From assembly GCA_029210915.1 (NCBI GenBank), contig JARGGJ010000003.1, forward strand, positions 1 through 64,000: DNA of 64,000 bases, written 5' to 3'. The translations under genes were made by a program, and so were the position numbers. Source of the DNA: Patescibacteria group bacterium (lineage in GTDB: Bacteria > Patescibacteriota > Patescibacteriia > 2-12-FULL-60-25). Every line of letters starts with the position of its first letter. Within the stretch, counting starts at the first letter, position 1. Below are positions 1 to 64,000 of this stretch, piece by piece. The notes under the pieces are model-generated. The model saw only the letters and a list, made by a program, of their open reading frames with translations, did no database searches and was not told where the DNA came from.

Positions 1-251
1 GGTGTATATTCTTTTTTTCTGAAATTCTTAGGACATTTACTCTGTTCTTCCAGGCTAAACAGATTGGATTCATCAAAGCGATTTTGCCATTTATAGAAAG
101 TTTTGGGGGTTATACCGAAGTACCTCGCTGTTTTATATGCATCATTTTTACCCTTGGTTTCATACCAAATAATCCACTCTAGTTTAGTGTGAGCTCTTTT
201 AGAGAGTTTAAGTTTTTTTGCTGTTTCCCGCCATCTCATGTGTTTATTCAT
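1..251 (-). CDS. integrase/transposase, N-terminal part (cut by window edge)
   Basis: The first 83 codons read on the minus strand from an ATG at 251 and run off the window. They hold a basic N-terminus followed by a helix-turn-helix at about residues 38-60 (key run ARYFGITPKTFYKW) and a linker (SLEEQSKCPK). This layout is typical of the N-terminus of IS481/rve-type integrases that are frequent in Patescibacteria; the DDE core would lie outside the window. I see no inverted-repeat end in the 220 bases upstream. Family assignment is by motif resemblance only. Confidence 0.6.
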   Translation of the reverse strand, partial: MNKHMRWRETAKKLKLSKRAHTKLEWIIWYETKGKNDAYKTARYFGITPKTFYKWQNRFDESNLFSLEEQSKCPKNFRKKEYT

Positions 252-474
252 GAGTATCGGTATTTTGGGCTTAAAACTCTTTGGAAGTGATTTTGAGGTT
301 AGATATAGCCACTTCTGCTTCGATGTGATTGGCATAGATCGGTATCTTACCTGAGTTCCTGAGGAATCTCGGGTTGTTACCGATGTGTCTCATCAAGTGC
401 AGAATCACCAGTTCGGGTTGACCACATGGGAATCAACCCTAACAGCACAATAAATCAACGCTATTCACTGCTCA
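252..474. other. non-coding stretch upstream of transposase
   Basis: There is no convincing reading frame. It contains short imperfect inverted words (GGTTGA near 415 with TCAACC near 433) and ends in a small CACTGCTCACTAACCACTGTTCACTG word array that runs into the 3' end of the glycosyltransferase gene. It may hold the end of the element, but I cannot define a boundary. Confidence 0.4.
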
Positions 475-1620
475 CTAACCACTGTTCACTGATCTGATAA
501 GTGTTTGATATACAATCTCCGCGCTTTTCTCCCAGCTAAACCTCTCCGCCTGCTTAAGCCCCATTTCCGACCTTAACCCGCAAGCTCTATCATCTGTAAC
601 ACAAGTCAAAAAAACCGAAGCCCAACCATCCTCATCTTTTGGATCTATCACCATTCCAGCCTCGCCGACAACCTCGGGCAAAGCTCCCGCTTTACTAACC
701 GCAACAGGTGTACCGGCTTGCATGGCTTCTAAAGCTACAAGCCCAAAACCTTCATCCAAAGATGGCACCATAACCATACTCGCTCCCAAGAGCAAAGTTC
801 TTTTTTGATCTTCGGTCACGCTTTTATATCTATGAAAAAACTGCCCCTCAATTCCCGTCAAACTTTTAATCTCCTGTTCAACATCCTCATACTTCCAGCC
901 ACTGGAACCCGCCACAACCAAATCCGGCGCATTCGCGGATTTCCGTTTTGCACTTTTCCAAGCTCTCATCAACATTGCAACGTTCTTCCTTGGCTCCACA
1001 GTCCCCAAACACAAAACAAAATCCCTCGTCAACCCAAGCTCCCGCTCACAAAACTGTTTCGCTTCCGCTCTTCGTAGTTCGTAGTTCGTAGTTCGTAGTT
1101 CGCCAAGCTTAGAGTCGCCCCCCTCATACGTCACCATGATCTTTCCCGAATCGATCTTAAGCAGCCTCACAATTTGTGACTTCGTATATTCTGAAACCGC
1201 AAGGATAACCGGTGCGCGTTTTAATCCTTTCTTAAAAAGATAAGTTGTAATCTGTCTTTGTAACCAAGGCTGATTAAAATACTCCGGATGCTCAAAAATA
1301 ATCAAATCATGCACCCAAGGAATTGTTGGCACATTCAAAGCCGGCGCAATCGATCCACCCGGTACAAAAAGTAAATCGCAAGATTGATCCATCATCGCAT
1401 TGCGCAAAGATCTCCCCGTCGCATCTTTCAACCTCACAACATCCCCCATCTCCCACTTCGCTCCCTCAGCTACGTAATACCTAATATCCACGTGGGACGT
1501 AGGACGTGCGACGTGCGACGATAAATGTTCACAAAGCGCCCTAGTCGCATGTGCCACCCCGGCACCGTCGGATCCATCCGCCGGCAAGCATCTAAGATCA
1601 ACTCCAATTACTTTTTTCAT
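475..1620 (-). CDS. GT4-family glycosyltransferase with in-frame heptamer arrays
   Basis: 381 residues, GT-B fold, group 1 (GT4). It likely transfers a sugar from a nucleotide-sugar donor during cell-surface glycan assembly at the cytoplasmic membrane face. Visible are the N-terminal Rossmann half, the inter-domain start of the second half (GTVEPRKNV, near residue 206) and the family E-x7-E donor motif (EGFGLVALE, near residue 290). Two tandem heptanucleotide arrays lie inside the coding region (1491-1520 and 1071-1102) and encode residues around 33-44 and 173-183. The same kind of word array is normally seen between genes in this window. Because seven is not a multiple of three, gain or loss of one unit would shift the frame. 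Acceptor and sugar cannot be told from sequence. ATG start; no clear SD. Confidence 0.85.
   Translation of the reverse strand: MKKVIGVDLRCLPADGSDGAGVAHATRALCEHLSSHVARPTSHVDIRYYVAEGAKWEMGDVVRLKDATGRSLRNAMMDQSCDLLFVPGGSIAPALNVPTIPWVHDLIIFEHPEYFNQPWLQRQITTYLFKKGLKRAPVILAVSEYTKSQIVRLLKIDSGKIMVTYEGGDSKLGELRTTNYELRRAEAKQFCERELGLTRDFVLCLGTVEPRKNVAMLMRAWKSAKRKSANAPDLVVAGSSGWKYEDVEQEIKSLTGIEGQFFHRYKSVTEDQKRTLLLGASMVMVPSLDEGFGLVALEAMQAGTPVAVSKAGALPEVVGEAGMVIDPKDEDGWASVFLTCVTDDRACGLRSEMGLKQAERFSWEKSAEIVYQTLIRSVNSG
1071..1102. repeat. heptamer tandem array inside GT4 gene (about 4.5 copies)
   Basis: Units TTCGTAG repeat four times plus TTCG. The array is read in frame on the minus strand as residues around 173-183 of the glycosyltransferase. 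A second array of the same period is at 1491-1520. Confidence 0.95.
1491..1520. repeat. heptamer tandem array inside GT4 gene (about 4.3 copies)
   Basis: Units CGTGGGA, CGTAGGA, CGTGCGA, CGTGCGA, then CG. They are slightly diverged but all seven bases long. The array encodes residues around 33-44 of the glycosyltransferase, before the first conserved block. Confidence 0.95.
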
Positions 1621-1665
1621 AAAAAAATTTTATAATGTCGTGACGGATGAGTTCATCAAGTTTAA

Positions 1666-1733
1666 AGTAACAAGTTCATCAGGAGAAGCTTAAATTACTC
1701 TTGTCGAACTTTAGACTTGATGAACTTGTTACT
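1666..1733. repeat. 16-bp perfect inverted repeat (AGTTCATCA family)
   Basis: The arms 1666-1681 and 1718-1733 (AGTAACAAGTTCATCA and its complement) are perfect and enclose 36 bases with further GTTCATCA-like words. The right arm overlaps the stop codon of the D,D-peptidase gene. A related repeat is at 4424-4482. It could form a hairpin between two minus-strand genes, but has no long T-run. Confidence 0.8.
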
Positions 1734-2676
1734 ACCTCCAAGTATAAGCATCAAAAACCCAAGCCGTTAGCGCCTTCACATCATCATACCTGGCGAAATG
1801 ATTATTACTTCCAAGTAAAACCGTAACAACCTCATCTCCATCCCCATTACGTGTAACCTGAGCAAGATTGTATCCGGTGGTTGGCAAAGAGCCCGTCTTT
1901 GCGCCTATGATTCTATAAGGCGCTTTATTCAAATAAGAAAACATTAACAAGTTCGTTGTATCAATTGTATATTGCCATGCCACTTTGGTTGTTAATATCA
2001 AAGAAGATTCTTGCATGGCATCTCTTATCTCAGCCTTTCGAATAGCCACGGTAAGCAAGGCGGCAATATCGGCAGCGCTTCCTTTATTTTCTTCGTCCAA
2101 ACCGGTTGGATCCACAAAATGCAAAGAATCCAAATCCAGCTCCCCGGCCTTTTTATTCATCTTCTCGATAAATTCCGCTCTTGTCATCCCGCTTGTTCTG
2201 GCAAAGGCATTACCAAGTTCATTTACCGAACCCACCATAAGAGCTCGAAGCGCGTCTTTCCGTGGAATCGTATCTCCAATTCTTAAAACAGCTCTGCTTT
2301 CTCTATCAAAATCTTCTCTAACCAATGTAATATCACCCTCTAAACCAACCTCACTTTCCAAAACAACCAAAGCCGTCATTAACTTGGTCAAACTGGCAAT
2401 GGAACGCACATCGTGTGCTTTATAGGCATACAAAACCCCAGCACTTTTTACATCCGCAACAAAAGCGCTTTTACCGGAATGCTTAATTCCCAAATCGTTA
2501 AGATCTTTTTTATTTGGCGGTAAATTTATTTTTTCTGCAACATCAACCTCGGCAACCCGAACAAGTTGAGGCTCCACGGGCACGCTTAAACCATACATCT
2601 GCATTGGATGTATTCCGATACTCGGTGCCGGTGCCAGCGACAAAGCCGCCAAGAGAGCAAACAAACTATTCAACAT
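1732..2676 (-). CDS. D-alanyl-D-alanine carboxypeptidase-like protein (peptidase S11)
   Basis: 314 residues from the ATG at 2676. It is a penicillin-binding-protein-type serine peptidase acting on peptidoglycan stem peptides outside the membrane. The three active-site motifs are in order: SLTK (residues 95-98, nucleophile S95), SVN (150-152) and KTG (260-262). A hydrophobic stretch at about residues 3-16 serves as a signal peptide or anchor. The frame continues upstream to a GTG at 2757, but that part is made of intergenic word repeats (AATCCTGTTAATC), and AAGGT sits just before the 2676 ATG, so I chose the latter. A carboxypeptidase versus endopeptidase role (DacA- or PbpG-like) is not decided. 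Confidence 0.88.
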   Translation of the reverse strand: MLNSLFALLAALSLAPAPSIGIHPMQMYGLSVPVEPQLVRVAEVDVAEKINLPPNKKDLNDLGIKHSGKSAFVADVKSAGVLYAYKAHDVRSIASLTKLMTALVVLESEVGLEGDITLVREDFDRESRAVLRIGDTIPRKDALRALMVGSVNELGNAFARTSGMTRAEFIEKMNKKAGELDLDSLHFVDPTGLDEENKGSAADIAALLTVAIRKAEIRDAMQESSLILTTKVAWQYTIDTTNLLMFSYLNKAPYRIIGAKTGSLPTTGYNLAQVTRNGDGDEVVTVLLGSNNHFARYDDVKALTAWVFDAYTWR

Positions 2677-2795
2677 ATGACCTTGATTAACAGGATTACC
2701 ATGATTTAACAAGATTTTAATTAAGAAAAAATTTTTATTTATACAACTTCTATCCACTGATCACCGCCCCCCCCTCTGTCCACTCACTATAATAC

Positions 2796-2842
2796 AAAGT
2801 ACTAGGACTAGGACTAGGACTAGGACTAAGTACTAGGACTTA
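2796..2842. repeat. hexamer tandem array (GGACTA)
   Basis: The word ACTAGG is repeated about five times, bounded by AAGTACTA copies, in the gap between the S11 peptidase and scpB. It is one of many such intergenic word arrays in this window. Confidence 0.9.
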
Positions 2843-2845
2843 ATT

Positions 2846-3436
2846 TTAGACAGCCAGTTCCTCCCCCTTCTCTCCATCTTGATTCTCATCGGTCTTTTCC
2901 GGTTCTTTAAGTTGATCCAACATATCCGATATCGCAGTATGACCCCGAAGCTCATCATAATCGGGCAAATCTTTAATGGATTTCAATCCCAAATGATTCA
3001 AAAAATCAAAAGTTACCGCATATGTTGCTTGCCCTAATCGCATATCTTCTTTTTGTTCAATCAAACCCCTAATCATCAAATTCCTCAAAATCATCGATGA
3101 TTGCACACCGCGGATTTGCTCCAACTCAGGCCTGGTCATTGGCCCGCGATAAGCGAGGATGGTAAGCGCTTCCAAAGACGCGCGTGTCAGCTCGCCTTGC
3201 TCCTCATCTTTCACAACTTTTTGCACAAATTCTGCAGCCTCGGGGTGCGAAACCAGCGCAACCTCTTTTTCATAGCGTTGCAACAAAATACCCCGATCTT
3301 CGAGTTTACTTTCCAAAAGATCCAAAGCCTCAGAAATCTCTTCCGCTTTTTTCTCAGTTATCTCCCCCAGCTTACGCTCTGATAGAGGTTTGCCTGAGGC
3401 GAATAGTATCGCTTCAATTGTTTGTTCTAGATTCAT
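2846..3436 (-). CDS. scpB: segregation and condensation protein B
   Basis: 196 residues. ScpB is a winged-helix subunit that joins ScpA and the SMC ATPase to form the bacterial condensin for chromosome compaction and segregation. The N-terminus (LEQTIEAILFASGKPLS) and the core around LTRASLEALTILAYRGPMTRPELEQIRGV are strongly ScpB-like. The C-terminus is acidic. The ATG at 3436 was chosen over an in-frame TTG two codons upstream. scpA lies 149 bases upstream on the same strand, so the pair is in the usual scpA-scpB order, although split by a word-repeat gap. Confidence 0.95.
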   Translation of the reverse strand: MNLEQTIEAILFASGKPLSERKLGEITEKKAEEISEALDLLESKLEDRGILLQRYEKEVALVSHPEAAEFVQKVVKDEEQGELTRASLEALTILAYRGPMTRPELEQIRGVQSSMILRNLMIRGLIEQKEDMRLGQATYAVTFDFLNHLGLKSIKDLPDYDELRGHTAISDMLDQLKEPEKTDENQDGEKGEELAV

Positions 3437-3448
3437 ATTCAATTAGTA

Positions 3449-3571
3449 ATATGTCTTAACGTCGTAACGGGGTTAGGGACAAGTCTTAACGTCGTAACGT
3501 CTTAACGGAGTTGTTCGGTGGGTTCGCACGTTATGACGTTATGACGTTATGACGTTAAGACTTTATGACGA
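3449..3571. repeat. octamer word arrays forming an inverted pair between scpA and scpB
   Basis: The words GTCTTAACGTCGTAACG (3449-3515) are followed by CGTTATGA repeated three times (3533-3560). The two sides are roughly complementary (GTCTTAACG versus CGTTAAGAC), so the whole 120 bases could fold on itself. No T-run typical of a terminator is seen. Confidence 0.85.
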
Positions 3572-3585
3572 GATTACATCCTGAT

Positions 3586-4329
3586 TCAAAGCTCCGAATA
3601 TTCAGCCAGCGGATCCCGATTAGGTGCCTCGGGGTTGGCACTGATATCAATATCTTCAAAAATCGCACCCTGATTAACAATGATAAACTTTTGTTTAATC
3701 AACTCTAAAAGTGCTAAAAACCCAACAATAGCTTCCTGCTTGTGTTTAGCTCCTTTTATAAACTGACTAAACTTAACCTTGGCATGCTTGCCGATTCTCC
3801 CGTAAAGATCTCTAATCTTTTCATGGATAGATACCGCGCGCTCAACAGCCGCCTTGGGCAACCTGACTATCGGCTCAATACGTAAAATCACTCGATTCAT
3901 AACTTCAAGCATGAGAGTAATATCCACTCCTTTAGGCGGTACAAAAGAAATATCTCTTTTCCTCTGTGTAATAATCCTACGATGATATAAAACATTTCCC
4001 GAACTCCACATTTGATCCAATTCTTTAGCTGCCGCCACAAACATTTGATACTGGCGTAATTGCGCCTCTAAATCCATACCCTCTTCCATTTCTTCATCCT
4101 CAAAGTCAGGCATTAATAACTTTGATTTTAGATAAACAAGCTTGGATGCAACCACTAAAAAATCCGCCGTTTCCTCGGGCGGAACTGTTTGCGCTTCCAT
4201 ATACTTTACAAATTGATCCGTAACACCGGCAAGTGATATATCCGAAATCTCCAGCTCATTCTTTTCGACAAGCTGAAGAAGAAGGTCCAAAGGACCCTCA
4301 AAGTGCTCTACCTGCACCAAATATGCCAT
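3586..4329 (-). CDS. scpA: segregation and condensation protein A
   Basis: 247 residues. ScpA is the kleisin that bridges the SMC heads and recruits ScpB. The N-terminal signature (VEHFEGPLDLLLQLVEKNELEI) and the following DISLAGVTDQFVKYM are diagnostic. The C-terminal winged helix around residues 195-230 (FLALLELIKQKFIIVNQ) binds the SMC head in known members. ATG start without an SD. No smc gene is in the window. Confidence 0.95.
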   Translation of the reverse strand: MAYLVQVEHFEGPLDLLLQLVEKNELEISDISLAGVTDQFVKYMEAQTVPPEETADFLVVASKLVYLKSKLLMPDFEDEEMEEGMDLEAQLRQYQMFVAAAKELDQMWSSGNVLYHRRIITQRKRDISFVPPKGVDITLMLEVMNRVILRIEPIVRLPKAAVERAVSIHEKIRDLYGRIGKHAKVKFSQFIKGAKHKQEAIVGFLALLELIKQKFIIVNQGAIFEDIDISANPEAPNRDPLAEYSEL

Positions 4330-4369
4330 GTTGCAAATGATACAAGAATTCCCGTTTTTTGGCTAGATC

Positions 4370-4398
4370 TTGACATTTTTGCCATTTTATGGTGATAT
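4370..4398 (+). promoter_or_regulatory. sigma70-type promoter for 4516 gene pair
   Basis: TTGACA at 4370-4375, 17-base spacer, TGATAT at 4393-4398 (ATATAA overlaps it two bases downstream). The predicted transcript has a leader of about 110 bases that contains the 4424-4482 inverted repeat. Confidence 0.6.
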
Positions 4399-4423
4399 AA
4401 CACATTCGTTACAAGTTCATCAT

Positions 4424-4482
4424 GATTAAAGTTCATCAAGAGTTACTTAAACAACCATGACTTCTCTTGATGAACTTTAATC
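4424..4482. repeat. 19-bp perfect inverted repeat in leader of 4516 gene
   Basis: The arms 4424-4442 and 4464-4482 (GATTAAAGTTCATCAAGAG and its complement) have a 21-base loop. The repeat lies between the promoter and the SD of the 4516 gene and is a diverged relative of the repeat at 1666-1733. Confidence 0.85.
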
Positions 4483-4515
4483 TTTAGACTTGATAAACTC
4501 CCAAAAGGAGGCCTC

Positions 4516-4770
4516 ATGCCGTACCTTTCACAACCACCCGAACCTATTTTGCGAGACGCGATAGAACAAACACAGCTCACAAACTTCCGTAGAATCATCA
4601 AGCATTTTGGCTGGAATGTGATACCCTTCAAACTTTTTCAGCATAGCTTAACAACTTGTAATTTCTCCCCAAAATTCAATCTTGAATGGCTGCACACTTT
4701 CTACGAAGTCTACGCAACTCCTCTGGAAAAAAAGGAAATGCTCAACGCCGGATACCAACCCAGGAGTTAA
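4516..4770 (+). CDS. small unknown protein, tandem paralog 1
   Basis: 84 residues, no family recognised. An AAGGAGG SD stands eight bases before the ATG. The C-terminal half (LHTFYEVYATPLEKKEMLNAGYQP) is clearly related to that of the next gene (LHMFYSGAATSIERKEMLRAGYQP), so the two arose by duplication. Both are followed by one terminator at 5011. There is no signal peptide or membrane segment, so it is probably cytoplasmic. It is an isolated plus-strand cassette among minus-strand housekeeping genes. Confidence 0.75.
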   Translation: MPYLSQPPEPILRDAIEQTQLTNFRRIIKHFGWNVIPFKLFQHSLTTCNFSPKFNLEWLHTFYEVYATPLEKKEMLNAGYQPRS

Positions 4771-4773
4771 AAA

Positions 4774-4998
4774 ATGCCAAATAGAGATGAAGACATTTCT
4801 TGGGAACTCATCCGCATGAACGTTGCTTTTATGGGCTGGTCGTTCATCATTCGCCGAGAAGCAATTCAACACACCATGGCGATTACCACCTTCGACGACC
4901 TCTCTCACTATCAAACTCTGCACATGTTTTATAGCGGAGCCGCCACTTCAATAGAACGGAAAGAAATGCTCAGGGCCGGCTATCAGCCCATTTGCTAA
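4774..4998 (+). CDS. small unknown protein, tandem paralog 2
   Basis: 74 residues, starting three bases after the stop of its paralog, so it is probably translationally coupled. It ends with the same ERKEMLRAGYQP-type motif. The N-terminal part (ISWELIRMNVAFMGWSFI) differs in length from paralog 1 but keeps the W-x-x-x-F spacing. Function is unknown. Confidence 0.72.
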   Translation: MPNRDEDISWELIRMNVAFMGWSFIIRREAIQHTMAITTFDDLSHYQTLHMFYSGAATSIERKEMLRAGYQPIC

Positions 4999-5010
4999 CA
5001 ACTACAAACA

Positions 5011-5040
5011 AGCCTCCGAATCTCGGAGGCTGTTATTTTT
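5011..5040 (+). terminator. rho-independent terminator of 4516-4998 cassette
   Basis: The stem AGCCTCCGA/TCGGAGGCT has a three-base loop and is followed by GTTATTTTT. Confidence 0.88.
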
Positions 5041-5128
5041 GAATTTTCTTCCAGGATGACCACACAGGATCATCCCTACAGGAACCTAGTTACTAATCAA
5101 ACTCTTGCTATTTGCCATTTGCCATTTT

Positions 5129-6232
5129 CTATTTCCCAATCACATCCACCCCAATCGCTTCCCTCACATTCTTAAACCCATCCTCTTTAAGCTTTGCCGA
5201 TAATTCCCGCATCAATTGTGATGGCCATAACGGCCCGTGATAAATGAGCCCCGTAACAATCTGCACAGCCGATGCTCCCAAACGAATTTTACGATACAAA
5301 TCATCCACCGAATCTATCCCGCCAATTCCAATAAACTCAAATCGATATCCTCCATTTTTTGCCATAAAAGCCAAAGCCTTATCAGCCTTGTTTCTAAGCC
5401 CCGGACCCGAAACTCCTCCGCTCTTAAGCTCATCTTTCTTTGGAGAAATCAATCCATCTCGGCTATGGGTCAAATTTGTTAATACAAATCCCTTTGCCCA
5501 TGGATACGGTTCCGTGTCGCGTAATATCTCTAACATTCTATCTTCTGATAACTCCGGAGAAAGTTTAAAAAACACGGGTTTAAAAGGATGTAAATCGTTT
5601 ATTCTTTTTAAAAGCTCACGATACAAATTCGAATCATCACAATACAGGCAATCATCACCCACGTTAGGGCAAGAAACATTTACCGTTACATAGTTTGCAT
5701 ATAATTGCAGTTTTTGAAACGCCATCAACAAATCTTCAAGCCCGGCCTCTCCGGATAAATTTGGAACATTGGATTTAGCCACCGAAATACCAACAGGTAT
5801 CGGCCATTCTTCCGATTCTTCCGCAAATCTTTGTCTGCAAACATCAGCGCCCGAGCTAACCAATCCGTAATTTACAACCAAAGCATTATCAAGCGGTAAT
5901 CTCCATAAACGTGGCCGTGGATTCCCCGGACTCATTTGACCGGTAACAGTTCCTACCTCAACAAACGAAAATCCAACCTCTTTTAAGATTTTCACAATTC
6001 TCCCCTCTTTATCAAACCCCGCCCCAACACCAAGCGGATGCGCAAGCTTGATTCCGGCGATATCTGTCTCAAGCACTTCATCCGCAACAGGCCAACAAAA
6101 ACCTCTCACCAACCACCTCGTAAACCCGGTCTTTCCCAAAATCCTGCCAACAAAATTAAAAAAATGATGCATGGCCTCCGGGTCAAACAGAAAAAACACT
6201 GGTTTTAGAATCTTCTCGTAAATAAACGACAT
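5129..6232 (-). CDS. pyrD: dihydroorotate dehydrogenase, class 2 (quinone-linked)
   Basis: 367 residues. It oxidises dihydroorotate to orotate with FMN, the fourth step of pyrimidine synthesis. An N-terminal helical region of about 45 residues (membrane/quinone site in class 2 enzymes) precedes the barrel. FMN/substrate motifs are visible: GVGAGFDKEG near residue 70, NYGLVSSGADV near 120, VTVNVSCPN near 183 (class 2 enzymes use a serine base in this region), and the GIGGIDSVDDLYRKIRLGAS phosphate-binding end. pyrF is at 48507, far away and on the other strand. An additional CDCLYC-like cluster (DDCLYCDD) after the catalytic loop is unusual. Confidence 0.93.
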   Translation of the reverse strand: MSFIYEKILKPVFFLFDPEAMHHFFNFVGRILGKTGFTRWLVRGFCWPVADEVLETDIAGIKLAHPLGVGAGFDKEGRIVKILKEVGFSFVEVGTVTGQMSPGNPRPRLWRLPLDNALVVNYGLVSSGADVCRQRFAEESEEWPIPVGISVAKSNVPNLSGEAGLEDLLMAFQKLQLYANYVTVNVSCPNVGDDCLYCDDSNLYRELLKRINDLHPFKPVFFKLSPELSEDRMLEILRDTEPYPWAKGFVLTNLTHSRDGLISPKKDELKSGGVSGPGLRNKADKALAFMAKNGGYRFEFIGIGGIDSVDDLYRKIRLGASAVQIVTGLIYHGPLWPSQLMRELSAKLKEDGFKNVREAIGVDVIGK

Positions 6233-6242
6233 AACTCGTGCT

Positions 6243-6392
6243 TCACTGCGTTTCGCAAAATAACAAATAATAATTTATAAATAATAAAGAAAATACAACC
6301 GCTCGCTTTGTAATTTGTAATTTGTAAATTTATTATTTAAATGATACCTCTCGCTTTGTTATTTATTATTTGTTATTTGTTAATTATAGTGA
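6243..6392. repeat. TTATTTG-type word arrays on both sides of aspS 3' end
   Basis: AATAACAAATAATAATTTATAAATAATAAAG (6258-6288 region) is followed by inverted words TTTGTAATTTGTAA and TTTGTTATTTATTATTTGTTATTTG. The second array overlaps the last codons of aspS, so the stop region of the gene is made from the repeat (TIINK end). Confidence 0.8.
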
Positions 6393-7767
6393 TATTTGCT
6401 TCCGCTATCTGTTCCGTAGAAAGCTCCGACGGTGCTCCCATTAGCAAATCTCTCGCATCTCCGGTCTTTGGAAAGGCGATTACCTCGCGGATTGATGGTT
6501 CGTTGCAAAGCAACATCGCCAAGCGATCAAGCCCTGGCGCCGAACCTCCATGCGGAGGCGCGCCAAACTTAAATGCTTCCAGCATGTGCCCAAACTTTTC
6601 CTGCACATCCTCGTCCGATAATCCCAATGTCTTAAATACTTTAGCCTGAATCTCGGGCTTGTGAATTCTTATCGATCCGGATGATACTTCGTAACCATTT
6701 AGTACCAAATCCCAAGTATCAGCTCGCACTTTAAGTGGCTCACTATCCAACAACTCTTCATCCTCCGGATTAATCATACAAAATGGATGATGCGCGGTCG
6801 TCATCTGCCCTTGTGAGTTAAGCTCGAACATCGGGAAGTCAACAATCCAAGCAAAAGCCAATTCATTTGGATCATTCTTATCCTCACGCAAATCCGGCTT
6901 ATCAGTTCCATATTTTTCCATGGACTCAGCGTAAGTTAAAATCTTAAACGGTTTAAAGGTCATTTTCTTATCCGGCACAACCTCTTTCACCATCTCCGTC
7001 ATCATTCCCTCCAGTACTTCCAAAATGTCTTCGCGATCCACAAAAGACATTTCCAGATCCAACTGAGTAAACTCGGGTTGCCTATCACCACGCGCATCCT
7101 CATCACGGTAACATCGGGCGATTTGATAATACTTCTCCATTCCGGCCACCATGAGCAACTGCTTAAACTGTTGCGGTGATTGCGGCAAAACATAAAACTT
7201 ACCCGGATGCTGGCGCGATGGAACTAAATACTCACGAGCACCCTCCGGAGTACCTTTAACCAAAGTTGGTGTCTCAATTTCCAAAAATCCCTTATCATCC
7301 AAATACTTTCTAAAACTCGTAATCATCTTAGCGCGAATCTCAAGGTTTTTCTTCATCCTCTCTGTCCGCAAATCCAAGTAACGATATTTGAGTCTAAGCT
7401 CCTCACTTACAGCCGATGTATCACCATCAACTTCAAAAGGCGGAGTCTCCGCATGATTATAAACTTGAATATCCTTAGCCAAAACCTCTACTTCACCGGT
7501 AGCCATATTTGGATTTATCTGTTTCTCACCGCGTTTATTTACAACTCCCGTAATCGCCAGGCAATCCTCCGATCTCAAACTCTCCATTACCTCTTTTCCG
7601 CGATCCGAAAGTTCACTTGGGACCAACACTACCTGAACAATACCGCTTCTATCGCGCATATCTAAAAAAATTATCTTCCCCATGTCGCGCCTTACATTTA
7701 CCCAGCCTTTAATTACCACTTCTTCGCCAATTTTTTGCGAAGTTTCGCTATTCATAACTCTTTTCAT
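6373..7767 (-). CDS. aspS: aspartyl-tRNA synthetase lacking most of the GAD domain
   Basis: 464 residues. It charges tRNA-Asp (possibly also tRNA-Asn) with aspartate. The OB-fold anticodon domain (residues 1-110) is followed by the bacterial-type class II core with motif 2 (CYRDEDARGDRQPEFTQLD) and motif 3 (GAPPHGGSAPGLDRLAML). Typical bacterial AspRS has about 590 residues because of a GAD insertion of about 120 between motifs 2 and 3. Here the chain goes from YGTDKPDLR almost directly to AFAWIVDFPMFE, so that insertion is nearly absent. asnS is present at 10581, so the cell does not need AspRS to make Asn-tRNA. ATG at 7767; a second ATG four codons in is possible. Confidence 0.95.
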   Translation of the reverse strand: MKRVMNSETSQKIGEEVVIKGWVNVRRDMGKIIFLDMRDRSGIVQVVLVPSELSDRGKEVMESLRSEDCLAITGVVNKRGEKQINPNMATGEVEVLAKDIQVYNHAETPPFEVDGDTSAVSEELRLKYRYLDLRTERMKKNLEIRAKMITSFRKYLDDKGFLEIETPTLVKGTPEGAREYLVPSRQHPGKFYVLPQSPQQFKQLLMVAGMEKYYQIARCYRDEDARGDRQPEFTQLDLEMSFVDREDILEVLEGMMTEMVKEVVPDKKMTFKPFKILTYAESMEKYGTDKPDLREDKNDPNELAFAWIVDFPMFELNSQGQMTTAHHPFCMINPEDEELLDSEPLKVRADTWDLVLNGYEVSSGSIRIHKPEIQAKVFKTLGLSDEDVQEKFGHMLEAFKFGAPPHGGSAPGLDRLAMLLCNEPSIREVIAFPKTGDARDLLMGAPSELSTEQIAEANITIINK

Positions 7768-7831
7768 ATGCCCACAAGAGTACCTAAAAAACCTTTAGAT
7801 GACAAGTTTAATAGCTAAGTGATTGGCTGTG

Positions 7832-7944
7832 GGATAAACTCACTCTAAATCTCTCTCTTAAGATCAAGAGAGAGACTTCAGAAAACAGTTTTTAAGAACC
7901 CCCTCTATTGATCTTAAGAGAGGGGGCCGGGGGTGAGTTTATCC
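7832..7944. repeat. nested inverted-repeat element between aspS and 8251 gene
   Basis: The outer arms 7832-7843 and 7933-7944 (GGATAAACTCAC and complement) are perfect. Inside are TCTCTCTTAAGATC and its complement (GATCTTAAGAGAG). The element is 113 bases, looks like a small palindromic (MITE-like) insertion, and carries no frame. Confidence 0.75.
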
Positions 7945-7951
7945 TTGAGCT

Positions 7952-8251
7952 TTAATTATTACCTGCAGGCGGCTCCGCCTTCCCCGGGTTATCGGTCACA
8001 TGCACACAAACCCCCTCTTTGGTATCTGTATTTGTAATTTCACATTGATTGCCCGGCAAACACGGCAAACGCTTATTACCCCCGCAAAGCGCACCCTCCG
8101 CACCCAAACCCGCCTCGGGATTTACTACCGGTGCCACAAAAATGGGTTGTTGTTGTTTTAAAATATATTGATAAGCTAAAAAACCAACAGCAATGAAAAT
8201 TACCGCAAAAAGCACCCCCCCAACTAAAAACTTATTAATTTCTATTTTCAT
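7952..8251 (-). CDS. small single-pass membrane protein with cysteine-rich outer part
   Basis: 99 residues. One transmembrane helix at about residues 10-30 (GGVLFAVIFIAVGFLAYQYIL) is followed by an outside domain with four cysteines (C-GGNKRLP-C-LPGNQ-C ... GV-C). The cysteine spacing suggests a small disulfide-bonded fold; I do not recognise a family. Its start is four bases after the stop of the 360-residue gene upstream, so the two form an operon. It might be a partner of that anchored protein. Confidence 0.7.
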   Translation of the reverse strand: MKIEINKFLVGGVLFAVIFIAVGFLAYQYILKQQQPIFVAPVVNPEAGLGAEGALCGGNKRLPCLPGNQCEITNTDTKEGVCVHVTDNPGKAEPPAGNN

Positions 8252-8255
8252 ATTT

Positions 8256-9338
8256 TTATTTTACTTCATTTGCTCCCCGCTCGTCCATTCTAACTCTTTC
8301 GAGGTAAAAAAGCCCGGCGTCAAAAACGTCAAACAATTTCACAGAATCTTTATCGGTATCTCTCAATTCAATACTATCGCCGGCACGGCATAACACGCCA
8401 TTTTGAGGAATAAACATCAACGGCACACAATTACCCAAATTCGTTTCACCGCTCCCTGTTTTTTTAAACATACTTTGATTGGCAAGAGTGTATACAATCG
8501 CGTCACCATGAACAACATACGATTGCACAACCGAATCACTTATATTTACCAATTCAGCGATATCACCATCTTTACCTACGCGATATATCGAACCGGGCGC
8601 TACTTTGGAATCGTTATCGCCATCTCCTTTGGTTAATCCGCTATCCAAAAAAAAGATATCTTTACCATTTATTTTGTAATCCCAAGCCGTATCTTTAGTC
8701 GGTGCTACATAACTCACAGAACTACCCAAATCCAGCAAAAATATTGATTTTGTTCCTGTAACATTACCCAAGAAAATAAAACTCTTATCTCCCATCCAGC
8801 CAACCGGTTCGATATCTTTTATTAAGCCCCCGCCAAATCTCAAAATTCGCACATCATCATCACTCCCATAGCTTATTATCAAAGGAATCGATCCATCCCT
8901 GCGCTTTGGTGCAAGCCTCGCCTCTCTTCTGCCGTCAGGTGAACGAAACTCCGTGCCTGTTGCCATACTAAACCCCCCGGCTAGCCAAACGGTTTTTCCC
9001 GAGTTTAAATCTACACCCTTTAACTGCGATATGGGTTTATCAAAAATATTCGTATCATTTGGCCAAGTTAAATCCCTAACATATTCTCCATCAATTGTAT
9101 AAATAGAGGCTGATTCTTTATTTACCAATAAAAAAGCCGGTACAAAAATCTCTGTAGAGGTTGCGTTAACAATCTCATCAAGCATTTCCGGCATCGTATC
9201 TCTAGCCAATAAGCCAATCAGCGCCACGCCTATCACTACAAAAAAAGTCGCAAAAACCGCGACCATTCGTTTAAAAAACCAATGTAAACCCTCTTGCCTA
9301 TTTTCCACAATCTTATCCTTTACCTTTTCTTTGGGCAT
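8256..9338 (-). CDS. membrane-anchored extracellular protein, propeller-like
   Basis: 360 residues. A charged N-terminus, then one transmembrane helix at about residues 25-47 (MVAVFATFFVVIGVALIGLLA), and an outer domain with repeated short strands of a beta-propeller kind (SIYTIDGEYVRDL, KSIFLLDLGSSVSYVAP, GSIYRVGKDGDIAELV). It resembles the many membrane-tethered WD/PD40-type proteins of these bacteria, but repeats are too diverged to count. It is in an operon with the 99-residue protein downstream. No catalytic motif seen. Confidence 0.65.
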   Translation of the reverse strand: MPKEKVKDKIVENRQEGLHWFFKRMVAVFATFFVVIGVALIGLLARDTMPEMLDEIVNATSTEIFVPAFLLVNKESASIYTIDGEYVRDLTWPNDTNIFDKPISQLKGVDLNSGKTVWLAGGFSMATGTEFRSPDGRREARLAPKRRDGSIPLIISYGSDDDVRILRFGGGLIKDIEPVGWMGDKSFIFLGNVTGTKSIFLLDLGSSVSYVAPTKDTAWDYKINGKDIFFLDSGLTKGDGDNDSKVAPGSIYRVGKDGDIAELVNISDSVVQSYVVHGDAIVYTLANQSMFKKTGSGETNLGNCVPLMFIPQNGVLCRAGDSIELRDTDKDSVKLFDVFDAGLFYLERVRMDERGANEVK

Positions 9339-9396
9339 AACACTTAAAGTTTACTATCCGAACAAAAGACTTACAACATGTATTATTTTTGGTATT

Positions 9397-9422
9397 TAAA
9401 AACCCTCATATGCACGAGGGTA
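9397..9422 (-). terminator. terminator of 9428-10303 gene
   Basis: On the minus strand the stem ACCCTC/GAGGGT (loop of eight) is followed by TTTTTAAA, directly after the gene's stop. Confidence 0.75.
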
Positions 9423-9427
9423 TGAGA

Positions 9428-10303
9428 TCAATGAACTGTCTTAGAGACGATCATCGGAGTTTTGGAGCGGCGCGTACGTTTGCGCTGTCCTTTTTGTTGT
9501 TGAGGTTCATTTCTGTACCCGCTGCCATCGCGCATAAAACGTTTCAAACCACGGCGGTACTCACGCGGAGTTTTGATGGTTACCACCAGCTTGCGCTTGG
9601 ATGCCGGGTCCACGATAAGCATAAACTTACGGCTTGGATAGCCGTGCACATTACCAAGCACAACCAGGTAATCCGCATGGCTAGCCTTGCGCAAAAACTT
9701 ACCGTTGCATGCGATCTCGAGCATGTAAATGCGGATATCGTCGATTGCACGTTCCGCCTCCATCTCGAGCCAACGCCTCCAGCCAATTGCCGGCTCACCG
9801 TCGCCATGAACATTACGTCGCTTGATATCGCGTTCGATTCCGGCGCGCTTCTTCTTGAGGTTCTTAAGCTCGGCATTTGCGTGCCGAACATTCTGCTCCA
9901 TCCAAGAAATTTGCTCAGAGTACTCGGTAAGCCTCCTCTGTAACGAATCAAGAGTCTCGAAACGAACATCTACAACTCTTTTTAGTTGAAGATATATGTA
10001 TTGCTCAACTTGGAGCTCATGATCATAGAAGCCCATTGCGAGCCCACAATACTTCCGAATGATCCTCGCGGTGCGGGTAAACCCGGGCCATGAATGATAT
10101 TTTTTTGCCTCCATGGATGCAATACCTCGCACCAACCCATCCTGCGGTAAACGCAAATCCTTCGCTGTAATAACCGGCGCGGAAAATTCCGCAACCGGCC
10201 TTGGAATCTGTCTCACCCCCGTATCCTCTTTACCGAACTTAACCGGCTTGGAGCGTTGTGGTGCCGGTGTAACATGATTCGATCTCAGTATTGGGGTGCC
10301 CAT
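9428..10303 (-). CDS. unknown coiled-coil basic protein
   Basis: 291 residues from the ATG at 10303, which has AAAGGAG seven bases upstream; the frame extends 12 codons further to an ATG without an SD. The middle (about residues 115-165: LQRRLTEYSEQISWMEQNVRHANAEL... LKKKRAGIERDIKRR) is a coiled coil. The C-terminal tail is very basic (KGQRKRTRRSK). No known domain seen. It has its own promoter-like box, SD and terminator, like the other accessory cassettes here, and a higher GC content than its neighbours asnS and the 8256 gene. Nucleic-acid binding is a guess from charge. Confidence 0.7.
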   Translation of the reverse strand: MGTPILRSNHVTPAPQRSKPVKFGKEDTGVRQIPRPVAEFSAPVITAKDLRLPQDGLVRGIASMEAKKYHSWPGFTRTARIIRKYCGLAMGFYDHELQVEQYIYLQLKRVVDVRFETLDSLQRRLTEYSEQISWMEQNVRHANAELKNLKKKRAGIERDIKRRNVHGDGEPAIGWRRWLEMEAERAIDDIRIYMLEIACNGKFLRKASHADYLVVLGNVHGYPSRKFMLIVDPASKRKLVVTIKTPREYRRGLKRFMRDGSGYRNEPQQQKGQRKRTRRSKTPMIVSKTVH

Positions 10304-10356
10304 TTCTACTCCTTTGTTAGGCAAACAAAAAAGTCCCATTAAGAAAGAACGCTCTA

Positions 10357-10385
10357 AGTAAACAACAAAAACACTGTTTTGTCAA
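10357..10385 (-). promoter_or_regulatory. putative promoter of 9428-10303 gene
   Basis: Minus strand TTGACA (10385-10380), 17-base spacer, TTTACT (10362-10357). The -35 is perfect, the -10 weak. Confidence 0.45.
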
Positions 10386-10389
10386 TTGC

Positions 10390-10580
10390 CAAACCTTGAC
10401 CGTGCCCCTCGTAGTCTTGAGTTTATCGAAGGGCGTAGTGGGGTTCACACGATTACCGAGACTAACTCGATTATATTCTTATACAAAAGAATCGAGCCTA
10501 GCTCGACACAACTTAAACCCCCTTTAATAAAGGGGGAGGAATCGCGATTATAATAATTAAAGCGAGGAGGGGGAATCGTT
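10390..10580. repeat. hairpin-rich gap upstream of 9428 gene / downstream of asnS
   Basis: It contains a copy of the CCTCGTAGTCTTGAG...TCGAAGGGCGTAGTGG word pair, TCGATT...AATCGA arms around 10468-10493, AGAATCGAGCctaGCTCGACAC and CCCCCTTTaataAAGGGGG (about 10517-10535). All are short inverted words; no frame. The last hairpin may end asnS transcription but lacks a T-run. Confidence 0.6.
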
Positions 10581-11873
10581 CTACGGTTCCAATCTATTCA
10601 TCAACCGTGGAAACGGAATCGTCTCACGTACATGATGCAAACCACAAATCCAGGCTACGAGACGTTCAAGTCCGTAACCGAATCCGCTATGCGGAACCGA
10701 TCCATACTTGCGCAGATCCAAATACCAACTAAACGCTTCTTCCGGCAAATTATGCTCGCGAATTCTTTTTAACAATTCATCATAATCATCCTCACGCTGG
10801 CTTCCACCAATAACTTCTCCATAACCCTCGGGCGCTAAAAGATCAGCATTCAACACACGTGTTGGGTCAGCCGGATCACGTTTCATATAAAACGCTTTTA
10901 CAGCAGACGGATACTTCTCAATAAAAATTGGCTTTTCATACATCTTAGTCAGTGTTGTCTCATCATCAGCTCCCAAATCATCCATATCGCCAATATCACT
11001 CCCCTGCTTTCGCAAGATAGCAATAGCCTCAGCATGAGTCATCCGCTCAAACGGAGCTTGAACTTTCTTGAGAGGCTCAATATCTCTCTCAAGAATCTTC
11101 AACTCTGCTTCGCGATTCTCGAGCACTCTTTTTACAATGTAAGATACCAACTCTTCCTGAATTTTCAAATTTTCTTCATGCTCTACAAAAGCCATCTCCG
11201 CATCCATCATCCAAAACTCGGTTAAGTGTCTGCGAGTTTTTGATTTCTCGGCACGAAACACCGGCCCAAAATCAAAACATCTTCCAACAGATGCAATTGC
11301 CGCTTCGAGATATAACTGACCTGATTGTGACAAATAAGCTTTTCGTTCTTCAAAATAATCCACCTCAAACAAATCTGTTGTTCCCTCGCAAGCACTCGGA
11401 GTCAAAATTGGTGAATCCATTTTTGTAAATCCATGTTCATGAAACCAATCATAAGTTGCCGCAATAATTTCATCACGCACGCGCTGAATTGCCCACTGCG
11501 ATGGAGCGCGCAACCAAAGATGACGGTTATCCAATAAAAAATCCGGTCCATGCTCTTTCTTGCCGATTGGGTATTCCTCCGCCTTCTGCACCAATTCCAG
11601 CTTCGCAACCTGCAACTCATAAACACCATCTTGTTTTGGATGTTTTGTAACCTCACCCGTCACAACAACCGACGACTCTAAAGTGGCTTCCGATGCAACT
11701 TTCCAGCTATTCTCATCAACCGCCGCTTGCACCACAACAGCCTGCACAAAACCCGATCCATCGCGAATCTGCAAAAAAGCAATCTTCCCACTCGAACGCA
11801 CATTGTACGCCCAACCTTTAATTGTCACTCGTTGCCCCACGAGCTCGGAAAACTCAGATATAAAATTTGCCAT
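10581..11873 (-). CDS. asnS: asparaginyl-tRNA synthetase
   Basis: 430 residues, class IIb. It attaches asparagine to tRNA-Asn. The OB-fold (residues 1-100; [24 protein letters not shown]), the AsnRS-typical [13 protein letters not shown] and [11 protein letters not shown], motif 2 ([27 protein letters not shown]) and motif 3 ([15 protein letters not shown]) are all seen. The HLTEFWM-E/D signature separates AsnRS from AspRS. Length is normal for the family. Confidence 0.96.
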
Positions 11874-12005
11874 AATGCATCAAATTGTGGCGGAAAAACT
11901 TAAACTAGTCAAACTGTTTGACGTTCATAGCATACATACCTTCGATCCTGATTGGCAGGACTTTCATAGCTAATTGATGACGTTGTTTGGCACAACCCCC
12001 AAACC

Positions 12006-12053
12006 CCCTTGTCAGGGGGCTGTTGCAAGGTTTACAAGTCGCCCTGACAAGGG
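12006..12053. repeat. 12-bp inverted repeat near 12561 gene 3' end
   Basis: CCCTTGTCAGGG (12006-12017) and CCCTGACAAGGG (12042-12053) enclose 24 bases. It lies between asnS and the membrane protein gene and has no T-run. Confidence 0.75.
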
Positions 12054-12057
12054 AGAT

Positions 12058-12561
12058 TTAGAGGGTTTTATTTGTCGAACTTTCAGTTTTACTCTTCACA
12101 AACAAAACAACCGCCCAAACCACCAATCCAACCTCAAACAAAAAAGTCCAGTGAAACACAAAATTCCAAACCCAAAAATCATAAACCGCCGGTACATCAA
12201 ATAAATAATAACCTTTATCCGTTAGCGGATACAACCATTCAACTTTTCCAACGATTGTATCTAAAAACAAATGCAAAAAAATATTGCTAAAAAATATTAT
12301 CGACGCGATTATATAATCTTTCTTTTTTAATATCCAAAAAAATAAAATCGTAACTAGCGTAATCATCATCCAATAAAACGGAATGTGAATCCAATATCCA
12401 TGATGCAAATTCTGCCGATTATCAATCAAATAAAAATATAAAATATCAATATCAGCAATCACACTTCCCAACAAACCAAAAAATAGATACTTTGATGTAC
12501 CCAACTTTTTCTGAAGAGTTTTAGTTAAAATGTAACCCGCTGGTAAGTGCCCAATAAACAT
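12058..12561 (-). CDS. membrane protein of the DUF457/YdjM (metal-dependent hydrolase-like) family
   Basis: 167 residues, four hydrophobic segments. The conserved polar residues sit in HLPAGY near the N-terminus, GSVIADIDILYFY (about 33-45), LHHGYWIHIPFY (about 51-62) and FLHLFLDTI (about 95-103). This H...D-x-D...HHG...H-x-x-x-D pattern fits the LexA-regulated/YdjM inner-membrane family (PF04307). Substrate unknown. The gene is very AT-rich compared with asnS upstream. Confidence 0.7.
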   Translation of the reverse strand: MFIGHLPAGYILTKTLQKKLGTSKYLFFGLLGSVIADIDILYFYLIDNRQNLHHGYWIHIPFYWMMITLVTILFFWILKKKDYIIASIIFFSNIFLHLFLDTIVGKVEWLYPLTDKGYYLFDVPAVYDFWVWNFVFHWTFLFEVGLVVWAVVLFVKSKTESSTNKTL

Positions 12562-12903
12562 AGTTTTACGGTTATATCGTTCATAATGTTCATAACGAGT
12601 TCAGATGTCACATTTGATTAAACCACCGTCAAATCCCTACCTCTCTAGTAGTATCCGTTTATTAATTGATTATTGAAACTTGGTCATTGGTTATTTCAAG
12701 TTTGGTCATTGATTGATGTTTGGTAGATATTTGTATCTTGGTCAATAAAATTAGTTTGTAAAGTTAAAAGTTTATAAAGTTTATAAAACCCATCAACCCG
12801 GTAACTACTTTACAAACTTTATAAACTTTATGAACTGAATTTATAGTTATTGATTATTTATTGGATATTGGAACTTGGTGATTGGTTATTTCAAGTTTGG
12901 TTA
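12562..12903. repeat. 342-base gap made almost fully of short-word repeats
   Basis: Words of the kind TTGGTTATT, TTGGTGATTGG and TTTATAAAG follow each other. AAAGTTTATAAAGTTTATAAA (about 12765-12786) faces CTTTACAAACTTTATAAACTTTATG (about 12809-12833), so an inverted array can form. No gene seen. The array continues into the 3' end of recO. Confidence 0.85.
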
Positions 12904-13695
12904 TTAATTGGTTATTGGAGCTTGGTGATTGGTTATTAATTCCGCGATCGAGCGGAATCCATGAGGCTCGCGATCTAGAGGAGCATGCTTACAAATCTCC
13001 CTGGTCATCACAATCACAGTTTCGATTAAATCAACCTGCGCTGTCACTCTCATGACATCCGTAAGCGATGCCGAGCGGAGAAATTGCATCAAATTCATGG
13101 CATGCGCCGGCACCCTTATGAGAGCCTCGGTGACGCTTGGTCGGCAGTCCACACAAATAAGCCCATTCCTATCCGGAGCATAGTAAACCTCGGTCGGCCC
13201 TGTTACCTGCCCGCAATGCGCGCAAGCCCTAAAATAGGGTCCATACCCCAATAAATCCAGCAAACGAAGACTTACCGCTGAAAACACCATCTGAGCTCGT
13301 ACGGGCGAAATTTCGACCTTAAATTGTGCCAAAATACCCGCTAATTCCTCCCATAATCTGTAAATCCTCTCATCCGCCACTCCGGGCTTGAGGAGCTTCA
13401 AACAAAGATCGGAAAAAGCCCCTGCCACAGCATATGCCCCAACCGCATTAAACCTCTTATTCGCCTTCCCACGCACAGCGACTGCCAGATGGTCGTAAGC
13501 CCTACCCTTGGCAATCATCACATCCGCAAAGGTGAAGGGCTCCAATTGCGATGCTTGCTTGGCCGATAACTTCATGGCACCGCGCGCCACCGCATACAAA
13601 AGTCCATGCTCTTTGCCATACAAAAAATACTGCCGATCCCACTCCCGAATCGACATCTTCTTTAAAACCACAACTTGATCTCTTATATAACTCAT
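12904..13695 (-). CDS. recO: DNA repair protein RecO
   Basis: 263 residues. RecO binds single-stranded DNA and, with RecR, loads RecA at gaps. An OB-fold N-terminus (residues 1-80; DQVVVLKKMSIREWDRQYFLYG) is followed by a helical domain with the zinc site C-A-H-C ... C-V-D-C at about residues 155-185. The last eight residues (NHQAPITN) are encoded by the same intergenic word array that fills the gap downstream, so the original C-terminus seems to have been replaced or extended by the repeat. ATG at 13695. Confidence 0.92.
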   Translation of the reverse strand: MSYIRDQVVVLKKMSIREWDRQYFLYGKEHGLLYAVARGAMKLSAKQASQLEPFTFADVMIAKGRAYDHLAVAVRGKANKRFNAVGAYAVAGAFSDLCLKLLKPGVADERIYRLWEELAGILAQFKVEISPVRAQMVFSAVSLRLLDLLGYGPYFRACAHCGQVTGPTEVYYAPDRNGLICVDCRPSVTEALIRVPAHAMNLMQFLRSASLTDVMRVTAQVDLIETVIVMTREICKHAPLDREPHGFRSIAELITNHQAPITN

Positions 13696-13699
13696 AAAT

Positions 13700-13771
13700 C
13701 GTCCATGGTCCTGGGTACATGGTCCTGGCTTTAATCGGAGCCAGGACTTAGGACCATGTACTTAGGACGAA
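13700..13771. repeat. inverted word element (GGTCCTGG...CCAGGACC type), copy 1
   Basis: CATGGTCCTGGGTACATGGTCCTGGC faces GCCAGGACTTAGGACCATGTACTTAGGAC, so both sides contain two copies of one word in opposite direction. A close relative separates map from the DUF711 gene (15831-15902). Confidence 0.85.
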
Positions 13772-13775
13772 ATAA

Positions 13776-14174
13776 TTATTTTTGTTTATCCAAATACGTC
13801 TGTAGGAGTATCGCGGCTGCGATTGCATCATCCTCCGCTTTGGAACCGGATGCATGCATCGAGTGTTGTGCCTCTGCCGTGGTCAGCATCTCATTCACTT
13901 CATCCACGGGAATATTGATAGTTCGCAAATCCTCGATAAAAGTTCTCACCGCTTGCGCCTGTTTTGAATCCTGCGACAAATCGCGTGTATCGCGAGGTAT
14001 CCCAATTACAACCCGCTCCACGCCTTCATTCTCTACAACAAGTTTAATCTGTTTCAACAATTCACCATGACCCTGATTATCCAAAATCATCCACGGACTG
14101 GCAATCCGTGATTCCGTGTCTCCGAGGGCGATACCAACTTTGCGCTCGCCATAATCGATTCCGAGTATTCTCAT
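13776..14174 (-). CDS. ruvX: RuvX/YqgF family Holliday-junction resolvase-like nuclease
   Basis: 132 residues from the ATG at 14174 (MRILGIDYG). The RNase H-like fold is shown by ILGIDYGERKVGIALGD at the N-terminus, VIGIPRD in the middle and the acidic EDDAIAAAILLQTYL at the C-terminus. Known members act on 16S rRNA 5' maturation or on branched DNA. An upstream ATG seven codons earlier in frame is possible but lacks the family start. Confidence 0.9.
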   Translation of the reverse strand: MRILGIDYGERKVGIALGDTESRIASPWMILDNQGHGELLKQIKLVVENEGVERVVIGIPRDTRDLSQDSKQAQAVRTFIEDLRTINIPVDEVNEMLTTAEAQHSMHASGSKAEDDAIAAAILLQTYLDKQK

Positions 14175-14270
14175 AAACTTATCGTCGCATGTCAAACGTC
14201 AAATGTCCAACGTCTATGGTTTTATCTAAATAATATCGCGAAGCGATTCCAACTTTATTATTTATTTACA

Positions 14271-14786
14271 CTATTTTTCACGATAACCGATCTGTGGAGG
14301 TTCCTCCACATCAGTTTCCAGTAATTGCTTAATTGCATCAAAAACAATTTTAAACTGTTCATCATAACGCTTTTCCATAACCTCTAGTTTTAATCGCAAA
14401 TCCTCATGATTTTGTAACATCTCTCTAAACTTGGTAAATGTCCTCATTATTTGAATATTTACAGCTATTGCCCGCTTACTTCTCAAAACACTTGATAACA
14501 TTGCAATGCCTTGTTCCGTAAAAACCATTGGTGGTCTTCTTAAACCCATTTTTGCCCATGCGTTGGAGGTCACAATTTGTGATCTCCAATTTTCAAGCTC
14601 TTCTGATTTCAAAGTAAACATAAAATCCTCGGGAAAACGATCCAAATTCCTTTTCACGGCTTGATTCAAAACCCTTGTCTCAACCCCGTACAATTCCGCC
14701 AAATCAAAATCCATCATCACCTTTTGAACGCGTATCACATAAATCTTATTTTCGATTCTTTGTATTGGAACTATTTCCTCACTCAT
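14271..14786 (-). CDS. ORF6N domain DNA-binding protein
   Basis: 171 residues. The N-terminal 90 residues match the ORF6N domain (PF10543): IENKIYVIRVQKVMMDFDLAELYGVETRVLNQAVKRN and FPEDFMFTLKSEE, then MVFTEQGIAMLSSVLRS. The C-terminus is a coiled helix (LRLKLEVMEKRYDEQFK). Such proteins are usually carried by phages or mobile elements and bind DNA, with antirepressor-like roles proposed. It ends five bases from the DUF711 gene end on the same strand and lies downstream of it. Confidence 0.9.
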   Translation of the reverse strand: MSEEIVPIQRIENKIYVIRVQKVMMDFDLAELYGVETRVLNQAVKRNLDRFPEDFMFTLKSEELENWRSQIVTSNAWAKMGLRRPPMVFTEQGIAMLSSVLRSKRAIAVNIQIMRTFTKFREMLQNHEDLRLKLEVMEKRYDEQFKIVFDAIKQLLETDVEEPPQIGYREK

Positions 14787-14791
14787 ATTTT

Positions 14792-15805
14792 CTATAGTGG
14801 TCTAATAAGAACATCTTTTAAATATTGGTTTTGAAAATCTGTCTTTTCTCCGATGCGGGATTTTCCATCTGATACAAAACGTACTGATAAAGCTTTTTTG
14901 TGTTTATTCGACAATCCTTGCACAACTTTCAAAATATTTAAAATTCTTTCAGGTGATTCATCGATGCCGATTGGATAAGTATCGATCCCCAATCCTGAAT
15001 GAAGTGACAAAAACAAATTACGTTCTATCGAAAATCTTTCGTCATCGTATTCCTTAGCTAATTCAAAATCCTCTAAACAAGGAAGCATTAAACCGCATAA
15101 GCCAATCGGTTTAGGGTTTTCGTCCTTAATAAACTTTGTCATCTTCAAATAACTATCAGTTAAAACCGATGCATCAAATGAACCGTAAATTCTTCGTACA
15201 AACTCAACCAAACTACTATCACCTTCAAAAAGCGGAGCAATAGATGAATCAATTCCTAAAAAATCTTCTTCATCAGCAAACAAATCATATATTTCTTGCC
15301 AAACTGTTTTCATTCTTTCAAGCCATTCTTCCAAGGTTGTGCAACCAACTGCCAAATCCGTGGGCTGTAATCCAATCGAAAAACCATCCTTCTCGTAAAC
15401 GGCTGATGGAAAATATGGACTGGATGGAGAATTATTGAAAGTATAAGCAAAATTAAAAGTTTTCGAAGCTTTCCGCTTTATTATTCTCAATAAATATTCA
15501 ACTTGATTCAAACCAATATCTGAATTTGTTAAATCCAAATTCAACGAACATCGGTCGATATCAATAAACTCATCAAATTGTTTTTCCAGCGCAACTTCAT
15601 CAACCGAACCGATACTTAAAAGAATATTCTCGTCTTTTACCAACGAATTTAAAACGCGAATCGACTGATCGGAAACGCAAAGACGCTTTGTCTGAATAAC
15701 AAAACCCGCAGTCTTCAGCTTCTTCTCTAAAACATCTAGACGTTCCAAAATCGATTCATTCGGTGACTTGGCAAAATAACACAAACTACGTATAACTTTT
15801 TTCAT
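14792..15805 (-). CDS. DUF711 (UPF0210-like) family protein
   Basis: 337 residues. The pattern YFPSAVYEKDGFSIGLQPTDLA, GIDSSIAP, GLCGLMLPCLEDFELA and GLGIDTYPIGID follows the DUF711 family, whose members have a barrel-like fold related to glycyl-radical/aldolase-type enzymes but no proven reaction. The chain is shorter than the usual 410-450 residues, lacking part of the C-terminus. It probably forms an operon with the ORF6N gene (five-base gap). Confidence 0.72.
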   Translation of the reverse strand: MKKVIRSLCYFAKSPNESILERLDVLEKKLKTAGFVIQTKRLCVSDQSIRVLNSLVKDENILLSIGSVDEVALEKQFDEFIDIDRCSLNLDLTNSDIGLNQVEYLLRIIKRKASKTFNFAYTFNNSPSSPYFPSAVYEKDGFSIGLQPTDLAVGCTTLEEWLERMKTVWQEIYDLFADEEDFLGIDSSIAPLFEGDSSLVEFVRRIYGSFDASVLTDSYLKMTKFIKDENPKPIGLCGLMLPCLEDFELAKEYDDERFSIERNLFLSLHSGLGIDTYPIGIDESPERILNILKVVQGLSNKHKKALSVRFVSDGKSRIGEKTDFQNQYLKDVLIRPL

Positions 15806-15830
15806 AATCGATTCCTAATATTCTCATATT

Positions 15831-15902
15831 TCGTCCTAAGTCCTAGGTACATGGTCCTGGCTTTGACTTAAGTAACCAGGGCCATGTACCTAGGACCATG
15901 TA
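15831..15902. repeat. inverted word element (GGTCCTGG type), copy 2
   Basis: GTCCTAGGTACATGGTCCTGGC faces CCAGGGCCATGTACCTAGGACCATGTAC. It has the same words and layout as the element at 13700-13771, with different loops. Confidence 0.85.
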
Positions 15903-16682
15903 CTATGTGGTTGGCCACGGCGTAATCAACTCGTAACCATCATGCGTCACCGCAATAGTTACCTCCCAATGCGCGGCTAAAGATTTATCCAGTGTAACAA
16001 TCGTCCAACCGTCATCTTTTTGTGTTACCTGCCAATCACCGGCTGTAACCATAGGCTCGATTGCAAGGCACATCCCGGCTTTAAGTTTTATGGCTCGCAT
16101 TCGCCTATCGTGATAATGCGGAATTTGCGGTTCTTCGTGTACTCCATGCCCAACACCATGCCCCACCAAATCTCTCACAACCCCAAAACCTTTTGGCTCT
16201 AAATAATCTTGAATTGTTTTCCCAATGTCATGCAACCAAGACCCTTCATGAATCGTCTCGAGTGCCATTTGCAATGCTTTCTTTGTTTCCGTAGATAACT
16301 CACGAGCAACCTCGGGCACGTTGCCGACCAAAACCGTACAAGCCATATCGGTTGCCATGTCCTCATACCAAAGCCCAATATCCAACTTCACCACATCACC
16401 ATCTTTTATTACTCTATTTGGCGTCGCCGGCCCATGTACAACCTCATCGTTGATTGAGATACAAACTGCGGATGGGTAGGGTGGGTCAAAACTATGAATT
16501 TGATAATTCAAAAACGATGCTTTACCGCCGGCTTTCTCAAATTCATCACGAGCTATTTTATCCAAATCCTCCGTATTGGCTCCGGGTACGCACGCTTTGG
16601 CAATCAAACTCAAAGTTCGCGACAGTATTTCACCGCCACGCTTCATCTTTTCTATCTCCTCCGCTGTTTTTAATTTGATCAT
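15903..16682 (-). CDS. map: methionine aminopeptidase type I
   Basis: 259 residues. It removes N-terminal methionine from new proteins using two metal ions. The metal ligands can be placed: D in KLDIGLWYED and D in MATDMACTV (about residues 97-115), H in GHGVGHGVHEE (about 170-180), E in CLAIEPMV (about 206) and E in HWEVTIAVT (about 240). It follows adk as in many bacteria, but infA, rpmJ, rpsM and rpsK, which often come next, are not here. Confidence 0.96.
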   Translation of the reverse strand: MIKLKTAEEIEKMKRGGEILSRTLSLIAKACVPGANTEDLDKIARDEFEKAGGKASFLNYQIHSFDPPYPSAVCISINDEVVHGPATPNRVIKDGDVVKLDIGLWYEDMATDMACTVLVGNVPEVARELSTETKKALQMALETIHEGSWLHDIGKTIQDYLEPKGFGVVRDLVGHGVGHGVHEEPQIPHYHDRRMRAIKLKAGMCLAIEPMVTAGDWQVTQKDDGWTIVTLDKSLAAHWEVTIAVTHDGYELITPWPTT

Positions 16683-16784
16683 AAATTACGCTCATAACGT
16701 TCTTAACGTTTATGACGAGTTAACGATGTATCACTAAACTGCTGCTGAACTCGTTATAAACGTTACAAACGTTAAAAACGAATA
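16683..16784. repeat. AACGTT-word inverted arrays between map and adk
   Basis: CTCATAACGTTCTTAACGTTTATGACGAGTT (16691-16720) faces AACTCGTTATAAACGTTACAAACGTTAAAAACG (16749-16781). The same words recur at 18295-18455. Confidence 0.85.
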
Positions 16785-17444
16785 TTAAGGTAAAAACCCC
16801 AGTTTTGCAATTTTATTGATAATATCCTCAAAAACGTACTGAATCGGTTGTTCACCGTTTACAGTAAGCAATATACCCTTTTGCCTATAATAAGATGCCA
16901 TGGGCGCGGTTAATAAATGATAGGCTTTTAATCTTTGCATTATCACTTTTTCCGTATCATCAGCTCTTTGCACTATCGGCTCACCGCATAAAGAACAAAA
17001 ACCTTTTTTTGCTGGTTGTGCATACTTATCGTGATAAATCGTTTTACATTTTACACATTGCTTCCTGCCGCTCAACCTGATTACAGCCTCATCATCGCTT
17101 ATTTTAATTTGCACCGCTAATTTAATTTTAACCAATTTATCCAAATGCATTGCTTGTTCAACGTTCCTGGGATATCCATCCAAAATATATCCTTTGCTTA
17201 AATCCACTTTTTTCAATTGCCTGGCCACAACCGCGTCTACCAGATCATCCGGAGCAAGCAGACCTTGTGTTACATATTGCGATACCAAATTACCCAAAGT
17301 AGATTGCTGAGACATTTCCGCTCTAAACAAATCCCCTGCGCCGATTAAGGGTACATTAAAACGCTCGGCTAACAACAAGCCCTGCGTGCCTTTTCCGGAT
17401 CCCTGCGGACCAAATATAATCGCCTGAAGATTTTTTTGCTTCAT
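16785..17444 (-). CDS. adk: adenylate kinase with zinc LID
   Basis: 219 residues. It interconverts ATP + AMP and 2 ADP. P-loop GPQGSGKGT at residues 12-20; ILDGYPRN near 86; the LID domain holds a C-x2-C ... C-x2-C zinc site (CVKCKTIYHDKYAQPAKKGFCSLC, split across the two pairs) as in Gram-positive-type enzymes. Its start overlaps the stop of the membrane protein gene by four bases (ATGA), so the two are coupled. Confidence 0.96.
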   Translation of the reverse strand: MKQKNLQAIIFGPQGSGKGTQGLLLAERFNVPLIGAGDLFRAEMSQQSTLGNLVSQYVTQGLLAPDDLVDAVVARQLKKVDLSKGYILDGYPRNVEQAMHLDKLVKIKLAVQIKISDDEAVIRLSGRKQCVKCKTIYHDKYAQPAKKGFCSLCGEPIVQRADDTEKVIMQRLKAYHLLTAPMASYYRQKGILLTVNGEQPIQYVFEDIINKIAKLGFLP

Positions 17445-18259
17445 AGCAAATCAACTATATAAAAAATTGAAAAAATTAAAATGGAACTTCCCAAAAAAAC
17501 CCAGCTTCTAAGCCTATACTTTGCATCTATTCCAAACCAAAGCCCAAACACAATAACAAAAATGCAAAAAAATAAAAAGTGCCAAACAGAAAACCCTACA
17601 AGAACATGAAAACACAATCCAACAAGAGCTATAAACGGCAAAATTCCAACAACTTGGCCTTCACCGGGCCTCCAAACCTGATTTTTTGATTTTATCCAGC
17701 CTATAATATTAATCGGCAATAATATACCCGGCACTAGCCCCGATTTTCTGGCTTCAAAATACAGTGTCGCCATTCCCATCTCTTTAGATCGATAATAATC
17801 GTAAAGCAAAACCCCACTCGCTAAAACAACCATAACCAATTCAGAAAAATTCCATGTAGCGAGCAGTCCGATTCCTATGGAACCAATCAAATAAAACAAA
17901 TTGGAAGCATATGCATTTTGCCAAAAAAAAGCTACAACCGTTAATACAGACGCAAAAAGTACTGCCTTCCACATTGGTAAAAGCGATATCGCAAAAATCC
18001 AAACACCCGCAAAAGCTATCACAATTAACATTACTTCCCACCACATTGTTGAAACTTTTTTCCGCACCATCGAAAGTATCATGAGGCAAATAAGCACCAC
18101 CCCAAGCACAGTCTCTATCCAAAAAACTTCTGTTGGCAAAATGTATAAATTTATTGTTAAAAACCGATGCGCTAACAAAGTCACCAAAAAAACATTGGCA
18201 CACGCAAATGCATAACTAAATTGCCACATTGGTTTGTCACCCTCTAACGCCTTTGTCAT
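17441..18259 (-). CDS. multi-pass membrane protein of unknown function between secY and adk
   Basis: 272 residues from the ATG at 18259 (an in-frame TTG lies three codons upstream). About eight hydrophobic helices with few charged residues (for example VFLVTLLAHRFLTINLYIL, WWEVMLIVIAFAGVWIFAISLLP). The last part is close to the stop-start overlap with adk. No family recognised. Genes between secY and adk are unusual, so this one may depend on the same transcript. Confidence 0.68.
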   Translation of the reverse strand: MTKALEGDKPMWQFSYAFACANVFLVTLLAHRFLTINLYILPTEVFWIETVLGVVLICLMILSMVRKKVSTMWWEVMLIVIAFAGVWIFAISLLPMWKAVLFASVLTVVAFFWQNAYASNLFYLIGSIGIGLLATWNFSELVMVVLASGVLLYDYYRSKEMGMATLYFEARKSGLVPGILLPINIIGWIKSKNQVWRPGEGQVVGILPFIALVGLCFHVLVGFSVWHFLFFCIFVIVFGLWFGIDAKYRLRSWVFLGSSILIFSIFYIVDLL

Positions 18260-18294
18260 AAAGCTCAATCATCTTAACACACAACCACAAAACG

Positions 18295-18530
18295 TTCATC
18301 ACTATGTACGTTCATAACCCCATTATCCAAAGGGGCAGGCTGTTCTTAACGTTCATAACGAGTTATGTAGTTAATAACTAAAAAGACCGAGTAATCCTCG
18401 ATCTTTATTATTTGTTATTTACGTTCATAACGTTTAAACGTTCTTAACGAGTTATGTGGCAATATAAAAGAATCGAGCTGAGCTCGACTCCTTCATTGAT
18501 TATTGGTATTTGATTATTGGTTATTAATAA
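18295..18530. repeat. AACGTTC word arrays downstream of secY
   Basis: Repeated GTTCATAACG, GTTCTTAACG and AACGAGTTATG (18295-18455) and TTGATTATTGGTATTTGATTATTGGTTATT (18496-18528) surround the secY terminator. AATCGAGCtgaGCTCGACT at 18472-18491 is another copy of a word hairpin seen at 10487 and 28970. Confidence 0.8.
18379..18406 (-). terminator. terminator downstream of secY
   Basis: Minus-strand stem AAAGATCGAG/CTCGGTCTTT (one mismatch) followed by TTTTTAG. Confidence 0.65.
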
Positions 18531-19801
18531 CTATCGTACTGCCTCATCGTTACCTGTGCTTCAATTTGCTTAACCGATTCAATAACCACCGAAACTATAA
18601 TCAAAAGTGATGTACCGCCTATCGCGAGCGCCGCAGACCCGCCTGTGCCTTGAATAACAATCGGCATAACGGCAATTGATCCTAAAAACAAAGCTCCGAA
18701 TAAATTCAATCGATTAATAACAACCTGCAAATACTCGGCTGTTGGCCTGCCCGGGCGTATGCCGGGGATAAAACCTCCTTGTTTTTGTAAATTTTCCGCA
18801 ATTTGATCCGGATGAAAAATAACCGAAGTGTAAAAATAGGTAAAGACAAAAACCAAACCAAAGTAAAGCATTCCGTAAATCCACTGCACCTGCATGGTTG
18901 CCAATACCCAGCGCGCTGCCTCAGCCAACCATTCTGTTTTAGCGCTCACAAAAAATTGCGCTATAAGTGATGGGAAAAGCATTAACGAAATTGCAAAGAT
19001 AATTGGAATAACACCGGCCATTATTAGCTTTAAAGGTAAATGAGTGGAAACTCCACCCGATAAAGACCCTACACCTCTTACCTGCCTTGCGTATTGCACC
19101 GGAATTTTGCGTTCAGCCTCATTAACAAAAACAACTCCAACAACGGTCAACAAACCAACCGCAACATACATAAGTACAAACAGCCACTGAGATGAATCAT
19201 ATGTTGCCGCAAACTGTGAAACAGACTGCGGTAAGCTGGCTAAAATACCGGCAAAAATCATAAGCGAGATACCATTACCAACTTTCTTTTCCGTTATGAG
19301 TTCACCCATCCACATTAAAAACACGGTTCCCGCTGTTACCGTTGCAATCAAAGCTACCATATAAAACAACGAGGAATCGGTTAAAATTTGTACTTGTGAT
19401 TGCTTTAACAAAGAAATTAAAGCAAATGATTGCAAAACTGCAAGCGGCACGGTTAACCAACGTGTCCATTTTTGAATCTTCTGACGCCCTTGTTCACCCT
19501 CTTTTTGTATTTCTTCAAGCTTTGGAACAATCATTACTAAAAGCTGAAAAATAATGCTGGATGTAATATAAGGCGCAACACCAAGCGCAACAACCGAAAA
19601 ATTGCTAATGGTTCCTCCGGAAAACAAACTCAACATTCCCAAAACTTCATTAGCATCAAAAAACTGTCTGAGCGCCACCAAATCAACACCCGGCAAAGGG
19701 ATATGAGCAGTTATTCGAAAAAGCACCATCATGGCCAGCACGAATAGCAAACCATTACGCACTTCTTTAACTTTCCAAGCCCTAAATAATTTTTCCCACA
19801 T
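18524..19801 (-). CDS. secY: preprotein translocase subunit SecY
   Basis: 425 residues, ten membrane helices. SecY forms the protein-conducting channel. The N-terminus (WEKLFRAWKVKEVRNGLLFVLAMM), ITAHIPLPGVD and GVAPYITSSIIFQLLV (helix 2) are typical, as is GFIPGIRPGRPTAEYL in the last cytoplasmic loop. The ATG at 19801 gives the usual start; one at 19819 (MNYKII) is possible. It is the last gene of the ribosomal block, before a terminator. Confidence 0.96.
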   Translation of the reverse strand: MWEKLFRAWKVKEVRNGLLFVLAMMVLFRITAHIPLPGVDLVALRQFFDANEVLGMLSLFSGGTISNFSVVALGVAPYITSSIIFQLLVMIVPKLEEIQKEGEQGRQKIQKWTRWLTVPLAVLQSFALISLLKQSQVQILTDSSLFYMVALIATVTAGTVFLMWMGELITEKKVGNGISLMIFAGILASLPQSVSQFAATYDSSQWLFVLMYVAVGLLTVVGVVFVNEAERKIPVQYARQVRGVGSLSGGVSTHLPLKLIMAGVIPIIFAISLMLFPSLIAQFFVSAKTEWLAEAARWVLATMQVQWIYGMLYFGLVFVFTYFYTSVIFHPDQIAENLQKQGGFIPGIRPGRPTAEYLQVVINRLNLFGALFLGSIAVMPIVIQGTGGSAALAIGGTSLLIIVSVVIESVKQIEAQVTMRQYDSY

Positions 19802-19892
19802 AATAATTTTGTAATTCAAACTTTATCACGATTGACAGAGCTCAGCCAGAAAAACTTCTACACCTCCTGCATTCTTAATTCTTAATTCTTAA

Positions 19893-20330
19893 TTATTTTA
19901 CAGTTCCCCCGGCTTTTTCTATAGCTTCTTTGGCAGTAACTGATGTTTTAATTCCTTTAAGATTAACCGCTGATTTGGCTTCTCCACCCAAAACAACTTT
20001 AGCGACTTTTGCGGATTTTGGAACTAATTGTTTTTTCTTTAGCTCTTCCAATGTAACCACTTCGGTTGGCTTAAAATTAGCGGCAACTTTACCCAAAGTC
20101 AAAGTCTCAACATTTGGATAAGTTGATTTAAAACCTCTCTTTTTAGGAAAAGCTAAAACCATCGCTCTTAATCCTTTGAGCTTTAATTTGTTGCGTCCAC
20201 CCGAACGGGCGCGCTGGCCTTTATGCCCGCGTCCTGCTGTTTTACCCAACCCGGAGGCATTGCCACGGCCGACTCTTTTAACGGTTGTTCTGGAACCGCG
20301 AGCCGGTTTTAAATTATGCTTCTCAATCAT
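19893..20330 (-). CDS. rplO: ribosomal protein uL15
   Basis: 145 residues. The glycine/arginine-rich N-terminus (GRGNASGLGKTAGRGHKGQRAR) wraps into 23S rRNA; the C-terminal half begins near YPNVETLTLG. It starts two bases after the rpsE stop, which leaves no room for rpmD (uL30), normally encoded here. Confidence 0.97.
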   Translation of the reverse strand: MIEKHNLKPARGSRTTVKRVGRGNASGLGKTAGRGHKGQRARSGGRNKLKLKGLRAMVLAFPKKRGFKSTYPNVETLTLGKVAANFKPTEVVTLEELKKKQLVPKSAKVAKVVLGGEAKSAVNLKGIKTSVTAKEAIEKAGGTVK

Positions 20331-20332
20331 AT

Positions 20333-21094
20333 TTATGCTTTAGTTGTTTCAGTTTCACTCACTTCCGGCTTTTCACCTTCTTTGGCTTTCTTTTTTGGAG
20401 CTTCGAGCGCGGCAAGTGCTTTAAATACAGCTTTTACATTGCTTACTTTATTGGTTGTTCCTAAAATTTTTGCTGTAATGTTTGGTATACCCGCAAGTTC
20501 CAAAGTGGTACGCACCGGTCCGCCGGCTTTTACACCGGTTCCTTTAGGCGCCGGCTTCATGATTATTTCCGCCGCTCCGTATTTTACACGAATAGGATGT
20601 GGAATTGTTTCATAGGTAATAGGTACATTGATAAGCGCTTTTCGAGCTCTCGTTGTTGCCTTGCCCATGGCGGACTGAACATCCAAACCTTTAGCCATTC
20701 CAAAACCAACACGTCCTTTGTGATTACCGATAACAGCCAAAACACGAAACCTCATGCGTTTTCCACCTTTTGTAACACGCGTAACCCTGGAGATCTCAAT
20801 ATTCTTCTCCTCATAATCGGATTCCGCCGGAACATCGGCTTTTGGTCCACGTCTATCGTTTCTTCCGCGTCCACCCGGTCTGCCTCCTCTGCCGCCTGCA
20901 CCCGGGCGCTTATTGCGGTTAGCCGGAGTAAACCTTGGTGAATTCGGCTTTCTCGCATCCGAAGATTTAGAAGCATCTGGCTCCGTTTTTGGAGTCTTTA
21001 CTTCCGCTTCCGGTTTAGCATCGGGTTTAACCTCTGCTTTTACCTCTGGCGCCGCTTCTGTTTGCGGCTGCTTTGTTGTTGCCTCGTCAGTCAT
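20333..21094 (-). CDS. rpsE: ribosomal protein uS5 with long N-terminal extension
   Basis: 253 residues, versus about 165 in most bacteria. The core starts near residue 97 (KNIEISRVTRVTKGGKRMRFRVLAVIGN) and has the dsRNA-binding fold (GNHKGRVGFGMAKGLDV). Residues 1-95 are low complexity: E/A/K/P-rich, then glycine-arginine (GAGGRGGRPGGRGR), an RGG-like segment that may bind RNA. The C-terminal tail is also charged. uS5 shapes the mRNA entry site and decoding accuracy. Confidence 0.96.
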   Translation of the reverse strand: MTDEATTKQPQTEAAPEVKAEVKPDAKPEAEVKTPKTEPDASKSSDARKPNSPRFTPANRNKRPGAGGRGGRPGGRGRNDRRGPKADVPAESDYEEKNIEISRVTRVTKGGKRMRFRVLAVIGNHKGRVGFGMAKGLDVQSAMGKATTRARKALINVPITYETIPHPIRVKYGAAEIIMKPAPKGTGVKAGGPVRTTLELAGIPNITAKILGTTNKVSNVKAVFKALAALEAPKKKAKEGEKPEVSETETTKA

Positions 21095-21105
21095 AAATAG
21101 TATTT

Positions 21106-21462
21106 TTAGAAAACAAGTCCTCCCTCGCGTGCTCCTTCGGCTACCGCTTTAATTCGACCATGAAAACGCTTATCTCTGCGGTCAAAAACCACAGCTTCAA
21201 TTTTATTAGCTTTGGCACGTTCCGCTATAAGTTTGCCAAGCTCATGAGCTTTTTCAACTTTTGTCGCTTTGCTCTCTTTTAAATCCTTATCATGAGCTGC
21301 AGCCAAAGTTTTACCACTGACATCATCTATAACCTGTACTGATATATGCTTCAATGATCTAAAAACAGCTAAACGCGGGCGCTCGCTTGTTCCTACAATC
21401 TTAGAGCGGACTCGCTTTATTCTGCGTACTCGCTGCTCTTGTTTTTGCTTCATTTTATTCAT
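21106..21462 (-). CDS. rplR: ribosomal protein uL18
   Basis: 118 residues. It binds 5S rRNA in the central protuberance. The pattern [20 protein letters not shown] and the C-terminal [19 protein letters not shown] are typical. ATG at 21462; another at 21453 would remove three residues. Confidence 0.97.
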
Positions 21463-21473
21463 AAACGTTTTAC

Positions 21474-22019
21474 TTATTTACCAGCGGTTTTACCGGCCTT
21501 GCGCCTTACAACCTCATCGGTATATTTAATACCCTTGCCTTTATATGGCTCTGGTTTGCGAATCTTTCTGATTCTAGCAGCTGTTTCACCAACCAATTGC
21601 TTATCTACACTCGTTAGTGTCAGTACATTTTTCTCAACCGATCCATCAACACCTTCAGGCAGTTCAAATATAACCGAATGCGAAAAACCAACATCCATTT
21701 TTACATTACGACCCTGAATCTCCACTTTGAAACCAACACCAACAAATTCCAACGATCTTTGAAACGGCGTTACAACTCCGACTGCAGCATTTGCAACCAA
21801 CTGTCGCGCCAATCCCCAAAGAGCGCGTTCTTTGCCATCTTCCTGATTCGAAACATTAACCGTAATGGTTTTATTCGCCGCATCTTGAGTAATTATTACT
21901 CCTTTGGGTACATGAACCGTTACCAAACCCTTGGGCCCTTTAACGGACATGCTCCCATCTTTCTGAGTACATTCTACTCCGTCGGGGATGTTAATAGGTA
22001 ATTTTCCAATACGAGACAT
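21474..22019 (-). CDS. rplF: ribosomal protein uL6
   Basis: 181 residues. Two related beta-alpha domains; the signature [19 protein letters not shown] at the C-terminus sits near the factor-binding site of the large subunit. [15 protein letters not shown] is a normal start. Confidence 0.97.
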
Positions 22020-22024
22020 AAGCT

Positions 22025-22417
22025 TTAGAATATTTCACAAATAATTTCACCGCCTAAATGACGTTTACGTGCGGTTTTATTGGTCATGAGGCCTGCCGAA
22101 GTCGAAACAATGGCAATTCCCATATCAGATAACACACGAGGTAATTCAGTCGATTTTCGATAAACGCGTCGTCCCGGAGTCGATATACGCTTAATGGAGC
22201 GGATTTTCGGTTTTCTACCATCATAAATCAAGCCCACGTGTAATGTTGCCTTTGGGCCTTCTTGGTATACATTGACTTCGCTAAGATAGCCTTCCTCTTT
22301 CAGAATTTTTGCTATCGCAACTTTGACCTTGCTTGAAGGCGCGTTAACTGCATCATGACCTGCCATTTGCGCATTGCGCAAACGTGTCAGAAGATCGGAT
22401 ATTGGATCAGTATTCAT
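22025..22417 (-). CDS. rpsH: ribosomal protein uS8
   Basis: 130 residues. It binds the 16S central domain and in other bacteria represses its own operon. TDPISDLLTRLRNAQ at the N-terminus and ISTPGRRVYRK plus AIVSTSAGLMTNKTARKRHLGGE at the C-terminus mark the family; the usual K of STSKG is A here. Confidence 0.97.
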   Translation of the reverse strand: MNTDPISDLLTRLRNAQMAGHDAVNAPSSKVKVAIAKILKEEGYLSEVNVYQEGPKATLHVGLIYDGRKPKIRSIKRISTPGRRVYRKSTELPRVLSDMGIAIVSTSAGLMTNKTARKRHLGGEIICEIF

Positions 22418-22424
22418 ACATTTT

Positions 22425-22610
22425 TTACCAGCTTGATTTTTTAACTCCGGGTAAATCCCCTTTTAACGCAAGCTCTCTAAAACAAATGCGGCAAAGACCG
22501 AAGTCTCTAATATAGCCATGCTTGCGGCCACAGCGCCAACATCTGTTTTGCGAGCGAGTGGAATATTTGGGTTCACGCCGTGATTTGGCGATTTGATTCT
22601 CAGTTGCCAT
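22425..22610 (-). CDS. rpsN: ribosomal protein uS14, zinc-binding type
   Basis: 61 residues, the short C+ form. Zinc ligands: C-W-R-C and C-R-I-C, 12 residues apart. The N-terminal [11 protein letters not shown] contacts 16S rRNA helix 43 region. Spacing to rplE is three bases. Confidence 0.97.
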
Positions 22611-22613
22611 AGA

Positions 22614-23153
22614 TTATTTTTTTTGAAATGGAAAGCCCAATGCTTTAAACAATGCGAGTCCGCGCTCATAAGAGCCCGCATTGGTTGTAACAGTAACCTG
22701 AACGCCGCATACCCGCTCTACTTCATCGGGACTGATTTCCGGAAAAGGTAAATATTCTTTAAAGCCGACTGAAAGGTTGCCTGTTTTATCTATTACCTTG
22801 TCTGATATTCCTCTAAAATCCGTTACGCGAGGGAATGTAATATTTACCAGTTTCTCTAAAAACGACCACATCTTTTCTCCGCGCAATGTAACGTGCTTGC
22901 CTACCAGCATGCCATCACGAATTTTAAATCCCGCAATGGATTTTTTGGCTTTTGCCTCAACCGGTTTCTGCCCGGTGATACGTGATAAAACCTGTTCAAC
23001 CGTCTCAAAATATTTTGAGTCTTTTTGGTTGGCGGAAATACCAACAGAAACCGAAACCTTGAGAATCTTGGGCACAGCCATCATATTCTCTTCACCCAAT
23101 TCTTTTTTCAGATTGGTTGCGATTTCTTTATTGTAGCGTTCTTTTAAATTCAT
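22614..23153 (-). CDS. rplE: ribosomal protein uL5
   Basis: 179 residues. It binds 5S rRNA and tRNA in the P-site loop. The start (NLKERYNKEI) and FPEISPDEVERVCGVQVTVTTNA near the end match the family. Confidence 0.97.
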   Translation of the reverse strand: MNLKERYNKEIATNLKKELGEENMMAVPKILKVSVSVGISANQKDSKYFETVEQVLSRITGQKPVEAKAKKSIAGFKIRDGMLVGKHVTLRGEKMWSFLEKLVNITFPRVTDFRGISDKVIDKTGNLSVGFKEYLPFPEISPDEVERVCGVQVTVTTNAGSYERGLALFKALGFPFQKK

Positions 23154-23158
23154 ATACT

Positions 23159-23428
23159 TTATTCTTGAACTCGTTTATCATGGCGAAGTTTTTTACCGGT
23201 AGCATCCTGTAACATAACATTCGATGCGTTAATTGGCATAAAAAACTCAACTATCTGGCCTTTATCTCCACGGCGTTGGGGCTTAAGGTGTCGCTTGCAC
23301 TGGTTTACCCCCTCTACAACAACACGATTCATAGCCGGAAAAGCTTGCATAACTTTTCCTACCTTACCTTTATCTTTGCCGGCGATTACCGTTACCGTGT
23401 CGCCTTTTTTGATTCGGAATTTAATCAT
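23159..23428 (-). CDS. rplX: ribosomal protein uL24
   Basis: 89 residues, slightly short. It has the KOW motif near the start (KGDTVTVIAGKDKGKVGKV) and starts assembly of the large subunit at 23S domain I. It ends in KLRHDKRVQE. Confidence 0.96.
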   Translation of the reverse strand: MIKFRIKKGDTVTVIAGKDKGKVGKVMQAFPAMNRVVVEGVNQCKRHLKPQRRGDKGQIVEFFMPINASNVMLQDATGKKLRHDKRVQE

Positions 23429-23432
23429 ATTT

Positions 23433-23804
23433 TTACAAAACTTCAGGAGCTAAAGAAACAATTTTCATGTAACCCTGTCCGCGTAATTCACGTGCAACCG
23501 GGCCAAAAATACGAGTACCTTTTGGCTCTTTATTCTTTTTATCCACTATAACCGCTGCATTATCATCAAAACGTATATATGTGCCGTCTGGTCTCCTGGT
23601 TTCTTTGCGGGTTCTTACTATAACAGCGTGTACAATATCCGATTTTTTAACGGTTCCATGAGGTATAGCCTCTTTTACTACGCAGGTTATTATTTCACCA
23701 ACGCCGGCCGTACGCTTTTTATATCCGCCAAGTACTCGAATACACTGAAGCTTTTTTGCTCCACTGTTATCTGCCACTTGTAACATTGATCTGTGTTGAA
23801 TCAT
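23433..23804 (-). CDS. rplN: ribosomal protein uL14
   Basis: 123 residues. A beta-barrel with [25 protein letters not shown] at the start and [13 protein letters not shown] near the end. It forms an intersubunit bridge and is the RsfS target in other bacteria. Confidence 0.97.
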
Positions 23805-23814
23805 AAGCGTTTAA

Positions 23815-24093
23815 TTATGCAATAGCCGGCGTAATGGTACGCGCGTATATATAGCGTTTATCTTTGGAAAGCGGCCTTATCTCCATAATCTCTACAAGAT
23901 CACCCATATGAGCCTCGCCTCTTTCATCATGTGCCTTGTATTTTTTTGAAACATTATAGGTTTTTCCGTATTTGGGATGTCTTACGGAACGATCAACTCG
24001 AACCGTAATGGTTTTAGCCATCTTGGTGGAAACTACCGTTCCCCGGAGCCTGCGTTTTGCGGCAGTGCTATTTTGTGTGGTTTCTTTTTCCAT
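23815..24093 (-). CDS. rpsQ: ribosomal protein uS17
   Basis: 92 residues. OB fold with RLRGTVVSTKMAKTITVRVDR and DLVEIMEIRPLSKDKRY. Early binder of 16S rRNA. The N-terminal 14 residues (EKETTQNSTAAKRR) are an extra short extension. Confidence 0.96.
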   Translation of the reverse strand: MEKETTQNSTAAKRRLRGTVVSTKMAKTITVRVDRSVRHPKYGKTYNVSKKYKAHDERGEAHMGDLVEIMEIRPLSKDKRYIYARTITPAIA

Positions 24094-24094
24094 A

Positions 24095-24313
24095 TTACGA
24101 TTCTAATTCTTTAGTGATTTCAGTACTTTTATCTTCTTGGTTTAAAAGTGTAAGAATAACCGCCAACTCCTTTTTAGCCTCTCGTAAATCCCTAACCTTG
24201 GAGTGCTGTCTTGTTGTAACCGTAAAACGTAAATCACGAATAATTCCTCGGAGAGTTGATACGCGAGTCAGCAATTCCGCTTTGGTTAATTGTTTTAAAT
24301 CCTTAATTTTCAT
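24095..24313 (-). CDS. rpmC: ribosomal protein uL29
   Basis: 72 residues, a two-helix protein near the exit tunnel. KIKDLKQLTKAELLTRVSTLRGIIRDLRF and the RDLREAKKELAVILTLL helix fit the family. One base from rpsQ. Confidence 0.94.
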   Translation of the reverse strand: MKIKDLKQLTKAELLTRVSTLRGIIRDLRFTVTTRQHSKVRDLREAKKELAVILTLLNQEDKSTEITKELES

Positions 24314-24315
24314 AT

Positions 24316-24732
24316 TTAGAATTCTTTAACAATATAAACCGCCTTACATGGCAATTTATAAGCCGCATCTGTTAATGCCTGCTTAGCTTTATCTTCCGGA
24401 ATACCATCCATTTCAAACAACACTGTCCCGGGGCGGATAACGGCCACATAATGATCTACAGATCCTTTACCTCCACCCATGCGGATTTCGTTACCTTTTT
24501 TGGAAATTGGTTTATCAGGAAAAACTCTGATCCAAATTTTACCTCCGCGTCTTGTGTATCTGGTTAATACACGGCGGCAAGATTCAATCTGCCTGGATGT
24601 GAGCCATGTACCTGTAACGGCTTTTAAGCCGAAAGGTCCAAATGCCAAAGTGATCTTATCCGAAGCTATACGGATATTTCTTCCGCGTCCTTTGTGGCAT
24701 TTTCTATGTTTTACTTTTCGTGGAATTAACAT
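24316..24732 (-). CDS. rplP: ribosomal protein uL16
   Basis: 138 residues. It contacts the A-site tRNA elbow. [17 protein letters not shown] at the start, [26 protein letters not shown]-type region in the middle (here [18 protein letters not shown]) and [16 protein letters not shown] near the end. Confidence 0.97.
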   Translation of the reverse strand: [138 protein letters not shown]

Positions 24733-24746
24733 AATTTACTTTTATA

Positions 24747-25481
24747 TTAAGATACCTGAGCCTCTTGCCTTGCTCCGCGTGCCTGCCCCCTGGGGTGTTG
24801 GTTGCGCGGTGTACTTGGCTGATACTTCTGTAATCTATCTTTTGCAAAAACATCACCTCTGTAAATCCAAACTTTTACACCAATCGCTCCCATTTGAGTT
24901 TTGGCAAAATCTTGATAGTAATCTATATCCGCGCGCAAATTTGACAAAGGAATTTTACCCCATGATAACCATTCTCTTCGCGCAATTTCTGCGCCGTTTA
25001 AACGCCCTGAAACGGAAATCTTAACTCCTAATGCTCCGGCTTTTTTTGTTCTTTCTATAGTTTGCTTTAATACACGTCTAAAAGGCATACGCTTCTCTAT
25101 ATCCGAGATAACCTGCCCGCAAACCACAGCTGATTCCAAACCGGCTTTAGCAACTTCCTGTACATTCAATTGCAATTGAACTTTTTTACCCCTGTAAAAC
25201 TCGTGCATGAATTTCTTTTTAAGATCTTCAATACCCGAACCCGAGTGGCCGATAACAACACCCGGTTTCGCTGTTGTAAGCGTGATTGCCAAAGTGCCTC
25301 TTGATCTCTCGATTATTATATTGGCCAACCCGGCATCTTTCAGTTGTTTGCGAAAAAACGCACGAATCTCATGATCCTGCTCAATTTGCGAGCGATACGT
25401 CTGTTTTCGCGCAAACCACTTCGACGGCCATGTTGTGGTCGTTCCGATGCGAAATGCTTTTGGATGAACTTTATGTCCCAT
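24747..25481 (-). CDS. rpsC: ribosomal protein uS3
   Basis: 244 residues. The KH domain (residues 60-110) has GVVIGHSGSGIEDL. The C-terminal domain shows SGRLNGAEIARREW and the WIYRGDVF end. It lies at the mRNA entry tunnel. A Q/R-rich tail follows (TPRNQHPRGQARGARQE). Confidence 0.97.
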   Translation of the reverse strand: MGHKVHPKAFRIGTTTTWPSKWFARKQTYRSQIEQDHEIRAFFRKQLKDAGLANIIIERSRGTLAITLTTAKPGVVIGHSGSGIEDLKKKFMHEFYRGKKVQLQLNVQEVAKAGLESAVVCGQVISDIEKRMPFRRVLKQTIERTKKAGALGVKISVSGRLNGAEIARREWLSWGKIPLSNLRADIDYYQDFAKTQMGAIGVKVWIYRGDVFAKDRLQKYQPSTPRNQHPRGQARGARQEAQVS

Positions 25482-25502
25482 AGATTATAATTATATTGAA
25501 GA

Positions 25503-25943
25503 TTACTCTTGATTCTCAGTTTTTTTAGCTTCTACCTTGGCCTTTGTTGCCGGTTTTACATTTTTTGCATTGCGAGGCACATATGCTTTTTTAGTCTTCT
25601 TTTCCGGTCTTGGCCCGTCGGAAAGTTTCAAAGTGATATGGCTGGTGCGTTTTCTAATAGCGCCCGCTCTTCCGTATGCACGCGGTCTCCATCGTTTTAA
25701 AGTCTTTCCGCCATCAACAGTTAAATGTGATATCCAAAGTGTATTTGGATCCAATTTATGATTGTGCTCGGCATTAGCTTTGGCGCTAAGCAAAAGTTTA
25801 AGCATGGGCTCGGCCGCAGCTTTATTCAAAAACTTTAGCTGCGTTTCAGCTTCTGCGATTTTCATACGCCTTATAAGCCCGGCTACTAAACGGACTTTTC
25901 TTGGTGACATTCGGAGGCGATTTAATTTAGCGATTACTTCCAT
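25503..25943 (-). CDS. rplV: ribosomal protein uL22 with lysine-rich tail
   Basis: 146 residues; the core ends near 110. The start (LNRLRMSPRKVRLVAGLIRRMKI) and the tunnel loop (GRAGAIRKRTSHITLKLSD) are typical. Residues 112-146 are an added K/A-rich tail. Confidence 0.96.
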   Translation of the reverse strand: MEVIAKLNRLRMSPRKVRLVAGLIRRMKIAEAETQLKFLNKAAAEPMLKLLLSAKANAEHNHKLDPNTLWISHLTVDGGKTLKRWRPRAYGRAGAIRKRTSHITLKLSDGPRPEKKTKKAYVPRNAKNVKPATKAKVEAKKTENQE

Positions 25944-25955
25944 ATATTTATAATA

Positions 25956-26243
25956 TTATTTTTTACCTTGTTCCATGGTTTTTTGCATCTTACCGCCATG
26001 GCGTACAAATTTACGTGTAGGAGAAAACTCACCCAATTTATGGCCAACCATGTTTTCTTGCACGTAAACCGGCAAATGCGCTTTACCGTTGTGAACCCCA
26101 AATGTAAAACCAACCATTTCCGGTGTTATTGTTGATGAACGAGACCATGTCTTGATCACAACTTTATCCGTTTGATTCAGCTTTGCAACTTTGGCAAGCA
26201 ATTTTGGATCTGTAAACAATCCTTTTTTTAAACTTCTAGACAT
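25956..26243 (-). CDS. rpsS: ribosomal protein uS19
   Basis: 95 residues. [15 protein letters not shown] at the start and [18 protein letters not shown] at the end are diagnostic. It sits in the head of the small subunit with uS13. Confidence 0.97.
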
Positions 26244-26249
26244 ATTCAG

Positions 26250-27095
26250 TTATTTCTTACGTTTATTGCGGCGACGCTGCAAAATTAAACTGTCAGATTG
26301 GCGATTCTTACGGCGCGTCTTAACACCAAGAGCCGGTTTGCCCCAAGGAGTTTTTGGATGCTTCATACCAATAGGATTTTTAGCTTCACCACCACCATGC
26401 GGGTGATCTACCGGATTCATAACTTTACCGCGAACAGTTGGCTTAATACCGCGATAACGAGTTCTGCCGGCTTTACCCCAACGAACCAAACGCCAATCTT
26501 GATTTGATACTGTACCTATTGTAGCCATGCACTTACGACTAACGTTTCTGATTTCACCCGATGGCATCTTTAAAGTGGCATATTTGCCTTCTACTGCCAT
26601 AAGCTGAATCGATGCGCCGGCACCACGAGCAATCTTGGCTCCGCTGTTTGGTTCCAATTCCACAGCATGCACAACCGCACCAAGAGGAATTCTCTCGAGT
26701 GGTAAACGATTACCCACCTGCATTTCTACATCCGCAGTTTTTGTGGTTATTATTTTATCACCAACTTTTACAGCATCAGGAGCAATTATATACCGCTTAA
26801 CACCATCCGCATACGCAACAAGAGCGATACGCGCTCCACGATGTGGATCGTATTCTATTGTTTTTATTACAGCCGGGATATCGAACTTTTCACGAAGATA
26901 ATCGATAACACGATATTGTTTTTTATGGCCTCCGCCACGATGGCGAACCGTAATACGTCCAAGGCTGCGTCCACCTCGTTCTTTCCATGGGCGTGTTAAT
27001 GATTTCTCCGGTTTTGTTGCCGTGACATCATCAAAACGTTGCACCGATGATTTACGGCGCCCTGGTGTGGTAGGTTTGTACTTCTTAATCGGCAT
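26250..27095 (-). CDS. rplB: ribosomal protein uL2
   Basis: 281 residues. The conserved [16 protein letters not shown] near residue 225 holds the histidine placed near the peptidyl-transferase centre. [13 protein letters not shown] and RNVSRK are normal. Length is normal. Confidence 0.98.
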
Positions 27096-27101
27096 ATATT
27101 T

Positions 27102-27575
27102 TTATACTCCTTCGTACAGGTCAATAGTTTGTCCTTTTTTAACTGAAACAAACGCTTTTTTCCATTGATTTCTTCGGCCTTTTTTAACACCTCTGTAAAT
27201 CGGCTTACCTTGCCCGCGTGCTGTGCGCACAGCAACAACCTTTACTCCATACAGTTTCTGAACGGCATTTGCAATTTCAATTTTTTCTGCAGTTACGGGT
27301 ACATTAAACACATACACGTTTGTCGATGCTAAATTCGCGGCCTTTTCGCTAACTTTTGGAGAAAGCAATACACGATACGATTCACCTGCTTGGCCTTTGG
27401 CGGCTTTTATAGCCGTTGCTTTTTTAGCCTTAACAGCCGGTGCGTTAGCCTGAGATTCCGGAGTTAAAATTTCATCATTAACACCAGCATCCTTTTTTGG
27501 CATTGCCTTCTTTGGCTTTTTTGCTTCTTCCGACTTGCTTGTGTCGTCGGATGTTTTTTTAGTAAACAAACCCAT
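27102..27575 (-). CDS. rplW: ribosomal protein uL23 with N-terminal extension
   Basis: 157 residues, about 60 longer than usual. The core begins near residue 66 (YRVLLSPKVSEKAANLASTNVYVF) and ends with RGVKKGRRNQWKKAFVSVKKG. Residues 1-60 are K/A/P/S-rich. uL23 is the docking site at the tunnel exit for SRP and trigger factor, so the extension would be exposed there. Confidence 0.95.
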   Translation of the reverse strand: MGLFTKKTSDDTSKSEEAKKPKKAMPKKDAGVNDEILTPESQANAPAVKAKKATAIKAAKGQAGESYRVLLSPKVSEKAANLASTNVYVFNVPVTAEKIEIANAVQKLYGVKVVAVRTARGQGKPIYRGVKKGRRNQWKKAFVSVKKGQTIDLYEGV

Positions 27576-27578
27576 AGA

Positions 27579-28205
27579 TTATTTATATAATGATTCAAAA
27601 GCCTCTACAGCATCCTTTTCGAATAAAATTGTTGGGAATTTAATCATATCAGCCACGTGCAATGCATTAACGGTTGTTAATTGCACATTCGGTAAATTCT
27701 TAACCATACGCAACAAAGTGGGATTTGATTTGGCTGTAACAACCATAGTTCTGCGCCCAACCGGAAGTTGTTTAAACCATTTTGCTGCAACTGCTGTTTT
27801 TGGTGTTTCTATGGGCAATACATCTATCAATAGCAACTGTTCGTGATTTACCTTGTCTGAAAGCACCATAAACAAAACCTTCTGCTTTGTTTTACGGTTA
27901 ATTTTAACTGAAAAATTTCTGTTACCGCGAGGGCCAAAAGTAACGCCTCCACCCTTCCAAATAGGTGAACGTGTGGATCCATGGCGAGCTCTTCCGGTGC
28001 CTTTTTGTTTCCATGGCTTTTTCCCACCGCCGGATACTTCTCCGCGGGTTTTTGTATTTGCAACGGCGTTTCTGCTGTTAGCCTCCTGAGCTACAACAAC
28101 TTCGTGGACTAAGGCATTTTTTGGTTTAACTCCAAAATGATTATCGGATAATTCCGCCTGTCCCACAACATCACCATTTACATTGTAAATTTTTACAGAT
28201 GGCAT
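27579..28205 (-). CDS. rplD: ribosomal protein uL4
   Basis: 208 residues. The tunnel loop GEVSGGGKKPWKQKGTGRARHG is complete. In E. coli uL4 represses the S10 operon; here rpsJ is separated from rplC by 485 bases, so a similar leader would have to lie in that gap. Confidence 0.97.
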   Translation of the reverse strand: MPSVKIYNVNGDVVGQAELSDNHFGVKPKNALVHEVVVAQEANSRNAVANTKTRGEVSGGGKKPWKQKGTGRARHGSTRSPIWKGGGVTFGPRGNRNFSVKINRKTKQKVLFMVLSDKVNHEQLLLIDVLPIETPKTAVAAKWFKQLPVGRRTMVVTAKSNPTLLRMVKNLPNVQLTTVNALHVADMIKFPTILFEKDAVEAFESLYK

Positions 28206-28206
28206 A

Positions 28207-28809
28207 TTAGACGGTTTTTATCTTAAGAATAGAATTGCGAGCGCCCGGTACGGCACCTTTAATTGCCAAAATTCCCCCATCACGTACTTCTACAATTTGT
28301 AAATTTTTAACTGTAACCTGCGCATCTCCCATGTGGCCCGCCATGCGCTGGCCTTTAAAAACTTTTTGTACACCGCCCGAACCAATGGATCCAGGCATGC
28401 GCAACTGATCTTTATGACCATGAGATGCCGGCCCGCCTTTAAAACCATGGCGCTTTACAACACCCGCAAAACCACGGCCTTTCGATGTGCCGGTTACGTT
28501 AATGGTTTCACCTTTCTCAAATTGAGCTGCCTCAATAACATCTCCGCGTTTTAATTCACCTGGTTCTTCCAACCTAAACTCTTGTAAAACACGAACTTTA
28601 GGCAATTCGTTTAGATGCCCCTCGAGCGGCTTATTCAAACGTTTTGCATTCAAAAAGCCAACTTGGACAGCCGTGTAGCCATCCTTTTCTTGCCCCTTTA
28701 CTTGTGTCACAATGCATGGTCCTGCCTGAACAAGTGTAACCGGTACAACATGTCCGTTAGACGCATATACTTGCGACATTTCTAGTTTTTTTGCGAGAAT
28801 AAATTTCAT
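28207..28809 (-). CDS. rplC: ribosomal protein uL3
   Basis: 200 residues. The loop that reaches the peptidyl-transferase centre is present (GTSKGRGFAGVVKRHGFKGGPASHG) with MAGHMGDAQVTVKNL following. First gene of the rplC-secY run. GAAAAAGAT precedes the ATG; this is not a clear SD. Confidence 0.97.
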   Translation of the reverse strand: MKFILAKKLEMSQVYASNGHVVPVTLVQAGPCIVTQVKGQEKDGYTAVQVGFLNAKRLNKPLEGHLNELPKVRVLQEFRLEEPGELKRGDVIEAAQFEKGETINVTGTSKGRGFAGVVKRHGFKGGPASHGHKDQLRMPGSIGSGGVQKVFKGQRMAGHMGDAQVTVKNLQIVEVRDGGILAIKGAVPGARNSILKIKTV

Positions 28810-29294
28810 ATCTTTTTCGTCTATGATTGACGTACCGGCTCAACTGATTGGTTAATGAGTTTTAATTAGAGTACTCAATGACATCAGATGGTGCTTAAAA
28901 CACAAAAGCCAGAAACATATAACCATCGTTTCCGTATTTACGGAGTCACCCTCGAAGTTCGTCGAGCTGAGCTCGATTCGTTGTTCGAAATTCGAAGTTC
29001 GATAGTTAGTTGTTCCTGACCTCTGAGCGATTCTATAATTGCAGAGGAATTGTTGTAATACCTATAAACTTAAGCCTTTTGGCAAATTAATGGATTACCC
29101 ACTTAGTGACTCGCTGCAGGGAGGTTATGTCCATAGGTATACATTCGCTATGTACACTTGCTTCTCATCATCTTGCTACATGTTACATGTTACAAGTTAC
29201 ATGACTAAGGCGGACAACTTTCTCCTTGGGAGTATTAATGGGGGTACGATTTTTATGTTCTTTTTATTGACTCTCTTACTTGCGTGGGTTGATC
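28810..29294 (-). other. 485-base gap between rpsJ and rplC
   Basis: No gene is seen. It contains a TTCGAAATTCGAAGTTCG word array next to GAGCTGAGCTCGA (28970-29006), a GTTACATGTTACAAGTTACATG array (29180-29205), and a GTTTCCGTATTTACGGAGT hairpin near 28930. A leader or promoter for rplC may be here, but I see no strong -35/-10 pair on the minus strand. Confidence 0.5.
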
Positions 29295-29642
29295 TTATGA
29301 CATTTTTATCTCTACGTCAACACCGGAAGGAAGATTAAGAGAAGTAAGCGCCTCGATAGTCTTTGCACTTGCCTCTACTATATCGACAATTCGTTTATGA
29401 ATGCGCATCTCGAATTGCTCACGGGCATTCTTATAAACAAACGTTGAACGATTAACTGTCCACTTGCGTTTCTCGGTCGGTAAAGGGACAGGACCAATCA
29501 CCTGCGCACCTGTTCGGATTGCGGTTTCGATTATCGTATGTGTCGCTTGATCAATAATCTTATGATCATATGCACGAATCTTAATGCGGATTCGTGTACC
29601 GGCTTCTTTCGCGACTTTATTCGATGTTGCAGCTTGTGCCAT
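29295..29642 (-). CDS. rpsJ: ribosomal protein uS10
   Basis: 115 residues, about a dozen longer than usual at the N-terminus. RIRIKIRAYDHKIIDQATHTI and GPVPLPTEKRKWTVNRSTFVYKNAREQFEMRIHKR are the family core. Also the transcription factor NusE in antitermination with NusB (nusB at 45808). Confidence 0.97.
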   Translation of the reverse strand: MAQAATSNKVAKEAGTRIRIKIRAYDHKIIDQATHTIIETAIRTGAQVIGPVPLPTEKRKWTVNRSTFVYKNAREQFEMRIHKRIVDIVEASAKTIEALTSLNLPSGVDVEIKMS

Positions 29643-29659
29643 GATTGTTCCCGTCCCCC

Positions 29660-29702
29660 CGACCTTTCCGAGAGATCCTTTTACGGATCAATCGGAGGTC
29701 GA
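29660..29702 (-). promoter_or_regulatory. hairpin between tuf and rpsJ
   Basis: CGACCT (29660s) pairs with AGGTCG (near 29702) and encloses CCGA...TCGG and GATCC...GGATC stems. It is without a T-run, so more likely an mRNA structure separating tuf from rpsJ than a full terminator. Confidence 0.5.
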
Positions 29703-29729
29703 AGTAGACATTTTCAAATTTTTAAATAA

Positions 29730-30920
29730 TTACTTGATAATACTTGTTACCACACCCGCACCAACCGTTCTGCCGCCTTCGCGGATAGCGAAACGCATTT
29801 GCTCTTCCATGGCAACAGGTGAAATAAGTTTAACGTTGATCTTAACTTCATCACCCGGCTGAACCATAGCCACGCCCTCTGCCAAAGTTACCTCACCGGT
29901 AACATCTGTTGTGCGGATATAAAACTGTGGCTTGTAACCTGATACGAATGGTTTGTGGCGACCGCCTTCTTCTTTTGTTAAAGCATAAATCTGTGCTTCA
30001 AATTCTGTGTGAGGTTTGATTGAACCCGGCTTTGCTAAAACCATACCACGTTCTACCTCTTCTTTGCGAATACCGCGAAGAAGCAAACCTGCGTTATCAC
30101 CGGCACGTCCTTCTTGAAGTGATTTATTAAACATTTCAACACCCGTTACAACTGTTTTGCGAGTTTCGCCCAAACCAACCATTTCCACTTCTTCGTTAAC
30201 TTTGATCATACCGCGTTCGATACGACCCGTAACAACAGTACCACGGCCTTCGATGGAGAAAACATCTTCAATCGGCATCAAGAAATCTTTCTCAGTCTCA
30301 CGAACAGGCTCCGGAATATATGTATCCAAAGCAGCCATAAGATCCAAAACCGGCTTGGAAGCCTCTGGGTCTGATGCGTTCTCTAATGCTTTAAGAGCCG
30401 ATCCGCGGATAACAGGTGCGTTATCACCATCAAATTCGTATTTCTTAAGCAATTCACGAACCTCTTCTTCAACAAGGTCAATAAGCTCTGCGTCATCAAC
30501 CATGTCAACTTTATTCAAAAACACGACAATGCTCGGTACGCCAACCTGCTTTGCAAGCAAGATGTGTTCGCGAGTTTGAGGCATTGGGCCGTCTGTAGCC
30601 GCAACCACCAAAATAGCACCGTCCATTTGGGCAGCACCGGTGATCATGTTCTTAATGTAGTCAGCGTGTCCGGGGCAGTCTACGTGAGCATAGTGGCGGT
30701 TAGCCGTCTCATACTCAACGTGAGCTGTAGCGATAGTAATACCGCGATTCTTGGACTCGGGTGCCTTATCTAGTGCATCCACGCGCTTTTCATCGGCTGT
30801 AAAGCCATTAGCGGCCAGCACTTTTAAAATTGCTGCCGTTAGCGTGGTCTTGCCATGGTCAACGTGACCGATGGTTCCAACGTTCACGTGTGGCTTATTG
30901 CGTTCAAATGATTCCGCCAT
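29730..30920 (-). CDS. tuf: elongation factor Tu
   Basis: 396 residues. GTPase that brings aminoacyl-tRNA to the ribosome. G1 [10 protein letters not shown], switch [14 protein letters not shown] and the C-terminal beta-barrels ([20 protein letters not shown]) are all complete. Own promoter at 31025-31053 and a leader of about 97 bases containing a perfect CCTCGGTTAACCGAGG palindrome (30973-30988). No SD before the ATG. Confidence 0.98.
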
Positions 30921-30972
30921 ACAAAGTTATTGTGTAGATGCGTTCTACCCGGATTCAGATGCCGAGCCCTCG

Positions 30973-30988
30973 GTTAACCGAGGTGACG
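30973..30988. promoter_or_regulatory. 16-base perfect palindrome in tuf leader
   Basis: CCTCGGTTAACCGAGG lies about 52 bases upstream of the tuf start, inside the predicted transcript. It could be a short mRNA hairpin or a protein-binding dyad. Confidence 0.6.
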
Positions 30989-31024
30989 CGATTAAGATAA
31001 TTAAAGGTTAAATAAGCAAAAAAG

Positions 31025-31053
31025 ACTATAACATTTCCTATAAAATAACGCAA
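31025..31053 (-). promoter_or_regulatory. tuf promoter
   Basis: Minus strand TTGCGT (31053-31048), 17 bases, TATAGT (31030-31025). Transcription would start near 31018. Confidence 0.65.
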
Positions 31054-31057
31054 GAGA

Positions 31058-31681
31058 TTAACTTCCGACTTCCTCATCATCAACCGGCTCAAAATAGAAC
31101 CTATCCTCTACTGCCATTTCTTCGCTAATCTTAGATGATTTTGAGGTTCTCTCACTCTCAACTTCCTTCACTTCCGCGCCCATTTCCGTTTCACCGATTT
31201 CGGGTATATCCATTGGTGATAACTCTTCCGATCCCAAACTGTCCTCGAATTCAAATGCCGGAGCGGCCTTTTCATCCGGCTCATCAAGCCCAAATCCATT
31301 CCAACCCCAGCCCTCTTGATCCAACTTTTTCACAATCTCACTGTCCGAATAACCTTCCGAGCGCTTCTTGCGATATTGATTCATGTACTCGGCTTCGTTC
31401 CAGCTGTCATTTTCATCATCACCATCATCAAACTTTATCTCGGAAATTTGATCCGATTCCTCATCTATATCCAAGTCTTCGAGATACTTTGATGCATCAA
31501 AATCTTCCTCAAAATCATCTTCATCAATCATCTCAAAACCCCGATCATCATCGATCAAAGCTTCATAGATATCGAGCGGCAAAACAACCTGAGGCCTCTT
31601 GCCGTTCTCATCTGCGATTATAACCGGCGCACCAACTTTGCGCGCAGTTCTAAATATACGTTTCCATGACATAATGCCCAT
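31058..31681 (-). CDS. acidic protein with antitoxin-like N-terminus
   Basis: 207 residues. Residues 14-45 (GAPVIIADENGKRPQVVLPLDIYEALI) resemble the start of Phd/YefM-like proteins (a strand followed by a Y-E-A-L helix). The rest is very acidic and probably disordered, apart from a helix around YMNQYRKKRSEGYSDSEIVKKL and a W-G-W-N-G motif. Similar acidic proteins are common in these genomes, but the function is unknown. An ATG three codons downstream (31672) is equally possible. It reads towards tuf. Confidence 0.6.
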   Translation of the reverse strand: MGIMSWKRIFRTARKVGAPVIIADENGKRPQVVLPLDIYEALIDDDRGFEMIDEDDFEEDFDASKYLEDLDIDEESDQISEIKFDDGDDENDSWNEAEYMNQYRKKRSEGYSDSEIVKKLDQEGWGWNGFGLDEPDEKAAPAFEFEDSLGSEELSPMDIPEIGETEMGAEVKEVESERTSKSSKISEEMAVEDRFYFEPVDDEEVGS

Positions 31682-31724
31682 AGTTCACCACGCCAACAAC
31701 TTTTCATCAAGGGGCTAACTTACC

Positions 31725-31760
31725 CGATAGCTGATAGCGGATAGCTAATAGCTAAAAACC
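31725..31760. repeat. GATAGC word array
   Basis: CGATAGCTGATAGCGGATAGCTAATAGCT; the words GATAGCTGATAGC and AGCTATC/AGCTATTAG recur in gaps at 38160, 45384 and 52616. Confidence 0.85.
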
Positions 31761-31803
31761 AGCCAACCGACAAGCGGTTTTGACGATAAATCATCCGAGA
31801 GAA

Positions 31804-31832
31804 TTGACCCTTTCTTCGTTATATGCTTATAT
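31804..31832 (+). promoter_or_regulatory. promoter of 31868 gene
   Basis: TTGACC (31804-31809), 17 bases, TTATAT (31827-31832). Confidence 0.55.
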
Positions 31833-31867
31833 AATCTCGCAAATCACAAAAACCAAAGGGAGAAAAA

Positions 31868-32080
31868 ATGCCAACAAAATGCAAAATCTTCACCGTTTCA
31901 CATGGAGACGCTACCCAAGCCAAATGCAAGGGAGAACATTTGATCAGCCAATGCCTCGAACAACAAGTAAACGAATGGATGAGCGAAAGAAACGGACTGA
32001 CTATTTACAAAATGCAACTCAATATCGATAACGTTGGTTCCAAAACAATAACCCTCGTTCTCCTCTACGATACATATTGA
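31868..32080 (+). CDS. small unknown protein
   Basis: 70 residues with three cysteines, no membrane segment. GGGAG stands six bases before the ATG; promoter and terminator are both present, so it is a complete single-gene cassette. The C-terminal stretch (YKMQLNIDNVGSKTITLVLLYDTY) looks like two beta strands. No family recognised. Confidence 0.7.
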   Translation: MPTKCKIFTVSHGDATQAKCKGEHLISQCLEQQVNEWMSERNGLTIYKMQLNIDNVGSKTITLVLLYDTY

Positions 32081-32093
32081 CACCTAACTCTAC

Positions 32094-32121
32094 ACCCTCC
32101 CTTTTTCGAGGGTTCTTTTTA
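32094..32121 (+). terminator. terminator of 31868 gene
   Basis: ACCCTC/GAGGGT stem with an eight-base loop, then TTCTTTTTATT. Confidence 0.8.
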
Positions 32122-32168
32122 TTAAAAAATCAGATACAATGGTTGACAAAAGGCTAAATATCTGTTTT

Positions 32169-32196
32169 GTTATAATACGAAAGTAATTGTACTTTC
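32169..32196 (+). promoter_or_regulatory. extended -10 promoter with operator-like dyad for 32219 gene
   Basis: TGTTATAAT (TG at 32168-32169, TATAAT 32171-32176) is followed two bases later by the perfect dyad GAAAGTA-ATTG-TACTTTC (32179-32196). A TTGACA is 22 bases upstream of the -10, too far for normal use. A protein bound to the dyad would block the polymerase start site. The same dyad stands after the promoter of the 42483 gene. Confidence 0.65.
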
Positions 32197-32218
32197 ACAA
32201 AAGAAAGAGGTGAACGCA

Positions 32219-33157
32219 ATGGGCCGTCGTACTCAAAAACTACATGACGGTAACAAAATCTACATCAAGCACCATGCGATGCAACGCCGTTTGGAAGCGG
32301 ATGGCCATGATACGTCATTCATATTCACTGGAAATACGGATCCAATAGATAAGGCAAGACGCGCAGCTGTTTGCGTTATGATGCTAAGAGAATTAAGCGA
32401 CTCCCAATTAATCAGCTATCAACAAACTCAAATCTTTAGGCACCCGGGCCGTTACAGAACCGCGGATGATGCCCTGTACTACCTGACTGATGATTTCAAT
32501 TTCTGCTACGTTGTAAAAAATAATAATGTTATTACGGTGATTCCTGTCAGCGAAAATCAGTATCAAACTTTGATGCGGATGTTGGAAGAAGATACCGAGG
32601 AACCGCAGACAAGCACCGATACCCCACCCGTGTCGCAAGTTAAAGAAATCGAACCCAATCTCGAAGTCCAAAAACTGAAAGATTTAAATCCCGTATTGCA
32701 AAACGAGATGGGCAAACTTTGGATGATTATTGGGCTCGATAGCACCCAGCCGGTTATTTCGGCAGACAAATTAAAAAAATTATTCAACATGTTTTTTGAA
32801 ATTTTTGATTTTGATTGCTTCCGCGTTGTATACAATGAACGCGTAACTCACTTGCACAGAGGTGAAAATACTTTAGCCGCATTAAATGGCAGGTACAATC
32901 ATGTCCCCGCATATTGGATAGATTTATCATGCGGTACCTCTCAACGGCAACTGCTCGAAAGCGGTAGCATGAGTTGCCCAACAATTATTATCACAAACGC
33001 CATAACCGCGCGCGACATCTGCACAATGCTTAACAATACCCAAAAAGAAATCCGCATACCCGCGTCATTTCCCTGGATTGCATACTTTGCACACTCCGCA
33101 AAAACCATGGTGGAAGGAGCCATTCCGCTCGGCAAGAAATTCAATTTTGCCGCCTAA
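32219..33157 (+). CDS. unknown two-part protein, regulated cassette
   Basis: 312 residues from the ATG at 32219, preceded by AAAGAGG. The N-terminal part (residues 1-120: KIYIKHHAMQRRLEADGHD ... FCYVVKNNNVITVIPVSENQ) has the HA-x-x-R and V-I-T-V-I-P layout seen in small RelE/DUF4258-type proteins, which is only a weak resemblance. A Pro/Thr/Glu linker (about 125-150) leads to a C-terminal domain of about 150 residues with no known motif. It has its own promoter, dyad and terminator, and lies between fusA and tuf. Confidence 0.72.
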   Translation: MGRRTQKLHDGNKIYIKHHAMQRRLEADGHDTSFIFTGNTDPIDKARRAAVCVMMLRELSDSQLISYQQTQIFRHPGRYRTADDALYYLTDDFNFCYVVKNNNVITVIPVSENQYQTLMRMLEEDTEEPQTSTDTPPVSQVKEIEPNLEVQKLKDLNPVLQNEMGKLWMIIGLDSTQPVISADKLKKLFNMFFEIFDFDCFRVVYNERVTHLHRGENTLAALNGRYNHVPAYWIDLSCGTSQRQLLESGSMSCPTIIITNAITARDICTMLNNTQKEIRIPASFPWIAYFAHSAKTMVEGAIPLGKKFNFAA

Positions 33158-33160
33158 CCG

Positions 33161-33187
33161 AACCTCACGTTGAGGTTCTTTTTTTTT
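33161..33187 (+). terminator. terminator of 32219 gene
   Basis: AACCTCA-CGT-TGAGGTT followed by CTTTTTTTTT. Confidence 0.9.
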
Positions 33188-33254
33188 ACCTTGATTTTCA
33201 GGATTACGAACCGATTAACAGGATTGTTATTTATTATTTGTAAATTATTATTTA

Positions 33255-33286
33255 AAAAGAAAGAGCCCCGGTTTCCCAAGGCTCTT
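33255..33286 (-). terminator. terminator of fusA
   Basis: Minus-strand stem AAGAGCC/GGCTCTT with a 12-base loop, then TCTTTTTAAAT. Confidence 0.7.
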
Positions 33287-33299
33287 CTAACTTTCTCGA

Positions 33300-33330
33300 T
33301 GTTCGAAATTCGAAATACGAAATTCGATTT
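33300..33330. repeat. TTCGAAATTCGAAATACGAAATTCG array after fusA
   Basis: Short self-complementary TTCGAA words repeat every eight or nine bases just downstream of the fusA stop; the same word is found at 28990 in the rpsJ-rplC gap. Confidence 0.85.
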
Positions 33331-33336
33331 TTAATT

Positions 33337-35418
33337 TTATTTCTTCCCCTTGCCATCAATCAGTTCTTGCTGAACCATGGCAGGCACCGGAGCGTAATGA
33401 TCGAATTCCATTGTGTAAACACCGCGACCCTGGGTCATGGAACGAAGGTTTGTTGAATAACCAAACATTTCCGCAAGCGGCACAATCGCGCTGATGGTTT
33501 TCATATCATAGCGATCTTCCATGGATTGTATCTGCCCGCGTTTGGAATTAAGATCTCCCATAACATCACCCATATATTCCTCGGGAACAACAACCTCAAC
33601 TTTTTCCATCGGCTCCAAAATGCTTACACCGGCTTTTTCACAAGCCGCTTTAAAAGCCATGGATGCCGCAATTTTAAACGCTGCCTCGGAAGAGTCTACT
33701 TCGTGGTATGAACCATCATAAACGGTTGCCTTAAAATCCAAAATTGGATAACCGGCCGCAACACCGCGTTTTGCGGCTTCCTGAATTCCTTTGTTGATTG
33801 GCTGAATATATTCGCGAGGAATAGCTCCGCCAACAACCTCACTGGTAAACTCATAACCCTTGCCTCTTTCGGATGGCTCGATGCGAATCCAGCAATGACC
33901 GAATTGACCGCGTCCACCGGATTGACGTACAAATTTACCTTCACCTTCCGCCGGGCCTTTAATAGCCTCTTTATAGGCCACCTGCGGCTTACCAACATTG
34001 GCCTCTACACCAAACTCACGTTTCATGCGATCAACAATAATTTCCAGGTGCAACTCACCCATACCGGAAATAATTGTTTGCAAAGTTTCTTCATCGGTTC
34101 TAACTCTGAAAGACGGATCTTCTTCACCAATCTTTTGCAAAGCGACACCCATTTTTTCTTGGTCGGCTTTGGTCTTTGGCTCGATCGCGATATCAATAAC
34201 CGGTTCCGGAATAACAATCGTTTCAAGCAATAAAGGATGCTCCTCATCGCACAGTGTATGACCGGTAAATGTTTCCTTCAAACCCACAGCCGCAGCAATT
34301 TCTCCGGCATAAACAGCAGGCACTTCCTCGCGGCTGTTTGCATGCATTCTAACGATACGACCTACACGCTCTCTTTTGCCATTGGTTGCATTATAAACGT
34401 ACGAACCGGATTCCAAACTGCCCGAATAAACACGGAAGAAGATAAGTTTACCAACGTAAGGATCTGTCATTACTTTAAAAGCCAATGCCGAAAAAGGCTC
34501 TTCATCCGATGGCTTTCTAATAATCACTTTTTCCGGATCATCAACATCATGCCCTTCCATTGGAGGCACATCAAGTGGTGACGGCAGATAATCAACAACT
34601 GCATCAAGAAGCATTTGCACACCTTTATTCTTTAAGGCTGACCCCAAAAGAATTGGGAAAATATCCATGCTGTTTACCGCTTTTCGAAGAGCGGATTTGA
34701 TTTCTTCTACAGACAATTCTTCACCGGCAAGATATTTGTTCATAAGAGCTTCATCGGTTTCCGATAAAGCTTCTAAAAACTCACTGCGCCATTTTTTGGC
34801 ATCTTCCATTCTATCTTCGGGGATATCAACTTCATCTATTTCTCTGCCGAGTTCATCCTTATACATGAATGCTTTCATGGTAATCAAATCAATGATGCCC
34901 ACAAAATTCGACTCCGTGCCGATTGGAAGTTGAATCGGATATGCACGTTTTGCCAATCTATTGCGAATCGATAAAACATCTTTATAAAAATCCGCGCCCA
35001 TGCGATCGAGTTTATTAACAAAACACATACGGGGCACTCTATATTTATCAGCCTGACGCCAAACTGTTTCAGATTGAGGCTCAACACCCGCAACACCATC
35101 AAATACGGTTACCGCTCCATCCAACACACGAAGTGAACGTTGTACCTCGATTGTAAAATCAATGTGTCCCGGAGTATCAATAAGATTCATGCGTTGACCT
35201 TTCCAAAAACAAGTTGTAGCGGCGGATGTAATTGTAATACCGCGCTCTTGCTCTTGCTCCATCCAATCCATAGTAGCTTCACCTTCATGAACTTCGCCGA
35301 TCTTATGTTTACGCCCCGTATAAAATAGCACGCGTTCGGAAACGGTTGTTTTGCCCGCATCAATGTGGGCGATGATACCGAAGTTTCGGGTATCTTTTAA
35401 TGAATATTCTCTAGGCAT
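33337..35418 (-). CDS. fusA: elongation factor G
   Basis: 693 residues. Translocation GTPase. G1 [21 protein letters not shown], and domains II-V through [27 protein letters not shown] are complete. Length is normal. It is separated from rpsG by a terminator (35437-35468), so it may have its own transcript. No SD before the ATG (run of AT only). Confidence 0.98.
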
Positions 35419-35436
35419 AATAATATATATTAGTAG

Positions 35437-35468
35437 ACAAAAAAGAGGCGAGCCATTGGACGCCCCTT
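35437..35468 (-). terminator. terminator between rpsG and fusA
   Basis: Minus-strand stem AAGGGGCG/CGCCTCTT (one G-T pair) with a ten-base loop, then TTTTTTGTC. Confidence 0.75.
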
Positions 35469-35513
35469 ATTGATATTAAAAATCTTTGGTTACTCCCTCG
35501 CCATCATCCATAT

Positions 35514-35981
35514 TTAGTGGGCGAAGTGAGCAAAGGCGCGGTTGGCTTCTGCCATGCGTTGCACATCCTGTTTTTTCTTAACCGCATCGCCTTGATTTCC
35601 CATGGCGGCTAATAGCTCTTCTGTAAGTTTCATGGCCATTGGCTTGCCCTTCTTGGCACGAGCTGCCGCAATAATCCAACGAAATGCCAATTGCTGCCTG
35701 CGCTCTGCACGTACTTGAAGCGGAATTTGGTAGTTAGCCCCACCAACACGACGAGATTTAACCTCGAGCATGGGTGAAACATTCTTTAACGCTTCTTCAA
35801 AAGCTTCCAAAGCCGGTTTTTCCGATTTCTTTTCTAAAATCTCGAGTGCATCATAAACAATACGCTGAGATGTTGATTTCTTACCGCCGTCCATTATGTA
35901 ATTGATAAACTTGGCTACGGAAGTGGAGCCATATTTTGGATCCGGATTGATTGTACGCTTAGGCGCTTTCTTTCCTCTCAT
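35514..35981 (-). CDS. rpsG: ribosomal protein uS7
   Basis: 155 residues. Head assembly protein at the E/P sites. DPKYGSTSVAKFINYIMDGGKKSTSQRIVYDAL and the VGGANYQIPLQVRAERRQQLAFRWI block are typical. One base after rpsL. Confidence 0.97.
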   Translation of the reverse strand: MRGKKAPKRTINPDPKYGSTSVAKFINYIMDGGKKSTSQRIVYDALEILEKKSEKPALEAFEEALKNVSPMLEVKSRRVGGANYQIPLQVRAERRQQLAFRWIIAAARAKKGKPMAMKLTEELLAAMGNQGDAVKKKQDVQRMAEANRAFAHFAH

Positions 35982-35982
35982 A

Positions 35983-36411
35983 TTATGATTTTGCTGCTTT
36001 AGGTTTCTTAGCGCCGTAAATGGAACGGCTGCGTCTGCGGCTCTCTACACCTTGTGTGTCGTAAACACCACGAACAATATGATAGCGAACACCAGGCAAA
36101 TCTTTAACACGACCGCCGCGGATCATCACAATCGAGTGCTCCTGTAAATTATGCCCCTCACCCGGAATATAGGCTGTTACCTCTTGTCCGTTGGATAAGC
36201 GTATACGAGCAATCTTGCGCATAGCCGAGTTTGGCTTTTTCGGAGTTGCTGTTGTTACTTTTGTGCAAACACCACGCTTAAAAGGTGAGCCCTTGGAAAG
36301 CTCTGTGCGTGTGCGATGTAATGTATCGCGGGTGTATTGCATTGCCGGGCTCTTTGATTTGGCCTTGGCACTTCGACGCGGGCGTCGAATTAATTGATTT
36401 GTAGTAGGCAT
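35983..36411 (-). CDS. rpsL: ribosomal protein uS12
   Basis: 142 residues. The decoding-centre loops [13 protein letters not shown] and [17 protein letters not shown] are intact; the streptomycin-site lysine is K in KKPNS. Promoter boxes lie so close (36424-36452) that the predicted mRNA begins only about six bases before the ATG. Confidence 0.97.
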
Positions 36412-36423
36412 GTTGTGCCGCTG

Positions 36424-36452
36424 AATATATCAAAGCGCCATTAGCACGTCAA
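36424..36452 (-). promoter_or_regulatory. rpsL promoter (near-leaderless)
   Basis: Minus strand TTGACG (36452-36447), 17 bases, TATATT (36429-36424). The expected start near 36417 leaves almost no 5' leader. Confidence 0.65.
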
Positions 36453-36604
36453 GTGGATTTAGCTGAATTTAGTACCATCTAACAAATAACCCACTTATAT
36501 AGTCTAACAAACATCCCCATAGTGTTTATTAAAATTTGGTAATATTAGACAAAAATTTGGCAAATGCATGTCGTTATTTGATCAATATCCAGCAAACTTT
36601 GTAA

Positions 36605-36640
36605 CAATCCTGCTAATCCTGAAAATCCTGTTAATCAAGG
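36605..36640. repeat. AATCCTG word array
   Basis: AATCCTGCTAATCCTGAAAATCCTGTTAATCAAGG; the same words are at 2680-2710 and 33192-33225. Confidence 0.85.
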
Positions 36641-36643
36641 TAT

Positions 36644-38143
36644 TTATCGGGGAATTAACTCCGGATGAGCTACTCTTGGCAACCAAATAACCACCAAAAG
36701 TACCAATAATGCCACCCCCCAAACCAGCACATCGGGCTCCCATGAATATTCCAAAATCTTTTGCCAAAACATCCACACAAACACTCCGGCCAGCATCATA
36801 ATCGCAACCGGCGAAAAAACACCCGCCACTATCCACAGTAACCCGGCGATTACCACCCAGCCCGCTGATAACCAAATTTTTGTCAGTTTTACTTTTTTTG
36901 CATAACCCACAAATCCCGCCAAAAACGCAAACAGCCCAAACATAAGTACGATTTGTATGGCTACTGGCTCCAAAACCGCACCTCTTCTCATAAATAATGC
37001 AAACAGCAAAACCATTACGATTGGCACTAAAGCATCCGCAACCCACTCCCACGATGTCATCAGATTCAAACTTTTTATCTGATCTTTGCAGTAAACCGTG
37101 ATTGCCAATAGTACACCTCCAAGAAACACCGGCCAACCAAGCAACATCAATCCCAGTAACCAAAAAACTAGCATCGACTCATCCGTTTGAACCGGTGTTA
37201 GAGTGTTAACTCTTACATATAACCAGCTAAACAATAAAACCAAAACAAAAACTCCCCATGCCGCCGCATCTAAACCTATCCATCCCTGATGGCTGGACCC
37301 GGCTAAAAATCCAAATAATACGATACAGATAGCGGAAAAAATCCAAGAAACTTTAAATCCGTTCAATGCCTGTTTTATCAAATCAAAGTTTGATATAGAC
37401 CAAACTATACTTCCCAACATAAATATCCAAGAAGCTGTATAAAGCAACAAAGCATTGGTTGCTTGACCTCCAAAACCCGTAAACCACCTAAGTAATTGCC
37501 CATCTCCCCAATACGAGAACAAATTCAACCTGGTAAATTCACCTACCATGACCGCGCCTGTGGAAGTAAACGGCAATGAATTAAACAGCATGGTTATAAT
37601 CAAAATTAAAGAGGGCATCAAAAAGACAAAAGTCATCGCAGCCCAAGACAACACCCCTAAAAATATCGACTTAAATAAATCTTTTGATTCTTTGTATAAA
37701 AATATCGCCGGCACAATCGCCATAACCCAAGCGATTCCCCGCAAAAATCCATCCGGCCCAAATTGAAAAGGATAAATACCCAGTGTTAAAACATATGTCG
37801 CCAACTGTGACAAAGATAACGGCATCCCTGCCGTAACTCTCCCCCAAAAAGGCAAAAGCGATAACACAAAACCTAAAGATATCGCAAGAATCGCGGTAAT
37901 CGGCAAAACACGAAATTCAAAACCCACCGAATTACTAAAAAATCTTTTAGCAAACATTTTTACAAGCAAAAAACCGGTAACAACCAAAACCGGATACCAA
38001 ATAAATACCTCCAGCGGAGTAGCGTACTGCTCGCCAAAAATTAAAGCTCTCAAAAAAACCGCCGCGATCAAGCTAAAAGAAATATAAGCCCAGTTTACTC
38101 CAATCTGATTTTCCAAACCGTTCAATATGCGTGATTTGATCAT
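36644..38143 (-). CDS. polytopic membrane protein of unknown function
   Basis: 499 residues, about 13 hydrophobic helices; few conserved polar residues apart from WIFMLGSIVWSISN and the W-x-x-x-x-L-D-A-A-A-W region. The size and number of helices suit a flippase, polymerase or glycosyltransferase-C type membrane protein, but no diagnostic motif is seen, so no function is assigned. The last codons run into the AATCCTG repeat. Confidence 0.65.
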   Translation of the reverse strand: MIKSRILNGLENQIGVNWAYISFSLIAAVFLRALIFGEQYATPLEVFIWYPVLVVTGFLLVKMFAKRFFSNSVGFEFRVLPITAILAISLGFVLSLLPFWGRVTAGMPLSLSQLATYVLTLGIYPFQFGPDGFLRGIAWVMAIVPAIFLYKESKDLFKSIFLGVLSWAAMTFVFLMPSLILIITMLFNSLPFTSTGAVMVGEFTRLNLFSYWGDGQLLRWFTGFGGQATNALLLYTASWIFMLGSIVWSISNFDLIKQALNGFKVSWIFSAICIVLFGFLAGSSHQGWIGLDAAAWGVFVLVLLFSWLYVRVNTLTPVQTDESMLVFWLLGLMLLGWPVFLGGVLLAITVYCKDQIKSLNLMTSWEWVADALVPIVMVLLFALFMRRGAVLEPVAIQIVLMFGLFAFLAGFVGYAKKVKLTKIWLSAGWVVIAGLLWIVAGVFSPVAIMMLAGVFVWMFWQKILEYSWEPDVLVWGVALLVLLVVIWLPRVAHPELIPR

Positions 38144-38159
38144 AACTACATGTTTATCG

Positions 38160-38205
38160 TACTAGCTATTAGCCGATAGCGGATAGCTGATAGCTGATTG
38201 TTTTT
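38160..38205. repeat. GATAGC/AGCTATTAG word array
   Basis: TAGCTATTAGCCGATAGCGGATAGCTGATAGCTGATTG between the S2P gene and the 36644 gene. Confidence 0.85.
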
Positions 38206-38240
38206 TCTATTCACAATCCGTTAACAGCCAAAAGCTTCGA

Positions 38241-38891
38241 TTAAAAGATGCCTCCAAATCCAAAAAGATTCATTATCCAGTTAAGTGGTTTATCGAGCAA
38301 AAAACTGATTATTCCTATATTCAAAAGAATATCAGCAAAAACTACAAACATTAAAACATACGGACCATATTGCTCTATCTGATATCGCAAACTGTGCCAT
38401 TTATTCTCGTGTAAAACGGCAAACAAAAACTTAGAACCATCAAGCGGAGGCAACGGTATTAAATTAAACAACATGAGTGCCGCATTAATAAAAAAACTAA
38501 AGATCAGAAAAATCACCAATAAATTACCCCCGCCTAATATTGGCATCAAAATCTTAAGCAGAATCCCAAATACAATAAGAAGAATAAAATTACTTGCCGG
38601 GCCGGCAATAGCCACCAAAAACTCACCCCAATGCTTATATTTTAAATTCATCGGGTTGTAAGGAACCGGTTTACCCCAACCAAAATGCACAAAAACCAAT
38701 GCCAGTAAGCCAAATAGATCCACATGAGCCCAAGGATTTAGGGTTAACCTTCCCAAACGTTTTGCTGTTGAGTCCCCTAATTTATATGCAGCAAAAGCAT
38801 GCGAAAACTCATGTATCGAAAGAGCTATCAATATAGCTGCCAGCCACAAAATAAATATGGCAGGATTTGTAAATAATGTAGAAAAAGACAT
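38241..38891 (-). CDS. site-2 protease family zinc metalloprotease (M50B)
   Basis: 216 residues, about six membrane helices. The zinc motif HEFSH is at residues 27-31 in the first helix, and the second ligand motif (NLIPLPPLDGSKFL) near residue 140, as in the short M50B proteins. Cleaves substrates inside the membrane, often anti-sigma factors or signal-peptide remnants; the substrate is not known here. Confidence 0.9.
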   Translation of the reverse strand: MSFSTLFTNPAIFILWLAAILIALSIHEFSHAFAAYKLGDSTAKRLGRLTLNPWAHVDLFGLLALVFVHFGWGKPVPYNPMNLKYKHWGEFLVAIAGPASNFILLIVFGILLKILMPILGGGNLLVIFLIFSFFINAALMLFNLIPLPPLDGSKFLFAVLHENKWHSLRYQIEQYGPYVLMFVVFADILLNIGIISFLLDKPLNWIMNLFGFGGIF

Positions 38892-39041
38892 AAAGCTGTA
38901 ATAACCAATTACCTATATTACAATCACCAATAAATCATCAATCCCCAAATCTTCCAAAATACCAATTTGGATATTTTGATATAAAATTCGGTTATTTATT
39001 GATTATTGGAATTTGATTATTGGTTATTTTCAAGTTGGTAC
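38892..39041. repeat. ATTGG word arrays upstream of rpmB
   Basis: ACCAATTACC...ATCACCAATAAATC words on one side face TTGATTATTGGAATTTGATTATTGGTTATT on the other (38998-39030); the last word runs into the rpmB promoter. Confidence 0.75.
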
Positions 39042-39070
39042 TTGCCAATCATACCGCATTTGGCTATACT
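39042..39070 (+). promoter_or_regulatory. rpmB promoter (near-leaderless)
   Basis: TTGCCA (39042-39047), 17 bases, TATACT (39065-39070). Start near 39077, seven bases before the ATG. Confidence 0.65.
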
Positions 39071-39083
39071 TACGCCAATCAAT

Positions 39084-39338
39084 ATGTCTAGAATCTGTCT
39101 ACTTACCGGAAAACGTGCTAACAAAGCCAACAACCGGAGTCACTCAAACGTCGCGACCAAGAAAACCCAAGAGGTTAATCTTCAAACGCGTCGTATTAAT
39201 GGTGTAAAATTACGCCTTTCTTCGAGCGCGTTGAAATCTCTTAAAAAATTCGACGCAATCGCCAAAGGCGAAATCCTTACCAAGCGCCAAAAAAAGATAA
39301 AAAAGACAGCTGACCGTAAAGAAGCTGCGAAAAAGTAA
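39084..39338 (+). CDS. rpmB: ribosomal protein bL28
   Basis: 84 residues from [22 protein letters not shown], the normal start of bL28 (usual CxxTGK form with C in ICLLTGK). The tail is lysine-rich ([19 protein letters not shown]). It stands alone with its own promoter and terminator. Confidence 0.95.
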
Positions 39339-39353
39339 TATTCACCCAAAATT

Positions 39354-39386
39354 TAAAAAAAGACTCTCATGAGTCTTTTTTTTAAA
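39354..39386 (+). terminator. terminator of rpmB
   Basis: AGACTC-TCAT-GAGTCT inside a run of A on the left and T on the right; works in both directions by shape. Confidence 0.88.
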
Positions 39387-39404
39387 TTTATCCCCTTTGA
39401 CGAG

Positions 39405-39668
39405 GGGGCGTTTAATCGTAGAGACGTCGTTTCTAACGTGTCTCCCGCAAAACGGGATTCTCAGATTCTTACAGTAGTTCGTCGAGCGATACCAGCTAAA
39501 CTGGTCAGCACGATTACATCAGCAATTCCATTAGCACAGATTTCAGATTCTCAGATTCTCAGATTCATAGATTCTTAAATCCAAATTCTAAGTTCGATAA
39601 GCTATTGTGGCAGCCCACAAAACCCTCTTTAGTAAAGAGGGACATTTAGCGTTTACGCTAAATTGGGA
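39405..39668. repeat. mixed repeat gap after rpmB
   Basis: AGATTCTCAGATTCTCAGATTCATAGATTC array (39541-39575), CCCTCTTTagtAAAGAGGG hairpin (39621-39640) and TAGCG-TTTA-CGCTA (39647-39660). A similar CCTCTTTgttAAAGAGG is at 53332. No gene. Confidence 0.7.
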
Positions 39669-39670
39669 GA

Positions 39671-40522
39671 TTACAATCTCCTCTCCGATGTCTTTTTAAT
39701 AATCTTAAAAGCTTCCTCCGGTGTATCGACTATCTGCATCAAGTCCAAATCCGCTTTATTGATATATTTATTTTTATACAAACTTTTAGTTACCCAATCT
39801 TTGAAAGGTTGCCAATGATCTCGCCCAATAAAAATACATGGAACTATTTTTGGAATCTTTCCGGTTTGCACCAATGTTATCATTTCCATTGCTTCATCCA
39901 TGGTTCCAAATCCGCCCGGAAAAAATACATAAGCTTGCGCCGAGGCGGATAACATGACTTTGCGTGTAAAAAAATAATGAAAACCCATCGCCCTGGTAAC
40001 AAATCCATTCCGGCGTTGTTCTGTTGGCAGTTCGATATCTATCCCCACAGACTCTCCACCCGCCTCAAAGGCTCCTTTATTCCCCGCTTCCATGATTCCG
40101 GGTCCACCCCCGGTTATTACCGTATACCCTGCTTTAGCGCACATTTTACCCAGCTCTACAGCCATTTTATACTCCTTAGCTTTTGGATTTGTACGAGCGC
40201 TCCCAAAAAATGTTACCTCGCGTTGTAATTTTGATAAAAACTCAAAACCCTCGATAAACTCGGCCATTATCCTAAAAATCCTCCAATAAACCTGATCTGT
40301 AAAAGCTCCAATATTTTCCACTTGTTCACAATCTCCTTTCGGAGAACAAACCCAATGCACAAACCTTTTATCTACATCCAATAATTTTGCCGCCCTGCTT
40401 TTAAAAGAAGTGCCCTTGTAAAAAGGTCTGCCCATCTCCGGTTCTATAACTTTATTTTTTAGCACATTTTTTTTCTTGCTCACTATCACATCTTTCTTCT
40501 TGATATTTTTTTTCTTAACCAT
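39671..40522 (-). CDS. LOG-family (TIGR00730-type) protein
   Basis: 283 residues from the ATG at 40522; the frame goes on to a TTG at 40576. After a lysine-rich N-terminus of about 70 residues, the Rossmann core has GSARTNPKAKEY, GGGPGIMEAGNKGAFEAGG and the family motif PGGFGTMDEAMEMI. LOG proteins hydrolyse nucleoside 5'-monophosphates to base and ribose phosphate in known cases; they were long annotated as lysine decarboxylases. The K-rich start is an addition, perhaps to bind nucleic acid or membrane. Confidence 0.88.
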   Translation of the reverse strand: MVKKKNIKKKDVIVSKKKNVLKNKVIEPEMGRPFYKGTSFKSRAAKLLDVDKRFVHWVCSPKGDCEQVENIGAFTDQVYWRIFRIMAEFIEGFEFLSKLQREVTFFGSARTNPKAKEYKMAVELGKMCAKAGYTVITGGGPGIMEAGNKGAFEAGGESVGIDIELPTEQRRNGFVTRAMGFHYFFTRKVMLSASAQAYVFFPGGFGTMDEAMEMITLVQTGKIPKIVPCIFIGRDHWQPFKDWVTKSLYKNKYINKADLDLMQIVDTPEEAFKIIKKTSERRL

Positions 40523-40579
40523 AAATTTAGTATTTTCTATCACTAATAAATCTTTAAATATAAATAATCGATTCAACTT

Positions 40580-41080
40580 CTAAATATTTACATCTTCCAT
40601 GGCCCTACCTAAAGTGTTACAAAACAACGATAAATCCTTACTCTTCCAACAGGGGCTAAGCCAAATCTCTTCCGGTTGATCTTTTCCGTCGTGTTCTATT
40701 TCTATTAAATACATGTTTCCATCCAGCCTTAATCCGTAGTTTGTAAGTTTATAAGAATCTATATTCGCGATATCAATTCTAATAGCTTTACCAATCAAAG
40801 ATTTAAAAATCAACTGATTCTCTTTTATAGATAGTCTCTCTGTAGCGCAATTAATAAAAAACCCCCAGCCAACTATTGTTAAAGCAATAATAATTACAAA
40901 CTGTAAACCGTTTCCTCTTGGAAAAAACAACGACAATATTAAAACCAACGTTAAAATTATGGTTGTTGCCAATATTAATGTACCGCCAAGAGTCATCATT
41001 TGCGCCCCGGCTTCGGTTAACGATGGCTCATCGGCAACTTTAACGCGTTTAACTTGTTTCTGTGCAATAATTTGCTCCAT
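40580..41080 (-). CDS. two-helix membrane protein, PH-like cytoplasmic part
   Basis: 166 residues. Two hydrophobic helices at about 32-54 and 60-78, then a mainly beta domain (ERLSIKENQLIFKSLIGKAIRIDIANIDSYKLTN ...). The layout is like bacterial PH-domain (DUF304-type) proteins, but that is inferred from architecture. It lies upstream of the LOG gene on the same strand. Confidence 0.6.
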   Translation of the reverse strand: MEQIIAQKQVKRVKVADEPSLTEAGAQMMTLGGTLILATTIILTLVLILSLFFPRGNGLQFVIIIALTIVGWGFFINCATERLSIKENQLIFKSLIGKAIRIDIANIDSYKLTNYGLRLDGNMYLIEIEHDGKDQPEEIWLSPCWKSKDLSLFCNTLGRAMEDVNI

Positions 41081-41106
41081 AAAAATATTATACCCGATTC
41101 TCCATA

Positions 41107-41135
41107 ATAAAAAAATGCTCTCTTAGTGAGAGCAT
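41107..41135 (-). terminator. terminator of 42483 gene
   Basis: Minus-strand ATGCTCTC-ACTAA-GAGAGCAT followed by TTTTTTATT. Confidence 0.88.
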
Positions 41136-41184
41136 TGGTTAGTAAAGCCTTATTTTGGCGGAACCGGAGTTAGCATCCGGCTCC

Positions 41185-42483
41185 TTACGAGGCTTTTTTT
41201 TCAGAATCATCAGCGTTTCTATCCGCCCTGGCCAACGCCGGGCGATCCTCGCTTGTAGGCGGTATTACGAATCGGAACCTATGATCCGAATGCTTCCTGT
41301 TTCCGCTTTTGCGTCGATTACTGTCCTTACGGAACTCTTCTATCGACAAAGCCTCACAAGCCTCATCGATAACACTTTGCGGTGTAGATTCCTTGAACCG
41401 TAAACGCCTGCCAACGATCTCGAACTCCGGAGGTATGCGGTTGGGTTCGCCATCCAAAACCAGGGTTCCATCCTTCTCTTTGTAGAATATCATACCCACA
41501 TGAGGAGGAAATGGCGGTCCCTCGGAATTAATCATCTCATCCAATTTTTCACTCGAGAACCCCTCATAGTACTGTCTTCCCGCGAGAATGAAGTAACTAT
41601 GCGAGACAATGATGGCCAATGCGCCGGTACCAATTTGGTGTAATGAGCGAGCGAAATCCTCATTGAACTCCACAGCACGCTGATGAAGTTCCGTAAAGTT
41701 TTCACCCGTTGGGGTTTTGCGCCTTTGGTTCGGCTCCAGCTCTTCTTGCTCAAAAAACCAATCGGTAAATTCCGGTGCTATTCGTGAAGCAAAATCACTT
41801 AAAGCCATGCTCGCGGCCGCCTTACGAAAATCTGCGAGTTTTGACGGTGTAACCTTGCCTTCACTGGCTAATGCTTTTTGATAGAAAAACTCTAACGAGT
41901 CCCTGAAACTGGTTAACAGAAAGGCGACAGCTAAGTGCTCATCGCCATTGGTTGTTAGCATGTTTGCCAGTAATGGCTGATGGCGAATCAATTCACGCAT
42001 ATCGGACATATCCGTATGCATCAGCTGATCACCGACATTCGTTTTTAGATCAAACCGCTTCGCCCTAACAGACAAAGCTCTCTGATCCGTATCGGATGCC
42101 AGCCCATGGCCGGGATCATTGATGTACGCGTAACGGGCGTGAAAACGCTCCGCGAGTAAATCGCTCTGAAAAACACGCGGTGTATTAAAACCGCCATGTT
42201 CTACAATTCCACGCGCCGTTTCTTTAGCGCGAACATGAAGCGAATGAGCTAAAATGCCTTTGCGGGCAAAATTACGCGGAGAGAACTCCCGCGCAAGATA
42301 TTTCGCGGCAAAATAAGCTTGCATGTGCCCCATGGCCGAAAGCGGAGCATTGCGTCTGCCGGGCAAACGCGGCGGCTTTTGCCTTCCGGCCAAAAGTGCC
42401 TTGATTGTTTCTTCGTTCCAGTCGGTTATTGCGTGGCGCATCAGCACCACGCGCGTTCCTTTTGGCACAAGGATACGGTGCAT
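41185..42483 (-). CDS. histidine phosphatase superfamily protein with large insert
   Basis: 432 residues, about twice the size of a minimal phosphoglycerate-mutase-like phosphatase. The catalytic RHG-type motif is LMRHAITDWNEE (R16, H17), the second arginine is likely in HSLHVRAKETARGI (about 80), and the second histidine in IIVSHSYFILA (about 290). Between them lies an insert of about 150 residues. AGGAGG precedes the ATG; promoter, dyad and terminator are all present, so it is a complete cassette. Substrate unknown. Confidence 0.75.
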   Translation of the reverse strand: MHRILVPKGTRVVLMRHAITDWNEETIKALLAGRQKPPRLPGRRNAPLSAMGHMQAYFAAKYLAREFSPRNFARKGILAHSLHVRAKETARGIVEHGGFNTPRVFQSDLLAERFHARYAYINDPGHGLASDTDQRALSVRAKRFDLKTNVGDQLMHTDMSDMRELIRHQPLLANMLTTNGDEHLAVAFLLTSFRDSLEFFYQKALASEGKVTPSKLADFRKAAASMALSDFASRIAPEFTDWFFEQEELEPNQRRKTPTGENFTELHQRAVEFNEDFARSLHQIGTGALAIIVSHSYFILAGRQYYEGFSSEKLDEMINSEGPPFPPHVGMIFYKEKDGTLVLDGEPNRIPPEFEIVGRRLRFKESTPQSVIDEACEALSIEEFRKDSNRRKSGNRKHSDHRFRFVIPPTSEDRPALARADRNADDSEKKAS

Positions 42484-42546
42484 GGTAGCCTCCTAGCCAA
42501 CGCTTGATTTTGTTAAGGTACGGTTCCTCTTTTTGTGTTTATTAAG

Positions 42547-42594
42547 CAAAGTGCAATTACTTTAAAAACTAACAAGTAATCACCCGAAAGTCAA
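42547..42594 (-). promoter_or_regulatory. promoter and operator-like dyad of 42483 gene
   Basis: Minus strand TTGACT (42594-42589), 17 bases, TAGTTT (42571-42566), then two bases later AAAGTAATTGCACTTTG (42563-42547). The dyad differs from the one at 32179-32196 at only a few bases and has the same position relative to the -10. Confidence 0.65.
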
Positions 42595-42655
42595 TCATGA
42601 ATGATTAAAAAAAGCAAGCTAAATATAGCCGCTAAAAAAATTATTTTTTTGAGAG

Positions 42656-42685
42656 TTGATGAGGAAATTCGGCTAAAGATATAAT
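42656..42685 (+). promoter_or_regulatory. promoter of structured RNA candidate
   Basis: TTGATG (42656-42661), 18 bases, TATAAT (42680-42685). Confidence 0.55.
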
Positions 42686-42689
42686 CGAG

Positions 42690-42845
42690 CGATGCTCTAG
42701 CGTAAGCTCAATGTTGTAACATGCGCAGTTGGCAGATAGCTCCACCGGTAGCGCAGCCGCATTGAAACGCTGCAAAGGTCTAATCCCGGTTACCACGGTA
42801 ACTGAAATGCCGACCTCTTAGACCGAAAGTTGTCCCGAATCCTCA
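42690..42845 (+). ncRNA. structured RNA candidate, class not recognised
   Basis: No frame. A seven-pair closing stem GTTGGCA (42728-42734) / TGCCGAC (42808-42814) encloses GCAGC/GCTGC (42753-42757, 42769-42773) and GTTAC-CACG-GTAAC (42789-42802). GGTCTAA/TTAGACC (near 42777 and 42818) would be an alternative pairing. Part of it (TAGCTC...GGTAGCGC, then a GAA-containing loop) looks like a broken tRNA. It does not match RNase P, tmRNA, SRP or 6S motifs that I know. No terminator is seen; it could instead be an upstream structured region of the 43125 transcript. Confidence 0.4.
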
Positions 42846-43064
42846 CCCAACTCTTACTACATCTTCCCCCATTCTACAATCAAAGTCAACAATCACATTC
42901 ACCCTGTCAAATACCAGTTTTAAAGTAATAAATTCATCACGTATAAAGCGATTTATCGAGAGCGACTTGAATAACTTTTAACAAACTTTATTTTGTATTA
43001 ACTTCCATCCGAATAAACTCAAAACTATTTTTATCAGTTATTACCCATTACCAGCCCTTCTTCC
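42846..43064. other. AT-rich gap before 43125 promoter
   Basis: Besides an AAAGTAATAAATTCATCACG stretch near 42933 I see no structure or frame. Confidence 0.4.
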
Positions 43065-43093
43065 TTGACATCTCTCTAATAATTCCGTACTTT
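43065..43093 (+). promoter_or_regulatory. promoter of 43125 gene
   Basis: TTGACA (43065-43070), 17 bases, TACTTT (43088-43093). Confidence 0.6.
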
Positions 43094-43124
43094 TAGCACT
43101 CGCTCTTTCACAAGGAGGTAAGAC

Positions 43125-44651
43125 TTGACGGATGACAAAAAAACTTGCGGTTGCAACGGACCATTGGCACCACAACCATTTTTCAATTCTTCTCGTGACG
43201 CCCGAACACTCACTCGGCTCCAAGAACTTATCGGCCAAATTCCCGAAGAACTCACACGAAAAGAATGCCTGGCATTGATAGAAGACCAAAAACAACAAGC
43301 TGTACAACGGCTACGTGAAGAAACCGAGCAAAAAATTCTTCAAACTTTCCCAAACCTGATTTGTTTTGCCGACAATCCAAACGAATGTAAGGAAAAAAGA
43401 ATTTTAAAGCGTTTTTTCTCTATTCGCCACAACTCTGTCATGGTGGGAGAACTGAAAAGATTTCGTGGGATGCAAAAAGCATTAAAAACCGCCAAAGACT
43501 CTGTAGAGAAATCATTGCCAAAAACCGAATACCGCACAGCCGTTGCCGAAGCTCAAGACCGTGCGCTCTTCGATATGTATACCGACAAATATGGACTGGA
43601 CAGATTTGGTTTCGAAAAATCTCGCGCTTTAATGCGCCAAGCAATTACCAACACCCGCGCTTCACTGGAAAGTATTCTAAGCGAATATTTCCCACCCAAT
43701 CGTCATTACGATCTTACGTTTAATGACAGGGTTCAAACCGCCCTAACCATGCCTCAATTAATTGAACTTATGAGTTCAAAACCCGGGCAAGGTGTATTTT
43801 CCAGCCGGATTCCTTTTGAGGCCCGCATCGTGGCTGTCATTGCTCAACTGGAATTTGAGAGCCTCATAGGTACACATAATCCAGATGCGCTGGATCAAAT
43901 TCGTGAGAGCTTACTGGATCAGCTTGAAAAAAAAGTTTTTCAAGGCGCGGAAACTACCACCGTAGTCGTTGTGGCCAAACTGGATCCCCTCAACCATTAC
44001 CGTGTCAAACAACACACCGATGGAAGCTATGCAATAGCTTGGTACTACGAAGATGACCCTGAGGCAAAACAACAAACATCGGAAACGGTTTTTATTCAAC
44101 GCCTCAGAGTGCACATCATCAAAAAAAATGGCAACTGCATTCTGGTTCACTCCAAAGCTAGAAGAAAAGAAAGAATCTTTGCCAAACAATTGCGTAAAAA
44201 CCAACGCAAACCCGAACAAGTCACCGATTTGTCCGGGCTTGTCATGGTTCTTCTGAACAACAACCCCATCAACGAGGAATGTTTGGCGAATCGCTTAAGA
44301 GCAACAATCGTAAACTGCCCCGGATTGGTTTCCGCTCAACAATCAAATGCCAAACGAGCCGGTGCCATCGACCGCGACAACCCATTCTCGTCAGACACAA
44401 GGCGAGGAGAAAAATACGAGTTTCTTTGGAGTGGAATATGGCACGAGCTTCAAATCCTAGCCCTGCCCGATTTCATCAACTCGCTCATTGCACACGCACA
44501 GGATGGCCATCCATTCTACAAACTAATCACTTATCTCGACACGCTTTTTCCTTGGATCTGGCCTGCTCACATTTATAGAATGGACTGGTTCAGCCAAGAA
44601 ATCCGCGACATGCTCTGGCGTTACAAATGTTCCACGCTCCAACCCGCCTAA
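43125..44651 (+). CDS. large unknown protein with divergent RelA/SpoT-like region
   Basis: 508 residues, TTG start fixed by AAGGAGG seven bases upstream. The N-terminus (KTCGCNG) has two cysteines. Around residues 342-375, HSKARRKERIFAKQLRKN and VTDLSGLVMVLLNN resemble the R-x-K-x2-x-S-I-x2-K-x2-R-K ... D-L-x-G-x-R-I part of (p)ppGpp synthetases, and HELQIL near 441 resembles their V-E-x-Q-I. The final arginine and tyrosine positions cannot be placed with certainty, so activity is doubtful. The first 300 residues are not recognised. Own promoter, SD and terminator. Confidence 0.7.
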   Translation: MTDDKKTCGCNGPLAPQPFFNSSRDARTLTRLQELIGQIPEELTRKECLALIEDQKQQAVQRLREETEQKILQTFPNLICFADNPNECKEKRILKRFFSIRHNSVMVGELKRFRGMQKALKTAKDSVEKSLPKTEYRTAVAEAQDRALFDMYTDKYGLDRFGFEKSRALMRQAITNTRASLESILSEYFPPNRHYDLTFNDRVQTALTMPQLIELMSSKPGQGVFSSRIPFEARIVAVIAQLEFESLIGTHNPDALDQIRESLLDQLEKKVFQGAETTTVVVVAKLDPLNHYRVKQHTDGSYAIAWYYEDDPEAKQQTSETVFIQRLRVHIIKKNGNCILVHSKARRKERIFAKQLRKNQRKPEQVTDLSGLVMVLLNNNPINEECLANRLRATIVNCPGLVSAQQSNAKRAGAIDRDNPFSSDTRRGEKYEFLWSGIWHELQILALPDFINSLIAHAQDGHPFYKLITYLDTLFPWIWPAHIYRMDWFSQEIRDMLWRYKCSTLQPA

Positions 44652-44659
44652 CCCACCCG

Positions 44660-44690
44660 ACTCTCGCGCTCGCGAGAGTTTTTCTTTTCC
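44660..44690 (+). terminator. terminator of 43125 gene
   Basis: ACTCTCGCG-CT-CGCGAGAGT followed by TTTTTCTTTT. Confidence 0.88.
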
Positions 44691-44746
44691 AAATTCTTTC
44701 AGGATGACCACATTGGGTCATCCTCACTGAATTTACAGGCGGACGT

Positions 44747-44775
44747 TTGACATCCGGCATGTCATTCAGTAAAAT
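44747..44775 (+). promoter_or_regulatory. ndk promoter
   Basis: TTGACA (44747-44752), 17 bases, TAAAAT (44770-44775). The leader then contains an ACGTTAAG octamer array (44797-44822). Confidence 0.6.
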
Positions 44776-44796
44776 CCGCTTAAACTTATTATTCTA

Positions 44797-44823
44797 CGTT
44801 AAGACGTTAAGACGTTAAGACGT
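44797..44823. repeat. ACGTTAAG octamer array before ndk
   Basis: Three copies of ACGTTAAG plus ACGTT. The same array recurs at 45477-45501 before rpmF. Confidence 0.92.
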
Positions 44824-44836
44824 TTCACATTTATTT

Positions 44837-45349
44837 ATGAAACACCCCAGCGAAACAATCCAAAGATCTTTAGTACTCTTAAAACCAGATGCCTTAAACC
44901 GCGGTCTTGTTGGCGAGATCTTAACCCGCTTTGAAAAAGTTGGACTAAAAATTTCCGGTTTAAAAATGGTTTGGTCATCGGAAGAAACAGCTAAAAAGCA
45001 CTACACTCAGGACTTGGCGGATCGCCGAGGTGAGCAGGTACGCCAACTTATGGTTGATATGCTTATGTCGGGGCCAATAATCGCCATCGCTTTAGAAGGT
45101 GTGGAGGCTGTAGAAGTTGTACGCAAAATGGTTGGCGGCACCGAGCCAAAAACCGCGGCCCCCGGTACAATCCGCGGCGATTTCGCCCATGTCTCTTTTA
45201 AACACGCCGATGCCAAACAGGCAGGTGTATTTAATCTCATCCACGCATCCGGAAACCCCGAAGAGGCTGAAACCGAAATCGATGTCTGGTTCGATGAAAA
45301 CGAGGTCCATGCTTTTGAGCCTGAATACATAAAACGAACCATAATCTAG
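44837..45349 (+). CDS. ndk: nucleoside diphosphate kinase
   Basis: 170 residues; most bacterial forms have about 140. It moves the gamma phosphate between nucleotides through a histidine. RSLVLLKPDALNRGLVGEI and the active site NLIHASGNPEEAETEI (H in LIHAS) are conserved; MVGGTEPKTAAPGTIRGDFA binds nucleotide. The extra length is at LADRRGEQVRQLMVDMLMSG and at the C-terminus, as in some archaeal and CPR forms. Confidence 0.95.
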   Translation: MKHPSETIQRSLVLLKPDALNRGLVGEILTRFEKVGLKISGLKMVWSSEETAKKHYTQDLADRRGEQVRQLMVDMLMSGPIIAIALEGVEAVEVVRKMVGGTEPKTAAPGTIRGDFAHVSFKHADAKQAGVFNLIHASGNPEEAETEIDVWFDENEVHAFEPEYIKRTII

Positions 45350-45350
45350 C

Positions 45351-45379
45351 AAAAAAACCGGCCTCGAGCCGGTTTTTTG
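45351..45379 (+). terminator. terminator of ndk
   Basis: AAAAAACCGGC-CTCGA-GCCGGTTTTTT, symmetric. Confidence 0.92.
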
Positions 45380-45421
45380 ATGCTATCAGCTATCGGCTAT
45401 CAGCCATCCGTTAATTTCCTC

Positions 45422-45450
45422 TTGCATTTATAGCATTTCTTTGCTAAACT
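45422..45450 (+). promoter_or_regulatory. rpmF-nusB promoter
   Basis: TTGCAT (45422-45427), 17 bases, TAAACT (45445-45450). Confidence 0.55.
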
Positions 45451-45518
45451 TACCGCGTTATTAATCAACTGCGTTATAACGTTAAGACGTTAAGACGTTA
45501 AACTATTTACTGATTCAT

Positions 45519-45758
45519 ATGTCATTACCCGGACATCGGAGGACTAGTAGCGACAAACGCCGCCGAGCAGCGCACTTCGCACTAAAGAAACAAACAATTA
45601 CTGAAGATCCAAAAACCGGCTTGGAACACCGTTCTCATCGTGTTGCCCCGGGCGCAACTGAATACCGCGGGCACGAGGTACACGTTAAAGGCAAAGATAA
45701 AAAACTCGAACGCCTGCTCAAAAAATCTAAAAAACCCGAAGCTGAAGTTAAGAAATAA
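45519..45758 (+). CDS. rpmF: ribosomal protein bL32
   Basis: 79 residues. SLPGHRRTSSDKRRRAAHFALKK is the bL32 start (usual form P-x-R-x-S-x2-R-x2-x-R-R); no zinc cysteines, so C- type. The C-terminal third is a K/E-rich tail. Confidence 0.9.
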   Translation: MSLPGHRRTSSDKRRRAAHFALKKQTITEDPKTGLEHRSHRVAPGATEYRGHEVHVKGKDKKLERLLKKSKKPEAEVKK

Positions 45759-45807
45759 TTCTTATTTCATAATTCAAAATTCATAATTACCCGTACATTC
45801 GCACCTT

Positions 45808-46398
45808 ATGTCAAATCGTCACTTAGCCAGAACAATAGTTTTGCAATCCCTATACGAATGGGATTTTCACACAAGAACCAAAGAAGAAGCCATCGATATA
45901 ACCGAACGTAATCTCGATGAATTCGCTCCTGATTTTGATGAGCGTTCTTTTACGTTGTCGCTCATGAAAGGCATCATGGATCATAACAATGAAATAATCG
46001 CCGCCATAACCAAATTCGCCCCGGATTGGCCAATAGAAAGAATCACAACAGTCGACAGAAACGTGCTGCGTATCGGCATCTTTGAACTGATGTACGACGA
46101 TCAAATTCCTTCCAAAGTTGCCATTAACGAAGCAATCGAACTTGCTAAAACTTTCGGCGGTGAATCATCAGGCAAATTTGTAAACGGAGTTTTGGGCGCC
46201 GTCTTCCGAGATCTCTCAGCCAGCGGTAAAACCAAAGAAGCCGATAAACCCAAAGAAGAAAAACCCAAACAAGAAAAAGTTGAACCGGAAAAACCAATAA
46301 TAAAAACTGAAACAACAGCAGTTTCAAATCCGGAAGAAACAACCGAACAACCCAAAACCCCAAAATTCGATTTCAACCCCAATCCACCAAAAGAATAA
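45808..46398 (+). CDS. nusB: NusB antitermination factor with charged tail
   Basis: 196 residues; the core ends near 135. [20 protein letters not shown] at the start and [29 protein letters not shown] at the end mark NusB, which with uS10 binds boxA RNA in rRNA transcripts. Residues 140-196 are a K/P/E-rich tail ([13 protein letters not shown]) that is not part of the family fold. Confidence 0.94.
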
Positions 46399-46440
46399 AC
46401 CTGAAAAAAATTGTTATTTATTAATTATTAATTATTATTT

Positions 46441-46525
46441 TCGAGCTCTGCTCGAGTAGAACGCTTTTGACGAAGCGCACGGATAGATCCGTCATCTTCG
46501 TTAGAATCGTTCGCAAAAAGCGAAC
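46441..46525 (+). promoter_or_regulatory. chain of four hairpins in rnc leader
   Basis: TCGAGC/GCTCGA (46441-46455), CGCTT/AAGCG (46462-46477), ACGGAT/ATCCGT (46479-46492) and GTTCGC-AAAAA-GCGAAC (46509-46525). The last ends two bases before the rnc ATG. RNase III of other bacteria cuts hairpins in its own leader, so these may be self-targets. Confidence 0.6.
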
Positions 46526-46527
46526 TT

Positions 46528-47241
46528 ATGTTAACGCACAACGAAATAGATTTTAAGCCACTTGAGAGCAGGCTTGGTTATGAGTTTAAAGATAAAACCA
46601 TACTCTTACAGGCTATAACCCACCGATCATACTTAAACGAACACTCAGATTTCCCCTACGATCACAACGAACGTTTAGAGTTTTTAGGAGATGCGGTTTT
46701 AGAGTTGGTTGTTACAGAGAATCTTTTTATCAACTATCCAAACCCCGAGGGTGAGCTTACCAACTGGCGCGCGGCACTTGTTAACGCAAAAACCTTAGCC
46801 GGCATCGCAACCGATTTACAGTTCGAAGAATATCTTCTCATGTCCAAAGGCGAAGCAAAAGATAAAAATTCCAAAGCCCGCATGTACATTTTAGCTAATG
46901 CGATAGAAGCAATCATCGGCGCCATCTACATGGATGGGCAATGGGAAGCGGCCAAGAAATTTATCGATTCACATATTCTATCTATCCTCCCAAATATCCT
47001 CGAGAATAAACTCTACATCGATCCCAAAAGCCGTTTTCAAGAAACATCGCAAGAGCTCATGGGTATTACTCCAAATTACAAAGTATTAAAAGAAGTTGGC
47101 CCCGATCATAACAAAGAATTCACCGTCGGTGTTTTCCTCGATAAAGAACTTATTGCTGTTGGCAGCGGCACCAGCAAGCAAGAAGCACAAATTGCCGCCG
47201 CCGAGGCAGGGTTGGAAGCTAAAAAATGGGAGATAAAGTAA
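46528..47241 (+). CDS. rnc: ribonuclease III
   Basis: 237 residues. Endonuclease domain with the signature NERLEFLGDAVLELVV (near 45-60) and the second acidic site in NAIEAIIGAIYMDG; double-stranded-RNA-binding domain from about 160 (DPKSRFQETSQELMGITPNYKV ... GTSKQEAQIAAAEAGL). Processes rRNA precursors. The SD region is replaced by a hairpin. Confidence 0.97.
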   Translation: MLTHNEIDFKPLESRLGYEFKDKTILLQAITHRSYLNEHSDFPYDHNERLEFLGDAVLELVVTENLFINYPNPEGELTNWRAALVNAKTLAGIATDLQFEEYLLMSKGEAKDKNSKARMYILANAIEAIIGAIYMDGQWEAAKKFIDSHILSILPNILENKLYIDPKSRFQETSQELMGITPNYKVLKEVGPDHNKEFTVGVFLDKELIAVGSGTSKQEAQIAAAEAGLEAKKWEIK

Positions 47242-47258
47242 TTTATCCGATTAACTAA

Positions 47259-47282
47259 AGAAGCCCCCCAAGGGGCTTTTTG
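47259..47282 (+). terminator. terminator of rnc
   Basis: AAGCCCC/GGGGCTT with TTTTTG after it; lies between convergent genes. Confidence 0.85.
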
Positions 47283-47284
47283 AA

Positions 47285-47884
47285 TCAAAGAGGGTCATTA
47301 TCGACGTGTCGCTTGTGATCCAATTCACGAGCTTTCAAGACAAACCGGCCAAAGGTGGAAATAATCATTTCCAGATCACTACCGGAAAAAGTTCGTATTT
47401 CGCCATCAAGCAAACCAAGCTCATTCAATAATGGAAGGAGCAGCGTCGGTTGATCTTTTTTACAATGTGCGTGCAACACCCATCCATCTTGATCATCATT
47501 CATATAAATGGCGGATTCGTGCACACCATCACTATCAATGATACCAAAATTTAATTGGGCGGTACCTTCCGGCAACTCCAAAGAGATGTAACATGGTAAA
47601 TCCCAAATTTTCGTATCAATGTGAACCATGTATACGTCATCATCAATGAATTCGGAATCCGAAGTATCGACACCGGCATCATCAAAAAGTTTGCAAATCA
47701 TTTCAAAATGATTAACGCATCGAATCATGTTATCCAGCTTTTCCGTACTGTCAATATTAGCCAAAGCGAAGTGACGCTCTATTTCTTGCTTAAACGGATC
47801 TTCTCCGGCTTTGCTCAAAAGTTCACAAATCCTTGCAAATTGTGTCAGAGATTTTTTCAACGCATCAAATTCTTCGTCTTGCAT
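47285..47884 (-). CDS. unknown acidic cytoplasmic protein
   Basis: 199 residues from the ATG at 47884, with AAAGGAG eight bases upstream. The N-terminal half is helical (SLTQFARICELLSKAGED, then MIRCVNHFEMICKLFDDAGVD, which look like two related helix pairs). The C-terminal half is beta-rich (YMVHIDTKIWDLPCYISLEL). No family recognised. It faces rnc. Confidence 0.68.
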   Translation of the reverse strand: MQDEEFDALKKSLTQFARICELLSKAGEDPFKQEIERHFALANIDSTEKLDNMIRCVNHFEMICKLFDDAGVDTSDSEFIDDDVYMVHIDTKIWDLPCYISLELPEGTAQLNFGIIDSDGVHESAIYMNDDQDGWVLHAHCKKDQPTLLLPLLNELGLLDGEIRTFSGSDLEMIISTFGRFVLKARELDHKRHVDNDPL

Positions 47885-47914
47885 GTGATACTCCTTTATT
47901 ATGGAACTGTTAAC

Positions 47915-47943
47915 TGAATACCTTAATTTTAAGTTTATGTCAA
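47915..47943 (-). promoter_or_regulatory. promoter of 47884 gene
   Basis: Minus strand TTGACA (47943-47938), 17 bases, TATTCA (47920-47915). Confidence 0.6.
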
Positions 47944-48075
47944 TAATAGAAGCCTTCAACCTTTACAAAAAACTCGCCTGAGCAAGTTTTTACTGGCCGT
48001 ACCATGCAAAACCGTTACTTCGATTTACTAACCGTGCAAATCTGATATCCATCAGATCCACGTTTACTTAAATAG

Positions 48076-48297
48076 CCCGCGGTGCCACGTGAACCGCGTG
48101 CTAAAGTTACTTTGCCCCGTAAAGAGTGCTTTGCACCCCGCGGGGCAGGTAAAAATCGCCTAATATTACTTATAGCGATTTTTTACGAGGCTAGCCACGT
48201 GAAATCGCGTACTTAAGAAACTTGCCCCGTAAAATACGCCAAGGCGGATCACGGGGCACGAAAAAATCGCCTAATATTACTTATAGCGATTTTTTAC
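48076..48297 (-). repeat. tandem duplication of hairpin module downstream of tRNA-Arg
   Basis: Two units of about 115 bases (48076-48187 and 48193-48297). Each has GCCACGTGAA, a TTGCCCCGT...ACGGGGCA-type inverted pair and an identical end AAAATCGC-CTAATATTACTTATA-GCGATTTTTTACG (48151-48187, 48260-48297). Read on the minus strand the right unit comes directly after the tRNA. Confidence 0.85.
48260..48297 (-). terminator. terminator of tRNA-Arg
   Basis: Minus strand AAAAAATCGC/GCGATTTTTT with a 15-base loop starts five bases after the CCA end of the tRNA. An exact copy is at 48151-48187. Confidence 0.85.
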
Positions 48298-48301
48298 GTG
48301 G

Positions 48302-48373
48302 TGCACCCTGAGGGAATCGAACCCCCATTGCCGGTTTCGAAGACCGGAGCTTTATCCGTTAAGCTAAGAGTGC
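48302..48373 (-). tRNA. trnR: tRNA-Arg (anticodon TCG)
   Basis: 72 bases fold as a cloverleaf: acceptor GCACTCT/AGGGTGC (one T-G pair), D-stem GCTT/AAGC, anticodon arm CCGGT-CTTCGAA-ACCGG with TCG, T-arm GGGGG-TTCGATT-CCCTC. Discriminator A and an encoded CCA follow (48301-48299). The only canonical tRNA in the window. Confidence 0.95.
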
Positions 48374-48506
48374 CAAATTAAGTACCACGATATTAGCTTA
48401 TTTTATCTTTTTTGGCAAAAATCTACCCATTGACTCCGCTCCGGTTATTATGATTAACTGACCGCAATCCGAATCATCGGAAAGGCCTTTCACAAAGGAT
48501 ATCACA

Positions 48507-49349
48507 ATGGCAAATCGCAACTTCATGGATCTCTTGCGCGCAAAGTGGGAACAAGGCAAATTCGTCTGCGTCGGGCTCGATAGCGACTACGGAAAACTTC
48601 CTCCAGTCTGCAAATTCAACAACCCCTTAATCTCAATAGTTGCTTTCAACAAAGCCATCATCGAAGCCACTGCCGACCTTGTCTGTGCGTACAAACCAAA
48701 TCTCGCTTTTTATATCATGCACGGTTCAGATGGAATCCAGGCTCTCAGTATGACCATGGATTGGATCAAAAAACTCGCACCCGATGTGCCGGTAATTCTG
48801 GATGCAAAATTCGCGGATATTGGAAATACAAATATCGGGTATGCCAAATTCGTATTCGATTATTTGGGCGCTGACGCAGTAACGCTCCATCCATATCTCG
48901 GTAAATCTGCCCTACAGCCATTCTTGGAACGCAAAGACAAGGGTTGTATCATTCTCTGTCGTACAAGCAACCCGGGAGCCGGAGAATTCCAAGATATGGT
49001 CTCCGAACAAGCACTGTATGAACGAGTAGCCCATAAAGTTACTTTTTACTGGAATGGTAATCAGAATTGCTGTTTGGTTGCCGGAGCCACCTATCCGGAA
49101 GAACTCGCCAAAATTCGTACATGTGCCGGAGACTTACCCCTCCTCATACCGGGTATCGGCAAGCAGGGCGGTGACCTGGAGGCAACAATTCAAAATGGAA
49201 TTGATTCCAAAGGACAAGGTATAATCATCAACTCCAGCAGCGGCATTATCTTTGCCTCAAGCGGTGAAGATTTTGCCAACCGCGCCCGAAGGGAAACTCA
49301 AAAACTTCATTATGATATAAACGACATACTCGCCAAACTCAAAACGTAA
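48507..49349 (+). CDS. pyrF: orotidine 5'-phosphate decarboxylase
   Basis: 280 residues, the longer (type 2) form. It turns OMP into UMP, last step of pyrimidine synthesis. The catalytic D-x-K-x2-D motif is DAKFADIGNT (near residue 98); VCVGLDSDYGKLP at the start and LIPGIGKQGGDLEATIQNG near the phosphate site fit. AAAGGA precedes the ATG. TTGACT at 48430 may be its -35, but the -10 is poor. It is far from pyrD. Confidence 0.93.
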   Translation: MANRNFMDLLRAKWEQGKFVCVGLDSDYGKLPPVCKFNNPLISIVAFNKAIIEATADLVCAYKPNLAFYIMHGSDGIQALSMTMDWIKKLAPDVPVILDAKFADIGNTNIGYAKFVFDYLGADAVTLHPYLGKSALQPFLERKDKGCIILCRTSNPGAGEFQDMVSEQALYERVAHKVTFYWNGNQNCCLVAGATYPEELAKIRTCAGDLPLLIPGIGKQGGDLEATIQNGIDSKGQGIIINSSSGIIFASSGEDFANRARRETQKLHYDINDILAKLKT

Positions 49350-49368
49350 GCACTTCAGAACTCTAATT

Positions 49369-49396
49369 GACACATACATTGTGTCTTTTTATTTTT
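49369..49396 (+). terminator. terminator of pyrF
   Basis: GACACA-TACAT-TGTGTC followed by TTTTTATTTTT. Confidence 0.85.
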
Positions 49397-49413
49397 AACT
49401 TTTTTAATCTCAA

Positions 49414-49442
49414 TTGACACTTACCGAATATTTAGTTAGTTT
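49414..49442 (+). promoter_or_regulatory. promoter of 49472 gene
   Basis: TTGACA (49414-49419), 17 bases, TAGTTT (49437-49442), the same -10 as the 42483 promoter. Confidence 0.6.
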
Positions 49443-49471
49443 AACTCCAGTCCTTTAATGAGAGAGGGATC

Positions 49472-50086
49472 ATGTTTCGTGCTGTCGGCAACCGTTGTGC
49501 TGTAAACTTGCGCAAACTAAACCTGCCAATACCCATTGAACTAGCAAAGAATATCTTACAAAGCCGTGGATTTGAGCTAATCCAAATCGATTTAATCGAA
49601 ACTGCCGGATCCTGCATTGGCAAAGCCAAATACAAACTTGGTGCCACCCAGTATCAAGCTCCTCACATTTTTGATTGCAGTAGTTTTACCAAATGGGTCT
49701 ACGCGCAATCAGGTATCGAACTTAAGAGAAGAACCATTCAACAATTTGAACAAGGCTTACCCATCCCGATACAAAAAATCCGCGCCGGCGATCTTATTTT
49801 TAAAACCGGTCAAAGGCACAATTGGTATCGGCACAACCCAAATAAAAACGTAGGCCATGTTGGTATCGCGACAGGTAAAAATACGGTTATCCATGCCGCC
49901 AATCACGGCCGAGGCGTAACCGAATCGCCAATATCCGAATTCACTATTCATAACGAATACCGCGGAATTTGCCGCATAATCACAAATCCCGGCGACACCG
50001 AAACATACATCACTCCTCCTCATCGAGAAATCGAATGCTCCGATGATTTCTTCTGGGTAATCGTCCAAAGCTTACCCAAAACCTAA
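49472..50086 (+). CDS. NlpC/P60 family cysteine peptidase-like protein
   Basis: 204 residues. The catalytic cysteine is in FDCSSFTKWVY (C69), the histidine in NVGHVGIATG (about 130), and the third polar residue in HAANHGRG (about 142). Members cut bonds in peptidoglycan peptides. There is no signal peptide: the first 45 residues are charged, so export by another path or a cytoplasmic role (as in endolysins) must be considered. GAGAGG SD, own promoter and terminator. Confidence 0.85.
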   Translation: MFRAVGNRCAVNLRKLNLPIPIELAKNILQSRGFELIQIDLIETAGSCIGKAKYKLGATQYQAPHIFDCSSFTKWVYAQSGIELKRRTIQQFEQGLPIPIQKIRAGDLIFKTGQRHNWYRHNPNKNVGHVGIATGKNTVIHAANHGRGVTESPISEFTIHNEYRGICRIITNPGDTETYITPPHREIECSDDFFWVIVQSLPKT

Positions 50087-50122
50087 AATCTGCCCTGAGC
50101 AACGTCGAACGGGCAGATTTTT
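50085..50122 (+). terminator. terminator of 49472 gene
   Basis: AAAATCTGCCC/GGGCAGATTTTT. The loop TGAGCAACGTCGAAC belongs to the CGACGTTGCTCA word family seen in other gaps. Confidence 0.88.
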
Positions 50123-50447
50123 AATTGTCTTGAACCACGATTCGCTTGATTTAATGATTAGCTTGATTATTATTTCTTATTATCTGAACCTTGATTTTAA
50201 CTCATATTCCCGCTCAAATTAATTTGATTACTGTAGGAGTTTATTTAAATATTATTTACGTAGGGATAGATCTTGTGTCTATCCGTGCTAACACCGAAGG
50301 TGGAACTGAATTTACCAGTTATAACAGCACGGATAACCACAAGGGTTTATCCCTACGAAAATACGGATAATCATGGTAAATTAGGTTTGTAATCGGTTCG
50401 AAAATCAAGGTTCAAGATTGTTTGAATCAAGGTTCAGAATTTCTTAA
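50123..50447. repeat. repeat gap with palindromic element, copy 1
   Basis: 50259-50357 is an inverted element: CGTAGGGATAGATCTTGTGTCTATCCGTGCT on the left, AGCACGGATAACCACAAGGGTTTATCCCTACG on the right. On both sides are words GATTAGCTTGATT, CCTTGATTTT and AATCAAGGTTCA. No gene. Confidence 0.85.
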
Positions 50448-51119
50448 TTATTTTATGCAATCAGTAATCATATCCTCCGGAAATTCATAAACATCAATAG
50501 CTTCGCATTCATAAGTTCCATTTCCATCTACGACCACATCCCAAGCACCCTGATCTTTAACAGCCAAAAACATTCCTCCGCCCTGCTCTCCCGCAAACTG
50601 CACCGACCCGCGCGCGTGCGTTGCATCATATTTATCTACCTTAACGGTGATATCCTCTATATTTTTGTGATATATATCCGCAAAAGCCATCTGTATGTCC
50701 CGTGCGTCAGCGATAGTAAATTCCGCATCCGCCGGCTTGCAATTTCCCATCATATCTTCCGGAAAATTATACTGCCTTAACAAATCACATTCATAAGGTT
50801 TTTGTTCCGGATCATAAATAACCGACCATTCATCATCTGCTTTAAAAGCCATAAAATCATTTTTATCGACACCCGGCATGCTAACATAACCCCTGACAAA
50901 ATCTCCTTCATCCTCATTAATCTCAACTTTTACATCATTAACTCCGGTTTTATAATTATCCGCAAACACCTCCTCAATCGCCACAACCACAGAATCGATA
51001 TTTGTTACTTGTGACTCACCATTTGATGATTGATTACACCCTGCCCCAAACAACAAAACCAAAAAAATTACCGACGTTAAACTTTTAACGTTAAACTTTT
51101 GACTTTCATTAGTATTCAT
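50448..51119 (-). CDS. lipoprotein with internally duplicated domain
   Basis: 223 residues from the ATG at 51119. Signal peptide with lipobox LFGAGC (C28). Two copies of a domain of about 90 residues follow: each has a VAIEEVFADNYKTGVNDVKVEI / MAFADIYHKNIEDITVKV segment, then RGYVSMPG / RGSVQFAG, a W-x-V-x-x-D segment and a closing Y-E-C ... Y-x-F-P-E-D-M-x-x-x-C motif. Each copy has two cysteines that may pair. Surface protein of unknown role; minus strand, single gene. Confidence 0.8.
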   Translation of the reverse strand: MNTNESQKFNVKSLTSVIFLVLLFGAGCNQSSNGESQVTNIDSVVVAIEEVFADNYKTGVNDVKVEINEDEGDFVRGYVSMPGVDKNDFMAFKADDEWSVIYDPEQKPYECDLLRQYNFPEDMMGNCKPADAEFTIADARDIQMAFADIYHKNIEDITVKVDKYDATHARGSVQFAGEQGGGMFLAVKDQGAWDVVVDGNGTYECEAIDVYEFPEDMITDCIK

Positions 51120-51565
51120 ATGAATCCATTCTACCCTCTCCCAACTTTTAGTCAAATTCCCGATTACACCTAGTTCCAGTATTTGGTATCTTGTATATAG
51201 TATCTAGCAGTTAATCAGCTTAGATTCTCAGATTCTTATCCTAGTACCTAGTACCTAGTACCTTATGCCAGTATTTGGTATTTTGTATTTGGTATTTGGC
51301 AGTTCGATCGGCATAGATTCTCAGTATTCGTTGTTCTCGAAGATCCCAAGCGCAGTCGAGGGGTAGTTCGTCGAGCTGAGATCGATTCGTAATTTATTTT
51401 TTTTGTAATTAAATTGAATCCGCTCGCTTTATTATTTGTTATTTGTTATTTGTTATTTAAACCCCGTAGTTCTCGAAGATCCTGAGCGTAGTCGAGGGGG
51501 TAGTTCGACGTTCAACGCATAAAGTTGTACGATAAGATAAGCACCCTCATGAAAAGGAGTCCGTC
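51120..51565. repeat. 446-base gap of word repeats
   Basis: AGTATTTGGTATCTTGTATATAGTATCTAG, AGATTCTCAGATTCTTA, TAGTACCTAGTACCTAGTACC (51243-51263), GTATTTGGTATTTTGTATTTGGTATTTGG (51271-51299), two copies of GTTCTCGAAGATCC-x-GAGCG-AGTCGAGGGGTAGTTCG (51330, 51468), and TTATTTGTTATTTGTTATTTG (51430-51452). No gene. Confidence 0.88.
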
Positions 51566-51838
51566 ATGGCCAAAAATGTTTATGTACCACCGCGCAGGAA
51601 CGTAAAAATCAAATCGGGTCAAAACGCCCGTATTACATCCAGCCATCAAAAACCCTATCGTAAAGATGGCAAGCCAGCTCACGAAAGAACGATTCATCCC
51701 GACGAAGCTCAACAAGAAGCCGCCACAGAGCTGAATCCCGCTTTCGTAAACCCTGATGGCTCTATCAATTTCTGGGCGGGTATTTCCACCGCCCCACAAT
51801 CCACTCATCAAGACAAAGATGAACCAGAGGACAAATGA
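51566..51838 (+). CDS. small basic-acidic unknown protein
   Basis: 90 residues, hydrophilic throughout and likely disordered (PPRRNVKIKSGQNARITSSHQ ... TELNPAFVNPDGSINFWAG ... KDEPEDK). AAAGGAG precedes the ATG and a hairpin terminator follows. No family recognised. Confidence 0.65.
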   Translation: MAKNVYVPPRRNVKIKSGQNARITSSHQKPYRKDGKPAHERTIHPDEAQQEAATELNPAFVNPDGSINFWAGISTAPQSTHQDKDEPEDK

Positions 51839-51855
51839 ACAAATCTCTCTTGCCA

Positions 51856-51886
51856 AACCGCCGTAAGCCCCGGCGGTTGTTTCTTG
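51856..51886 (+). terminator. terminator of 51566 gene
   Basis: AACCGCCG/CGGCGGTT with a seven-base loop, then GTTTCTTG. Confidence 0.7.
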
Positions 51887-52294
51887 TCTGAACCTTGATT
51901 AAAAACTGTCTTGAACCTTGATTTTCGAACCGATTACAAACCTAATTTACCATGATTACTTAAGGTTGATAATTGTCTATTCCTAAAGTAATCAAGGCAA
52001 TCTGATCGCGAATCAAGTTTTTATCCAAAGGCAGATCCGCCAATGGCGGAAATCAAGGTTCAGACAATAAGTAATTAAGGTAAATTAGGTTTGTAATCAA
52101 GTTTAATCAAGGTTCAGACAATAACCATTCAAGGTTCAGACATTTTCTGTCCATCAGCTTTTGACAAAAACAACATATACGAAGTTTTAGCTTATCTTAG
52201 CCAAAATCTATATAGCTTATTTTTTCGCTAATTTTAGCCATAAAAACAAGCTATTTTTTTGTTACTCAATTTACAGAATATTGACCAAGGGGGC
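51887..52294. repeat. AACCTTGATT word field before the GC-rich block
   Basis: TTGAACCTTGATT and AATCAAGGTTCAGAC words occur at least six times in both directions (51889-52145), with GATCCGCC-AAT-GGCGGA in the middle (52035-52053). From 52150 to 52290 it is plain AT-rich sequence. No gene. Confidence 0.85.
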
Positions 52295-52323
52295 TTGACA
52301 AAATCCTCAATTTGTGATATAGT
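52295..52323 (+). promoter_or_regulatory. strong promoter of the GC-rich block
   Basis: TTGACA (52295-52300), 17 bases, TATAGT (52318-52323). The first gene starts 474 bases downstream. Confidence 0.78.
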
Positions 52324-52329
52324 ATCCCG

Positions 52330-52745
52330 TTAAGCTAAAAGATCGACAACTAAGCCAAGGCATAATTAATCGCTTCATTCATCTCTGATGAATGTCCCGC
52401 AAAGCCCAATGGGGCGACGTGGGATCCCCGCCAACGCATAGTTACAAACTTTAAAACCGCTTAACCTTCAGAGGAGAGAGGACTTGAACTTACTTGTCGT
52501 AGTTCGAGTCTGAGTATCGCCGGATACTAACTGAAGAACACAAATATAGTGCCCTGCTCTGCAGATCACCTGTTTTGTGCAAACAAATTACAGCCAACAG
52601 CTCTTGATCGCCTATGGCGATATCCGCTATCGGCTATCAGCTATAAAAAGCACCTCGACAATTTACCGTCTTAACCCCTCATGTCAGCCCTCAAAAAAAG
52701 AGTTAGGGCATGAGTGGCTGGGACGGAGTCACCACTTTTAAACCG
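52330..52745 (+). ncRNA. structured leader or RNA at start of GC-rich block
   Basis: Hairpins: CATTCAT-CTCTG-ATGAATG (52376-52394); GTCCC/GGGAT enclosing CCC-AAT-GGG (about 52394-52434); a three-way junction closed by CTTCAG/CTGAAG (52466-52471, 52531-52536) that holds GACTTGAACT/AGTTCGAGTC (52481-52490, 52501-52510) and AGTATC-GCCG-GATACT (52513-52528). Another word hairpin GGCGATATCCGCTATCGGC is near 52615. Stems are long and nearly perfect. I recognise no RNA family; it may be a separate RNA or a 5' leader. Confidence 0.5.
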
Positions 52746-52796
52746 TGGTGATTGAAAAAGTAACAAAGGGTGTTTATACGCCCAAAGGAGATTATC

Positions 52797-53111
52797 ATGT
52801 TGTTCGCAGCCATCCTGTCCGCCCTCGTCCTCGCCGTTCTTGTCATGCTCCCCCTCACCGAGCTCTCGCTCACCCGCGCAGCTCACGCAGAGCTCTACGG
52901 CCTCGAGACGGAACCGGTGACCATCCGGACGAACGGAATGGGGACAGTGTTCCTCATGATGGAGTTCGTCCGGTTGGAGGAGCGGGAGGTTGCTGAGCGC
53001 GCGCTCGCGGAGCGCTACGTGGAAGGGGACGCTCTCCCCCTCCATGCCCCGCTCTTCGAGCTCCCGCTGTTCGCGCCGCTCCCCGCGGCCAACGACCAGC
53101 GCGCCGCCTAG
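52797..53111 (+). CDS. small membrane protein of GC-rich block
   Basis: 104 residues from the ATG at 52797 (AAAGGAG seven bases upstream). An N-terminal helix (LFAAILSALVLAVLVMLPLTEL) is followed by a charged part rich in Glu, Arg and Leu (FVRLEEREVAERALAERYVEGD) and a Pro-rich end. Codons end mainly in C or G, unlike the rest of the window. No family recognised. Confidence 0.65.
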   Translation: MLFAAILSALVLAVLVMLPLTELSLTRAAHAELYGLETEPVTIRTNGMGTVFLMMEFVRLEEREVAERALAERYVEGDALPLHAPLFELPLFAPLPAANDQRAA

Positions 53112-53505
53112 TGCAATGCTAGGCGACCGGGTTTCTACGTTCCCGGTCATCAAAGAACGTTCCTTAGTGGCTGTAATGGCCGATGCCTGGAGGTCAAGGC
53201 AAAAAAACAGACTGCTCTGCAGTCACCTCGCTCACTAAACAATCTCGTTTAGTGAGCTCTCGAACCGAGATGTCGATGATAATCGACGGCTCGGTTCGGA
53301 AATCTCCCAAATCACGCTTTGCGTGATTGTCCCTCTTTGTTAAAGAGGGTCACGGACAACGGAACATTTAAAAAACATTTAAAATGTGTAGGGATAACCC
53401 TTGTGGTTATCCGTGCTGTAAAACCAGTACGGACAATCAAAAGAGTTATCCCTACAAACAACCTTAGAAACAGATAAAAACCTGTTTCTATACAAGGAGA
53501 CATAA
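53112..53505 (+). repeat. hairpin chain and palindromic element, copy 2
   Basis: Perfect hairpins: GACCGGG/CCCGGTC (53125-53148), CTCACTAAAC/GTTTAGTGAG (53231-53256), CGAACCGAG/CTCGGTTCG (53261-53298) with inner TCGAT/ATCGA, AATCACGC/GCGTGATT (about 53312-53330), CCTCTTT/AAAGAGG (53332-53347). Then 53387-53454 is the GTAGGGATAACC...GTTATCCCTAC element. No frame. Confidence 0.85.
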
Positions 53506-53799
53506 ATGCTGAACCTCGCCATCACCCTCACCGTCACCGCCATCGTCGTCGCTTTCTGGAGCCGGTGGGGATTTCGGGTGATGGGGATGCTTTCAGCATT
53601 CCTCACACCGGCCGAACCCGCCCACCAGCGGGTCAACATCAATCGTCGCCAGAGAGACGGCTACAAGGCTCTCCTTAGGGAGGCTGAGTGGCGCGAACTC
53701 GAAGGAGCAACTCTCCTTCGAGAGACACTCGAAAGCGACGACGAGCTTGCGCGAGCCTACCTCGCGCAACTCGAAACCCGCAACCGCAAGGTTGTGTAA
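53506..53799 (+). CDS. small membrane-anchored protein of GC-rich block
   Basis: 97 residues; AAGGAG six bases before the ATG. One N-terminal helix (LNLAITLTVTAIVVAFWSRWGF), then a helical, charged domain (RRQRDGYKALLREAEWRELEGATLLRETLESDDELARAYLAQLETRN). Not recognised. Same GC-rich codon use as its neighbours. Confidence 0.65.
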   Translation: MLNLAITLTVTAIVVAFWSRWGFRVMGMLSAFLTPAEPAHQRVNINRRQRDGYKALLREAEWRELEGATLLRETLESDDELARAYLAQLETRNRKVV

Positions 53800-53802
53800 A
53801 TA

Positions 53803-53918
53803 CTTGGCGCAATGCCAAGAAGTCGCCCCAATAACAATCTGGGCGCCGAACCAACCGATGTTCGTAAAAAAGAGGTCGTAATATCACGGGGTGGCTCCGT
53901 GACGCGTAGATAATACGC
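53803..53918 (+). promoter_or_regulatory. four hairpins between 53506 gene and tRNA-like element
   Basis: CTTGGC-GCAAT-GCCAAG (53803-53819), CGCCC/GGGCG (53824-53845), CACGG/CCGTG (53885-53901), GCGTA/TACGC (53904-53918). Together with the next element they form a 220-base structured run without a frame. Confidence 0.65.
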
Positions 53919-53938
53919 GGTCAATATTCGCACTTTCT

Positions 53939-54025
53939 GGCATCGACCATCGAAAAATGAGCGGGTTGCTCAGCCGGACCTCCGGTGGATGGTGATGTGA
54001 GTAGGTTCAACTCCTACCGATGCCA
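53939..54025 (+). ncRNA. tRNA-like element without normal cloverleaf
   Basis: GGCATCG (53939-53945) pairs with CGATGCC (54018-54024), and a T-arm GTAGG-TTCAACT-CCTAC (54001-54017) abuts the 3' acceptor strand exactly as in tRNA; discriminator A and then CT. The T-loop matches TTCRANY. The 55 bases between do not give D and anticodon arms; instead ACCATC/GATGGT closes two small hairpins GAGC-GGGTT-GCTC and GCCGG/CCGGT. 86 bases long. It could be a degenerate class II tRNA, a tmRNA-like remnant or a functional mimic. Confidence 0.55.
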
Positions 54026-54366
54026 CTACTTAACCCTCCAAAGTTTTTTGCTAAGGAGGGTGATTCAATCGGCTGCATCATTCTAAAGATGGTGCACCTA
54101 AGAATCGCGAACCGTACATAGAGCCCCAATAGCCCTAACCGGCAATCGGCTCCTAAGATGTTAGCGACGAATCTACCCAAAAATCCGGTCCACCGCTTTT
54201 TAGCACAGGATCTGGTTGGTAGAAAAATCAAAAACAACTTATGCAAATTCCAAGCGGCAACATGGTGTTGCTGTGCGGAAACGGTTCTTCCCGGAAACCG
54301 GTGGCGCCCATGGCCACCTCCAACATAGAGATGTCGTTTCAAACGCGTCTCTCTGGAGAATATAAA
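54026..54366 (+). other. non-coding stretch before zinc-ribbon gene 1
   Basis: A frame upstream of the 54367 ATG is open but has no SD and intergenic-like sequence. CGGTTCTTCCCGGAAACCG (54283-54301) and AGAGATGTCGTTTCAAACGCGTCTCTC (54328-54353) are hairpins; the second lies just before the SD. Confidence 0.5.
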
Positions 54367-55332
54367 ATGACAAAGTCCGCCACAGCCGCCACCACCACCG
54401 TTTCCACCACCTCCTCCGCCTCGGACGAGGCGATGGACATCCTCCGCGAGGCCAATGGTCTCTACGAAAAGGCACCCCCCGCCTCGGAGGAGCGACCCAG
54501 TCTCCACCTCCTTACGCCTCCCCCGCCCCCCGCGGTGAGTGAGGTCAAGGAGCTCCCCGAACCTCCGCGCCCGACTGTGGTCGTCCATGTCTGCGATTGC
54601 GGAGCAACTTGCGCGGACGTGGCATGGTGCCACGAGCTCGAGATGTGCAAGACCTGTGCAGCTCTTCTCGTCAGGAAGGCTGAGCAAAAAATGTGGTTCT
54701 GCGCTTGCGGAAATCGTAAGTTGGACAAAGACTACGATCTCTGCGTGCCCTGCCACAAGGCACTGCTCAAGGAGCAGGCGGCAGAAAGAGCAGCGGCAGA
54801 AGCCGCCAAGCTCGTCTGCCCCAAGTGCGGTGGCAAGAAGGATGAGGCATATCACAAGATGTGCCGAAGTTGCTTCACCGCCTCCCGCCCTGTGCCTGCG
54901 CCTCGCCCTCAGCAGGCTCGCAAGGTCAACGGCCGCGAGGTACCCAAGTACAAGGTGGACCCGCGAGTGCAGGCGAAAGCCAACGCCCGAGCCAAGCTCG
55001 GTCAGGAGCTCCTCGCCGCCCACCGCGCCGGTACGCTCGATAAGAGCTTCACCGGTGCGAAGGCGACGATGGACAAGGCGGACAACGCCATGGTGTGCAT
55101 CGCCTACAACGGCGAGAGCTACACCCTGGTCGACCCGGCCAAGGTCAAGGCAATCGCCGAACGCAAGGCCGAGGCTGCCAAGGCTGCCCAGACTGCCCAA
55201 GCCGAGGCCGCCCGCAAAGCCGCCGAGGCACGCAAGGCCGCAGCGGAACTCGCCAAGGCCAACAAGTCCAACGAGCCCAAGAAGGGCAAGAAGGACAAGT
55301 CCGGTGGCAAGGGTAAAAACAAGGGTAAGTAG
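54367..55332 (+). CDS. zinc-ribbon protein with lysine/alanine-rich tail
   Basis: 321 residues from the ATG at 54367 (GGAG upstream). Thr/Ser-rich start, then Pro-rich (LLTPPPPPAVS), then a cysteine-rich part at about residues 78-185: C-D-C-G-x2-C, C-x2-C, C-A-C-G, C-x2-C, and C-P-K-C ... C-R-S-C, enough for three zinc sites. A middle region (VNGREVPKYKVDPRVQAKANARAKLGQELLA) leads to a long Ala/Lys/Glu helix and ends in K/G repeats like histone H1 tails. Nucleic-acid binding is likely but inferred. Overlapping long frames in other phases are shadows of the GC bias. Confidence 0.72.
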   Translation: MTKSATAATTTVSTTSSASDEAMDILREANGLYEKAPPASEERPSLHLLTPPPPPAVSEVKELPEPPRPTVVVHVCDCGATCADVAWCHELEMCKTCAALLVRKAEQKMWFCACGNRKLDKDYDLCVPCHKALLKEQAAERAAAEAAKLVCPKCGGKKDEAYHKMCRSCFTASRPVPAPRPQQARKVNGREVPKYKVDPRVQAKANARAKLGQELLAAHRAGTLDKSFTGAKATMDKADNAMVCIAYNGESYTLVDPAKVKAIAERKAEAAKAAQTAQAEAARKAAEARKAAAELAKANKSNEPKKGKKDKSGGKGKNKGK

Positions 55333-55375
55333 CTCGCACTTTTAAGGGAGATGTGATGACTCCCTAATCACAAAC

Positions 55376-55575
55376 ATTCATCACACCACTCGCCCAATCG
55401 ATCTCGATTGGGCCTTTGACTAAAATCCCCCAATCCAGCGCTTTGCGCAGGATATCCCCCTTTTCCGCCATAGGCGGATCCGCCTATGGCGGAAAAGGGG
55501 GTCTCGATGGAGGGTTTTTGAGAAGTAACATTCCCCCTGCCCCCGTCAGCTGAGCTGAGCTCTGCTTTCAGAAAG
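55376..55575 (+). repeat. hairpin module A of GC-rich block
   Basis: ATTCATCACACCACTCGCCC, then the terminator-like GCCCAATCG-ATCT-CGATTGGGC (55393-55414), then CCCCCTTTTCC...GGAAAAGGGGG with a palindromic loop, then GGTCTCGATGGAGGGTTTTTG, AGAAGTAACATTCCCCC and a closing AAAGGGGGTTGTA. Module B at 56459-56612 has the same parts in the same order, with shorter loops. Confidence 0.88.
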
Positions 55576-55615
55576 GGGGTTGTAAATAAATCCGCCGCAT
55601 CCCGACGGATTGCAC

Positions 55616-55685
55616 GTAGGGGCGCATCCTTGTGATCGCCCGTGCTAAAAACCACAGCACGGATAACCACAAGGGTTATCCCTAC
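55616..55685. repeat. palindromic element GTAGGG...CCCTAC, copy 3
   Basis: GTAGGGGCGCATCCTTGTGATCGCCCGTGCT faces AGCACGGATAACCACAAGGGTTATCCCTAC. The left arm is changed (GCGC/GATCGCC) while the right arm is the same as in copies at 50259 and 53387. Confidence 0.85.
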
Positions 55686-55730
55686 AAAATACACAACCAA
55701 ATCCCGCAAAATGCGGGGAGGAGATTTCAG

Positions 55731-56420
55731 ATGAACAGCACGCAGACCGCCGCCGCCTCCACTTCCAACCCCAGCTCCCGCACGGTCCGCCTCGCAAAGG
55801 AGTTCATTCGTCTCAATACGAAGTTCTCCAAGCAAAATCTCCACGACCATGCGCTCACCAATGCGAAAGTCGCAGAGAACGCGCGGAAAGCAGTGGCTCT
55901 CAACGAGAACCGGAGTTTCCCGAATCTGGAGCCAATCACTCCGGAAGATGTCTCGTGCGCGGTTCGGGAGATGCTCGCATACGAGCGCGAGCTGCGCCGT
56001 GGCAAAATCGAAGAGGAGCGCAAAGCGCGCCTCGTCGAATGCCCGGCTTGCGGCATCAAACGCCGCGACCCGCGGTTCGAGCACTGCGCTGTTTGTGCTA
56101 GGCTCGACGCGGAGAACGAGGCGCTCATCAAGGCCGGCAAGCTGAGGCCCGGTACGCCGCTTTCCCTAGAAGAAATCGACGCCATCGCGGTTCAACAGCA
56201 AACCGCGGCCACAGAGGAGCTGTATGTACTTTGGTACAGAGGTCAGCTCCCCGAAGGCTGTGAAGTTTTGGAAATAAACGAAACCCAAATCCACATCCAA
56301 TCTAGGAACCCGGATGTGCTTTGGAAAATCGACTTTTCCGAACTTCTGCCAGCCAGATCGTCCGAACCCTCCATCGAATCCATCGACCAGGGTTGGGACA
56401 TCGAGGCTGTCGCCGCGTAG
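55731..56420 (+). CDS. zinc-finger protein 2 of GC-rich block
   Basis: 229 residues from the ATG at 55731 (GGAGGAG upstream). The first 110 residues are helical and basic. One zinc site C-P-A-C-G-I-K-R-R-D-P-R-F-E-H-C-A-V-C at about 104-122 resembles the CPKCGGKKDEAYHKMCRSC part of the 54367 protein, so the two may be related. The last 60 residues (TEELYVLWYRGQLPEGCEVLEI ... DVLWKIDFSELLPA) have lower GC codons and a beta-rich look. Flanked by hairpin modules A and B. Confidence 0.68.
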   Translation: MNSTQTAAASTSNPSSRTVRLAKEFIRLNTKFSKQNLHDHALTNAKVAENARKAVALNENRSFPNLEPITPEDVSCAVREMLAYERELRRGKIEEERKARLVECPACGIKRRDPRFEHCAVCARLDAENEALIKAGKLRPGTPLSLEEIDAIAVQQQTAATEELYVLWYRGQLPEGCEVLEINETQIHIQSRNPDVLWKIDFSELLPARSSEPSIESIDQGWDIEAVAA

Positions 56421-56458
56421 CGCACACCCCCAGGTTATGTGATGAAACCTGTTTCTTA

Positions 56459-56612
56459 ATTCATCACACCACTCGCCCAATCGATCTCGATTGGGCCTTT
56501 GACTGAAATCCCCCACTCCGACGTACGTCGGAGATCCCCCTTTGCTAAAGGGGGTCTCGATGGAGGGTTTTTGAGAAGTAACATTCCCCCTGCCCCCTTT
56601 CAAAAAGGGGGT
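56459..56612 (+). repeat. hairpin module B of GC-rich block
   Basis: It has the same order as module A: ATTCATCACACCACTCGCCC, GCCCAATCG/CGATTGGGC, CCCCCTTT-GCT-AAAGGGGG, GGTCTCGATGGAGGGTTTTTG, CCCCCTTT-CAA-AAAGGGGG, TTGTA. The loops are three bases instead of the 10-30 in module A. Confidence 0.88.
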
Positions 56613-56669
56613 TGTAGCATAGCAACCACAGAGACCCTCCAACGGAGCGTCTCAGCTAAGGAGAAAAAA

Positions 56670-57008
56670 ATGAATCATAAGCAGATCCCGGACATCGTAG
56701 GCTTGGGACAGTTCTTGGTACGAAAGGGTACAGACTGGAAGCCGAAGGCTTTCATCGTCCTCGCCCTCCTTTACCTGTTCTTCCCTGTCGACATCCTGCC
56801 CGACGCCCTACCCGTCGCAGGACTTTTCGACGATGCGGGCCTAATGGCCCTCTCGCTTTGGTGGCTTTCATACGCCACCAAAAAATACAACATCTCCCTC
56901 CTCGGCGAAGGCGAGGCTTCGAAGCCCGCCGAACTCGAGGAGAAACCGCCCGCAAGCGTCATCGACGCCAAGGGTGAGGAGGTCAAAGAACCCGATTCGG
57001 GTCAATGA
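56670..57008 (+). CDS. DUF1232 family small membrane protein
   Basis: 112 residues from the ATG at 56670 (AAGGAG upstream). The DUF1232/YkvA core is seen: IVLALLYLFFPVDILPDALPVAGLFDDAGLMALSL (split across the helix pair), with the family D-x-L-P-D and D-D-A motifs. A charged C-terminal tail follows. The family is found in membranes of many bacteria, role unknown. Last gene of the GC-rich block. Confidence 0.85.
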   Translation: MNHKQIPDIVGLGQFLVRKGTDWKPKAFIVLALLYLFFPVDILPDALPVAGLFDDAGLMALSLWWLSYATKKYNISLLGEGEASKPAELEEKPPASVIDAKGEEVKEPDSGQ

Positions 57009-57245
57009 CCTCAAAAGCTACAAGGTTTTCGAGAAGTTCCCTCGGCTCACGCTCGTCCCTCGAAGTTCGAAGAACGTAGTGGGACCAAAAACTTCTCCTT
57101 ATCCACTTGCGCATCAATTTGATGCATAAATGAATATTGCGCAAACTTGATTGTTATCAAGTTTTTTTGTTATTAAAAAGATATCGCACACGCGATACCT
57201 AAATTCTTAATTTTTAATTCTTAATTCTTAATTTTTATTTGGTAA
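57009..57245. repeat. end of GC-rich block and word repeats
   Basis: CCTCGAAGTTCGAAGAACGTAGTGGGACC (57057-57087), TTGCGCATCAATTTGATGCATAAATG hairpin-like words (57105-57131), and TTCTTAATTTTTAATTCTTAATTCTTAATTTTT (57204-57236). No gene and no clear terminator for the block. Confidence 0.7.
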
Positions 57246-59177
57246 TTATTTGATGACGACTCCCTTACCAGCTGCATTTTCATCATTTTGCAAATCCGTA
57301 TTAACTTGCTTCAAAACCAATAAAACAGTGTCTTTAATATCTTCATCGGTAGCATTAAATGTAATGCTTTCCATCAGATTCGCAAATCGGCCATCATCGG
57401 CGGCAATTGGAGTTAAACCAATATTAAATTGAACTTCCGCCTCCCCAACATCCTCGGGCATTTGATTCAAATTCCAGTGCAACATCCTATCTTCCGCGGT
57501 ATAACTAAACTCCCCCGCACTGCTGGTTGCAACTTCATTAAAAGAAACGTTTCGGGGCAACTTGGCGTTTACTTCGATATTTTTTAACGAATGTACGGTT
57601 TTATTTATTTTCCAAATTATTCTGTAATTTGTTGTTTCCCCAACTTTTGGAGGCAATGGCCCCGAGCCAAGAGGCGCACCCTCTTCCGAGTAATATCTTG
57701 CCTCGGCGGAAAGCGAAACATCCGACAATAAAATAAATGTCATTGGTGCCATCGTGATGGTACGGTTCAATTCGGTTTCTCCAACCGCGCGCACATCGGC
57801 TGAAACGTTTACCCTAAGAGCAACAGCTCCTTTATCGGGCGCCGCGATAACAATCGGTAAACCTACGTCTATGCTCCCACTACCCCTGGAGGCTAAAGAT
57901 TCCAAATCACTCAATACTTTTTTATTCCAAACAATTTCATTCCCCACAAGAGTTGTTGTTACGGAAGAAGTAATTCGATTCACATCAACCAAAGTTTTAG
58001 ATTCCAATACTTCTCCTGTATCAATATCAATAGTTTCCAATTTCATCTTTATAACGATGTCAGACAATGTCTCATCTGCCATGTTCTCGTACCCGATAAT
58101 ACCTCTTAAATCATCACCATAAGAAACCGACCTTTGCTGTTGCTCCGATCCGTTTACAATAAAATTTAAAGATAAATCACCGGCCAACACGGGCACAACC
58201 GCCTCGGCTTTATGCATTGGTAAAAACTGATTATTAACACCCTTTCTACCGGCTTCTGCAAAAACCTCAGCATCACCTCCATAACCGGAAGCAAATGTAC
58301 CAAGCATAATAAATTCCGTCTCGACTCCCGGCTCTAAATCGCCAATGGACTTTTCAAATACTCTCCCTTGAATTGTTGACGTTCCCATTACTTCCGAATT
58401 CGGGGCAAAACCTTCCGGAATTGTAAATTGTACCAACATATCTTTTAGTTTATCCGTACCTGTATTTTTTAGATGATAAATTAAAGAAATACTATCACCG
58501 GGTACGGCCTTTTCCGGTACTTGTATAAAACCATCTATAACCGTTTCCGAATATTCTATCTTTTTAGTCGCCATTGCTTCAAAATCGCTGGAATAATTTG
58601 CCGGCCTATAAGTTGCAATAGTTTGAACCGCAGAAATAGTACCCAGCGCTCCTGTAAAAGTACCGCGTACCTTAATTGTACCCCGCTCTTCGGCAGCTAA
58701 TGCACCCAACTTCCAAACATGGCCATCCTCTGTTGGCTCAGGTTTTATTTCGGTTACGACAAAATCCGTTGGAAAATTTACCCTAAGATCCACATAGGCC
58801 AAAGGTTCTTGTAATGGATTTCTATAATTAATGAAATACGTAAATTCCTGCCCCAAAGCAATCTTCTCAGGGCCAACTATTTCTATGTCCAAACCCCTTC
58901 CACTAAAACCCTGAAAAGTTTTAAAATAAGCAAAACCCGCCCATGCCGTGGTTACCAACAATAATAAACCGGCACATACGGATGCCGTAATCCAAATCCA
59001 GCGCTTGCTTTTGATTCTTTCCAACTTTGTCATGTCGGGCATCTCGCCTTCATCCGCTTCATAAATTGTTCTAAGGCTTTGATCTACCGAATCCATATTT
59101 AAATCGGATTCTTCTAAAATCTTGTCTTTTATCTGTTTCTTAACTTCCTTTTCTTTAGAATCCTTTTTATTAACCAT
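57246..59177 (-). CDS. large membrane-anchored extracellular protein (DUF11-like repeats)
   Basis: 643 residues. An acidic N-terminus (about 55 residues inside), one helix at about 57-80 (RWIWITASVCAGLLLLVTTAW), and a long outer part made of beta-sandwich repeats typical of DUF11/CARDB-type surface proteins: PEKIALGQEFTYFINYRNP, EKAVPGDSISLIYHLKNTG, SLSAEARYYSEEG ... VGETTNYRIIWKIN. It starts one base after the DUF4012 stop, so it is translated from the same mRNA. Probably part of the cell-surface layer or adhesion; inferred. Confidence 0.75.
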   Translation of the reverse strand: MVNKKDSKEKEVKKQIKDKILEESDLNMDSVDQSLRTIYEADEGEMPDMTKLERIKSKRWIWITASVCAGLLLLVTTAWAGFAYFKTFQGFSGRGLDIEIVGPEKIALGQEFTYFINYRNPLQEPLAYVDLRVNFPTDFVVTEIKPEPTEDGHVWKLGALAAEERGTIKVRGTFTGALGTISAVQTIATYRPANYSSDFEAMATKKIEYSETVIDGFIQVPEKAVPGDSISLIYHLKNTGTDKLKDMLVQFTIPEGFAPNSEVMGTSTIQGRVFEKSIGDLEPGVETEFIMLGTFASGYGGDAEVFAEAGRKGVNNQFLPMHKAEAVVPVLAGDLSLNFIVNGSEQQQRSVSYGDDLRGIIGYENMADETLSDIVIKMKLETIDIDTGEVLESKTLVDVNRITSSVTTTLVGNEIVWNKKVLSDLESLASRGSGSIDVGLPIVIAAPDKGAVALRVNVSADVRAVGETELNRTITMAPMTFILLSDVSLSAEARYYSEEGAPLGSGPLPPKVGETTNYRIIWKINKTVHSLKNIEVNAKLPRNVSFNEVATSSAGEFSYTAEDRMLHWNLNQMPEDVGEAEVQFNIGLTPIAADDGRFANLMESITFNATDEDIKDTVLLVLKQVNTDLQNDENAAGKGVVIK

Positions 59178-59178
59178 A

Positions 59179-61833
59179 TTATTTTAGATTAAACAGCATT
59201 GCCGAAACTTTATCTCTATCCCAAAGCATCTCATGCGTAAAATCTTTGTTTAGCGTATCTTCTTTATCAGAGGCAATATTTAAATCACTTCTGTCCCAAG
59301 CAATGCTCCAGCTCGGATCAACATTAATTTTTTGAGTAAGTTCACGCGGTTTTCCACTTTGGCTTGTATATAACATCAAATACGCCGCTCGCACCTGTTC
59401 GTTGCTGGATGGCTCGGGCATATCATTATCGAGCGATGTTAAAATGTCACGTATTGTAAACGGTAAAGCGTAGGTAATGGTTACATCCTGGGATCTGCCC
59501 GGATCCAACTGCAACCAACCGCCTACAACCGTATAACCATCTTCCATGGACACAGAAACAGTACCCGGCCCGGCAACCATGGAATCCTCCACCACCGCGA
59601 TATCCGGATCTAATGAATCCGTATCCAAGGGTTTTTTAAATAAATTTTCGGGCGGTGGCAAGAATCCTTCGGCAGAGATTAACTCCGAACCTTTTGGGAT
59701 ATAAAACCTTACATAAGATACATTCCTTACTCCATAAAAAAGCTCATTCTTATTGCCTTCATGTACGCGGTTTAAAAGAACTTTATTGGTAATATTTCCT
59801 TTTGCGTCAATATTTACTTCATGCAAAACCGATTCCTTAACAACTCTATCAGTTTTTTGACCGGCTATATTAGCCTCCACGATTGCTAAAAAATCACCAT
59901 TTGTTTCTTTAAAAGATCCTCCCCAACCGAATTTTTCCACAAAATCTTGTTCCTCGGGATTAAACATGGCTACCTGAATATCTTTGGTACTTAAACCCTC
60001 GGAAGCTGCCGCGGCCAGTTTTAACCAATCATCTCGTGATAGATCCTTAACTCTCAACAAGAGTTTATCAAACATGTCTCCGATAAATTTTTTAGGTTTA
60101 TTCTCTTCTTTATCGTATTCCAATTCCACAACTTTTTGCGTTTCCAGATAAAAATTTTCTGCAGTTATTGTTTTTCCGTATTCTTGCATTTCTATTGGGC
60201 CGGTAACTTTAAGGATATCTTCCATAAAAGATGCGTTAACGGCTATCACTCCATCTACGGTTGGTTGCCCCGATTTACTCCAAAACCAATTTACTTTTTG
60301 AGCGGATTTATAAAAATCTCCAAACCAATTGGCATCTTGAAATTGCCACAAAGGATTAATCAAATGCATCGGACCGGGTGATTGCACCCTGGCTGTAAGC
60401 TGGCTTTTTAAATCATACGGCCCGCCCGGTGGAACATAAATAGAGTGTAACTCACCGTTTAACAGTCTTACCTCGGCAATAGATCCCATGAATCCTCCGC
60501 TTGGCCTAAGTTCCGAATCATTTTGAAAAACCAATAAGTAATTCCTAAGTTCGCCCTTACCCAAAAACCCTACCAGTGCCTCAGAAACAAGCTTAAGCTC
60601 TCGCACCGTGTGTTTTGCTTCCGCTAATTGCAAAGGCAAAGATTCAACAGCATTTTGATATTCTGAGGGCATTTGTTTTGCATCCACCCCGAGTGATGCC
60701 TTTTCCGCGTCCAAAAGCATAGGCAATACAGCATCAGCGTGAGCTCCTAAAACCTCTATGCGTTCAATTAACGGCCTCTTTTCATCATCAAAAACTTTGC
60801 TAAAACCCAAAGATAAAATCTTCCCAGCTTCACTTGTTTTTTCGCCAACCTCCAGTAAAGCTTTAGCCCCTCTGTATTTATCCGGTGCCACGGCTGCGGC
60901 GCTAAGAGCCAACAACCTAGATTCATCCAACATCATCGAAGCTTCTCTGAATTTACTTGAAGCCATTTCCAGTTGATTGATGGATATATTTAAATCTTTA
61001 TCCGTCTGCATTAAGGACAAAGCCCCAATAGCTTCATTGCTCTTTCTGCCGATAGCGTCGGTTTGCCCCGCAAATGTTTTGTAGGTTGTAAGCGCGAAAG
61101 CCGGCACAACCGCCACAAAAGCCAAACCCAAAAAAGCTAAAATAAAACTTTTAACTTTAATCCTTTGCAAAACAGGCTCTCTTGGCACTTCTTCTTCCGT
61201 AAAGTCATTAATCGATTCTTCTGCGACTTTTTCTCGTGTTAGCTCTACGGGGCGAACAAAAACTTTACCAACTTTTCTTAACCCTCTCCTTAACCCGCCA
61301 AAACCTGAAGTGTTATCCGATAAATCTTTCTGAGAATTTACCATCCAAGGCTCTGCGTCGCTTGCCAAAAGTGTAGATGAATATACATCGGGCGAAATCG
61401 GTTTTTTGGCAAAAGCATCCACATAACTCATCTGCTCTGCCGGTAAAACTCTCTCCTCATTAAACCGAGGCCCCACAAAACAATCCTGCAAAGAAACAAC
61501 ATACTCACTCCTCTTATGCGGGCTCATTTTTACCTCTACACAAACCGCCTCGGGTGGTTCATGAGAATCCACAACACAGGCAATGGTTTTTAAATCCATT
61601 GCTTCTACATCTTCCGAATCGTCTATAAGATCACTTAAAATTTTATAATCAAAAGCTTTTTTCTGAAATTTCTTTTTTGGCGGACGCTTAGCCCTGCGAT
61701 GTATACCCGTAGCTGTAAGTAAAATCACTCCATCTTGTTCGATAACGCTTGCAAGCGGAGACTCAAAATCACGCAAATTTTTTATGCTGATGAATTCGTT
61801 GTCTTTTGATTGTGGTATGCCGTTTATACTCAT
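59179..61833 (-). CDS. DUF4012 domain surface protein
   Basis: 884 residues from the ATG at 61833; an in-frame TTG four codons upstream is less likely. Residues 1-220 are cytoplasmic and basic/acidic mixed, a helix follows at about 225-250 (FILAFLGLAFVAVVPAFALTTY), and DUF4012 spans about 430-690 (NYLLVFQNDSELRPSGGFMGSI, DANWFGDFYKSAQKVNWFWSKSG, DGVIAVNASFMEDILKVTGPIE). DUF4012 has a LytR-CpsA-Psr-like layout and is common next to glycan genes in Patescibacteria; the biochemical role is not proven. Confidence 0.88.
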   Translation of the reverse strand: MSINGIPQSKDNEFISIKNLRDFESPLASVIEQDGVILLTATGIHRRAKRPPKKKFQKKAFDYKILSDLIDDSEDVEAMDLKTIACVVDSHEPPEAVCVEVKMSPHKRSEYVVSLQDCFVGPRFNEERVLPAEQMSYVDAFAKKPISPDVYSSTLLASDAEPWMVNSQKDLSDNTSGFGGLRRGLRKVGKVFVRPVELTREKVAEESINDFTEEEVPREPVLQRIKVKSFILAFLGLAFVAVVPAFALTTYKTFAGQTDAIGRKSNEAIGALSLMQTDKDLNISINQLEMASSKFREASMMLDESRLLALSAAAVAPDKYRGAKALLEVGEKTSEAGKILSLGFSKVFDDEKRPLIERIEVLGAHADAVLPMLLDAEKASLGVDAKQMPSEYQNAVESLPLQLAEAKHTVRELKLVSEALVGFLGKGELRNYLLVFQNDSELRPSGGFMGSIAEVRLLNGELHSIYVPPGGPYDLKSQLTARVQSPGPMHLINPLWQFQDANWFGDFYKSAQKVNWFWSKSGQPTVDGVIAVNASFMEDILKVTGPIEMQEYGKTITAENFYLETQKVVELEYDKEENKPKKFIGDMFDKLLLRVKDLSRDDWLKLAAAASEGLSTKDIQVAMFNPEEQDFVEKFGWGGSFKETNGDFLAIVEANIAGQKTDRVVKESVLHEVNIDAKGNITNKVLLNRVHEGNKNELFYGVRNVSYVRFYIPKGSELISAEGFLPPPENLFKKPLDTDSLDPDIAVVEDSMVAGPGTVSVSMEDGYTVVGGWLQLDPGRSQDVTITYALPFTIRDILTSLDNDMPEPSSNEQVRAAYLMLYTSQSGKPRELTQKINVDPSWSIAWDRSDLNIASDKEDTLNKDFTHEMLWDRDKVSAMLFNLK

Positions 61834-61860
61834 GCCACTGGGCAAAGCGGTATAATAAAA

Positions 61861-62967
61861 TTAATTTTTTAATGCAAGATTATACGCCTCAAGTGTATGC
61901 TCCGATGCATTCCTCCATGTATATTTTTCCTTTAAAACCTCACCTGAGATTTTTGCTTGATTGCGCATTGAATCTGAATTATCCACCACCGCTTTAACAG
62001 CATCAATCATACCATCTCCGGAGCCGGATTTGAAGTAGACAACCCCGCCCGTACCCAAAACATCGGGCAGAGGCCTGCTATCCGAGGAAATTACCGGTGT
62101 TCCAAGCGCTAAAGCCTCGAGAGGAGGCAAGCCAAAACCCTCAAATTCCGACGGAAAAACAAATGCAGTTGCGTTCTCATACAAAGATCTAAGCTCCCCA
62201 TCCGAAACTCTCCCTTCAAAATGAATACGCATTAAATTCATCGATTCTGACATCAACTTTATTCTCTGCATAAAAACATCCGTCTCCCCGGCTATAACCA
62301 AGTGCATATCCGGATAGCTTTGCGAGAGTTCTTTCCAAACCTCCATCAACAAATCCAATCGCTTATGCGGATACGAACTGCCCACATATAGTAAATACTC
62401 AAAATCAAAATCCCTGCTTCCATCATTATGCAATTCCGAGACTCCCTCGCCGGTTACAATAATCTTTCTTTTTTTAGATGGATAAAAAAACTCTACATCA
62501 TCTGCCACAAACTGTGTTGGTACGGATATTGCCTTTGCTCCAATTATCGCATGTCTCAAAACAGCGCGATAACCAACTCTTTTAGCTAACCGATGGAAGA
62601 CCGATCGTGTACTGGTTTTTGAGCTGTCTTTTTGATGCCTTAGCAACAGATCATGAATCGTAACAACATAAGGCTTGCGATAAGTAAGCGGCACATTCCA
62701 GTGCGGAAAATGCATCACATCAACATCAAGTTTATTCAATACTTTTGGCAAATACAATTGCTCTTTTGTGCTATACCAAGGAATATCCGCCACAATTGTC
62801 TTTACGCATGCATGATCTTTTAAAGCATGATCCAAACTACGTGTAATAAAAAAATACTCATTCTCAGGATGATTTACGATCATTGCGCGAAACAACTCCT
62901 CTATATATCTCCCAATACCCCGAGTATTCCCCGCCCCCATCATTCTGGCATCAACACCAATTTTCAT
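61861..62967 (-). CDS. GT4-family glycosyltransferase
   Basis: 368 residues. GT-B fold with GVDARMMGAGNTRGIGRYIEEL at the N-terminus, LLYVGSSYPHKRLDLLME (about 190) and the E-x7-E motif EGFGLPPLE (about 278). First gene of the operon with DUF4012 and the 643-residue surface protein (27-base gap), so it may add sugar to a surface polymer or to these proteins. Related to the GT4 at 475, but without heptamer arrays. Confidence 0.9.
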   Translation of the reverse strand: MKIGVDARMMGAGNTRGIGRYIEELFRAMIVNHPENEYFFITRSLDHALKDHACVKTIVADIPWYSTKEQLYLPKVLNKLDVDVMHFPHWNVPLTYRKPYVVTIHDLLLRHQKDSSKTSTRSVFHRLAKRVGYRAVLRHAIIGAKAISVPTQFVADDVEFFYPSKKRKIIVTGEGVSELHNDGSRDFDFEYLLYVGSSYPHKRLDLLMEVWKELSQSYPDMHLVIAGETDVFMQRIKLMSESMNLMRIHFEGRVSDGELRSLYENATAFVFPSEFEGFGLPPLEALALGTPVISSDSRPLPDVLGTGGVVYFKSGSGDGMIDAVKAVVDNSDSMRNQAKISGEVLKEKYTWRNASEHTLEAYNLALKN

Positions 62968-63363
62968 ACCCGAATACTATAAACCACAAATAGCAAATAG
63001 CAAATAGCAAGAGTTATCTAGCCAATTTAGGTCAGTGGACAGTGACGGGCGATCTGGAGTCATTCGGCATTTTCAGTACAGTGGTCAGTGATGGATGATC
63101 AAGAGTTGTTCGAGTTATAACAGTTCAGTGGTCAGTGGTCAGTGGTCAGTGGCGATTGTTGATGGCAAGTGACGCTGTCCCGATGTTGGTGTCTGAGCAA
63201 GCGAACCGCGCAACGCGAAATAACAAATAATAAAAATAATACCTCCGCTCGCTTTGTTATTTATTATTTGTTATTTGTTAATTCATGAGTTAATTGCACA
63301 ATCCTGTCAATCGGTTCCCAATCCTGTCGGAGATTACGAGTGTAGTCGAGTAAAAAATCAAGG
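62968..63363. repeat. word-repeat gap upstream of 61861 gene
   Basis: AAATAGC three times (62987-63007), CAGTGGT four times (63124-63150) with scattered GTGGACAGTGA and GTGGTCAGTGATGG copies, AATAACAAATAATAAAAATAAT facing TTTGTTATTTATTATTTGTTATTTGTTAATT (63220-63282). No gene. Confidence 0.88.
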
Positions 63364-63387
63364 TAAAAAAAGACCACAATAGTGGTC
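63364..63387 (-). terminator. terminator of 63394 gene
   Basis: Minus-strand GACCAC-TATT-GTGGTC followed by TTTTTTTACC. Confidence 0.88.
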
Positions 63388-63393
63388 CGAGTA

Positions 63394-63870
63394 TCACAAA
63401 GGGATGGGCAATATATCATTCTCCGTATCAGCCTCCAGATCATCAAATGGAACCTTGTTTATTGGAATCATGCTCTCCAATCTTTGAGCATGACCATTTA
63501 CTCTAGCTTTCATGGGCGGCCAACTACGAGTCGGTCGATTGCGATATGTATGATGCAAGTACTGAAAAGTAACTCCCAGATCTTCTTGGCCCAGTTCTAC
63601 CAAGATAACTCCCAATTGGTAATAATAATCCAACAACTCTTCACAAAAGTATCCACAAAAAACCTTCTCCGTGCATTCTGTCGCTGTTGTCAGCAGTTGA
63701 AATTCTTGTTTGGTAACCGTAGACATCAAAAAAACTTCTCTGGCACTAACTAACAGTTCTTTTATGCGTTCACAAAGTATCAAATCATCTCGCATACCGG
63801 CGGTACGCGACATGTAACTATCATTTTTATCAAATGGTTGTTTTTTTACTCCGTTTCTCGTTCTATGCAT
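63394..63870 (-). CDS. unknown helical protein
   Basis: 158 residues from the ATG at 63870, chosen because AGAGGGG stands seven bases upstream; two other in-frame ATGs lie upstream. It is mostly helical (MRDDLILCERIKELLVSAREVFLM, YFCEELLDYYYQLGVILVELGQEDLGVTFQYLHHTY), the second half being like one TPR hairpin. No family recognised. A dyad GCGCA-AAT-TGCGC (63898-63910) lies between a TATAAT-like box and the SD. Confidence 0.65.
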   Translation of the reverse strand: MHRTRNGVKKQPFDKNDSYMSRTAGMRDDLILCERIKELLVSAREVFLMSTVTKQEFQLLTTATECTEKVFCGYFCEELLDYYYQLGVILVELGQEDLGVTFQYLHHTYRNRPTRSWPPMKARVNGHAQRLESMIPINKVPFDDLEADTENDILPIPL

Positions 63871-63897
63871 TTTCATCCCCTCTTGAAAAAGTACAAA

Positions 63898-63910
63898 GCG
63901 CAAATTGCGC
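63898..63910. promoter_or_regulatory. dyad upstream of 63394 gene
   Basis: GCGCA-AAT-TGCGC directly downstream of a minus-strand TATAAT-like box (about 63918-63923). No good -35 is visible. Confidence 0.4.
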
Positions 63911-63918
63911 CTGCGCTA

Positions 63919-64000
63919 TTATAAACCAAAATTATAAAATTTGAAAGTAAAAACTTTATCTTTCCAATCCGGTTCCGGATCTATCAAAAAACCAATGTCT
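63919..64000 (-). CDS. 3' end of a gene cut by window edge
   Basis: The minus strand is open from the edge to TAA at 63921-63919 and reads DIGFLIDPEPDWKDKVFTFK then FYNFGL. Codon use (GAT, AAA, GTT, TTT) is like other genes here. Too short to assign. Confidence 0.5.
   Translation of the reverse strand, partial: DIGFLIDPEPDWKDKVFTFKFYNFGL

Follow-up and report, generated by a model that had tools for sequence, protein, structure and literature searches.

In CPR bacteria, genomes are small and rich in genes without assigned function, and few regulatory RNAs have, to our knowledge, been described. In a Ca. Uhrbacteria MAG (G000), a 64,000-nt stretch of DNA (contig JARGGJ010000003.1, positions 1–64,000; the window) contains a GC-rich block of five genes separated by long, structure-rich gaps. 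A preliminary description of this locus proposed a candidate undescribed system, possibly serving nucleic acid uptake, packaging or defence, with an integrated plasmid or phage remnant as the main alternative. Here we ask what kind of genetic unit the block is, and what its RNA structure contributes.

Layout and inheritance of the block

Five open reading frames (G1–G5), all on the + strand, lie behind a single strong promoter at 52295–52324 (+; TTGACAAAATCCTCAATTTGTGATATAGTA). Its hexamers, TTGACA-17-TATAGT, have the perfect spacing claimed earlier and an extended -10 TG, and match 11 of 12 consensus bases. The promoter consensus was present in 25 of the 41 family genomes (reversed control, 0), and the genome of the block has only two sites within three mismatches of the block consensus. 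Each gene has a Shine-Dalgarno (SD) sequence (AAGGAG for G1, G2 and G5, TGGAG for G3, GGGAGG for G4); for G3, G4 and G5 the probable start lies 3' of that of the longest ORF. The intergenic gaps measure 249–567 nt, and the five same-strand genes with strong SDs and gaps of 250–570 nt reported previously were confirmed. A terminator scan also agreed with the earlier statement that no terminator clearly ends the genes inside the block, finding no + strand terminator-like site at the end of any internal gene. A conserved 3' UTR structure and an AT-rich terminator (AACTTGAT-TGTT-ATCAAGTTTTTTT) occupy 57009–57170 (+), with a terminator counterpart in a second species, G008 (CTCCC-TTA-GGGAG-CTTTTTTT); with its low number of G-C pairs, the block-end terminator escaped the scan. 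Bounded by a single promoter and a single terminator, the same-strand genes give the block the form of an operon, for which a single transcript would be predicted.

Profiles along the contig bore out the C/G-ending codons previously described as unlike the rest: GC content rises from ~0.41 to 0.54–0.58 in the block, and GC3 reaches 0.70–0.87 in its genes compared with 0.396 ± 0.055 in 47 window genes (maximum 0.53). In the G008 block, GC3 stays at 0.71–0.90 despite strong divergence at synonymous sites. High expression was rejected as the source of this bias because the ribosomal operon in the window and tuf/fus favour A/T-ending codons (GC3 0.28–0.44).

A search of the relatives for the proteins and their order, which might have been found nowhere else, showed that G008 carries the same five genes in the same order. 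The site is shared in the genus, running pyrF/pyrE, promoter, block and DUF11/DUF4012; the DUF11 neighbour was seen in G001, G002, G003, G005, G006 and G007, and the pyrF neighbour was detected by tblastn in G003, G005 and G007. At this site the related genus genomes have the promoter, a leader element and, in most, a lead gene with a Zn motif. The block is best read as vertically inherited. Most promoter-class relatives have no homologous proteins in common, sharing only the G3/G4 domain, and the notion of one cargo family behind the promoter class was therefore rejected.

Proteins encoded by the block

G1 (104 aa; 52797–53111, +) and G2 (97 aa; 53506–53799, +) each have one N-terminal hydrophobic segment, in agreement with the two single-helix membrane proteins described before. 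G3 (321 aa; 54367–55332, +) combines CxC/CxxC motifs with a small C-terminal domain and a Lys/Ala-rich, H1-like tail, and G4 (229 aa; 55731–56420, +) has a CPACG..CxxC motif and a C-terminal domain in common with G3. Both had been called zinc-ribbon proteins, one with a histone-like tail; the CxxC/CxC pairs and the tail of G3 stand, and zinc binding is putative. A joint G3+G4 model retrieved an unseeded G006 protein with an E-value of 4.7e-7 (reversed control, 0.35). Other ORFans resembled the G3/G4 C-terminal domain by eye, with no HMM confirmation, and AF2 models of G3 and G4 had low confidence and gave no Foldseek fold match. G5 (112 aa; 56670–57008, +) has one clear hydrophobic segment and is, as suggested earlier, a DUF1232 membrane protein by profile (PF06803; E 6e-9, 35.9 bits against a Pfam gathering cut-off of 23), a family with no assigned function.

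All five genes are under purifying selection (dN/dS 0.08–0.53). The values are 0.52 for G1 and 0.08 for G5, whose amino acid identities to G008 are 55% (across aligned codons) and 83%, and 0.34, 0.43 and 0.53 for G2, G3 and G4. The Cys-motif proteins G3 and G4 are probably nucleic-acid-binding proteins of the envelope or nucleoid, and the block products may together have lineage-specific envelope and nucleic-acid-binding roles.

RNA structure of leader, gaps and coding regions

The long 5' leader (52330–52796, +), the first part of which is 78% identical to G008, bears an element, L2 (52467–52541, +), composed of a closing helix, AGAGGAG and a hairpin with CUUGUC. Of nine genus genomes, seven have the L2 pattern in their leaders, each copy folding alike; reversed sequences, used as the control, gave none. 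Hairpins lie directly 5' of the SDs of G1 (52768–52783), G2 (53465–53490), G3 (54327–54352), G4 (55703–55717) and G5 (56631–56653), all on the + strand. For these five of five window block genes, z-scores based on mononucleotide shuffles were -3 to -8 against a background mean of -0.4 (n = 40; p ~1e-5). Compared with synonymous shuffles, the coding RNA of G2–G5 is more strongly folded (z -4 to -7.4; second run, -3.2 to -6.4), as is that of G2–G5 in G008 (z -2.0 to -5.8). G1 had no excess coding structure relative to synonymous shuffles, and the lead-gene relatives in G002, G005 and G006 had little (z -0.1 to -1.2).

The gaps do contain the perfect hairpins and palindromes of the preliminary description, but many are dispersed genome repeats. 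These include the hairpins at 53301–53456 (+; MITE-like TGTAGGGATAACC... among them, with many genome copies), a perfect 23-bp palindrome (55455–55501, +), and repeats with copies genome-wide at 55640–55690 and 56500–56616. Hairpins 3' of G3 (55353–55415, +) are partly repeated 3' of G4, where gap hairpins span 56459–56616 (+). A large share of the hairpin content of the block consists of genome-wide repeats without block specificity, and some gap hairpins may be passengers because the gaps also hold such repeats. RNA element B (53843–53930, +), comprising two covarying hairpins, lies after G2 here and after G1 in G008. The gap elements are unlike one another, one being tRNA-like.

Two RNA families

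The one tRNA-like fold reported previously is genuine. This RNA, R1 (53938–54029, +; fold z -3.2), is ~90 nt long and has a 7-bp acceptor, a T-arm and a central helix with two hairpins, and no anticodon arm. Across 12 sequences, 22 of 26 pairs carry compensatory double changes, with 98% paired, and the acceptor and T-arm helices both covary. R1 was rejected as a tRNA: it lacks the D arm/anticodon-arm cloverleaf, ARAGORN made no call at any R1 locus, and no Rfam tRNA match was found in the block. Most genomes having R1 carry one strong copy, and G010 has two. It lies inside the block in G000 and before a DHH-type gene in G008, adjoins a Zn-motif gene in G000 and G010, and is directly 3' of copies of a second RNA, R2, in G009, G013, G016, G025, G030, G032 and G033. 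The G008 block lacks R1, which is located at another locus of that genome; R1 is therefore not essential to the block operon. Its core pattern was absent from viral contigs.

R2, found by following R1, is ~153 nt long, with 60 copies in 30 of the 41 family genomes and covariation at 36 of 41 pairs. It is chromosomal, lineage-restricted and nearly single-locus, occurs in tandem, and is flanked by an extra outer helix resembling an RNase III processing stem. In related genomes R2 is found in transcription units of the type that the block represents; the block itself has no R2 match, and its leader was rejected as an R2 member. By eye, neither L2 nor R2 has a consistent reading frame for a leader peptide. 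R1 resembles tmRNA (RF00023) in that its acceptor and T-arm are tRNA-like while no normal D/anticodon region is present, but it differs in its length and in having no tag reading frame. A tmRNA identity was rejected for both R1 and R2, canonical tmRNA being encoded elsewhere, over the cut-off in 37 of 41 genomes, with no Rfam tmRNA match in the block. Neither RNA matched any of the 4227 models of Rfam 15. Both RNAs covary strongly, and each represents an undescribed family in this CPR lineage.

Discussion

Our favoured interpretation, at a probability of roughly 55%, is of a single operon, passed down vertically and transcribed strongly, in which RNA structure serves both to cut and to stabilise the message. 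A single transcript would run from the promoter at 52295 to the terminator near 57160, with L2 in its leader. RNase III would cut the structured gaps at long perfect hairpins, and RNase P and RNase Z, reading the acceptor and T-arm, could cut at R1, a candidate processing signal. Each cistron freed by cuts in the gaps would have a stabilising hairpin immediately before its SD and further hairpins after its stop, so that the small proteins would be made from long-lived mRNAs. Hairpins are indeed present at the segment ends, where operon protection would place them.

It is also possible, at somewhat less than even odds, that R1, and R2 at its own locus, are trans-acting small RNAs riding strongly transcribed blocks, the place of R1 in the operon being incidental. 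The single strong copy of R1 in most carriers, its differing surroundings, and the nearly single-locus, strongly covarying R2 with its RNase III-like outer stem are consistent with this, whereas the two R1 copies of G010 and the absence of a known target or partner argue against it, and the proximity of R1 to a Zn-motif gene in two genomes suits a role in cis equally. A broader and rather doubtful extension is an Uhrbacteria RNA apparatus, in which tandem R2 and an anticodon-less, tRNA-derived RNA mature from strongly expressed transcripts and act in trans, alongside a class of structure-selected mRNAs that includes the block and encodes the Zn-motif/H1-tail products that would handle these RNAs. 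Fast-evolving accessory genes, with gaps that are insertion targets for repeats and RNA structure that has no function, would account for the many dispersed hairpins, but this is unlikely given the covariation of R1, the conservation of L2, the hairpin before every SD of the window block and the excess coding structure.

The protein types, and coding RNA with signs of selection for structure, would suit nucleic acid uptake, packaging or transfer, with Zn/H1-tail proteins at a membrane complex binding DNA or the structured transcript; yet no homology to an uptake, packaging or defence component was found, and gene order is what ties protein to RNA, making this quite improbable. Defence found no support: the only PADLOC match in the block was a weak one to MTase_II (E 0.0023) that spans 41 residues of G4. 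An integrated plasmid or phage remnant of foreign composition is very improbable. The divergent GC and codon usage, the ORFan-like genes, and a match of G5 to PHROG 14750 (unknown function) and, distantly, to two Acinetobacter phage records point that way, but the genus-wide synteny, the GC3 kept in G008, the lack of G3 relatives in plasmids or viral contigs and the widespread occurrence of DUF1232 speak against it; searches yielded neither plasmid nor viral-contig matches, and the phage matches were unconvincing. What endures of the candidate undescribed system is a conserved unit of membrane and probable nucleic-acid-binding proteins with a predicted structured transcript.

Protection of operon segments by structures at their 5' and 3' ends, often inside coding regions, is an established mechanism, and malEFG and papBA are operons with such structures and differential decay (PMC5927463). 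The block resembles these in its intercistronic and intragenic hairpins able to stabilise segments after endonuclease cuts; it differs in that a hairpin directly precedes each SD, structure extends over nearly all of the coding sequence, one gap holds a tRNA-like element, and cleavage here is a prediction. In tRNA punctuation, as in mitochondria, tRNAs direct the cutting of polycistronic transcripts. R1 likewise lies between cistrons and offers, with its acceptor and T-arm, a possible cutting site for RNase P and Z, but it is non-decoding, lacks an anticodon arm and has a central helix with two hairpins. OLE, ROOL and GOLLD are bacterial orphan structured RNAs, the latter two often found near tRNAs (PMC12286853). 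R2 is similarly a conserved structured RNA of unknown role, but is distinguished by its size, tandem chromosomal arrangement, lineage restriction and lack of an Rfam match.

The block is a clear case of an operon that appears shaped for RNA structure in its coding as well as its non-coding sequence. The common promoter, the RNA elements and the syntenic sites offer handles by which CPR genes of unknown function may be read as a class.

A conserved operon inherited within the genus

The block (52295–57008, forward strand) lies on contig C33 of a 1.46-Mb genome (98% complete, 49 contigs) and is a real, conserved operon rich in RNA structure. As the preliminary description proposed, a promoter heads a one-strand block of five genes: a near-perfect promoter at 52295, with a 17-base spacer and an extended –10, is followed by five same-strand ORFs (G1–G5). 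DUF1232, for G5, is the sole named database family among their products; hydrophobic segments occur in G1, G2 and G5, and paired Cys motifs in G3 and G4, G3 also carrying a Lys/Ala-rich C-terminal tail. Directly 5' of the promoter, at 51566–51838, a small conserved protein with an SSHxxP... motif is encoded, as in several genus members (loci L225, L226, L227 and L230), and a cluster of direct and inverted AATCAAGGTTCAGACAATAA repeats occupies 51878–52142.

When the gene order was sought in related genomes, all five genes were recovered in the same order in the relative G008, together with the leader, 3' end and neighbors. Aligned codons of the two blocks gave dN/dS values of 0.52, 0.34, 0.43, 0.53 and 0.08 for G1 to G5. 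Other genus members have a promoter-headed block at the equivalent site adjoining a DUF11 gene, with pyrF/pyrE on the opposite flank in several (the comparison leaves out G004, owing to a contig break). The lead gene there usually codes for a basic-tailed Cys-motif protein (G001, G002, G003, G005 and G006), and the cargo after it differs between members. A clear G3 homolog was present only in G008 among a 286-genome class sample, and no G3 relatives were found in plasmids or viral contigs. The alternative of an integrated plasmid or phage remnant is thus not borne out; the block was inherited, not inserted.

Codon usage bears on the same question. The GC content of the block reaches 0.54–0.58, and its codon usage is indeed unlike the rest of the window, with GC3 of 0.70–0.87 versus a mean of 0.396 (maximum 0.53) for the 47 other genes. 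High expression is not the cause, because the window's own ribosomal protein operon (19893–36411), in which tuf and fus also lie, prefers A/T-ending codons (GC3 0.28–0.44). Since GC3 is 0.71–0.90 in G008 despite diverged synonymous sites (dS 0.7–1.4), the bias is kept up rather than left over from recent transfer. In G003 and G005 neighboring genes such as pyrF also show GC3 of 0.70–0.82, so the contrast depends on the species. Of 28 family loci with related promoters, 23 have GC-richer sequence 3' of the promoter (p = 2e-5), as do 12 of the 13 others in the window's own genome (p = 0.002).

RNA structure in the block

A stable hairpin ends 0–4 nt 5' of the SD at all five genes (z –3.1 to –8.4), against a background mean z of –0.38 for 40 genes (p = 1e-5); four of the five G008 genes agree. 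The coding regions of G2–G5 fold more strongly than synonymous-codon shuffles, an excess over control genes with p = 0.0035 across all blocks tested, although some relatives lack it; for large ORFs at loci of a second RNA, R2, p = 0.0003. The leader element L2, 5' of G1, is present in seven of nine genus genomes, and the 3' UTR structure and element B (two covarying hairpins) are common to the window block and G008, element B occupying another gap there. The idea of structured gaps stands for the hairpins before every SD and the conserved elements, but many gap hairpins are accounted for by dispersed repeats. A GGAGAG hairpin with a downstream CTCTCC, a possible kissing pair, occurs in the leaders of L225, L226, L227, L228 and L230 and in L187 and L055 (32 occurrences versus 4 in a reversed control).

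The suggested tRNA-like fold (53938–54029; predicted 7-bp acceptor stem, T-arm and central helix with two hairpins) is supported by relatives in G008 (different contig), G030, G013, G029, G010 (two) and G025, by less clear relatives in G033, G032, G016 and G009, and by double changes in 22 of 26 pairs. Paired cells reach 98.1% versus 75% in shuffles, in a model-fitted alignment biased towards structure, and fall to 38–52% in slid controls. True tRNA and tmRNA were each tested, and it is neither. In G010 the RNA lies ~190 bp from a gene whose product falls in the same family of Cys-motif proteins (E = 1.6e-7, the protein being absent from the model used). In G008 it is placed 5' of a gene for a DHH-type phosphoesterase-like product (L055, contig C39), a GC-rich, promoter-headed gene also found in the window's own genome (L187, contig C5).

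R2, ~153 nt with three hairpins and GGAGGAG in its closing helix, adjoins several tRNA-like copies. A five-copy model matched 30 of 41 family genomes and 18 of 21 genera, mostly at a single locus with 1–3 copies; matches outside the family are rare. R2 has no match in Rfam and was not found in the window block. Covariation affects 36 of 41 pairs (60 copies), pairing is 89.9% versus 65% shuffled and 39–47% slid, and an outer helix lengthens it (8.1 of 10 pairs versus 5.8). At many loci a fast-evolving ORF lies 3' of R2 and faces an HTH gene, ftsK and recA. Across the family, this tandem, structured, undescribed RNA sits close to ftsK/recA at a locus that is largely syntenic (L137–L166), the own-genome copies lying at C44:43127 (L159/L167, 43127–43503). 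In L159 (~43900–44150) and L148 (G004), a second promoter, TTGACA..TGCTAAGGT, precedes another conserved leader, closed by GGAGG...CCTCC, and a large GC-rich ORF. In the window's genus a small basic protein (..RKxLPPPxxxHKxKxKYxRKxKH..) is encoded just 3' of R2 (L167, L148 and L178).

Promoter, synteny, coding constraint and RNA elements of the block are established, and the function of its proteins is the weakest step. By analogy with protective structures at the ends of operon segments (PMC5927463) and with tRNA punctuation, the RNA elements may serve processing and stabilization of the block transcript.

Follow-up and report, generated by a model that had tools for sequence, protein, structure and literature searches.

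An anticodon-less tRNA-like RNA of Patescibacteria, apparently from a family of tRNA mimics not yet described

The window, the whole 64,000-nucleotide stretch of DNA analysed here, carries a small RNA gene at positions 53939-54025 of the forward strand. Its product looks like an anticodon-less tRNA-like RNA that copies both ends of a tRNA and joins them through a different middle. Sequence comparison with homologues shows a conserved RNA made of an acceptor stem, a T-arm, a helix termed here helix B, two hairpins and a variable linker, and the existence of an RNA family with this fold is well supported. Because the shape is kept in distant relatives, the element appears to belong to an undescribed family of tRNA mimics. 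To our knowledge, cellular tRNA mimics are few and comprise tmRNA, the Y RNAs and some mRNA leaders. The host is an ultra-small, uncultured bacterium, and standard tools miss the family: neither ARAGORN nor Rfam at its gathering cut-off calls any of the 20 copies described below.

The element is 86 nt long, or 87 nt with the discriminator. Its sequence and coordinates agree with the original prediction, which had described 86 bases with an acceptor GGCATCG/CGATGCC abutting a T-arm, an A discriminator, and ACCATC/GATGGT holding two hairpins. Its parts are as follows, with pairing values taken from 20 homologous copies.

53938, forward strand: T at position -1, the 5' leader nucleotide expected where RNase P would cut; the same base in 16 of 20 copies.
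53939-53945, forward strand: 5' strand of the acceptor stem, GGCATCG, pairing with 54018-54024; 100% of cells paired in the 20 homologues.
53946-53951, forward strand: 5' strand of helix B, ACCATC, directly after the acceptor with no spacer; 95.8% of cells paired.
53952-53957, forward strand: A-rich strand GAAAAA leading from helix B to hairpin 1; A-rich in most homologues (alignment by eye).
53958-53972, forward strand: hairpin 1, TGAGC-GGGTT-GCTCA; 5 of 5 pairs with two-sided changes; its loop is the proposed equivalent of the D-loop.
53973-53986, forward strand: hairpin 2, GCCGG-ACCT-CCGGT, a short arm at the place of the anticodon arm; 97.4% of cells paired.
53988-53993, forward strand: 3' strand of helix B, GATGGT, as placed by the 20-copy pairing analysis.
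53994-54000, forward strand: variable linker GATGTGA between helix B and the T-arm; in the folds of copies L070 and L080 it is extended into a small hairpin, like the variable arms of tRNAs.
54001-54017, forward strand: T-arm GTAGG-TTCAACT-CCTAC; 96% of cells paired, with T-loop C56 and A58 kept.
54018-54025, forward strand: 3' strand of the acceptor, CGATGCC, and discriminator A54025; followed here by CTA, with CCA encoded in 11 of 20 copies.

The 7-bp acceptor and the 5-bp T-arm abut as in tRNA (RF00005), and the T-loop is of the TTCRANY type. The D and anticodon arms are replaced by the 6-bp helix B, which encloses the A-rich strand and the two hairpins, with a single G between hairpin 2 and the helix B 3' strand. 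RNAfold gives the proposed fold with a minimum free energy of -37.1 kcal/mol, compared with -25.8 +/- 3.3 for shuffled sequences (z = -3.45). A scan of the 64-kb window for an acceptor abutting a T-arm with a tRNA-type T-loop, G-U pairs allowed, found this element and the tRNA-Arg, there at 48303-48373, only. The bare geometry proves nothing alone, since the same scan averages 0.85 matches per shuffled window (20 shuffles). ARAGORN and Rfam (gathering cut-off) on the window called the tRNA-Arg, at 48299-48373, and not the element. Below threshold, the Rfam family that scores highest on the element is tRNA-Sec, with 19.7 bits where 47 would be required.

We performed a DNA search in 96 related genomes, which returned two full-length relatives with 74-76% identity and one T-arm match. 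The latter (L005, in genome G029) turned out to be a third full member; another weak match (L006) proved on reading to cover the T-arm only and was dropped. The element is single-copy in its own genome by the same kind of search. A covariance model built from the four sequences (R1) was run on 41 genomes of the same family and 380 of the class and revealed 16 further copies scoring 41-79 bits. The resulting set comprises 20 copies of at least 41 bits from 19 genomes and 10 families of one Patescibacteria class. Seven of the 41 genomes of the window's own family carry eight copies (two in G010), and the 12 other carriers belong to nine other families. With R1, the family search scores ordinary tRNA-Leu genes at no more than 36.3 bits, and one tRNA on a viral contig scores 36.5; matches up to 36.3 bits were ordinary tRNA-Leu where checked and were left out of the set. 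A second model built from all 20 copies (R2) recovered 18 of them in the class sample at 54.8 bits or more, the other two lying in family genomes outside that sample. Presence in the class is patchy, with 17 of 380 genomes scoring clearly above tRNAs.

A second class sample and two order samples added zero new members. Elsewhere in a 379-genome phylum sample, R2 matches did not exceed 42 bits; all 14 loci hold a tRNA-Leu called by ARAGORN and were not counted. A pattern demanding both a GGCA acceptor and a strict T-arm matched 15 stretches in a scan of 84,980 species. The stretches supported by the model are from Patescibacteria, including a Ca. Uhrbacteria bin and Parcubacteria SG8_24, and the ones from other organisms coincide with tRNA genes that ARAGORN recognises. 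Viral pattern matches were mostly ordinary tRNAs or ambiguous, and one phage contig gave a chance match with no match to the model. The family is absent from Rfam 15 at the gathering cut-off, and a search of the literature on tRNA-like and noncoding RNAs of Patescibacteria, CPR and Uhrbacteria found no description, general RNA-motif surveys (including that of 2017 with 224 motifs) and a 2014 Y RNA paper being outside its scope.

Some elements outside the 20 share parts of this design. Loci L145 and L147 (40-41 bits) look like tRNA-like RNAs built around a different body, and L146 seems from its sequence to be an ordinary tRNA. L145, L147 (the same DNA as L096) and L098:3024-3119 have a GGCA...TGCC acceptor, a T-arm and an ACCA or ACCG end around different bodies, and ARAGORN run on L096 and L098 did not call these elements. 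The family may therefore extend beyond the 20 copies. Among the 20 copies themselves, L073:1501-1612 has a GC-rich palindrome inserted within the T-loop, and its stems are otherwise all intact. On a viral contig, L034:5943-6023 is a tRNA-like gene with an acceptor, a T-arm and a GCCA end that looks D-armless and receives no ARAGORN call.

The pairing is maintained through sequence change. Among the first four sequences, 12 of 27 pairs hold through changes on both sides. RNAalifold, run with no structure given on a MAFFT alignment of these four, returned the proposed fold plus a pair between T(-1) and A73, with two-sided changes in 12 of 28 pairs. Among all 20, in an alignment that was fitted to R1 and hence leans towards its structure, 96.6% of 534 pair cells are paired and the number of pairs with two-sided changes is 24 of 27, against 14.1 +/- 1.8 in shuffles and 8-11 when the structure is slid by 1-3 columns. 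Preservation of the acceptor and T-stem in homologues and compensatory change in the acceptor, on which the original prediction depended, are thus both observed: two-sided changes occur in 6 of the 7 acceptor pairs with every cell paired. They also occur in 6 of 6 helix B pairs and in 4 of 4 modelled pairs of hairpin 2. Since homologues keep pairing through two-sided changes, the element is beyond chance. G-U cells outnumber A-C cells 36 to 5 when read on this strand, which points to it as the strand of the RNA. In the orthologous copies L086 and L087, 79 of 87 RNA columns are identical, compared with 40 and 44 of 100 in the two flanks.

Several traits of tRNA maturation accompany this fold. 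RNase P prefers U(-1), and the T(-1) seen in 16 of 20 copies compares with 19 of the 47 tRNAs of the window's own genome. The discriminator is A in 15 copies and G in 5, the encoded CCA (11/20) has a probability of about 2e-15 against an expectation of 1/64, and C56 and A58 are present in the T-loops of the copies by reading. Maturation by tRNA enzymes is thereby supported but not proven. All 47 tRNAs of the host encode CCA; the window copy ends in ACTA and could for this reason be poorly matured, and the genome encodes a CCA-enzyme-type domain. In the same tRNA genes (L156-L202), CGTAA or TGTAA directly follows CCA in 22 of 47, mostly then with a GCCGC...GGCGGC-type hairpin, which reads as a common tRNA trailer or terminator; the tRNA-like element has no such CGTAA/TGTAA trailer.

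A tRNA-like elbow may also have been rebuilt. In tRNA, the G18-Psi55 and G19-C56 contacts join the D- and T-loops. In 15 copies the hairpin-1 loop has GG and the T-loop has T55, and in four (L040, L070, L077 and L080) the loop has A then G and position 55 is G, G, C and G, respectively (Fisher 2.6e-4 for 19 copies, L083 being left out as it has no clear hairpin 1, with a register chosen after the data were seen and with L070 and L077 also having GG one place further). For the fourteen 5-nt loops only, the split is 11 to 3 (P 0.0027). L040 and L070 are from the same genome, and the covariation amounts to about three independent changes. We regard this co-change as suggestive of an elbow, and no more.

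We consider it probable that the element acts as a free-standing RNA which undergoes tRNA-like processing, does not decode, and acts on the tRNA-binding machinery. The gene would encode a structured RNA of about 87-90 nt. Judging from its anatomy, the precursor would be cut at the 5' end by RNase P and at the 3' end by tRNA 3' processing, and would end in CCA, either encoded, as in about half of the copies, or added by the CCA enzyme. Comparison among copies suggests that the hairpin-1 loop docks on the T-loop as a D-loop would. The RNA cannot decode because it has no anticodon. It would instead work in trans: as a stable mimic, it would occupy, or else recruit, proteins that recognise the half of tRNA made up of acceptor and elbow. 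Action in trans is suggested by the lack of an anticodon, by the lack of a neighbouring protein common to the loci and by the presence of a separate transcription unit in some genomes. Of the three ideas offered in the original prediction, the processed tRNA mimic is the best supported (encoded CCA, T(-1), T-loop), the processing itself being what we infer. A further-reaching view, which we hold tentatively, is that these RNAs form a separate class of cellular tRNA mimics, CCA-ended, anticodon-less and with a rebuilt elbow. In ultra-small bacteria they would exploit the tRNA life cycle (RNase P, the CCA enzyme, perhaps a synthetase and EF-Tu) and, working in trans, would titrate tRNA-binding proteins or divert them, or would serve as amino-acid carriers in a role other than decoding.

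The main rival is that the element is a cis-acting leader or cleavage mark, an RNA without a life of its own. As a tRNA-shaped 5' leader or punctuation, it would set the stability or translation of a downstream small ORF through RNase P/RNase Z cleavage or as a tRNA-sensing switch. We scored gene anatomy with one script, using 1200 random places of the same loci as a control. A ribosome-binding site followed by an ORF of at least 30 codons lies within 110 nt downstream in 8 of 20 loci (at about 75 nt or less), compared with 9.8% for the random places. L089 and L093, from two genomes of a single genus, jointly conserve the promoter, the RNA and the ribosome-binding site but not the sequence past the start codon. 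Both observations are as a leader would predict, but the downstream ORFs are short and unrelated to one another, and an encoded CCA is needless in a leader. Moreover, a terminator comes directly after other copies, and some of these also have a promoter of their own. A promoter-like site lies in the 110 nt upstream in 5 of 20 loci (control 5.1%), and an intrinsic terminator within about 70 nt downstream in 5 of 20 (control 4.4%), that of L066 being weak. L084 and L092 have both, as does L088 by eye, where a bulge and an over-long loop put the terminator beyond the limits of the script. Thus, service to the transcript of the surrounding block alone, as first proposed, is not required, although no promoter or terminator was recognised beside the window copy. 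We consider a leader role unlikely.

No partner protein common to all loci was found, but genomes of different families carry the RNA close to the same genes. By gene names read from sequence, the window, L094 and L095 have two large membrane-protein genes to the right of the RNA; an IleRS-like gene is near L085, L091, L094 and L095, and an RpoB-like gene is to the left of L068 and L071; L066 and L068 have right-hand genes in common. These neighbourhoods fit either old residence with frequent loss or an insertion hot spot in common. In the window, positions 52500-57100 form a GC-rich block (0.47-0.66, versus about 0.41 in its surroundings). The small ORFs of this block share one orientation, and the gaps separating them hold many short palindromes. 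The block encodes a Cys-rich zinc-ribbon-like protein (54364-55332) and a DUF1232 protein (56559-57008); its other proteins have no Pfam match at cut-off and no named PHROG, one matching a PHROG with no annotated function. Just beyond the window, about 10 kb from the element, G000:C33:64311-65149 holds four tRNA genes (Pro, Gly, Phe, Ile). Related ATPase genes follow two RNA loci of different families (L085, +486 to +1667; L069, +725 to +1555), and the ATPase gene of L085 also carries a fused Csx3 domain (Pfam E 1.7e-19). Csx3 is a CRISPR accessory linked to cyclic oligoadenylates.

A minimal tmRNA-like or aminoacylated carrier, charged by a synthetase through its acceptor end and delivered by EF-Tu for a non-decoding task, is improbable in our view. 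Its appeal lies in a topology shared with the tRNA-like domain of tmRNA (acceptor, T-arm, a helix replacing the anticodon stem). In addition, bases 1-4, mostly GGCA, together with A73 vary least within the acceptor (GGCA...TGCC-A), and none of the 47 tRNAs of the host has a GGCA acceptor. Against it, acceptor variants such as CGCGTAC and GACATCG occur among the copies, and pair 3-70, the G3-U70 of which AlaRS reads in tmRNA (RF00023), is C-G in 20 of 20. The element is thus not tmRNA-like in identity. The body of 55 nt is nearly all helix B and hairpins, with neither the mRNA-like part nor the pseudoknots of tmRNA; Rfam gives no tmRNA match at the site, and a normal tmRNA is encoded on another contig of the genome. 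The element is therefore not a tmRNA, as C3-G70, the lack of room for a tag part and the true tmRNA elsewhere indicate, and of the minimal-tmRNA idea raised at first only the topology stands. The tRNA-like domain of tmRNA is described as the 'upper half of tRNA' (PMC3929946). Like it, the element keeps an acceptor stem, a T-arm and CCA and has another helix in place of the anticodon arm. Unlike tmRNA, it is about 87 nt long, and its D-like loop is not a spacer loop but sits in a hairpin inside helix B.

It is very unlikely that the element works in the manner of a Y RNA, as a tether whose tRNA-like part docks a complex that degrades RNA. YrlA too mimics tRNA at a similar size, with arms resembling the D-arm, the T-arm and the acceptor (PMC8394870), but is circularly permuted, its 5' and 3' ends forming a long Ro-binding stem (PMC8394870, PMC11472068). 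On that description the element is not a YrlA, because its own ends form the acceptor, many of them with CCA; relaxing the Rfam search to E values as high as 10 brings up no Y RNA either. Least credible is a decayed tRNA gene, an attachment-site relic, as the original prediction also suggested, or a chance foldback: the frequency of the bare geometry in shuffled windows, and the patchy distribution and GC-rich surroundings that suggest mobile DNA, are outweighed by a structure under selection (compensatory change throughout, also in helices foreign to any tRNA; G-U well above A-C), by the kept T-loop, CCA and T(-1), and by the lack of any match to the element in phage and plasmid collections.

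Among the remaining known RNAs, the favoured free-standing mimic resembles tRNA-Sec and the class II tRNAs (RF01852, RF00005) in its 12-bp acceptor/T stack, length and T-loop. Unlike them, it has no cloverleaf and no anticodon arm with a 7-nt anticodon loop, helix B enclosing both hairpins, and it is thus not a tRNA. Viral tRNA-like structures form the 3' ends of RNA genomes, and their acceptors are often pseudoknotted. The element is similar to these (e.g. that of TYMV) in that a tRNA end is built by other means, there recognised by tRNA enzymes, and differs in being a bacterial chromosomal gene with an ordinary acceptor.
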